From positions 1 through 32,525 of the forward strand of contig JAIPAP010000049.1 in the NCBI GenBank assembly GCA_021740045.1: DNA of 32,525 bases, in the 5' to 3' direction. Both the position numbers and the translations under genes were made by a program. A model generated the notes under the pieces. That model made no database searches. It was not told the origin of the DNA and worked only from the letters and a program-made list of their open reading frames with translations. Each line of letters opens with the position of its first letter. Within the stretch, counting starts at the first letter, position 1. Positions 1 to 32,525 of the stretch are shown here, piece after piece. This stretch comes from Bacteroidales bacterium (GTDB lineage Bacteria; Bacteroidota; Bacteroidia; Bacteroidales; JAIPAP01).

Positions 1-917
1 ATCAGTATGTGGGCGAATGGCACGTGCTGCCCATTGGATTGCATGCGGACTTTATAAACCATGTGAACGTAAAATATTACCTGGTTGAAAAAGCCGACAT
101 CAAGCCCAGCCTGAAAAAGCGAAACAAATTCCAGCATAAAGGACATTTTGGCCATGCCTTATTGGTTGCCGGAGCCTATGGCAAAACGGGAGCGGCGGTG
201 TTGGCGGCCAAAGCTTGCCTGCGAACCGGTCCAGGCTTATTGACCACCCATATCCCAAAGGCCGGTTATCCCATCATCCAAACAGCCGTACCCGAAGCCA
301 TGACAGTGATCGACAGCTCGGAACACATCTTTAGTGAAACCGGCGATATTGCACCTTTTAATGCCATCGGTGTCGGACCAGCGATTGGTATGGAAAAGCA
401 AACTCAAAATGCCCTGAAGCTCTTGATCCAAAACAGTTCAGTTCCCCTGCTCTTCGATGCCGATGCCATCAACATTTTGGGCGAAAACAAAACCTGGATT
501 TCCTTTGTGCCCAAGGGCAGCATTTTCACACCTCATCCTAAAGAATTTGAGCGACTCACCGAAAAAGCTGCCAATGACTTTGAGCGTAATCAACTGCAAC
601 GCGAATTTGCTGTGAAATATGGGGTTTATGTGGTATTAAAAGGCTATCACACCTCGGTAGCCTGCCCTGATGGCAGTTGTTATTTCAATACTACCGGCAA
701 TCCCGGTATGGCCACTGGTGGCAGCGGTGATATCCTTACCGGCATCATCCTCGGGTTTATGGCGCAGGGTTATTCGCCCAAGGAATCGGCTATCATCGGC
801 GTGTATCTTCACGGGCTGGCCGGAGACCTGGCAGCCGAAGAAAGAGGGTATGAAGCCTTGATCCCTTCTGATATGGTGGAGATGCTGGGAGCGGGATTTA
901 AGATATTGAAAGAGTAG
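1..917 (+). CDS. nnr: Bifunctional NAD(P)H-hydrate epimerase/dehydratase, C-terminal part (partial at the left edge)
   Basis: The enzyme repairs damaged hydrated NADH/NADPH. The C-terminal ribokinase-like NnrD domain is the ADP/ATP-dependent (S)-NAD(P)H-hydrate dehydratase, and the N-terminal YjeF/NnrE domain epimerises the R form. The reading frame is open to the left edge and enters with the end of an epimerase-like domain (LPIGLHADFI), so the first 8 bases belong to the gene and the GTG at position 9 is not the true start. Dehydratase hallmarks follow in order: a GAYGKTGA glycine-rich stretch, FTPHPKEFERL, and the ATP/substrate motif TGNPGMATGGSGDILTG near residues 225-241 of the visible part. 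The end is intact (TAG at 915-917). The gene is convergent with the next one across a shared hairpin. The family call is firm; the missing N-terminus cannot be judged. Confidence 0.93.
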   Translation, partial: QYVGEWHVLPIGLHADFINHVNVKYYLVEKADIKPSLKKRNKFQHKGHFGHALLVAGAYGKTGAAVLAAKACLRTGPGLLTTHIPKAGYPIIQTAVPEAMTVIDSSEHIFSETGDIAPFNAIGVGPAIGMEKQTQNALKLLIQNSSVPLLFDADAINILGENKTWISFVPKGSIFTPHPKEFERLTEKAANDFERNQLQREFAVKYGVYVVLKGYHTSVACPDGSCYFNTTGNPGMATGGSGDILTGIILGFMAQGYSPKESAIIGVYLHGLAGDLAAEERGYEALIPSDMVEMLGAGFKILKE

Positions 918-958
918 CGGAAGGAATTCTGCAACATCGCATATTCATGAATAAAAAA

Positions 959-988
959 CCCCGCCGCAATACATGGCTGCCGACGGGG
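959..988. terminator. Bidirectional terminator between nnr and the 528-aa gene
   Basis: CCCCG at 959-963 pairs with CGGGG at 984-988, and the stem continues after one mismatch. An A-run lies on the left and another (989-994) on the right, so the hairpin can serve both convergent genes, whose stop codons lie about 40 bases either side. Confidence 0.6.
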
Positions 989-1021
989 AAAAAATCTAAT
1001 TTATAAATTCTTTATAAGGCA

Positions 1022-2608
1022 TTACGGATAGATCAATTCTCCGTTTTCACTCATTTTGATCAGGTAGAATTCGCCGGGAACAGCATCGCCGATGTTGTTA
1101 ACCCATTCTCCACCAACCTTATGGAGCATGTTGCCTTCTTCATCCCTGGCAAATACGAAAATACCGTTGATAACTGATTCAAAGGCTATCTCTGCATCCA
1201 TAGGTTGTTGCGGCAGGTAGCTGGCAAAATTATAACCGGTTTCCATCAGGAGCGGGGTTGATTTATCCATCGCCTGACCCTCAAGTGTAATGGTGGCAGA
1301 ACCGGACATACCATCAATCTTGATCAGGTAGCCTTCTTCGGTATTCCATTCACCGATACCATTCACCCATTCTCCTCCAATTTTCTGGAGCATATTACCG
1401 TCTTCATCACGGACAAATTGAAGGTTCTCATTTAATATGTTTGAAAGAACCTCGGTCATATCCGGATTGTCGGGAATAATGTAGGATGAAACAAAATTGT
1501 AGCCGTTTTCGACGGTTACATCCTGTGATTCGGCTGTGGAAGCTTCTTCGAGGGCACAGAGTTCATCCACCCAGAATTCCTGTCCGCCCAGGCGAATGTT
1601 GTTGACTTCACCGGTTAGGGTTACCTCACCCCGTATTCCACCGGGAATGGAAGTAGTGGTTACCGTATAAGTCACTCCCGGAGCAATGTTGGTAGGCGCC
1701 GAAGCAAGTTCCCCTATATACAGGTCACCATCATTCACCTGGAAGTTTTCAAATCCACCGTAATCGGAAAATTCAAACGTTACCTGGTTGATGGTAGCCC
1801 CAACATCACCCACAGCAAAATCAACAGAAATATTATCGAGGTTAAGCGCCTGCAGATGGCCCATATTATCCATGGCATTACCAACCTCAGCTCTAACGAA
1901 AGCATTGTAATTATTACCGTCGGTGAATTCTGCAAGGATCACGGGGATACCCGATTCATTAAAAGCCACATCGCCCGGCGTGTTACCATAGTTGTTGCCC
2001 CATTTGGTTCCTGCGGTCAATGGCTCGTGAGTAACGCTGTAATCGCATTCACTCACACAAAGTTCATCAAGCCAGAATTCCTGGCCTCCAATATGAACAC
2101 TCTGTACCTCTCCGGTTAGGGTTACGATACCGTATACCCAATTACCATATGAATAGGTTACCACATCAAAGGTAACACCGGGCGCAATATTGGTGGGCGC
2201 TGATGTCAGTTCACCAATATAAAGGTCGCCGTTGTTGACTTTAAAATTCTCAAATCCTCCGTAATCGGCAAACTCAAATCTTACCTTGTTTGCACTGGAA
2301 GATGCTGAGCTTACCTCATAATTCATAGCAATGTTATCCAGTAATATCGAATTTCCGTTCCCGAAAACAACGCCGGCCGTATCGATCTCGGCTCTGTCGA
2401 ATGCCGTGTAATTGTTTCCATCGGTGAATTCCTGGAGTACCAGTGGAATACCCGATTCGGTGAAGGCTATATCTCCGGGAGAATCACCAAAGTTGCCACC
2501 CCATTGGGTTCCCAAAGATTGGTTATCGTGAGTTACCGAATAGTCACATTGTCCGTAAACTAATTGCGCAGCAAGCAATACCGTAAATAAAAGTAATACT
2601 CTTTTCAT
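1022..2608 (-). CDS. Secreted protein with two copies of a 165-residue domain and a tandem C-terminal module; function unknown
   Basis: I do not recognise a named family. The 528-residue product starts with a clean type I signal peptide (about residues 1-20, ending VYGQ). Two homologous domains follow at about 21-186 and 188-352. Each begins CDYSVTH, carries PGD(I/V)AF.ESGIP, DGNNY.AF.RAE, YGGFENF.VN.GDLYIGE and SAPTNIAPGV, and ends GGQEFW.DELC. The spacing of the cysteines and the aromatic, acidic content suggest a beta-sandwich, perhaps carbohydrate-binding (inference). Residues 363-448 and 453-528 are two copies of another module with a GNML.K(I/V)GGEWVN.IG core, also found at the end of the 1034-aa protein at 8702-11806. 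There is no T9SS sorting domain and no catalytic motif. It stands alone, with about 255 bp of AT-rich DNA upstream. Confidence 0.75.
   Translation of the reverse strand: MKRVLLLFTVLLAAQLVYGQCDYSVTHDNQSLGTQWGGNFGDSPGDIAFTESGIPLVLQEFTDGNNYTAFDRAEIDTAGVVFGNGNSILLDNIAMNYEVSSASSSANKVRFEFADYGGFENFKVNNGDLYIGELTSAPTNIAPGVTFDVVTYSYGNWVYGIVTLTGEVQSVHIGGQEFWLDELCVSECDYSVTHEPLTAGTKWGNNYGNTPGDVAFNESGIPVILAEFTDGNNYNAFVRAEVGNAMDNMGHLQALNLDNISVDFAVGDVGATINQVTFEFSDYGGFENFQVNDGDLYIGELASAPTNIAPGVTYTVTTTSIPGGIRGEVTLTGEVNNIRLGGQEFWVDELCALEEASTAESQDVTVENGYNFVSSYIIPDNPDMTEVLSNILNENLQFVRDEDGNMLQKIGGEWVNGIGEWNTEEGYLIKIDGMSGSATITLEGQAMDKSTPLLMETGYNFASYLPQQPMDAEIAFESVINGIFVFARDEEGNMLHKVGGEWVNNIGDAVPGEFYLIKMSENGELIYP
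1553..2548 (-). repeat. Internal duplication within the 528-aa gene (two ~165-residue units)
   Basis: Unit A spans about 2051-2548 and unit B about 1553-2047 (residues 21-186 and 188-352). They share long identical stretches such as GDLYIGEL and SAPTNIAPGV. Both strands of sequence comparison by eye show clear homology with some divergence, so this is an old in-frame tandem duplication. Confidence 0.8.
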
Positions 2609-2863
2609 AACATTCTTTGCTTTTTAATTAGTAATCCATTCCTACTCTTATTAAAAATGTCAACAATAAAATGGTAGTTTTGATCAATTGATATGTTAGT
2701 AAATAGCTGTTTATATGTTAATTAGGTGTTAAACTATGTTAATAGAATGTTAAAGCATATAAACACTTATTAAAATTATTTAAGTATAAGAATTACAAAA
2801 ATATTGGTTGATTGTAATGATGCTTTTGAAAAAGACGATTTTTAATGGCAGCGGCATGATCCA

Positions 2864-3256
2864 TTAGCAGGTTCCGTGAGCCAGGAGTGCCACCGGTTTA
2901 CCTTTCCGGTGTAATTCATTATAAATACGGCAAGCCTCGGGCGTCTTTTCCAAAATAACTTCGCTAATGCCATTAGCCTTAATATAATCACTAACCGAAT
3001 CGGGGCATTCAAGGCCTCCGTATGCTCCCATTCCAATGATAAGGGTTTCTACATCGTTACGGAAAACTCCGGTGATCATCTCGGGGGTTAGCATATGCCC
3101 CTTACGCTCTTCCCATTCCGATATACCTACAGGGGTTATACGAATATCTTTTCCGGCACCGGCTTTCCTACCACCCTCTTTGTAGTGTTCCTCTCCATTG
3201 ATGACGAATTTTCCGAATTCATAGGCCTCAATTGGCCCTTGTTTATCAGTAAACAT
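2864..3256 (-). CDS. Mth938-like (DUF498/NDUFAF3-type) domain protein
   Basis: This small cytosolic protein (130 aa) matches the Mth938-like fold by pattern: an N-terminal I.AYEFGKFVINGE segment, a central region ending LIIGMGAYGGLECPDSVSDYI, then EVILEKTPEACRIYNEL and a closing VALLAHGTC. The family is widespread and includes the mitochondrial complex I assembly factor NDUFAF3, but bacterial members have no settled role and I assign none. The length is normal for a single-domain member. It lies between the 528-aa gene and ricT on the same strand, with 178 bp to ricT, so it probably has its own promoter. A 17-nt dyad sits about 36 bp upstream of the start. The AHGTC C-terminal end with a terminal cysteine is a feature I cannot interpret. 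Confidence 0.75.
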   Translation of the reverse strand: MFTDKQGPIEAYEFGKFVINGEEHYKEGGRKAGAGKDIRITPVGISEWEERKGHMLTPEMITGVFRNDVETLIIGMGAYGGLECPDSVSDYIKANGISEVILEKTPEACRIYNELHRKGKPVALLAHGTC

Positions 3257-3291
3257 ATTTATCCTATTTTATGTGATTACACAAAATAAGC

Positions 3292-3308
3292 ATTTCCAGG
3301 CTGGAAAT
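3292..3308. promoter_or_regulatory. Perfect 8+1+8 inverted repeat upstream of the Mth938-like gene
   Basis: The dyad is ATTTCCAG, one central base, then CTGGAAAT. It begins 36 bp upstream of the ATG at 3256, next to CAAAATAA (3282-3289), a 7-of-8 match to the complement of the -7 consensus TAnnTTTG. The position would suit an operator, but no binding protein can be named. Confidence 0.3.
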
Positions 3309-3434
3309 CAAGTGAAATTTTTCCGTATCAATTAGGATGTAGTATGTAAGCGGCCTCATTTCGTGGGTTGTAGCTCGTAGTGGAATAACTGATTGGCTGA
3401 ATGAATGATTGTTTTCAATAACACATTCACAACA

Positions 3435-4451
3435 CTAATAGCTACCGTCAATCTTTTCTTCCCGCTCAATAGCCGGTTTTTTACCCCGTTTATTCTGATC
3501 GATGAATTCTCTGACTTCATCCAGGGTTAAAACAACCGGATTATCCATACTTTGCTTTGAGTAAGAATACCAAATCCGTTTGTGCAGTATATCACGTTTA
3601 TGGGGATAAATTTTTCCATTGGCGGTTTCCAGTTCCAGCAGCACCTTGGGGAATTCCTCCCATGATTCGATATAATTTTCAAGCTCATAAAGCAGGCAAC
3701 ACTTTAATTTGCCACACTGACCTGCCAATCGTTGGGCATTAGGAGGTAGGTCCTGGATTTTGGAAGCCTCCAGTGTTACCGAATCAAAATCGGTGCGCCA
3801 GGTTGAACAGCAAAGTTCACGCCCGCAGGAACCTATACCTCCAATTAAGCCCGACTCCTGTCGTGAGCCAATCTGCTTCATCTCAACACGAATATTAAAC
3901 TCATCGGAAATAAGCTTGATCAATTTCCTGAAATCAACCCGTCCATCGGCCGTATAATAAAATATGGCCTTGGTGTTATCGCCCTGGAACTCCACATCAC
4001 TTAGTTTCATTTCCAAACCCTGTTCCTTAATAATCTGGCGAGTTTTTAGTTTAACTTTTTCCTCCCTGTCCTTGGCTTGTTTCCAGGTAGTGATATCCGA
4101 GGGGTTCGACTTTCGGTATATTTTCCTGAAGACATAGCTATCCTTTGATTTTACTTTTAACCCGAATTGTTTTCCGGCCAAACGCCCGGTAAGAGAAACA
4201 ATCCCGATGTCGTGTCCCGGGTATGCTTCAACAGTAACCACATCGCCGCGCGACAAGGACAATCCTTTGGTATTTTCGCAAAACAGTTTACGGGTATTCT
4301 TGAACCGTACCTCCACTATACCGCTTTCGCCGGAAGTATCGGGTATATTACTAAGCCAATCGTGTGTATTGAGTTTTCCATTCTTTCTGTCAAATGCCAG
4401 CACTTCATCATAAAAGCTGGTCTTATTCATTGTGCAACTTGAGCATCCCAT
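3435..4451 (-). CDS. ricT: RicT/YaaT-type PSP1 domain protein
   Basis: This is a PSP1 C-terminal-domain protein of the RicT (YaaT) family. In Bacillus, RicT works with RicA and RicF in an Fe-S-containing complex affecting RNA processing and development; the role in Bacteroidota is not established. The start MGCSSC is supported by the cysteine-rich opening typical of the family. Cysteine pairs recur in GSCGRELCCSTW and GQCGKLKCCLLYELENY (about residues 215-260), which are hallmark PSP1 sequences. The 338-aa length is somewhat short compared with Bacteroidota homologues that carry long charged C-terminal tails; this one ends soon after the PSP1 core with a basic/acidic tail. It is monocistronic by spacing. 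An exact -7-like element lies 39 bp upstream of the ATG. Confidence 0.85.
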   Translation of the reverse strand: MGCSSCTMNKTSFYDEVLAFDRKNGKLNTHDWLSNIPDTSGESGIVEVRFKNTRKLFCENTKGLSLSRGDVVTVEAYPGHDIGIVSLTGRLAGKQFGLKVKSKDSYVFRKIYRKSNPSDITTWKQAKDREEKVKLKTRQIIKEQGLEMKLSDVEFQGDNTKAIFYYTADGRVDFRKLIKLISDEFNIRVEMKQIGSRQESGLIGGIGSCGRELCCSTWRTDFDSVTLEASKIQDLPPNAQRLAGQCGKLKCCLLYELENYIESWEEFPKVLLELETANGKIYPHKRDILHKRIWYSYSKQSMDNPVVLTLDEVREFIDQNKRGKKPAIEREEKIDGSY

Positions 4452-4489
4452 AGCAAGCTTTCCTCATCTGTTAACATATTTATCTTTTG

Positions 4490-4517
4490 CAAATTTACTA
4501 TTTATAACTTATCCAAA
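4490..4517 (-). promoter_or_regulatory. Candidate ricT promoter (Bacteroidota type)
   Basis: Read on the minus strand, 4497-4490 is TAAATTTG, an exact match to the -7 consensus TAnnTTTG. TTTG at 4517-4514 could be the -33 element, though the 16-bp spacer is shorter than the usual 19-21. The ATG at 4451 is about 39 bp downstream. Confidence 0.35.
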
Positions 4518-4761
4518 TAATAACATATTACACTTATTGAATTATTTAAACTGTTAACATGCTCATCTCGTGTATGTTTGGCGTTCATTCTAAACTATGA
4601 TCGATTAAACGTATTTAATATCTGTTATTACTGTTGAATATGTTCCCAATGATCTGCGCTCGCTTCACAGCTTTTTTAGCATCTTAGTATTGTACCATAA
4701 CCATTGGAAGTTCAATTTGGAGCGCCTCAAAGCAATTTCAGTTAATTTATAACCAATGTAG

Positions 4762-4914
4762 AGGATTCCACCTCATTTTTTGCATTCTAATTGGAAAGGA
4801 ATTGTTGAAACAATTGGCGTAGCTATCTTAATGGATGGAGGGCCTTCTGTGGTTTATGGTTCGCGAGCACTTGAGGCCGTGAAAGAGTTTGAGGAAAAGG
4901 GCCTCGATGTATAA
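4762..4914 (+). pseudogene. Possible C-terminal remnant of an unidentified gene
   Basis: A stop-to-stop frame with no plausible start reads as ordinary protein in its last ~36 residues. It includes GVAILMDGG, VVYGSRALEAV and EFEEKGLDV before a TAA at 4912-4914. The amphipathic end with alternating E/K and V/L looks like a folded C-terminus, unlike the surrounding DNA. The start of the frame (RIPPHFLHSNW...) is less convincing. A terminator-like hairpin follows at 5000-5023 on the same strand. It could be what is left of a deleted gene, or chance. I cannot name the family. Confidence 0.3.
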
Positions 4915-4999
4915 TGAAAATGAAAACGATCCATTAAGTATCCAAAGGTTTTTCATGTGCGGTAGATTTCGCTTCCTATTATTGACCCATAAACTCAGG

Positions 5000-5023
5000 G
5001 AGTGTGGTCTGCCGCACTCTTTT
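5000..5023 (+). terminator. Rho-independent terminator-like hairpin downstream of the remnant
   Basis: GAGTGTG (5000-5006) pairs with CGCACTC (5013-5019), seven pairs including one G-U, with a 6-nt loop, followed by TTTT (5020-5023). No intact plus-strand gene lies upstream for it to serve. Confidence 0.45.
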
Positions 5024-5308
5024 GTGGTTCTTTCCCGGATAGAATCATTGTTGTACCTCAACTTAACTACATCATACCCCCTACCCTTCCATAATTACAA
5101 TCTGTTTATCAATATTTTACACAAATCAAGTGAATATCAACCAGCTACTCCATTTATATTAGTAATTTATACCTCTGTAAACAGGTGGAAATTCCCTTTA
5201 AAAACCTTATTTTAGCTTAGTTATTTACCGGGCCATGAGTTCGTAAATAGGTATAAATCAGGTAGGAAAATATAGTAGTCAGTAGGTTTTAATCATAAAA
5301 CAAGCATT

Positions 5309-6769
5309 ATGAAAGACAAGAAGTACAATAAGGGATTTGTGATTTTAACAGCGGCCATTGTCGCTTTTGGAGGATTGTTATTCGGATTTGACACCGGCGT
5401 AATTTCTGGGGCATTGCTTTTGATAAAGCAAGACCCGGCACTTGCAATTAACGGAATGCCCGAATTACCAGAACGCATTCAAGAATGGATCGTTAGTATT
5501 ACGGTACTTGGCGCTGCCATAGGAGCTATGAGCAGTGGCCGTATATCTGATAAACTGGGGCGAAAGAAAATTATCATCATTACGGCTTTTATCTTTGCCG
5601 CGGGCTCCATTGGCCTGGCATTAGCCAATTCGGTAGCTCTTTTGATCATTTGGCGTTTTATTGTAGGTATCGCCATTGGAGTGGCTTCATATACCGTTCC
5701 GCTTTACATCTCGGAAGTCTCACCATCTCATGCACGAGGGGCCTTGGTTTCCATTAACCAGTTAGCCATTACCGTAGGTATTTTTGCCTCTTACCTGGTT
5801 GATCTTGGCTTTGCCGAAGTCGCCGAAGGATGGCGGTGGATGTTTATCGTGGGTCTGGTTCCCTCATTAATTCTGGGTATTGGTATGTTTTTCCTTCCCG
5901 AAACACCCCGTTGGTTATTAACCAATAATGAAGAAGATAATGCCCGCAAGGTTGTCAATAAGGTGGGTGAACCCAATCCCGAAAAGATCATCGATGATAT
6001 TAAAGTAAGCCTGAAGAAAGAAGGCAAACAACTTTCAACCCGAAAAGCTTTGTCGGCAAAGTGGGTAAGACCGGCACTGATCATCGGTATAGGAGTTATG
6101 TTATTCCAGCAATTTGTTGGTATAAACACCATCATTTACTACAGCCCAACGATATTCGAGATGGCCGGTTTTGGTGCTGAAAGCGGCAGCCCGGTTTACG
6201 ATGCCATTCTCCCCTCCCTTCCCATTGGGGCGATTAATGTGATTTTTACCATAGTCGCCATCTTCCTGGTTGATAAATGGGGACGAAAACCCTTGCTTTA
6301 CCTTGGGTTGATAGGCATGGTACTGGCGCTTGTTGCCCTGGGTATAGGTTTTACTTTCCACGAAAGCATTAGTTCCAGCACATTAAGGTATATTGCATTC
6401 ATCAGTATGATCATTTACATACCCTTCTTTGCCATTAGCCTTGGTCCAATAGCCTGGCTGCTGATCTCGGAAGTTTATCCCACCAAGATCAGGGGCGTGG
6501 GGATGAGTATCGCCACTATGGTAAACTGGCTGGCAAACTTCGTTGTAGCCAATACATTCCTTAGCCTGGGTAAGATCACCACCGGACAAATGCCTGCCCC
6601 AACCGGCGATGATATGATTACCAATCCTGGCGGTGCCTTTTTTATCTATGCAGTGATCGGTATCCTGGGGTTGATCTTTGTGTACAGCTATATACCTGAA
6701 ACCAAAGGGCATACACTGGAAGAGATCGAGCAGCACTTCCAGGCCGGGAAGCATCCGAAGGAGCTATAG
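5309..6769 (+). CDS. MFS sugar:proton symporter (sugar porter family, XylE/GLUT-like)
   Basis: This inner-membrane monosaccharide transporter (486 aa) has about 12 hydrophobic segments. Sugar-porter signatures appear in order: FGFDTGVISGALLLI in TM1, GRISDKLGRKK at residues 77-87 (loop 2-3), RGALVSINQL, PETPRWL after TM6, the sugar-contact motif QQFVGINTIIYYSP in TM7, DKWGRKPLL in loop 8-9, and PETKGHTLEEIE at the C-terminus. The length is typical. Glucose, xylose and galactose porters cannot be told apart by eye; glucose is inferred because the adjacent locus would release glucose from a beta-glucan. It is convergent with that locus, so it is not in its operon but may belong to its regulon. 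The start MKDKKYNKGF fits the family; only weak ribosome-binding sequence precedes it. Confidence 0.92.
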   Translation: MKDKKYNKGFVILTAAIVAFGGLLFGFDTGVISGALLLIKQDPALAINGMPELPERIQEWIVSITVLGAAIGAMSSGRISDKLGRKKIIIITAFIFAAGSIGLALANSVALLIIWRFIVGIAIGVASYTVPLYISEVSPSHARGALVSINQLAITVGIFASYLVDLGFAEVAEGWRWMFIVGLVPSLILGIGMFFLPETPRWLLTNNEEDNARKVVNKVGEPNPEKIIDDIKVSLKKEGKQLSTRKALSAKWVRPALIIGIGVMLFQQFVGINTIIYYSPTIFEMAGFGAESGSPVYDAILPSLPIGAINVIFTIVAIFLVDKWGRKPLLYLGLIGMVLALVALGIGFTFHESISSSTLRYIAFISMIIYIPFFAISLGPIAWLLISEVYPTKIRGVGMSIATMVNWLANFVVANTFLSLGKITTGQMPAPTGDDMITNPGGAFFIYAVIGILGLIFVYSYIPETKGHTLEEIEQHFQAGKHPKEL

Positions 6770-6773
6770 GCAT

Positions 6774-6836
6774 AGGGCACAGAGCGAAGGGCATAGAGCC
6801 TAGAGCTTAGAGCGAAGAGTGCAGAGCTAAGGGTGC
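6774..6836 (+). repeat. Nine tandem copies of a degenerate heptamer, AGRGYNN
   Basis: Units start at 6774, 6781, 6788, 6795, 6802, 6809, 6816, 6823 and 6830, exactly 7 bp apart. Every unit fits A-G-(A/G)-G-(C/T)-N-N. A degenerate unit at 6760 in the same phase suggests the array begins inside the last codons of the symporter gene. The repeat lies right behind the stop codon (6767-6769). Confidence 0.85.
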
Positions 6837-6966
6837 TGCGTTAACTCAACCTAGAGGGGCATTCCTTATGAATATACAAAAGAATGAGTGATCGAAGGTA
6901 TTGAGCAAAAAAACACCTGGGTGGCGAGAGATAAGTAGACCATTTGTTTTTAACGCGAGAATTGAT

Positions 6967-6997
6967 TAAGGCGGGTAATAATCCGCCTTATTTTTTT
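6967..6997 (+). terminator. Rho-independent terminator of the symporter gene
   Basis: TAAGGCGG (6967-6974) pairs perfectly with CCGCCTTA (6983-6990), with an 8-nt loop, followed by seven Ts (6991-6997). It lies about 200 bp after the symporter stop codon, beyond the heptamer repeats. Confidence 0.85.
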
Positions 6998-7062
6998 GGA
7001 TGAACTGGGATATCGCTAAGCAAATCATTATTATCTATAACTTTGCCACGCCGCACAGAAAA

Positions 7063-7090
7063 GCGGCGCCCCGGAAATCCGGGACGCCGC
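7063..7090 (-). terminator. GC-rich terminator at the end of the PUL operon
   Basis: Arms at 7063-7074 and 7079-7090 form a 12-bp stem with one mismatch and an AAAT loop. On the minus strand it is followed by TTTT, and it lies about 115 bp after the last PUL gene's stop codon at 7204. Confidence 0.7.
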
Positions 7091-7203
7091 ACCCAATCAA
7101 CACATCATCCTAAACCTACAATTGCTGTCTAACAAAAAAATCAGGATTTACAGCTTGATTATTTTGCGGGTACCAATCAAATGATGCTCATCATAAACCT
7201 CAA

Positions 7204-8487
7204 TTAATGTTTAACGAGTTTTCTGCTTTTTACCAAGCCATTCATGTCTTCAATGTTCAGGATCACTATTCCGGGCTGAATATTTTCGACCGGCACTTGT
7301 AAAGTTGATTCACCGTTTGTTTTGGTTTCATAGAGCAGTTTTCCTGTAACATCATACAATTGAACAACTCTGGCTTTTTCCAGGTTTTCAAGGTAAAGAA
7401 CCTTCTTCACCGGATTTGGGTATGATTTTACATTTACCAGTAATGGCGATTCTTCAAGGCTGGTTCCCCCCATCAGATAGATATCATCGAAATAAAACAT
7501 CCCTGGAACAGAATGGCCTTCACCACCAAACTGAACCACCACCTTATCATAATTGGTGCTATCGGAAACCGCACTGAAATCAAACTCCAGGTCGATCCAC
7601 GTATCGAATTCCGTTACTTCGTGAAGGACCTCGGTTTGTGTCATCCAGGCATTACCACCCATTTGGCTGTCTTGTAGTTTAAGAGCAGCGGTTGGGGTAA
7701 GATCGCCGGAATAATCATTGGAAGAAGGAAAATAAACGCTTATTGAGAACACATTTCTGTTGCTCAAATCCATGCGATGTTCCAGTTCAAACTGAGCATT
7801 GGTCCATTCGAATTCGCCCGAGCGATCATATTCGGCCACATGGTTGGCGGGGTCGGTGGGGTCTTCAACCACAGGTAATTCGCCCATATCAGGATCCTGG
7901 AAGAACCACTCGGGAATGGTAGCCCATCCGTCATTTTCAAAATTATCCTGAACATCTTCTTCCATCAAAGGTTTTTCACCGCTTCCACCACCGTAACCGG
8001 GGCCTTCCACATCATCAAAATAAAATGTATTATCAGTGGTAGCCATAAAATCGAAGAAAATAACGATTTTATCATAGACGCCACTTTCGCCGTCCGGAAA
8101 TTCGAATTCCAGCTCAACCCATTCTTCGGTGCTTTCAACCGTGTCTGATACTTCAGTGAATGCTCCCGAGGCATTTTCCAGTTTTAAAAGCACTTCGTTG
8201 GCAATAGGTGCCCACACCTTCATGGTAAAGGTGTTGTACTCATCAAAATTCACCGTGCCGTCGAGCTCACAGAATACATGTGCCCATTGTTCGGGTGTGC
8301 GAACCCATTCAGCCACATTGGCACTGGTGTTAATCCCCGATTGGTCGGGATTGGCAACTACGGTTGGCGCATTTGGCCAGCCGCTGAATTCTTCGTTTTG
8401 ATTGTCATCAAAATCGCTGTACATGTATTGCCCCTGAACAAACAGGACCGTAAGCATAAATGCTAAAAGTGTAATTAAATGTTTCAT
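7204..8487 (-). CDS. Secreted two-domain, CBM-like protein with T9SS type A sorting domain
   Basis: The product (427 aa) is a predicted extracellular, non-catalytic binding protein. It has a signal peptide (1-20), a beta-rich domain at about 21-163 ending TFYFDDVEG, a second at about 177-339 ending FYFDDIYLMG, and a T9SS C-terminal domain at about 350-427 (SYPNPVKK, VQLYDVTGKLLYE, LNIEDMNGLVKSRKLVKH) that directs export and surface attachment. The FYFDD closing strand is common in carbohydrate-binding beta-sandwich domains, so glucan binding is inferred. Domain 2 is almost identical to residues 701-863 of the neighbouring 1034-aa protein, with about 14 differences in 163 residues by eye. It is the last gene of the PUL; 214 bp with a small hairpin separate it from the upstream gene. 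Confidence 0.8.
   Translation of the reverse strand: MKHLITLLAFMLTVLFVQGQYMYSDFDDNQNEEFSGWPNAPTVVANPDQSGINTSANVAEWVRTPEQWAHVFCELDGTVNFDEYNTFTMKVWAPIANEVLLKLENASGAFTEVSDTVESTEEWVELEFEFPDGESGVYDKIVIFFDFMATTDNTFYFDDVEGPGYGGGSGEKPLMEEDVQDNFENDGWATIPEWFFQDPDMGELPVVEDPTDPANHVAEYDRSGEFEWTNAQFELEHRMDLSNRNVFSISVYFPSSNDYSGDLTPTAALKLQDSQMGGNAWMTQTEVLHEVTEFDTWIDLEFDFSAVSDSTNYDKVVVQFGGEGHSVPGMFYFDDIYLMGGTSLEESPLLVNVKSYPNPVKKVLYLENLEKARVVQLYDVTGKLLYETKTNGESTLQVPVENIQPGIVILNIEDMNGLVKSRKLVKH
7471..7959 (-). repeat. Duplicated domain, copy 1 (partner at 9218-9706)
   Basis: This segment of the 427-aa gene matches 9218-9706 of the 1034-aa gene in the same orientation, with many identical runs at DNA level (for example around 7660-7690 and 9405-9435). 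Protein identity is about 91% by eye. Similarity falls sharply outside the domain. Confidence 0.85.
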
Positions 8488-8583
8488 TTCTCTATGTTTT
8501 TAAGTTAAACTTTGGGCATTTTATAATTCATACCCGTACTTATTTTTATTGATTGCCGGTTGATATTTATTGAATGAAACCCC

Positions 8584-8607
8584 CTGCCTGAACCGACAGT
8601 CAGGCAG
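8584..8607. terminator. Hairpin between the 1034-aa and 427-aa genes
   Basis: CTGCCTGA (8584-8591) pairs perfectly with TCAGGCAG (8600-8607) around an 8-nt loop. On the minus strand it is followed by a G-rich stretch and only TTTC, so it would be a weak terminator or an mRNA processing or stabilising structure inside the operon. Confidence 0.4.
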
Positions 8608-8701
8608 AGGATTTTACTCATATTTGATTTTTGGCTTGTATTATTCAAAATTGTGGATTAAAAATTACTACAATTCTTATTAAATAGCAACTGACATAAT
8701 A

Positions 8702-11700
8702 TTATTTAGCCGGATAAACCAATTCATCTTCATTATCCATGCGGATTAGATAGCCCTGTCCAGGCTCAAGGTCCCCGATGTTATTGATCCAGTTCGGCCC
8801 GACTTTACGCAACATCTGTCCCTGTGAATCACGGAGGAAATCCATGTTGTCCAATACGGTTTCCATAGCTATTTCAGCATCCATCGGATTCTCCGGCAAA
8901 TAACTGATAAAGAAGAAACCGACTTCCAGTGAGACAGGTGTTTGAGGATCGATAGCCATGCCTTCCACCATAAGTGCATCAGCGCTCAGCATCTTGAACA
9001 CATAACCTTCGGTGGTGACCCAATCGCCAATATTGTTGATCCAGTTCGGCCCGATCTTGCGTAACATATTACCATCGGAGCTACGGACAAAGTCGAGGGT
9101 TTCATTGTTGATCAGTTCCTCACACACGGCAGTCATATCAGCATTCTCAAAGCTCAAACCCGTTGAAACAAACTGGTAACCCAATTGAAGGCTAATGTTT
9201 TGCTGAACCTGGTTTTCCATCAGATAGATATCATCGAAATAAAACAATCCGGGAAAAAAATGGCCTTCACCGCCACACTGAACCACCACTTTATCATAAT
9301 TAGTACTATCGGATACCGCACTGAAATCAAACTCCAGGTCGACCCAGCTATCAAATTCGGTAACCTCATGCATGACTTGGGTTTGTGTCATCCAGGCATT
9401 ACCACCCATTTGACTGTCTTGTAGTTTAAGAGCAGCAGTGGGCGTGAGATCACCCGAATAATCATTGGAAGAAGGAAAATAAACACTTATCGAAAATTTA
9501 TTTCTTTCGCTTAAATCCATACGATGTTCCAACTCAAACTGGGCATTGGTCCATTCGAATTCGCCCGAGCGATCATATTCTGCCACATGGTTGGTGGGGT
9601 CGGTGGGATCTTCAACCACAGGTAATTCGCCCATATCAGGATCCTGGAAAAACCACTCGGGAATGGTACTCCATCCGTCGTCTTCAAAATTATCCTGAAC
9701 ATCCGCTTCCAAATAAGGTTTCGGTGCAGCAACGGTCGTAAATGTTGCGCTTTGTGCCGGGATCAAATCACCACCCTGGTAGCGGATCACTACATCATTA
9801 AGGGCAACATAATAATCCTGTTCGTTTTGCAAGTTGTTATCAGGCGTGAGGATAATTGCTGTTTTCTCTGCATTGATCTCACCTGTGAAAGGAACAGGTG
9901 CCCCACCGGCATCGGTTTCGTTAAAGGTAACGATTGAAGGAATATTGCCATTGGTGATTTCATTGCCGTCCGCCATTTCCACAGGCAATGAGAAGGTGAG
10001 CGTAGGTGATACATCTACCGGAACATCAGTAGCTCCATCCTGGGGATAAAAAGACAAGGTGCCTGTTCCACCGGCCTCTTTCCAAAAATACCAGTTATCG
10101 AACCAAATATCACCATTGCCTTCTACCTTGAATTGGATAATGTCGGATAGATTCACCTCCGGTGTAAAATATTCCATCGGAATATCAACACTCACCCAGG
10201 TTTCAGGCTCTATATCAAACACATATTCCTTCTCCTGTGGGCCAGGACTGATCAGGAAGAAACCAAGATCGGTTGAATTGGCGGTCCAGAAATCAACATG
10301 GAAGTAGTCATATTCCGAAACATCGAGGGTGACGAGCTCTGTACCTTGGTAATTCAGATTTTCATACATCAATGTGTTGTTTCCAGCTATTTCATAATCT
10401 ACGGTTACAATGGTAGACTGCCCCCAGAACGGATTGAAGTTGGTTCCGGCCACATCCTCATAAGCATCGCTGTAAATAGAAATTACATCTTCAGCGGCAT
10501 GAGGCGGAATTGGGGGTACGGTAGTTGGTTCGGGTCCTGCTATGGTAAAGTTGATGTTGTATGTCAGCGTGGTTGTTCCATCTTCGGCGGTTACCACCAC
10601 TTCAGTTGTTCCAGGCAGCTCAGGAGCATCATTCACCACATAAGTCGCATCAGGATCGTTGGTGATGGCAGTAACCGTGGGTACTTCAGTAGTGCCTTCG
10701 GGTAATTCCACATCATAGTTCAGCACATTGGGAGAAAATCCCGGAACCGTGGTTCCGTTATACTGCAAATCACTTAAAGTAGCATCCGAACCGGGAGGTG
10801 TTCCCTCTTTCCAGAAATACCAGTTGTCGAAATATACGGTTCCGTTACCCACCACTTTGAACTGGATGACATTCGAAAGATCAACCGGGGGCACAAATTC
10901 TGACAAAGGAATATCCACGCTCACCCAGGTTTCATTTTCGATGGGCAAGGAATAAGCCGTTTCAGCACCGGGGCTGATCAAATAAAAATCCAGGGTAGTG
11001 GAATTCGGTGTCCAGAAATCAACATGTAAATAATCATACAGCGAAACATCTTGGCTGGTAAACTCCGTACCCTGATAATTCAGGTTCTCATACTTGAGGG
11101 TATAATTGCCGGCAGCTTCATAATCCACGGTAACGATGGTAGACTGCCCCCAGAAGGGATTGAAGTTGGTTCCCGGAATGTTGTCATACACTTCGGTATA
11201 TATGGAAATGACATCGGCCGGGTCCTGGGTTGGTACCGGTGGTACTGTTGTTGGCTCAGGTAAGGTAGTTACTTCGCCGTCAGGAACTTGGAGGTTGTCA
11301 AAATAAACAATGTTATCCTGCGGTCTTGGATCAAAGTCTAAATCAGGTATAATTACAATCCGGCTATAGGTATTTCCTATTTGCTCTGAAAAATCATAGG
11401 TCAGCTCTTCCCATTCACCTGTAACCGTGTTGGACTCCTGTATCTCAATCGCAGGACTCAGTCCTTCAAATTTAATCGCCACATTGCTGATGACTTCTTT
11501 ATAAACCATGATCTTAACAATTGAGTTGTCCTCATCAAAAGTGAATTGTCCGTCATCATCGGTAAAGGAAAGTGCCCAGGGCTGCCCGTTTTGCCGCGCA
11601 ATAAATTTAGCCACGGTTTCGCTTGTGTTAATCCCTCCGCTAACAGGATTAGCAATAAATTCAACCGGTGGATTGTCGTCATTCTGATCCACTACCCATT

Positions 11701-11806
11701 CCCAGTCGGCCCCCACTCCCGGTGTTTCAAAATCTACGGTGTGGGTGCTTTGTGCAAATGCCTGCATTGCAAAAAGCATTAATACTCCTAAAAGTAATTT
11801 TTTCAT
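8702..11806 (-). CDS. Large secreted multidomain glycan-binding protein (no catalytic domain)
   Basis: The 1034-residue product has a signal peptide (1-19), then: a beta-rich domain (20-175); a P/T linker (180-196); domain B1 (197-335, with FNPFWGQSTIVTVDYE and YFDNWYFWKE); a cadherin-like beta-sandwich (about 340-423, SDATLSDLQYNGTTVPGFSP); a second linker; B2 (438-577), a repeat of B1; a Big_5/SbsA-type Ig-like domain (about 583-693); a domain nearly identical to one in the 427-aa protein (701-863); and a tandem C-terminal module (873-1031) shared with the 528-aa protein. B1-type domains with a closing YFDN-YFWK strand are CBM-like in appearance. No glycosidase motif is present, so it is probably an extracellular glucan-binding protein of the laminarin-type PUL. 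It has neither a lipobox nor a T9SS tail, so its attachment is unclear. Confidence 0.8.
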   Translation of the reverse strand: MKKLLLGVLMLFAMQAFAQSTHTVDFETPGVGADWEWVVDQNDDNPPVEFIANPVSGGINTSETVAKFIARQNGQPWALSFTDDDGQFTFDEDNSIVKIMVYKEVISNVAIKFEGLSPAIEIQESNTVTGEWEELTYDFSEQIGNTYSRIVIIPDLDFDPRPQDNIVYFDNLQVPDGEVTTLPEPTTVPPVPTQDPADVISIYTEVYDNIPGTNFNPFWGQSTIVTVDYEAAGNYTLKYENLNYQGTEFTSQDVSLYDYLHVDFWTPNSTTLDFYLISPGAETAYSLPIENETWVSVDIPLSEFVPPVDLSNVIQFKVVGNGTVYFDNWYFWKEGTPPGSDATLSDLQYNGTTVPGFSPNVLNYDVELPEGTTEVPTVTAITNDPDATYVVNDAPELPGTTEVVVTAEDGTTTLTYNINFTIAGPEPTTVPPIPPHAAEDVISIYSDAYEDVAGTNFNPFWGQSTIVTVDYEIAGNNTLMYENLNYQGTELVTLDVSEYDYFHVDFWTANSTDLGFFLISPGPQEKEYVFDIEPETWVSVDIPMEYFTPEVNLSDIIQFKVEGNGDIWFDNWYFWKEAGGTGTLSFYPQDGATDVPVDVSPTLTFSLPVEMADGNEITNGNIPSIVTFNETDAGGAPVPFTGEINAEKTAIILTPDNNLQNEQDYYVALNDVVIRYQGGDLIPAQSATFTTVAAPKPYLEADVQDNFEDDGWSTIPEWFFQDPDMGELPVVEDPTDPTNHVAEYDRSGEFEWTNAQFELEHRMDLSERNKFSISVYFPSSNDYSGDLTPTAALKLQDSQMGGNAWMTQTQVMHEVTEFDSWVDLEFDFSAVSDSTNYDKVVVQCGGEGHFFPGLFYFDDIYLMENQVQQNISLQLGYQFVSTGLSFENADMTAVCEELINNETLDFVRSSDGNMLRKIGPNWINNIGDWVTTEGYVFKMLSADALMVEGMAIDPQTPVSLEVGFFFISYLPENPMDAEIAMETVLDNMDFLRDSQGQMLRKVGPNWINNIGDLEPGQGYLIRMDNEDELVYPAK
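9218..9706 (-). repeat. Duplicated domain, copy 2 (partner at 7471-7959)
   Basis: Residues 701-863 of the 1034-aa protein correspond to residues 177-339 of the 427-aa protein. Both copies keep the QDPDMGELPVVEDPTDP stretch and the terminal FYFDDIYLM. Confidence 0.85.
10076..11218 (-). repeat. Internal B1/B2 domain repeat of the 1034-aa gene
   Basis: B1 occupies about 10802-11218 and B2 about 10076-10495. Both contain GTNFNPFWGQSTIVTVDYE and YENLNYQGTE, with a cadherin-like domain between them. The DNA repeats are visible near 10420 and 11145 (identical GTAGACTGCCCCCAGAA on the plus strand). Confidence 0.85.
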
Positions 11807-11879
11807 AAAGCATTGGTTTTTGTTTACAAATATTCATTGTCTTTGGGTTTTTCATTTATGAGTCGAGTCTTAAAAGCTT

Positions 11880-11949
11880 TCAAACTGCTGATTTTTATCA
11901 TTTTTGCCCCTATCCCCTAAAGGGGAAATGCTAAAAATCAGCAGTTTGA
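11880..11949. repeat. 18-bp perfect inverted repeat with a nested hairpin
   Basis: The left arm 11880-11897 and right arm 11932-11949 are exact reverse complements (18 bp). Inside the 34-nt loop, CCCCT pairs with AGGGG as a second hairpin. The element lies after the second GH16 gene and before the 1034-aa gene in transcription order. It may end or stabilise the upstream transcript, or be a small palindromic mobile-type repeat. Confidence 0.8.
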
Positions 11950-11964
11950 GAAAGTCCCCTTTAG

Positions 11965-11982
11965 TCCCGAAAGCTTTCGGGA
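11965..11982. repeat. 18-bp perfect palindrome next to the inverted repeat
   Basis: TCCCGAAAGC followed by TTTCGGGA reads the same on both strands. It lies 15 bp from the previous inverted repeat and 33 bp beyond the stop codon end of the GH16 gene at 12016. The GC clamp could act as a terminator stem for that gene. Confidence 0.75.
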
Positions 11983-12015
11983 TAGAGGCTATAAGGCTTT
12001 TTAGACTGCACTTAA

Positions 12016-13827
12016 TCATTGAATGACTAATTTTGCATGGTACTTTGGCAATCCTTTTTTGTCACTGATTATCAAAAAGTAGATTCCCTGCGGCAAACCT
12101 GATACATTGATCCTTCTAGAAGGAAGGGTGTGATTTACCTGTTTCGCCGGTTGCCCGGCAGCATTGTATATGGTGATATTTACCGTTTCCTTTTGATTAC
12201 CGCCCAGGTGAAAATGTGTTTTAACCGGGTTGGGAAACACCTTTATCTTTTGAGTTTGACGCAACTCACTTACAGCTTCCGGTTCGGCATTCATTTTCAG
12301 AAAATCAATCCATAAAGAATCGGATGCGTTATCTATCCCATGAAATCCGTAATTCAGATAAATCACAGCTTTTCGAATCCTTTCATTATTAACGGTTTCG
12401 CCAAAATTTGGAGCACCGGCTGCCCAATTACCCGAGAAGTTAAAGTGGTAGTCATGATATTGTCCGTCACTAACTGGATCAATTGTAAAAACCGGTGCTT
12501 TGTTGGTTTGAAGCCCCTGCTGGTCCACGAGATCTATACGCATATTTACAGAGCCGCTTTTGTTAAAAGTCTTTAGCCTCACTTGCATACTTTCATGATC
12601 GGAGAGGTCTATGGGGGTTTCAAAATCAATAATGAACTTTGGCCAAAGATCAGGATCTGTATTTTGATAGGAAACATTGAGATCACTGGCCACTTCGCTG
12701 AAAGAAAACATAATCTCTTCGCTGTTGGGATTAGAGATATTTTCGATATTTCCGTCATCAAAATCATCCAGCACATGGTCATCTCCTTCAGGAATGGTTA
12801 AAAGCTTAACCGGTAGTTCGAAGTTGTAAGTTTCATCATTCACTGTCAGGTCCAGCGAAACATTCCCTTCGGTATTTCCCCAATTAACGGAAATGGTATT
12901 TGTTCCTTGTCCGGAAACAATCTCGGCATCATCGGGCACCGACCACTCAAATTCCGCATCCACCACATTTGATACCGAATACTCCACTTGCCCGGCATAA
13001 GGTGGGATATATTCTTCTCCGGTGATTTGAAGTTCATCGATTTCTTGATATACGCGCACGTAATCCACCTCCATTTGAACCGGGAAAATGGAATCGTCTA
13101 CGCCCTGTGCTCCTCCCCAATTGCCTCCTATAGCAACATTAAGCAAAAGATGGAATCGCTTGTCGAACGGCCACTTCTGCCATGTGCCTTCATTTTCAAA
13201 AGTAAAACGCAGTTCACCATCGACGAAGAACTCAATCTCATCCTCCGTCCACTCGATAGCATAAACATGGAACTGTTCTTCGGCCGTTTCCAGGTAGGTA
13301 GACTGGCTTTGCTCGGTTCCGTTTAAATGGTTGTAAGCTTGCGTATGCACGGTTTGGTGGATTACATTGGGGTCATACCCCACGTATTCCATGATATCAA
13401 TTTCGCCTGATGAGGGCCATCCGCCGTATTCCCAATCGGTTGGCAGCATCCATACGGCGGGCCAGGTACCCCTTCCTGCAGGCACTTTAGCACGCACTTC
13501 GATTCGTCCGTATTTCCAGTCGCCTTTGTTTTTGGTGATCAAACGTGCAGAGGTATATTCATTGCCTGAATAATTTTCTTTATGCGCTTCGATAATCAAT
13601 TTGCCATTCTGCACACGGGCATTATTTGTATCGGCTTCGGTATAAAACTGAAGCTCGTTGTTGCCCCAGCCGCTTCCACCGACATCATAGTCCCACTTTT
13701 CGGAATCGGGCAAACCGCTGTAATCAAATTCATCCTGCCACACCAAAACGGTCGACTGGGAGACGCCCAGCAGGGGCGCCACCAGCAGAACCGCAATCAA
13801 ATATATTTTATACAACCAACTCATCAT
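12016..13827 (-). CDS. GH16 endo-beta-1,3-glucanase (laminarinase-type) with PKD-like, CBM-like and T9SS domains
   Basis: This is a secreted endoglucanase cutting internal beta-1,3 (or mixed 1,3/1,4) glucan bonds with retention. The product has 603 aa. After a signal peptide (about 1-24) the GH16 domain spans 27-262. Its active-site motif GEIDIMEYVG gives nucleophile Glu142, Asp144 and acid/base Glu147, within WPSSGEIDIME as in bacterial laminarinases. Conserved LLNVAIGGNWGG and MEVDYVRVYQ close the domain. A PKD-like/Ig domain (about 265-343) and a CBM-like beta-sandwich (about 350-515, starting DDFDDGN) follow. The tail (about 525-603: KVFPNPVK, ITIYNAAGQ, LPQGIYFLIIS) is a T9SS sorting domain. 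The start lies 3 bp after the upstream GH16 stop codon, so the two are co-translated neighbours. Substrate preference between laminarin and mixed-linkage glucan is not decided by the sequence. Confidence 0.92.
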   Translation of the reverse strand: MMSWLYKIYLIAVLLVAPLLGVSQSTVLVWQDEFDYSGLPDSEKWDYDVGGSGWGNNELQFYTEADTNNARVQNGKLIIEAHKENYSGNEYTSARLITKNKGDWKYGRIEVRAKVPAGRGTWPAVWMLPTDWEYGGWPSSGEIDIMEYVGYDPNVIHQTVHTQAYNHLNGTEQSQSTYLETAEEQFHVYAIEWTEDEIEFFVDGELRFTFENEGTWQKWPFDKRFHLLLNVAIGGNWGGAQGVDDSIFPVQMEVDYVRVYQEIDELQITGEEYIPPYAGQVEYSVSNVVDAEFEWSVPDDAEIVSGQGTNTISVNWGNTEGNVSLDLTVNDETYNFELPVKLLTIPEGDDHVLDDFDDGNIENISNPNSEEIMFSFSEVASDLNVSYQNTDPDLWPKFIIDFETPIDLSDHESMQVRLKTFNKSGSVNMRIDLVDQQGLQTNKAPVFTIDPVSDGQYHDYHFNFSGNWAAGAPNFGETVNNERIRKAVIYLNYGFHGIDNASDSLWIDFLKMNAEPEAVSELRQTQKIKVFPNPVKTHFHLGGNQKETVNITIYNAAGQPAKQVNHTLPSRRINVSGLPQGIYFLIISDKKGLPKYHAKLVIQ

Positions 13828-13830
13828 CTG

Positions 13831-14646
13831 TTATTCCTTTTTGTACACACGCACGTAATCCACAATCATTTCCTGGGGGAAGATAGAATCATCCACCCCT
13901 TCTTTACCTCCCCAGTTACCACCAACGGCTACATTGAGCAGGATGTGAAATCGTTTATCAAAGGGCCATTCTTTGAATGTTTTATTCTCATTTTTAAAAG
14001 TGAAGAAATGGATGTCATCAAAAAACACGCGATATTCATCCTCTTCCCATTCCAGGGTATAGGTGTGAAACTCCTCATAAATATTTCTCACTTTTATTCC
14101 CTGGGTTTTATTCGTTCCCTTTACATGGTTGTATGCTTCTGTATGTGCTGATGCAAAGACTGAATCGGGGTTATAACCCACATGTTCCATAATGTCAATT
14201 TCGCCTGATGCAGGCCAGTCGCCATATTCCCAGTCTGTGGGCAGCATCCAGATGGCCGGCCAAACACCACGTCCCTCCGGCAATTTGGCGCGGACCTTTA
14301 TCTTCCCATATAACCAATCACCTTTCTCTTTGGTCCGCAGCCGTGCCGAAGTAAAATCTCTACCCCCCATCTTTTCCTTACGCGCAATAATGTGCAGGTA
14401 ATCGCCATCGACCTTCACATTTTCAATTCGTTCATGGGTATAGTGTTGCAGTTCGTTGTTCCCCCATCCGTAATCATTACCAGCTGTATCATAGCTCCAC
14501 TTTTCAGCATCAGGCAGGCCATTGTAATCAAACTCGTCATGCCATACGAGTTTATATCCATCCGGTACCGGAATTTCTTTCTTTCCATTTTCGCAAGAAG
14601 CAGCAAGAAAAGCGAGGACAATCAGAAATCCTGTTATTTTTTTCAT
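13831..14646 (-). CDS. GH16 endo-beta-1,3-glucanase lipoprotein
   Basis: This is a single-domain GH16 laminarinase-type enzyme, likely anchored at the outer membrane. I chose the ATG at 14646 over an upstream ATG at 14697: the product then begins MKKITGFLIVLAFLAASC, a textbook lipoprotein signal with Cys18, whereas the longer version would put 17 extra residues before it. The catalytic motif SGEIDIMEHVG gives Glu149, Asp151 and Glu154 in the 271-aa form. The domain is closely related to the one in the next gene (shared MLPTDWEYG, WPFDKRFH and GVDDSIFP), suggesting tandem duplication with different export routes. It carries no accessory domain. It is preceded by a long hairpin that separates it from the SusE-position gene. 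Confidence 0.92.
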   Translation of the reverse strand: MKKITGFLIVLAFLAASCENGKKEIPVPDGYKLVWHDEFDYNGLPDAEKWSYDTAGNDYGWGNNELQHYTHERIENVKVDGDYLHIIARKEKMGGRDFTSARLRTKEKGDWLYGKIKVRAKLPEGRGVWPAIWMLPTDWEYGDWPASGEIDIMEHVGYNPDSVFASAHTEAYNHVKGTNKTQGIKVRNIYEEFHTYTLEWEEDEYRVFFDDIHFFTFKNENKTFKEWPFDKRFHILLNVAVGGNWGGKEGVDDSIFPQEMIVDYVRVYKKE

Positions 14647-14777
14647 AAATTTATTCTTTAAAATAGCCGCTAATTTTAAAAGTCCGGTTTTCAACAATAC
14701 GGTAGGCAGAAACCTGCTCTTTCGCCGTGATTGAATGACAACATTAAAAAAAGTTCTATAGTAAAAAAGCAGTCTAT

Positions 14778-14822
14778 TATCACTAAGGTGCGGCCGGTTT
14801 TCCCGGCCACACTTTAGTGATA
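14778..14822. terminator. Long hairpin between the PKD lipoprotein gene and the GH16 genes
   Basis: The stem joins TATCACTAAGGTG plus GGCCGG on the left with CCGGCC plus CACTTTAGTGATA on the right around a T-rich loop, with a wobble and a mismatch. An AT-rich run with six Ts (14825-14830) follows on the plus strand; on the minus strand the T-run is about 9 nt away. In the PUL it would be a partial terminator or an mRNA 3'-end stabiliser after the SusCD-SGBP genes. Confidence 0.65.
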
Positions 14823-14828
14823 AATTTT

Positions 14829-16283
14829 TTATTCAAAAATAAGGTTGCGAACATAAATCGTAGCGCCAACTTCATGTCCTCCGCCACCAAAACGCAGGTA
14901 CATCTGGTCTAGATCAGTCCGGTTCAATACCTCTGTAGTCGACAGGTCAAATGTATAAGTATGCCATTCGCCTACAACGAGATCATCTCCTTCGATAAGA
15001 TAATACTCATTATCTGTCCACCATTCTTCAGTTTGGCTCATATCGGCAAAACCGAATTCAAGATTTTTCTGAAGATCGGTACCATCGAAGTCAATATCAG
15101 CGGGAACATAAACATCAACTGATATTGTTGTGAAGTTATCATATTGAATGTCTTTAGGCTCAGGGCTTGCCTGGAACATAAGCTCCTGGTATTGAACGCC
15201 TTCTATTCTGGTAAATTCACCCACCTGGGCTGTGGCATCTAAAGGATCTTCAACACCGAATTCTACCGAAGAACCGGAAGCGATGGTATCGATTGTTGCC
15301 ATATCGGCATCATCTCTTGAGGCAAATGTTATAAACATTTCATTCGGCGTAATATCTTCGAGGTCTTCTCCCCACTCCGGTTCTTCAGTTACCAAATCAG
15401 GCTCTAAAGAAGGATCGGAATAGTTTACATAAGTAAAGTCCCAATATAAATCCGCATCTGCGTAATTATAAGAGATGACCATCAAATCATATCCTTCGTG
15501 TTCTTCAATGGAGACAATATTAAACGTTCTGCTGTCTTCAGGAACTATTGATTCGCCGGAAGTTCCAAGCTGCGGCATTCCTATCCAGGCGCCCTCACCG
15601 ATAAGCGTAACTTCGCCTGCTTCAGCATCGTATTCATATTCATGTGTACCGCTTAACCATGCACTAACATCATCGCCTTCGCTGTTAACCATATTATCAG
15701 CAATTGCTTCAAAGCAAGTGCCTACCACATCGGTTCCGCCAAATACAGCTTCTTCTCCCCAGAAGACGCCATTATCATTGAATTCGAATGTGCCATCGAA
15801 ATTGAAGGTGAACTCATGCTTGTATACACAAGGCCGGCTACCATCATTCGAGAGCGACCACCAAATACGTGCCTCGTCGGGATTGGGACCTACACCCATG
15901 CTGGTTTCTTCGCGATAAAGTTTCCATGTTTTGGAATCGCTTCCAGCTAGTTGATTGGAACCTAAGCTAATCGTTTTTTTAACGTCAGTGCTCACATCAT
16001 CGGCATTTGTTGCCGTTAAAACCACATCATAGGTTCCTCCTTCTGAATATTCGTGAACAGGATTTTCCTCAGTTGAGGTTTCCCCGTCGCCAAAATCCCA
16101 CAAATAAGTCTCAGAATTTGTTGACTTATTCGTAAATGTCACCTCCAGAGCATTGTCTTGGCTGACTTCATAGTCGAAATCGGCAAAGGGCTCTGCTGCT
16201 GGATCATCATCTTTTTCACACGCGGTGAACATACCAAGCATTGCTATCATTGCAATACCTAAAATTAACTTAATTTGTTTCAT
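14829..16283 (-). CDS. PKD-domain surface glycan-binding lipoprotein (SusE position)
   Basis: This is a predicted outer-membrane surface glycan-binding protein that works with SusCD to capture glucan. The ATG at 16283 gives a lipoprotein signal ending LGMFTAC; ATGs at 16295 and 16355 are alternatives, the last adding an unlikely extension. Numbered from the longest form (508 aa): lipid-anchored Cys46; PKD domain about 55-131 with the YLWDFGDGETS signature and ENPVHEYSEGGTY; a central beta-rich region about 138-325, beginning GSDSKTWKLYRE, like the lipocalin/SusF-type middle parts of such proteins; and a C-terminal CBM-like domain about 335-508 ending GATIYVRNLIFE. No catalytic motif is seen. 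It directly follows susD, the usual place for the PUL's binding protein. The specificity is inferred from the GH16/GH3 neighbours. Confidence 0.85.
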   Translation of the reverse strand: MKQIKLILGIAMIAMLGMFTACEKDDDPAAEPFADFDYEVSQDNALEVTFTNKSTNSETYLWDFGDGETSTEENPVHEYSEGGTYDVVLTATNADDVSTDVKKTISLGSNQLAGSDSKTWKLYREETSMGVGPNPDEARIWWSLSNDGSRPCVYKHEFTFNFDGTFEFNDNGVFWGEEAVFGGTDVVGTCFEAIADNMVNSEGDDVSAWLSGTHEYEYDAEAGEVTLIGEGAWIGMPQLGTSGESIVPEDSRTFNIVSIEEHEGYDLMVISYNYADADLYWDFTYVNYSDPSLEPDLVTEEPEWGEDLEDITPNEMFITFASRDDADMATIDTIASGSSVEFGVEDPLDATAQVGEFTRIEGVQYQELMFQASPEPKDIQYDNFTTISVDVYVPADIDFDGTDLQKNLEFGFADMSQTEEWWTDNEYYLIEGDDLVVGEWHTYTFDLSTTEVLNRTDLDQMYLRFGGGGHEVGATIYVRNLIFE

Positions 16284-16405
16284 AGTAATTCTCATTTTTA
16301 GATTAACAAATATGTGTTGATTGTTTTGTTTTCCTTTCAAATAAACCGTTTTCATATTTATAGCTGTTAGCTTAAAGCTTTTTGAGAATTTCCCAATTCA
16401 GCTAT

Positions 16406-17923
16406 TTAATAATTATCATTTTGTTCCAGTTCCCCGTTAGAGTTGTCAATTTCTGATTGAGGAATCGGAAATACTTCATGTTTCCCTTCAATAAATCCAA
16501 GCTCACCCAGTTCGCTGGCCGCATCACCCCACCGAACGAGGTCAAAAAAGCGATGTCCTTCCATGGCAAGTTCCAGCCTGCGCTCCAGTTTGATATTATC
16601 CATGGTCACAGAGCCCAGAGGGTCAAGCATAGCACGCTCACGCACCTGATTTACCAAGGGTGAGGGATCGCCTGTACCGGATTGCAGATAAGCTTCAGCA
16701 CACATGAGAAGCACATCAGCATAGCGAATCATGCGTTCATTCGTCTCAAAGTTCCATTCCGGGTCTACCTCTGAAGTAATACTTGCCCAGGGCGCACGTT
16801 TCTTGCTAAACCACCCGGTATATCCTTCGTTTTGTTCCCATCCACTGGCACCAATCTCTGTAAGGAATTCTTCGCCATAGGCGGTACCGTATTTTCTTGC
16901 CGAATCACCTGCCGCGTCATACGCTGCGATCAGGTCTTGTGATACCATGTCAAAACCCCAGCCGGCTAATAGCGTATCGGTTGAGATTCCGCGGGGACCT
17001 GACATCTGAACATCGATGTTACCGCCGTTGACACGACCGTTACCCCAGTCGCCTCCCCGGTCAATATTGGCATATTCGATTTCAAATATGGATTCAATCC
17101 CGTTTTCATGGCTGTAACGCCAAATATCATCGTAATTATCTTCCAAATCATATCCTGCGTTAATCACCTGCTCAAACTCACCCGCAGCGAGTTCATAATA
17201 CTTATTTGCAGATTCCTGGAAATCATACTCCTGCTGATAATAAGGTGAGGCCATATACAGGTATACTTTACCCAATAGCGCATTTGCAGCACCTTTGGTA
17301 GCCCTGTAAAGTTCCATATCAGAAAGTGCCGATTTTGCCGGTAAATCATCGGCGGCTTCACTCAAATCATTTATAATCTGAGCGAAAACTTCCTCAGCAG
17401 GGTCCCTTGGCTGATTATATTCATCAGGACCTAAAGTACCGGTTATCAATGGTACATCACCAAAAAAGCGCACCAATTCAAAATAGAAATAGGCTCGCAG
17501 GAATTTGGCTTCAGCAATATATTCTACCGAATTTTGAGAGGTTTCCGGATTGGCATTCGCCAGAACCACATTGGCCCGGTAAATCCCATAGAAATCTCTT
17601 CGCCACAGCTGTAACACCGCAGGATTAGTGGGTACCGTATTAAAATCACCGATTTCATGGTATTCCGGACGGTCTCCAGTACCTCCACCAACTACCTTTG
17701 CATCATCACTAGGAAAATTTGCCAAAAAATAGTAAGAAGACCAGCCACTGTAATATTTCGGCTGCAAAATAGAATAAGCAGCAACCAGCCCGGAAAAAAT
17801 TTCCTCTTCGGTTTCATAGTAGTTCGTTTCAAATTTTTGCCCGACCGGATCCATATCGAGCCATTGCTTTTCGCATGAAGTTGCGAAAACGATAAGCAAA
17901 CTAAATAGAACTATCTTTTTCAT
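16406..17923 (-). CDS. susD: SusD/RagB-family nutrient-binding outer-membrane lipoprotein
   Basis: The lid protein of the SusCD importer binds oligosaccharides at the surface and closes over the SusC barrel. The ATG at 17923 gives MKKIVLF and a lipobox FATSC (Cys17), preferable to the 18-residue extension reached from 17977. Family features: EKQWLDMDPVGQ after the cysteine, AEAKFLRAYFYFELVRFFGDVPLI (TPR-like helices, about residues 150-175), AANALLGKVYLYMA, and the C-terminal ERRLELAMEGHRFFDLVRWGDA signature followed by FPIPQSEID. The length is in the family range. It follows susC with a 77-bp gap. 'susD' is a family label, not orthology to the starch gene. Confidence 0.95.
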   Translation of the reverse strand: MKKIVLFSLLIVFATSCEKQWLDMDPVGQKFETNYYETEEEIFSGLVAAYSILQPKYYSGWSSYYFLANFPSDDAKVVGGGTGDRPEYHEIGDFNTVPTNPAVLQLWRRDFYGIYRANVVLANANPETSQNSVEYIAEAKFLRAYFYFELVRFFGDVPLITGTLGPDEYNQPRDPAEEVFAQIINDLSEAADDLPAKSALSDMELYRATKGAANALLGKVYLYMASPYYQQEYDFQESANKYYELAAGEFEQVINAGYDLEDNYDDIWRYSHENGIESIFEIEYANIDRGGDWGNGRVNGGNIDVQMSGPRGISTDTLLAGWGFDMVSQDLIAAYDAAGDSARKYGTAYGEEFLTEIGASGWEQNEGYTGWFSKKRAPWASITSEVDPEWNFETNERMIRYADVLLMCAEAYLQSGTGDPSPLVNQVRERAMLDPLGSVTMDNIKLERRLELAMEGHRFFDLVRWGDAASELGELGFIEGKHEVFPIPQSEIDNSNGELEQNDNY

Positions 17924-18000
17924 TTTTATATAAATTTTTGTTCCTCTTTTATTTTTCATTTTGAGGTATAATATCACTTCTGTTTGGTTTTAATATCACC

Positions 18001-21000
18001 CTAAATAGTAACTTTTGCCCCAAAACTTATAATTCTTGATCGCGGATACAGACCCCGATCCACACCAATACTGCTACCACCGTAACCTCCGGTATTTCCA
18101 ATCTCAGGATCACCGGGATATTTTGTTAACAGAAACAGATTCTGACCTGATACAAAAACACGCAATTTCTCAACTTTAACTTTATCAGTTAATCTGTGAG
18201 GCAGGGTATAGCCCAGTTCTGCAGATTGCAGACGCACAAAAGAACCATCGAACACAAACAAACTGTTATGAGAGAAGTTGTTGTTCAAGTCATCAATTGT
18301 TATTTTTGGAAAATCAGCGGTATTGTTTTCCGGAGTCCATGCATCCTCGTAGAAAAACGCCGGTTTGTTATTCTTAGCCAAATCAGTGCGATAGGCACCA
18401 AAGTAGGTATCAACTCCAGTGCGGGCATTGAAAAATAAATTCAAATCAAAGCCTTTATATTGGAACGAAGTAGATAGGCCGAATGTCCATTTGGGATGCG
18501 GATTTCCGATCATGGTCTTATCCGATTCTGTTATTTGACCATCTCCATCAATATCTTTAAATTTTACATCTCCGGGTTCTGCTCTGGGTTGAATTAAATC
18601 ACCTTCCTCGTTTGTATAATTCTGAACTTCCGCCCAGGAGCTGAAAATACCGTCGTCCTCAAAACCATAAAAGTGCCACATAGGCTTTCCTTCTTCCGCT
18701 CTTGTAATGGCTCCGGTAGTTCCTAAATTGGCGCCTAATAAAACGGACGCCTTATTCCCGATATAAGTAACTTCATTTTCTAAGTAGGAAGCATTTGCTG
18801 ATATATCGTAAGAAAAGTCCGCAAATTTTTTCTTTAGTCCCAATTCAAGTTCTACACCTGTATTCACAACATCGCCTGCATTAACCAAAGGCTGATCGTT
18901 ACCAACATAAAGGGGAACCGGCCCTGTTGTGATCAAATCAATTGTGGTTTTCTTATAATAATCAGTAGACAGGGTTACTTGGCTATCAAACAAATAAAGG
19001 TCAAAACCTACATCAATTTGTTCACTGGTTTCCCAAACAAGATTCGGGTTCGCTAATCTCGCCGGCTCTGCCCCGGTAAGTTTGTTTCCACCACTCAAAT
19101 AATAACTCGATTCAGCATTGCTTATAATGGTTGATACATAGTCGAAATTCCCCAGCGAACCAATTGAACCGTTACGCCCCCAACTGGCACGCAGCTTTAG
19201 GAAATCAATAGCTGCAGGCAATTGGAATTCTTCATTTGTAACAACCCAGCCTAATGAAACTGAGGGGAAATACCGGTATTTATTTCCTTCAGCGAGTTTT
19301 GAAGAACCATCGGCCCTGAAAGTAGCATTTAACATGTATTTCTCCTGGTAATCATATTGAACACGTCCAAAATAGGAAAACAACCTGTTTTCATCGCGAT
19401 ATCCACCTGCTGCTGAACGGGTAGTATCACTAAGGACTGCATTCAGTACCGCAAAATTCCAGCTTTCCTCCTGGAGTACTTCTCCATACCCATTCAGATT
19501 GAAGTGGTTGTATTCCCTGGCAGTCATACCGGCCATAAAATTCATGGAGTGGTCACCAATACTTTTCGAATAATCCGCCACATTTTCTAATTGCCAGGTA
19601 TACCATTTGTCGGTTGACTGACCTGTGTTGGTTCTATAGTTATAATTGATTGAATGATAGTAATACTTAGGTGTCCAATATAGCGAATTGCCATATGAGA
19701 GATCAATATCATAACTCGACCGGATATTTAAGTTTTCCAGCGGTTTTAATTCGGTATAAAAACTAGCCACTACCTTATCTTGTTGCCATCGGTTATGATC
19801 ATTATACATTTGCGCAACAGGATTGACGATTTCATTTTGCACATAAGGCGACATGCCGAAATACCCCTTATCGCCCGGAGCTTTCAAAGATGAACTCTCC
19901 GGGTTGCTGAAATTGTCATAAATCTGGGGGAGATATTTATCCGGCAGGTTATTAATGCTATCAACATAAACCTGTGTTAGCGGGTCTATTGCCATTGCAT
20001 TGCTAATTACTCCACCAAATTCATTATTTTCGTTAATATTCTTTCTATTCAAATTTGTATAGGATATCCGGGTTCCTATTTTCAACCAATCTTTCACGTC
20101 ATGATCCAGATTTAGACGCGCCGTAGTACGGTTGAAATTCGCTTTATCGCCTCCAACTATTCCATCTTGATCATAATATGAGGCAGAAGCATATACATTG
20201 GTTTTTTCAGAACCGCCTTCGAAAGACAAATTATGCTGTTGCATGGGCGCAACCTGGAATATTTGATTCATCCAGTCTGTTCCTTGGCCCAAATTATCGG
20301 GGTTACTTTCCAGCCAATCAGTCTCTTTAAAATAGTCGGCATACTGTTGAGCATTCATTACCTCAACATAATTTACGGCCTCTTGCCATCCATTGCTAAA
20401 GCTATAATTGATTTTAGACTCTCCCTTATCTGCTGATTTTGTTGTAATAAGAACAACGCCGTTAGCCCCTTCGGCTCCGTAGATGGCCGCTGAAGCAGCA
20501 TCTTTCAGTACTTCAACCGATTCAATATCGTCGGGGTTTAAGTAGTCCATTCCCCCTGTCCGCATTCCATCTACGATGAATAGCGGATCGGAATTCAAGT
20601 TACTGCCTGTTCCCCTGATACGTATGGTCATATTTCCACCCGGGGAGCCGGACTCTTGCATGATATTAACGCCGGCTGTTTTTCCTTGAATAGACTGTTC
20701 GATACGAGACTGCTTCATGTCTATATCTTCTGCAGTCATCTTTGAAATCGATCCGGTTACAAGGCTTTTCTTTTGGACGCCATAACCTACTACCACAAAC
20801 TCTTCAATCGATTGCGCCGTAGGTTTCAAACTAACATTAATGGTAGTCTTGTCACCTATTTCCACTTCTTTTGAGCTATAGCCTACAAAAGAAAATTTTA
20901 TAGTTTCTGCTTCATCAGGAACTGTAAGGGAGTATTTCCCCTCGGTATCGGTAACAGTGCCTGTAGAAGTCCCCGGCAGGAAAACATTCACACCCGGAAG

Positions 21001-21108
21001 CGACTCCTGCGTGTCAGCACCTGTTACCACACCTTCTACAATCTTTTGGGCATATCCGAAATGCAGCCCCAAAAGCATCGCAAAAAATACTGTTACAAGT
21101 TTTCTCAT
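18001..21108 (-). CDS. susC: SusC/RagA-family TonB-dependent outer-membrane transporter
   Basis: The 1035-aa TonB-dependent barrel imports glucan oligosaccharides to the periplasm using energy from TonB-ExbBD. It has a signal peptide (1-20, ending GYAQ), then a carboxypeptidase-regulatory-like domain (about 22-95, VEGVVTGADTQESLPGVNV and GKYSLTVPD). A TonB-box-like EEFVVVGYG at about 103-111 leads into the plug domain (about 115-225), with IRIRGTGS, DPLFIVDGM and DAASAAIYGAEGANGVVLITTK. The barrel follows and ends with a terminal aromatic-rich strand (SRIISFGAKVTI). The length is normal. Only 22 bp separate its start from the GH3 stop codon upstream, implying co-transcription. 'susC' is a family label. 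Confidence 0.96.
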   Translation of the reverse strand: MRKLVTVFFAMLLGLHFGYAQKIVEGVVTGADTQESLPGVNVFLPGTSTGTVTDTEGKYSLTVPDEAETIKFSFVGYSSKEVEIGDKTTINVSLKPTAQSIEEFVVVGYGVQKKSLVTGSISKMTAEDIDMKQSRIEQSIQGKTAGVNIMQESGSPGGNMTIRIRGTGSNLNSDPLFIVDGMRTGGMDYLNPDDIESVEVLKDAASAAIYGAEGANGVVLITTKSADKGESKINYSFSNGWQEAVNYVEVMNAQQYADYFKETDWLESNPDNLGQGTDWMNQIFQVAPMQQHNLSFEGGSEKTNVYASASYYDQDGIVGGDKANFNRTTARLNLDHDVKDWLKIGTRISYTNLNRKNINENNEFGGVISNAMAIDPLTQVYVDSINNLPDKYLPQIYDNFSNPESSSLKAPGDKGYFGMSPYVQNEIVNPVAQMYNDHNRWQQDKVVASFYTELKPLENLNIRSSYDIDLSYGNSLYWTPKYYYHSINYNYRTNTGQSTDKWYTWQLENVADYSKSIGDHSMNFMAGMTAREYNHFNLNGYGEVLQEESWNFAVLNAVLSDTTRSAAGGYRDENRLFSYFGRVQYDYQEKYMLNATFRADGSSKLAEGNKYRYFPSVSLGWVVTNEEFQLPAAIDFLKLRASWGRNGSIGSLGNFDYVSTIISNAESSYYLSGGNKLTGAEPARLANPNLVWETSEQIDVGFDLYLFDSQVTLSTDYYKKTTIDLITTGPVPLYVGNDQPLVNAGDVVNTGVELELGLKKKFADFSYDISANASYLENEVTYIGNKASVLLGANLGTTGAITRAEEGKPMWHFYGFEDDGIFSSWAEVQNYTNEEGDLIQPRAEPGDVKFKDIDGDGQITESDKTMIGNPHPKWTFGLSTSFQYKGFDLNLFFNARTGVDTYFGAYRTDLAKNNKPAFFYEDAWTPENNTADFPKITIDDLNNNFSHNSLFVFDGSFVRLQSAELGYTLPHRLTDKVKVEKLRVFVSGQNLFLLTKYPGDPEIGNTGGYGGSSIGVDRGLYPRSRIISFGAKVTI

Positions 21109-21130
21109 AGTTTATTTGTTTTGATTTTTC

Positions 21131-23431
21131 TTATTTTAATTCAAAAGTTGATTCCAATTTATCGATCATTACCTTGAAGGTTCCCGCTTCAGTAATCCAT
21201 TGATTATCGCGCCCTATAAAAGACAGATCATCAGCATTTAGGGTAAAGCTAACTGTTTTAGTTTCGCCGGGTTGAAGATCGATTTTTTCAAATCCTCTCA
21301 GCCGCTTTACGGAGGGAGTAATTGAAGCATACAGGTCACCGATATATAACTGAACCACTTCTTTACCCTGCCTTTTACCGCTATTCGAAACATCTACCGA
21401 AATTGTAAGCTCCCCCTTATTGTCGATGGACGATTTATCTAAATTAAGATTTTCATAATTAAATGAGGTATAACTCAATCCATATCCAAAAGGAAACTGA
21501 GGATTATAAGCGTTATCGCCATTCTCCGGGCCAATCGCTTCGGTATGTTTATGATCATAAGTAACAAGATCATTAGGATAACGGGGATATGAAAAAGGTA
21601 GTTTACCGCTGGGATTCACATCACCGAAAAGAACATCAGGAATAGCGTTACCGCCTTCATTACCGGGCAGATAGGCCATAAGGATAGCATCCATCTCATT
21701 GGCAAATTTGCTGATCAACCGTGGACGGCCTTCGGTTAGCAGGAGAATAACCGGTTTGCCTGTTGAAATTGCCGTTTTTGCCAGCTCTTTCTGCGCATCG
21801 GAAATGTAAAGGTCGTTTATATCGCCGGGTTTCTCAGTATAGGCAGTTTCACCCAGGCAAAGCAATATCTTATCGGCTGACGCTGCAGCTCGCTTAACCG
21901 CTCTTAAGTCTTCTATCTCTTCAAAGGAAGACCCTTTTTCATATCGTACATTATTCTTTCCAATTTTTTTCTCGATAGCTTCGAGCACCGTATTGTATTC
22001 ACCGGCATATTCATCCGTATCTTCACCCTGCCATGTGTAGGTCCAGCCTCCGTTGAGGCTTACCATTGTATTGGCACCGGGTCCGGTCACCAGCAACTTG
22101 CTATTTTTATTAAGTGGTAGAAGGTTGTTGTCATTTTTTAACAGGGTAATTGATTCTCTTGCCGATTGCAGGTTTGCCATGCGGAACTCCTCCGAGGCAA
22201 ATTTTTTGTAATCGGTGGGATTGGTATAAGGCTTTTCAAACAGATCCAACGCCAACTTCACCCTTAATATCCTTCTAACCGATTCATCAAGTCGCTCTTC
22301 CGAAATGCTGCCTTCCTTAACCAATTCGGTGAGATGGCCGGTAAAGGAATAATCGGTAGGTACCATGCTCATATCCAGTCCTGCATCAATCGACATTTTA
22401 ACTGCTTCTTTCTGGGTAGGTGCTACATGGTGACGGTCGTGGAGATATTTGATGTCTTGCCAGTCACTGACTATAAAACCATTAAAGCCCAATTCATCTT
22501 TTAACAGATCGGACAGTAAAAACTTGCTAGCATGAGCCGGAATGCCATTTATTTCAGCAGAGTTCACCATAACTGTCATAGAACCCATATCCACGGCTGA
22601 TTTAAATGGGGGCAAAAAGATCTCTCTCAACATCCGTTCAGGTATCCAGGCCGGGGTACGGTCTTTTCCGCTTAACGGGAAAGAATATCCTAAGTAATGC
22701 TTCATGCAGGAAGCCACCTTTTCATCACCTGAAATATCATCACCTTCGTAACCTTCTATTAAAGCATTTCCCATTGTTTTTGTGAGGTATACATCCTCGC
22801 CAAAGGTTTCCCAGAATCGGGGCCAGGCAGGGTGCCGGCCCATTCCCAATACCGGTGAAAAATTCCAAGGTATTGATGATGCCCTTGTTTCATAGGCTGA
22901 TATGGCTCCCGCTTGTTTAACCAATGAGGGATTCCAGGTAGCTGCCAAACCTATTTGCTGAGGAAAAAGGGTGGCACCCAAGGTATAATTCACTCCGTGG
23001 ATGGCATCAATACCATATATTATAGGTATACCCATGCGGGTATCCTTAATTGCCCTTTCCTGTATGGTTGAAATAATCTCATACCATTGATCCCTTCCGT
23101 AGGCATGACCGCCGCAATTAAGAATGGAACCTACATGATAATTATTTAAGGCCTCATCCAGCTTTTCAGGATCGATCTCATGCGGTTCAATCAAATCCCC
23201 TTCATCATCGGTTTTGAGAATAACCTCAAGGGTTATCTGTGTCATCTGTCCCACCTTCTCTTCTATGGTCATCTCCGAAAGAAGGTCGGTAATTTTCTGT
23301 TCCTTCCCTTTATCGCCATTTGTTTCAGCTCCTTTTCTTCCACAAGATGAAATAGCCAGTACAATAAAAAGTAGTGATAATAGCCTTAATGGCCTGGTAA
23401 ATTGTTTTCTCATTGCGGTTAATGTTTTCAT
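21131..23431 (-). CDS. GH3 beta-glucosidase lipoprotein
   Basis: This retaining exo-beta-glucosidase removes glucose from the non-reducing ends of beta-glucan oligosaccharides, probably in the periplasm as a lipoprotein (lipobox ISSC, Cys30). Its 766 aa hold the TIM barrel (about 45-400), with nucleophile Asp323 in GFIVSDWQDI and substrate-binding KHYLGYSFP. The alpha/beta sandwich follows (about 430-640), with ETAYTEKPGD, where Glu533 matches the acid/base position of barley ExoI-type enzymes. A fibronectin III-like domain forms the C-terminus (about 670-760). The layout with both catalytic residues in the ExoI arrangement suggests activity on beta-1,3/1,4 oligosaccharides. It is the first gene of the operon, with a good promoter candidate directly upstream. 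An ATG 18 bp downstream (MRKQFTR) is an equally possible start. Confidence 0.93.
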   Translation of the reverse strand: MKTLTAMRKQFTRPLRLLSLLFIVLAISSCGRKGAETNGDKGKEQKITDLLSEMTIEEKVGQMTQITLEVILKTDDEGDLIEPHEIDPEKLDEALNNYHVGSILNCGGHAYGRDQWYEIISTIQERAIKDTRMGIPIIYGIDAIHGVNYTLGATLFPQQIGLAATWNPSLVKQAGAISAYETRASSIPWNFSPVLGMGRHPAWPRFWETFGEDVYLTKTMGNALIEGYEGDDISGDEKVASCMKHYLGYSFPLSGKDRTPAWIPERMLREIFLPPFKSAVDMGSMTVMVNSAEINGIPAHASKFLLSDLLKDELGFNGFIVSDWQDIKYLHDRHHVAPTQKEAVKMSIDAGLDMSMVPTDYSFTGHLTELVKEGSISEERLDESVRRILRVKLALDLFEKPYTNPTDYKKFASEEFRMANLQSARESITLLKNDNNLLPLNKNSKLLVTGPGANTMVSLNGGWTYTWQGEDTDEYAGEYNTVLEAIEKKIGKNNVRYEKGSSFEEIEDLRAVKRAAASADKILLCLGETAYTEKPGDINDLYISDAQKELAKTAISTGKPVILLLTEGRPRLISKFANEMDAILMAYLPGNEGGNAIPDVLFGDVNPSGKLPFSYPRYPNDLVTYDHKHTEAIGPENGDNAYNPQFPFGYGLSYTSFNYENLNLDKSSIDNKGELTISVDVSNSGKRQGKEVVQLYIGDLYASITPSVKRLRGFEKIDLQPGETKTVSFTLNADDLSFIGRDNQWITEAGTFKVMIDKLESTFELK

Positions 23432-23458
23432 CCAAAATCAATTCTAAATTTGAAAAGA

Positions 23459-23489
23459 CAAACTTATATCAGACTTAAGCACCAAACAA
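23459..23489 (-). promoter_or_regulatory. Candidate promoter of the PUL operon
   Basis: On the minus strand 23466-23459 reads TAAGTTTG, an exact match to TAnnTTTG. TTG at 23489-23487 gives a 20-bp spacer, close to the Bacteroidota -33/-7 arrangement. Transcription would start near 23452, leaving a 5' leader of about 20-40 nt before the GH3 start. Confidence 0.5.
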
Positions 23490-23499
23490 TTTTTCCAGC

Positions 23500-23593
23500 A
23501 CATCTAAACCTCATCATTCATCATTGACCCATACATCTTTATTACATCACCTATCTGATTATCAAGATGATTTTATTTCTCATTACTACATCA
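23500..23593. promoter_or_regulatory. Motifs (A/T)CATC(A/T) spaced in multiples of 11 bp upstream of the PUL promoter
   Basis: Plus-strand 6-mers start at 23500, 23511, 23533, 23544 and 23588, at intervals of 11, 22, 11 and 44 bp, so they face the same side of the helix. They lie just upstream of the -33 element and could be half-sites for the adjacent HTH regulator. The area is AT-rich and one extra out-of-phase match exists at 23518, so chance is possible. Confidence 0.35.
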
Positions 23594-23690
23594 TTTATTA
23601 CAACGGCATCATGTATACCCCTACATTGGGTAGTTTTAGTAAAGCTGTAATTTTTCTTAGCAGTAAAGGTTAAATAATAAACCTATCAAA

Positions 23691-26630
23691 TCAGATGTCC
23701 ATAATAAAGTCGGTGAGGTTTTCTTCCTTATCAAGATTGAATTTCTTTCTAAGCCGGTAGCGGGATATCTCCACACCCCGGGTGGAAATATTGGATATAA
23801 GGGCGATTTCCTTGGTCGACATATTCATGCGCAGATAGGCACATAAACGAACGTCTTTGGGCGTGAGCTCAGGATATTTACTTCTGAGGCGATCGAAAAA
23901 GTCACTGTGGACCTCTTCGAAGTGCTTTTGGAACCGGCTCCAATCCTTATCCATGCGCACATCGCTTTCAATGGTGCTTATGAGCTTTCCCACCTCTCCC
24001 CGGGCTTCATCATTAATATTTTCCGAAACTTGCCTGAGCTTTCGTTTTACCTGATCGAGCACCTCATTTTTGTGTGTGATCTGCATAGCCACCGATGCCA
24101 ATTCTTTATTTTTCAGCTCCATATCGGTTCGCTTCTTCTCAACTTCGGCCTGCAGTTTTTCATTACGCAAGCGAATAATCTTTTGTTCGCGCATTAGGCG
24201 CTCCCGCTGGTATTCTTCTTCCTTGGCATCCAGTTCCTTTTTCTGTTGCTCGGCCATTTTGCGTTTCTCTCGATTAATCCTTCTCCTTACATGCCTTATA
24301 ATGAGCAACACCAGCCCTATAAATAACAATACATAAACAGCATATGCCCATTTAGTCAAATAGATGGGGGGCAAGATCTTGAAGCGGTATGCGGCTATAT
24401 CGGAAATATAACCCGTTTCTGTTTTGGCTTTTACCTTAAAGCTGTATTCGCCATGTGGGAGGTTGGTGTATTCTTTAAAATTTTTCGAGTGCCATTCGGA
24501 CCAATTCTCATCGTAGCCATCCAGCTTTATCCGGTAACTGATGCCTTGCTTGTTTTCAAAATATACAGCACTGAAATTAAACAATAAGTCATTCCGCTTG
24601 AACTTCAATGTAGCATCGGTTTCCTTCTTGCTTTTAAGGGTTTTATATCCCATTTCATCCATGTAAGTTCCCCTGAAAACCACCGAATCTTTTTTCATGG
24701 TTGAAACCACCTGCCTGATCAAAGTATGGAATTTATGAGTGCGGGTATCTTCATAAGTCGGATCATAATGGATAAAACCATCTTCCGTACCCAGGATAAC
24801 ATTTTTAGGATCGATGGGGCGAATGTGCTCGAAGCCACCAACAAGGGCATCTCCTATGCGATTAAAGATAGAATCGCAAAGTTTATAACCGGTTCCCTTT
24901 TTCTTTAATAAAAGTGGCTTTTCGTTTACCGAATACCAGATATTACCTTGTGCATCAACCACAGGAAAACGAACATTTTTTCCTTCTCCGAAAATTGCAT
25001 TCCATGTTGCATGAGGTTTAAATGTTTCATTGCTGTACTGATATATTCCCTCTGATGTACCGAATAGCACTTCATCATTTAATTTATACACATAATTGTC
25101 GATGTTTGACGGCAGGTGATCATCGGCATTGAAAAACTCCAGTTCTGTAATACTATCCAGGGCATTGTTTAGTCTTAAGCGATAAATTCCTTTATAGCCA
25201 TGGCTTATCCAAATATTTCCAATGGAATCCTGTTCGATGATACGGCACGATTCCTCCAGGCCCTTTATGCGATTAGCAAAGGTCCATTTACCATAGCGGT
25301 TTTTATTAAAAATGGATAGCCCGGTATAATTTCCGGATAATAACTTATCAGGATGATCTTTTAACTGAACATACTCCCATCCTCCCAGCCGATCATCAAT
25401 CAATCTTGTGTTGTTGTTCTTTTCAACAAGAAAGGTCCCCTTGTTATGTCCCAGGATCAATTGATCATCAAATACTTTCAGCTTCCATACCTGCCCCTTC
25501 GATTCTTGTAATAATTGAAATGGTTTCCCTCTTGTGTGCCCTTCAGGATGCCATTTCTTATAAAACACACCTTGGTTGGTTCCCAGGTATAATTTATCAT
25601 TAAATAAGGCCGAAGCATATCCGGTACCCTCAATACCAAAGCCTTCATTCAGATAGGAAAAAGGGGAATTTATCCGCACGTAATCGATCCCGTTATCAAG
25701 TCCCAGCCAGAGCTGTCCCCGCCTGTCTTTATAAATACTCAAAATGGTATTGTTTTGCAAACCCTTATCCTTATTGATGTGCTGAACCATTTTACCTTCC
25801 CGGTTCATAATATATAAGCCATCCTGAATTGTCCCAAAAGCATAGAACTCATCACTAATGCGGGTTGCTGAAAATATTTGCTTGTTGGAAAGTGCGTTAT
25901 TAATAGGAGCATTGAACGGTTTAATGGAATATCCATCATAAATGAAAAGCCCGTCCTGCTGGGTACCGATAAGTATTTGGTCGTCGACAAAAGGAAGCAT
26001 ACACCATATCTCGCGTTCGTCGTTGAAGCGCTCGCCATCATCTACCTTGTATAATTTGCTTCCACGCAATTCCATGAGCCCTTTCTGCCGGTCGAGGATA
26101 AAAAAACGATCGTCGATCACGTAGGAATGCAGGAAATCGCGATGGGAGGCCAGGGTTTTGATTTTACCACCACTGAATAAAAAGATATGAGAAAACGATT
26201 GAAAAAAGATGCCTTGCGATGTGACGTGAATCTGCCAAATTTCACCGAAATCCTGTTCATTTTCGGGCACTTTATCAATCAGTGAAACATACTGTATGTC
26301 GCCGCCGGCAACAGGCCTAAGATATCCGAACTCATTGAAAGCTCCGGCAAAAATCCTCCCCGACTCCGATATCGCAAGGCTCCTTACTATTGAATTATTG
26401 GAAACCGGGTAGAGGCGCCAGTTTTCACCATCGAATTCCAAAATACCGTCGTTATTGGCAAAATACATGATACCCCGTGAATCCTGCAAAATATCCCACT
26501 GCTGGGTACCGGCACTGTATTCCGATTTTGTATAATTCCTGATGTATGGAAGGCCGGAAGTCTTTATTTGCCCCTGTACTTGAAGAATTAAACTTACCCC
26601 TAATAATATGATTAAAAAACGCTTATACAT
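23691..26630 (-). CDS. Membrane-spanning propeller/Y_Y_Y sensor with cytoplasmic LuxR-type HTH (PUL regulator)
   Basis: This is a predicted one-protein sensor and transcription activator (979 aa). After a signal peptide (about 1-20) the periplasmic part carries many two-component-regulator-propeller repeats (such as GILEFDGENWRLYP, LWLGLDNGIDYVRI, NIWISHGYKGIYRLRL) forming beta-propellers to about residue 660. A Y_Y_Y domain follows (about 686-752, RIKLDGYDENWSEW and LPHGEYSFKVKAKT), then one membrane segment (about 760-779) and a charged coiled coil (about 780-850). The end is a LuxR-like HTH (about 922-975, LTPKDVRLCAYLRMNMSTKEIALISNIS). There are no HisKA/HATPase or receiver domains, so it is not a classical hybrid two-component system and would signal across the membrane by conformation. 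It lies upstream of GH3 with 259 bp between, the usual place of a PUL regulator. Confidence 0.9.
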   Translation of the reverse strand: MYKRFLIILLGVSLILQVQGQIKTSGLPYIRNYTKSEYSAGTQQWDILQDSRGIMYFANNDGILEFDGENWRLYPVSNNSIVRSLAISESGRIFAGAFNEFGYLRPVAGGDIQYVSLIDKVPENEQDFGEIWQIHVTSQGIFFQSFSHIFLFSGGKIKTLASHRDFLHSYVIDDRFFILDRQKGLMELRGSKLYKVDDGERFNDEREIWCMLPFVDDQILIGTQQDGLFIYDGYSIKPFNAPINNALSNKQIFSATRISDEFYAFGTIQDGLYIMNREGKMVQHINKDKGLQNNTILSIYKDRRGQLWLGLDNGIDYVRINSPFSYLNEGFGIEGTGYASALFNDKLYLGTNQGVFYKKWHPEGHTRGKPFQLLQESKGQVWKLKVFDDQLILGHNKGTFLVEKNNNTRLIDDRLGGWEYVQLKDHPDKLLSGNYTGLSIFNKNRYGKWTFANRIKGLEESCRIIEQDSIGNIWISHGYKGIYRLRLNNALDSITELEFFNADDHLPSNIDNYVYKLNDEVLFGTSEGIYQYSNETFKPHATWNAIFGEGKNVRFPVVDAQGNIWYSVNEKPLLLKKKGTGYKLCDSIFNRIGDALVGGFEHIRPIDPKNVILGTEDGFIHYDPTYEDTRTHKFHTLIRQVVSTMKKDSVVFRGTYMDEMGYKTLKSKKETDATLKFKRNDLLFNFSAVYFENKQGISYRIKLDGYDENWSEWHSKNFKEYTNLPHGEYSFKVKAKTETGYISDIAAYRFKILPPIYLTKWAYAVYVLLFIGLVLLIIRHVRRRINREKRKMAEQQKKELDAKEEEYQRERLMREQKIIRLRNEKLQAEVEKKRTDMELKNKELASVAMQITHKNEVLDQVKRKLRQVSENINDEARGEVGKLISTIESDVRMDKDWSRFQKHFEEVHSDFFDRLRSKYPELTPKDVRLCAYLRMNMSTKEIALISNISTRGVEISRYRLRKKFNLDKEENLTDFIMDI

Positions 26631-26812
26631 AAAATCCTTTTTCCAACGGGTAAATATAGGGAATTCTTGTGAAATGGAAAATACGTTGATGAGACTTCTT
26701 GTTTCCTAATAATGAAACTTTTATACAAAGAGGTGAATATTGCTTGATCATTAGCATTCTCCGCTGACTCATCAAGTAACGTAGAGATATACCATTCCCC
26801 GTACTTCCTAAA

Positions 26813-27580
26813 TCAATGCCTTTTCATGATCGCTTCTGACATCATTTTATAAACCTCCTTTAACTCGGGGAACTGCCTGAGCAATTCCAGGTGCTTATTC
26901 ATGGTATTTTCATCCCCCCGTGCCGCCGGTCCGGTTTGAGCATGGTAAGCCGACATATGCTGCAGCTTGTGAACGGTTTCCCTTATCAATGGCCGCAGGA
27001 TTTCCGGATCGATCTTATGGTGGGAGGTAATATCCTCGGCCAGGTGGAACATATAATTGGTAAAATTGCTTACAAAGACGGCTGCCACATGGAGAATCTG
27101 CCTTTGTTCCTCATTGATGCTGTATACCCTGCCTGAGATCTTTTTTGCCAGGTCCATCAAATGGTCTTCCGTTTGCCTGTTGGCAGCTTCGATACAAAGG
27201 GGTATTTCATTAAAATTCAACTCCTTGTTTTTCGAAAAGGTTTGCAGGGGATAAAATACGCCATAGTTTTTGGAAGCAGGCTTTAATACATCCTGTGAAA
27301 TGGCTCCCGCTGTATGAGCAACAATATTTTCGTTCAATTCCAGGTTTTTGGCTACTGCCGCAACAGCACTGTCTTTAACGGATACCAGGTAGAGGTCGGC
27401 ATCGTTTGGAATATCCTTTAAACGATCTGTTGCTTTAGCTTCCACCTTGCTAGCCAGATATTCAGCATTACTGATATTCCGGCTGAATACAGCCGTGATA
27501 TTCAAACCGGCCTTGTAAAGTGCCAGGGCCATATGGGTTGCTACATTTCCCGAGCCTATCATAACTATTTTTTCAATCAT
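26813..27580 (-). CDS. DUF2520 Rossmann-fold protein (ketopantoate reductase-like NADP-binding)
   Basis: This cytosolic oxidoreductase-like protein has an undefined substrate. The nucleotide-binding motif is at the N-terminus: IVMIGSGNVATHMALALYKAG. I start at 27580 (MIEKIV), which places the motif within a few residues of the start; 27601 adds seven residues. The second half is the helical DUF2520 domain, with HTAGAIS, GVFYPLQTFSK, AAVFVSNFTNYMFHLAED and GPAARGDENTMNKHLELL (contacts typical of the family's 6PGDH-like fold). The length of 255 aa is normal. It is divergent from the encapsulin operon, sharing a 259-bp upstream region, and has no obvious tie to the PUL. Confidence 0.88.
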   Translation of the reverse strand: MIEKIVMIGSGNVATHMALALYKAGLNITAVFSRNISNAEYLASKVEAKATDRLKDIPNDADLYLVSVKDSAVAAVAKNLELNENIVAHTAGAISQDVLKPASKNYGVFYPLQTFSKNKELNFNEIPLCIEAANRQTEDHLMDLAKKISGRVYSINEEQRQILHVAAVFVSNFTNYMFHLAEDITSHHKIDPEILRPLIRETVHKLQHMSAYHAQTGPAARGDENTMNKHLELLRQFPELKEVYKMMSEAIMKRH

Positions 27581-27839
27581 CCTTATTGTTTTTACCACCA
27601 CAAGTTCAAGGCACTAATTTACAATTTTGTTTACGCCCAATTCCAGTGTGTATATTTTTCTACATCTAAATCACACTTCTAAGCCTGCCCCTGAAAACAG
27701 CCTAAAAGGTAATAAGCTGATAGATTGCACGCTATGGATGTATAGCTTTCGAAAAAGCCAATGGCATGGATTTTTAACGAAAAATGCACTACTTTAGATG
27801 CAATTAATCTATATGTTTAACCCACAAAAATGATAGCAA

Positions 27840-28175
27840 ATGACTGATTATCACGAACCCCCTCAGGAACTGAGCGAAGAAACCCGGAACTTTACCAGGG
27901 CATTGCATAGCTTAATGGAAGAGATCGAGGCTGTTGACTGGTACCATCAGCGCGTGGACCTTACCAAAGATGAAAGCTTAAAAAGTATTATGGCCCATAA
28001 CCGTGATGAAGAGATCGAGCACGCCTGCATGGCCTTGGAATGGTTAAGGCGCAACATGCCCGGATGGGATGCCATGCTACGTGAATTTCTCTTTACAGAA
28101 GGCAACATTACTGCCCATGTAGAAGAAAGCAGCTCTGAAAAACCGGATTTGGGTATCGGAAAAATTAACAAATAA
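27840..28175 (+). CDS. Encapsulated ferritin (EncFtn), encapsulin cargo ferroxidase
   Basis: This small ferroxidase is packaged in the encapsulin shell, where it oxidises Fe(II) for storage. The 111-aa protein aligns by eye with the Rhodospirillum rubrum EncFtn: HEP..ELSEETR, SLMEEIEAVDWY and AHNRDEEIEHA. The ferroxidase residues Glu28, Glu58 and His61 match E32, E62 and H65 of that protein, and Trp34/Tyr35 match W38/Y39. EncFtn has two helices per monomer and builds a decameric ring. The C-terminal DLGIGKINK is an encapsulin-targeting peptide of the LGIG type. The shell gene follows 15 bp later. No strong Shine-Dalgarno precedes its own ATG. The assignment is very secure. Confidence 0.96.
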   Translation: MTDYHEPPQELSEETRNFTRALHSLMEEIEAVDWYHQRVDLTKDESLKSIMAHNRDEEIEHACMALEWLRRNMPGWDAMLREFLFTEGNITAHVEESSSEKPDLGIGKINK

Positions 28176-28182
28176 AAGGAGG
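28176..28182 (+). promoter_or_regulatory. Strong Shine-Dalgarno before the encapsulin gene
   Basis: AAGGAGG lies directly after the cargo stop codon, 8 nt before the ATG at 28191, and fixes that start. Such a full anti-SD match is rare in Bacteroidota and in this window, and would raise shell translation relative to cargo. Confidence 0.8.
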
Positions 28183-28190
28183 AAACATAC

Positions 28191-28982
28191 ATGGATATTT
28201 TAAGAAGATCATTAGCCCCCATTTCAAGCCAGGCATGGGATGAAATTAATGAAGAGGCACGGCAAATACTGGAATGTGACTTAACCGGACGGAAATTTAT
28301 TGATGTTGAAGATCCCAAAGGATGGGATTATGCAGCTTTGCCTACCGGCCGTTTGAATGTCCCCGGCAAGCAAGGCAGCGGTGTGCATTTTGGCATACAC
28401 GATGTACTACCATTGGTTGAAACCAGGGTCCCCTTCAAACTCAACATCTGGGAACTCGATAATATCGCCCGCGGCGCCGTCGATCCTAACCTCGACAACC
28501 TGGACGAAGCCGCCAGAAAGATTATTGCATTTGAAGAAGAGGCGATCTACTATGGCTTGAAGTCAGCAAACATAAAAGGCCTTAAAGCCTCCAGCGATCA
28601 CCCCCATTTGAAGTACCCCGAAAATCCCGAGGAAATTCTAAAGGTAGTATCGGAAGGCATCTCTATGCTCAGGAAATCTTCGGTTGAAGGGCCCTATTCC
28701 CTGGTGGTCAATACGGAAAAATGGCAACAACTTTCCGGCATAGTTCACGGCTATCCTCTTAAAAAGCATTTGGAAGCCCTGTTGGAGGGAAATATTATTA
28801 TGAGCCCGAACATCAATGAAAGCTACCTGGTATCGAAACGTGGTGGCGACTTCAGGCTGGTTCTCGGACAGGATTACTCCATAGGTTATGAATCGCATAA
28901 TAATAAGGAAGTGGAACTTTATTTTACCGAGTCGTTCACTTTCCAGATCATTGAGCCGGCTGCTTTTATTGTGATGGATTGA
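28191..28982 (+). CDS. Encapsulin shell protein (family 1, linocin M18/HK97 fold)
   Basis: This protein forms the icosahedral protein nanocompartment that encloses EncFtn and stores iron. The 263-aa product has the family 1 opening MDILRRSLAPIS..AWDEINEEA, whose N-terminal helix holds the cargo peptide on the inner surface. LTGRKFIDVEDPKGWDYAALPTGR, PLVETRVPFKL and IWELDNIARGAVDPNLDNLDEAARKI follow, then the A-domain part with SLVVNTEKWQQLSG and the final EVELYFTESFTFQIIEPAAFIVMD. The length is standard for the minimal shell. It lies 15 bp after the cargo gene, so the pair form an operon, ended by the hairpin at 29057-29109. Control by iron or oxidative stress is expected, but I saw no recognisable operator. 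Confidence 0.97.
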   Translation: MDILRRSLAPISSQAWDEINEEARQILECDLTGRKFIDVEDPKGWDYAALPTGRLNVPGKQGSGVHFGIHDVLPLVETRVPFKLNIWELDNIARGAVDPNLDNLDEAARKIIAFEEEAIYYGLKSANIKGLKASSDHPHLKYPENPEEILKVVSEGISMLRKSSVEGPYSLVVNTEKWQQLSGIVHGYPLKKHLEALLEGNIIMSPNINESYLVSKRGGDFRLVLGQDYSIGYESHNNKEVELYFTESFTFQIIEPAAFIVMD

Positions 28983-29056
28983 TGCTGATGCCTTAGCTTC
29001 CTGCGTAATAAACGCCTTGATTGCGTTTAGCATAAAGGCATAAGGTTTATAAAAAA

Positions 29057-29109
29057 TAAAGGGTGGCATAGCGCTGTTAACCAACACTTCAGCCACCCTT
29101 TAATTTTTT
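29057..29109. terminator. Bidirectional terminator between encapsulin and ccsA
   Basis: An 11-bp perfect stem (29057-29067 with 29092-29102, core GGGTGGC/GCCACCC) has a 24-nt loop. Six Ts follow at 29104-29109 on the plus strand, and T-rich complement lies on the other side, serving both convergent genes. Confidence 0.8.
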
Positions 29110-29144
29110 AATAGACAATTATTGCCAACTCTCCAACAATTGCC

Positions 29145-31517
29145 TCACCACTTAATCCTCCTGATCATGGCAATCGATAAACCGGACATCATAATCACAA
29201 ATCCGGCCCACATCACATTAATATAGGGGAAGATCATAGACTTGATCACGATGTAATCCTGCTTTTCTTCATATATGCCAAGCTCAATGGTTTTGGGAGT
29301 ATCTGCCACACCTTCGAATCGCATCATTACACCCAATTCCTGTATTGAAGCATTTTTACGGGAAGCTTTATCGCCTTTTACACGGTAATGCAAACGCCGT
29401 TCATAACGCTTCGCCATAGTGACCCATTCTACCGTGGCCGTTATGGTCACGTCTTTTAATCCTTTTCCTTCCGAGTCTACCGTTAATTCATCAAGGATCA
29501 CAAAATTACCGGGAAAAGAGAGGGTGTCACTTTCCGATAATTCACTTTTCTTGATCAGTGTGTATTTTGAATTATCAGGCCCCTGGGTTTTCTCGGGAGC
29601 ATAGGTGATAAAGGCATACACATCGCGCCAAAGGGAATGTTCAGTATCCGGGTTATACACATAACCCATTTGTTCATTCCGGTTAATGGTAGGGTTCAGT
29701 CTAAAGACAGGCTCGCGCTTATCTACCTTTTCTTTATCCTTATAAAATTCAATGGTATATTTGGATATAACGCCCTGATCTTCACGATTCGAATATTTTA
29801 AATGATATTCATCCATGGGAAGTATGCTGTCGCGCATGAGCAGGAGGTTTTCACGATTCGACTTAGGGTCGCCCAAATCCATGGAAGAGGTGTTATGCGA
29901 AACCACTTTGGAATTGCTAAAGGTAATTAACACTCCTAGCAAGAATATAGCAAAGCCCACGTGGGTAATAAAACCACCGGCCTTTTCAACCTTCTTCACA
30001 TACCTGAAAATATAATCGAGTGAAGCTACAGCAGTCAACAATATGGCAAACAGGAAGGCAATGCGGGTTATTTCAACAACAGGGGCTGTCCATGCGATGA
30101 TAACGGTAAAAGCAGCCGCTACAACCACTGAAAAGATCACTCTTCTCCAAAACTTTTTCACCGAATTGCGTCCATAGGCAAAATATTGTCCAACCGGGAT
30201 CATTAGCATCACCAGCAAAGCATAGGGTAATTGCCAGTTATTATAATAAGCCACCGGGTCAACCGGAGGGGCGAGGTCGGTGCCGAAAATAGCATTAATA
30301 ACCGGTATGGAGGTTGTTATGGTAATCTGGAAAGCCGAAAGGAATAATATAACAGCGCCCACCATGATCCAAAACTCCCGTGAACGCATATCATCGTTGG
30401 ATTTTTTCGGGAATTGTTTGCGGTTTTTCAGGATGAAATACAGCGATATTCCCAGAAAAACCAATATATAGATCAATAAATGAATGGTTTTTCCGTCATT
30501 TCCGAATGAATGCACCGAGGTTTCACCCAGGATCCCACTCCGGGTGAGAAAACTGGCATAAAGCACAAACAGATAGGCCAATGCCGTAAAGGCATAAGTT
30601 CCCAGGAAGGCATGCTTTTTTTTGTTAGCAATGATCATAAAGTGGAGTGCAGTAATCGATCCCAGCCACGGAACCAAGGACGCATTTTCAACGGGGTCCC
30701 AGGCCCAGAAACCGCCAAAGGTAAGCGATTCATAAGCCCAACGACCACCCAAAAGGATACCCGAGCCCAAAGCGATTAATGAAAACAACATCCAGGGTAA
30801 GGCAGATTTGATCCATCCATGATAATCCTTCTTAAACAGCGATGCCATTGCAATAGCAAAAGGGGCAATTACCGAGGCATACCCCAGAAAGAGCACCGGC
30901 GGATGCGATACCATCCAGGGGTTTTCCAGCAAGGGGTTCAGTCCATTACCATCCATAATCCGGCTAACATAATTCGGGTTTTGGAAAAATCCCGACTTAT
31001 CCTGCATCACCTCACGCAGTAAGGCAAAGGGACTACTGCCTATCTTGATAGCGCCCAATTCGATACCTATCAAAAGCGATAATAAGATGGCCTGCGATAA
31101 AGCGACAATACCTGCGGCTCCGCTCTCCCATTTCCTTACCCAGGCGATCAGTCCAATTCCTATCAATCCCTGCCAAAAGGCCCAAAGAATAAAGCTACCT
31201 TCCTGACCGGCCCATAGTGTTGAAACCAGGTAACTGGTCGAAAGGCGCGTTGAAGAGTACCGCCAAACATAATTATATTCGAAATAATGGTTCAGCAATA
31301 AATACAATAAGGTCACCGCCATCCCTATTATCGCCACAAAATGCACAATATAGGTTATGCGGGCTATTTTTTGTAATTTTTTGGCCCGTTCAGGGTCATA
31401 TTTTAATGAAATAAAATAATAGACTGCTGAAAAAAGAGCTGTAAAAAAAGCCAGCAGCACTAAAAAGTGCCCGATTTGTCCGGGTAGCAAATGTTCACCA
31501 ACATACTTAGTTTCCAT
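29145..31517 (-). CDS. ccsA: CcmF/CcsA-type cytochrome c assembly (heme lyase) protein
   Basis: This integral membrane protein attaches heme to c-type cytochromes. The product (790 aa) has many membrane segments and the heme-handling WWD-like motif FGGFWAWDPVENASLVPW, preceded by NPWMVSHPPVLFLGY, both typical of CcmF/NrfE/CcsA. A long soluble periplasmic region (about residues 550-770) precedes the last membrane helix, as in CcmF. I start at 31517 (METKYVGEHLLPGQIGHF) rather than 31577: the longer version adds 20 residues that overlap the promoter candidate at 31545. The protein stands alone without ccmA-E partners in view. Whether it belongs to system I or the CcsBA-like system is not clear from this gene alone, so the symbol is a family label. 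Confidence 0.87.
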   Translation of the reverse strand: METKYVGEHLLPGQIGHFLVLLAFFTALFSAVYYFISLKYDPERAKKLQKIARITYIVHFVAIIGMAVTLLYLLLNHYFEYNYVWRYSSTRLSTSYLVSTLWAGQEGSFILWAFWQGLIGIGLIAWVRKWESGAAGIVALSQAILLSLLIGIELGAIKIGSSPFALLREVMQDKSGFFQNPNYVSRIMDGNGLNPLLENPWMVSHPPVLFLGYASVIAPFAIAMASLFKKDYHGWIKSALPWMLFSLIALGSGILLGGRWAYESLTFGGFWAWDPVENASLVPWLGSITALHFMIIANKKKHAFLGTYAFTALAYLFVLYASFLTRSGILGETSVHSFGNDGKTIHLLIYILVFLGISLYFILKNRKQFPKKSNDDMRSREFWIMVGAVILFLSAFQITITTSIPVINAIFGTDLAPPVDPVAYYNNWQLPYALLVMLMIPVGQYFAYGRNSVKKFWRRVIFSVVVAAAFTVIIAWTAPVVEITRIAFLFAILLTAVASLDYIFRYVKKVEKAGGFITHVGFAIFLLGVLITFSNSKVVSHNTSSMDLGDPKSNRENLLLMRDSILPMDEYHLKYSNREDQGVISKYTIEFYKDKEKVDKREPVFRLNPTINRNEQMGYVYNPDTEHSLWRDVYAFITYAPEKTQGPDNSKYTLIKKSELSESDTLSFPGNFVILDELTVDSEGKGLKDVTITATVEWVTMAKRYERRLHYRVKGDKASRKNASIQELGVMMRFEGVADTPKTIELGIYEEKQDYIVIKSMIFPYINVMWAGFVIMMSGLSIAMIRRIKW

Positions 31518-31544
31518 ACAATTATTTATATATGTTACACTGTA

Positions 31545-31577
31545 CAAAATTAAATCATTCCGCTGAATGATCGTCAA
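31545..31577 (-). promoter_or_regulatory. Candidate promoter of the ccsA-type gene
   Basis: On the minus strand 31552-31545 reads TAATTTTG, an exact -7 match, with TTG at 31577-31575 as possible -33 (22-bp spacer). Transcription would begin near 31538, 20 nt before the ATG at 31517, which supports the shorter start. Confidence 0.45.
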
Positions 31578-31745
31578 TCCGATCTAATTTAGATCAGGTA
31601 TACAAGGTATAATAACCGCTAATAAGGCCATTAGGTTTCTAAATATTCTTAAATTCGCAATTTAGACGAAATCAATAATGCACCACAATAATTAAATGCT
31701 TGCGGATTATTGCGGCTATAACGCATCAAAAAAACTTAAATTATT

Positions 31746-32525
31746 ATGACGGCAGTAAACGACAATTCAAAAACGGCAAAGCCAACCATCGGGATCATTG
31801 GTGGCTCGGGACTGGAAAAGCTCAATATTTTTGAACACTCACGGGAAGTATTCATACAAACCTCATTTGGTGAACCTAGTTCGCCATTGATCACAGGAAC
31901 TATAGAAGGGAAAGAGGTAGCCATTCTCTCGCGTCATGGAAAAGATCACAGCATACCCCCCAGCCAGATCAATAACAGGGCTAATATCGCAGCGCTGCAA
32001 AAATACGGCTGTACTCATATTATCACATCAACAGCATGTGGTAGTCTCCGGGACGAAATTGGCAGGGGCGACATGGTGATCCTGGATCAGTTTATCGACT
32101 TTACCCGTCATCGTAAAATAAGTTTCTTCGAAAATTTTGAGGAAGGAAAGCTCCAGCATGTCAGCATGGGTGAACCTTTTTCAGCAGAATTGAGGGATTA
32201 TATCGAAAAATCGGCCCAAAAGCTTAACCTGTCCTATCATCCAAAAGGGACGGTTATCACCATAGAAGGACCCCGCTTTTCAACCCGGGCCGAATCGAGA
32301 ATGTTTCGCCAGTGGGGCGCCGATGTGATCAATATGAGCATAGCCCCCGAGGTGATCCTGGCCAATGAGATAGGAATTCCCTATGCATCGGTTGCCCTGA
32401 GCACCGATTATGATGCCTGGAAAACCGATGAAGAACCGGTTTCATGGGAGGAAGTGCTGAAAGTTTTTAAGGAAAATGTAGCCCATGTTACAAACTTGCT
32501 GATGGATGTAATTAAAAGTATGTGA
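31746..32525 (+). CDS. mtnP: S-methyl-5'-thioadenosine phosphorylase
   Basis: This cytosolic enzyme splits methylthioadenosine with phosphate into adenine and 5-methylthioribose-1-phosphate, for polyamine by-product and methionine salvage. The 259-aa protein has the PNP/MTAP family 2 layout: IGIIGGSGLEKL at the N-terminus (phosphate loop serine), LSRHGKDHSIPPSQINNRANIAAL, STACGSLRDEI, TIEGPRFSTRAE, NMSIAPEVILANE and STDYDAWKTDEEPVSWEEV. The last segment, with Asp residues at the purine site, favours 6-aminopurine (MTA) over guanosine or inosine substrates. The stop codon TGA is the last codon of the window (32523-32525), so the gene is complete. It is divergent from ccsA with a 228-bp gap; a 7-of-8 -7-like element, TAGGTTTC, lies at 31632. 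Confidence 0.93.
   Translation: MTAVNDNSKTAKPTIGIIGGSGLEKLNIFEHSREVFIQTSFGEPSSPLITGTIEGKEVAILSRHGKDHSIPPSQINNRANIAALQKYGCTHIITSTACGSLRDEIGRGDMVILDQFIDFTRHRKISFFENFEEGKLQHVSMGEPFSAELRDYIEKSAQKLNLSYHPKGTVITIEGPRFSTRAESRMFRQWGADVINMSIAPEVILANEIGIPYASVALSTDYDAWKTDEEPVSWEEVLKVFKENVAHVTNLLMDVIKSM

Follow-up and report, generated by a model that had tools for sequence, protein, structure and literature searches.

A two-unit beta-rich domain of exported Bacteroidota proteins found at the C-terminal position of T9SS sorting tails

The closest described counterparts of the domain reported here are the C-terminal signals of the T9SS. The type A sorting domain (PF18962, TIGR04183), a compact Ig-like 3+4 beta-sandwich of about 75 residues, forms the very end of exported proteins in Bacteroidota. 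The T9SS signals comprise type A, B and C tail families (as outlined in PMC10202324), the type A tails have two motifs near the end, D (GxY) and E (a basic residue) (as summarised in PMC11969387), and T9SS cargo is commonly catalogued through the known C-terminal tails (for example in PMC6247017 and PMC11969387).

The module described below shares with the type A tail this terminal place, behind similar kinds of N-terminal domain, but it is about 160 residues long and built of two units, it lacks the GxY...K/R ending, and it often lies upstream of a genuine tail. The type B and C signals (TIGR04131; NF033708, cl41395) offer a parallel, since they show the T9SS to be served by C-terminal signals of more than one family (as outlined in PMC10202324), but the 16 proteins of the source genome that end in the module have neither NCBIfam model among their listed families. 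Fib_succ_major (PF09603) follows the module in five tail-less proteins of that genome and is a separate domain. Choice-of-anchor is a name given to domains that precede assorted sorting signals, not to the signal itself; one module-ended protein consists mainly of choice-of-anchor V (NF041895, E 1e-31) and the module, and by the meaning of the name the former is the piece before a sorting signal rather than the signal.

The window and its module proteins

The stretch of DNA analysed (the window) is contig JAIPAP010000049.1 of Bacteroidales bacterium GCA_021740045.1, 32,525 nucleotides long, and the genome to which it belongs (3.9 Mb in 161 contigs) is referred to here as the source genome. Two intact open reading frames, those of proteins A and B (Table 1), close with a module of two tandem units of about 80 residues each, at about residues 359-528 and 869-1034, respectively. 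The initial annotation had described such a shared C-terminal module, and the comparisons bear this out: BLASTP of protein A residues 345-528 against protein B residues 855-1032 gives 46.5% identity over 185 columns (E 5e-48), and the six unit-unit comparisons among the two proteins score 20-44 SD above the mean of 500 shuffles. The placement of the module at the very end of both proteins also holds, with the module stopping 0 residues (protein A) and 2 residues (protein B) before the stop codon, and the two copies (1025-1513 and 8711-9184) are about 7.2 kb apart, against the estimate of about 7 kb. Two neighbours, the 427-aa protein and GH16-b, carry T9SS tails as had been stated, matching PF18962 (E 7.4e-10 and 1.3e-10) and TIGR04183 (E 2e-9, 37.3 bits and E 7.7e-12, 45.0 bits); proteins A and B match neither model in the Pfam and NCBIfam scans.

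Table 1. Features of the window relevant to the module; positions are those of the window
Feature	Position	Strand	Basis or remark
Protein A coding sequence, 528 aa: signal peptide, two ~165-aa repeats, terminal module	1022..2608	-	Open reading frame; signal-like N-terminus and repeats read by eye
Protein A, N-terminal repeat region	1556..2548	-	Relatives in five other genomes end tail-like, not in the module
Protein A, module unit 1 (residues ~366-446)	1271..1513	-	Unit comparison, profile, alignment
Protein A, module unit 2 (residues 447-528), reaches the stop codon	1025..1270	-	Unit comparison, profile
Protein B coding sequence, 1034 aa: Cadherin-like, Big_5, domains similar to those of the 427-aa protein, terminal module	8702..11806	-	Open reading frame, Pfam, comparison
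Protein B, domain directly upstream of the module (residues 696-863), 90% identical to residues 172-339 of the 427-aa protein	9218..9721	-	
Protein B, module unit 1 (residues ~875-953)	8948..9184	-	Unit comparison, profile, alignment
Protein B, module unit 2 (residues 954-1034), reaches the stop codon	8705..8947	-	Unit comparison; modelled alone
427-aa neighbour coding sequence: shared domain, then T9SS type A tail	7204..8487	-	Open reading frame, Pfam, TIGR04183
427-aa protein, shared domain (residues 172-339)	7471..7974	-	Comparison with protein B
427-aa protein, T9SS type A sorting domain (PF18962), at the position held by the module in protein B	7216..7422	-	
GH16-b protein, T9SS type A sorting domain (for comparison)	12052..12240	-	PF18962, TIGR04183

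The adjacent genes of protein B and the 427-aa protein (window 7216-11806) contain, under the domain that the two proteins share, a 505-bp stretch with 88.9% DNA identity and no gaps, likely a duplication or conversion within a glycan-use cluster. Window positions 12016-26630 encode two GH16-type proteins, a SusC/SusD-like pair, a PKD-type protein, a GH3-like enzyme and a large sensor-like regulator, and this region looks like a beta-glucan utilisation locus (GH16-b assigned by model, the remainder by eye).

Distribution, architectures and predicted fold

The source genome has 43 protein matches to the module, corresponding to 41 loci, and a second Bacteroidales MAG (MAG15; G336, JAEINX; 4.2 Mb) has at least 141 among the 150 of 161 candidates that were scored, an unusual expansion of one undescribed domain. 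A narrow profile matches in six of 40 other genomes of the order; across a phylum sample of 296 genomes, the source genome included, 20 are positive with this profile and 28 with a broader one, with at most 12-13 candidates scored per genome.

The 41 loci of the source genome fall into three main architectures: 16 modules close their protein and have no T9SS tail, 19 precede a linker domain and then a tail, five precede Fib_succ_major, and one is cut by the contig end. The module is thus internal at 24 of the 41 and is not always a terminal signal. The linker domain, about 140 residues around GGNPADPVYTIYLEPG...GDEIAAFDGDKLVGS, has no Pfam match in the ten tailed proteins scanned, and an extra domain or stretch lies in between in three of the 19 tailed copies. 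A 2017-aa protein (L164:950-7000) has seven significant copies of the linker domain, of the GDEIAAFDGDKLVGS type, together with the module and a tail. In the five Fib_succ_major proteins (L157, L159, L168, L167 and L040) the module directly follows the signal peptide and precedes one or more PF09603 domains, which lie outside the module, and there is no tail; one further protein has PF09603 upstream of linker and tail. PF18962 has 150 matches in the source genome, which means that the module is absent from most tailed proteins.

Of 64 ORFs in other genomes, 16 have 0-10 residues beyond the module, 45 have 190-350, one has another length and in two the length is open. One of the 16 (L119) is an artefact, a gene piece with an internal TGA, and was left out of the terminal class, as was an ORF ending in a tail fragment (L107) from the terminal count; the remaining 15 terminal ORFs come from eight further genomes with eight different genus codes, and seven of them are weak matches (six in G004, and L262 in G196). 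From MAG15, where loci were collected by a contig scan with strict consensus patterns and the best 80 of 124 were kept, 100 ORFs were classified: 22 end in the module, 53 count as tailed from their length, 16 have a Fib_succ_major-type motif (with a tail as well in some) and nine are unassigned. Terminal copies are therefore a recurrent minority over all genomes. The C-terminal position about which the initial annotation asked is seen in 16 of 41 source-genome loci and not in most matches elsewhere, where 45 of 64 continue for 190-350 residues; that most matches might be followed by a normal tail, which it had named as an outcome against its proposal, is what was found over all genomes, though the terminal class is real.

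The other domains of the terminal proteins include FG-GAP, YCF48-type BNR, right-handed beta-helix, pectate-lyase-like, Endonuclease I with Lamin Tail Domain, PCMD and choice-of-anchor V. The Endonuclease I and Lamin Tail Domain protein (L042:3600-6137), with the module at its end, is an exported nuclease without a tail. Most terminal proteins begin with a Sec-type signal peptide, often ending before Gln (by eye), and the lipobox pattern is absent from the first 45 residues of the 16 terminal proteins of the source genome, one of which is N-terminally cut, one a 102-aa fragment, and two with a start codon well ahead of the likely signal peptide. The 102-aa fragment (C51) is counted among the 16 and lies outside the 49 terminal ORFs used in the homology and motif tests below.

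An alignment of 37 of the 41 source-genome modules has 18 invariant columns across both units, and the conserved positions include Trp, Asn and Tyr. The units of distant members read approximately GWN(L/I)(I/V)S...VKN..G..Y.P....N.IG.W....GYQ and align over their whole length with those of the window. No Pfam or NCBIfam model scores above cut-off within the module of protein A or B, and Pfam searches with 37 and 31 module sequences (cut-offs displayed for the first member only) gave at best E 0.0008, with at most eight members per family and a mixture of unrelated families. Identity with a known domain, which the initial annotation had considered in the form of one with an unrelated role, was rejected: Pfam, PHROGs and PDB sequence searches gave weak scattered matches and NCBIfam none in the module of the two window proteins. 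A phage origin was likewise set aside, the protein B module being without a match in phage records. No description of the module was found in the literature surveyed at the level of titles and abstract openings.

The suggested structure prediction yielded a confident fold. AlphaFold2 models the two-unit module (from an alignment of window and MAG15 modules, 49 rows) with pLDDT 96.0 and pTM 0.89, as strands and short helices, and unit 2 of protein B alone (39 rows) with pLDDT 91.3. The best Foldseek matches in the PDB are weak (E 0.03 for the module, 0.34 for unit 2), which does not imply a new fold; the best VIA-align values are Z 4.1 for the module (rmsd 3.1, 69 aligned) and Z 4.4 for unit 2 (rmsd 2.9, 68 aligned). 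The module is an undescribed beta-rich domain in two units that occurs in exported multidomain proteins of Bacteroidota, mostly towards their C-terminal end.

Module and tail on the same passengers

Protein B and its 427-aa neighbour have 168 residues in common that end at the same residue, after which one continues with the module and the other with PF18962. Judged from their sequences, the two form a natural domain swap. For the N-terminal repeats of protein A, a search of 295 genomes, the source genome included, gave relatives in five others, and the five proteins inspected close with a tail-like C-terminal domain (PNP...GIY...K, by eye) with no module seen. A small set of 44 ORFs with a tail but no module contains homologues of 20 of the 49 terminal-module ORFs from the collected loci, and none of the other 29. 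For 11 of these 20, the homologous stretch ends no more than 15 residues from both the module and the tail; for the remaining nine the ends do not coincide. As three of the 11 match the same short subject domain and two match a single subject, about eight cases are independent, three of them FG-GAP proteins. The same boundary test on proteins with both module and tail gives five of 37 (Fisher P 0.002 against 11 of 20, with members that are not independent), so module, linker and tail together can also occupy the site of a plain tail. Within the source genome, seven of ten FG-GAP_3 frames whose C-terminus lies on the contig end in a tail (one of them also with the module) and three in the module, an eleventh being cut, and of eight YCF48/BNR genes four end in a tail (one also with the module), three in the module and one in neither. 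In several proteins of the terminal class, by these alignments, the module stands exactly where a homologue has its T9SS tail. The proposal that the module is an alternative to the tail stands to this extent, with a recurrent terminal class in several genera that in several cases lies at the site of a homologue's tail; the further possibility it raised, that the two exclude one another, does not, since 19 of the 41 source-genome copies are tailed.

By motif, the terminal modules are not disguised type A tails. GxY with a basic residue near the end is present in none of the 49 terminal-module ORFs versus 133 of 144 tail ORFs, GxY alone in one versus 138, and a basic residue in the last eight in 19 versus 142, the tail ORFs being biased towards the 16 source-genome tails from which the tail model was built. 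PF18962 has no match in 15 of the 16 terminal proteins of the source genome, the C51 fragment lying outside the Pfam scan, and neither TIGR04183 nor TIGR04131 is listed for any of the 16 (NCBIfam, E 0.1). Truncation or frameshift of a former tail was considered and rejected: there is no same-strand tail or linker remnant within 900 bp downstream (360 bp for one) of the 16 genes, and the sole tail-like signal there (C36:1378) is on the opposite strand.

The terminal state appears to be kept in some lines and to change in others. Seven terminal proteins of the source genome have a best match in MAG15 to their N-terminal parts, of which three are terminal (43-58% identity over 195-491 columns) and four longer after the module, and for 13 non-terminal proteins the best match is longer in nine, terminal in one and module-less in three; these are best matches within a set picked around modules and not proven orthologues. 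The four longer matches, together with the one tailed protein with a terminal match, indicate that the state also changes between relatives. On a module tree the terminal label requires 24 changes, compared with a shuffled mean of 32.4 and with none of 500 shuffles as low, and it is this clustering, set against 24 changes, that points to both persistence and change; well-supported branches force only three changes, with 77 of 137 inner branches open. A single clade of terminal modules is not seen, terminal and tailed labels being mixed on this poorly resolved tree.

Possible roles of the terminal module

The position of the module in the terminal class leads us to favour, tentatively, the reading that it does the tail's job there and acts as a C-terminal sorting or retention domain. 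Because it occupies the tail's site, it may be another way to sort or hold proteins at the cell envelope. The terminal module would then fix the protein's final place, as the tail does, the simplest mechanism being that it docks the exported protein to a partner in the outer membrane or at the surface; the proteins might travel through the T9SS translocon or by another route, or be retained on the inner face of the outer membrane. SprA is present in all ten genomes tested, the source genome included, in two of which (G013 and G396) no terminal module was seen, and, with the lists compared by eye, it is found in all 28 module-positive genomes of the 296-genome sample, 68 of which have no SprA match (hypergeometric P 4e-4, kinship ignored). 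With SprA in 135 of the 140 genera sampled and the majority of modules in tailed proteins, this co-occurrence says little about the terminal class.

We prefer this reading to one that is itself quite possible, namely that the module is a plain structural or spacer domain that has no sorting role, in proteins that lost or never gained linker and tail and are periplasmic or exported by an unrelated route. Its internal position at most source-genome loci (24 of 41) fits such an accessory domain, as do the mixed labels on the tree, the longer MAG15 best matches of four of seven terminal proteins, and the lengths seen in other genomes, which fall largely into two ranges, 0-10 and 190-350 residues (16 and 45 of 64), as if a linker and tail cassette comes and goes. 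The lack of tail or linker relics downstream speaks against it, as does the persistence of the terminal state in three of seven MAG15 best matches at 43-58% identity, and loss of linker and tail alone does not yield the exchange with a tail where relatives are found without the module altogether. That the module is instead kept for binding a ligand (glycan, calcium, peptide or another module), whatever the export route, we regard as improbable: protein B does lie beside GH16 genes and a SusC/SusD-like pair (the latter by eye) and shares a domain with a CBM_4_9-bearing neighbour, and the conserved Trp, Asn and Tyr positions are a further point in its favour, but the partners are very mixed, ranging over FG-GAP, YCF48, Endonuclease I with Lamin Tail Domain, beta-helix, PCMD and choice-of-anchor V. 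A very divergent T9SS signal recognised by PorV, the type A shuttle, would fit the shared position and SprA in the ten genomes tested, and, judged by eye, the final 25 residues of unit 2 (PGEGYLVKM...) bear a loose likeness to the GxY strand of the tail; the 0 of 49 against 133 of 144 for GxY with a basic residue, and the redundancy that module and genuine tail would have in one protein (19 of 41), make this highly improbable.

Extending the favoured sorting or retention role, the module could represent a further class of Bacteroidota C-terminal envelope-sorting or anchoring domain, without the type A end motifs, interchangeable with the type A tail on shared passenger domains and greatly expanded in two Bacteroidales genomes, a broader claim that we put forward as doubtful. 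If module-ended proteins do reach the surface, the cargo lists of many Bacteroidota would be incomplete, including those for glycan-use clusters such as that of the window. The adjacent pair of protein B and the 427-aa protein makes the sorting question directly testable, and if the module merely holds proteins in the periplasm, the same pair would show a passenger re-addressed by a changed end.
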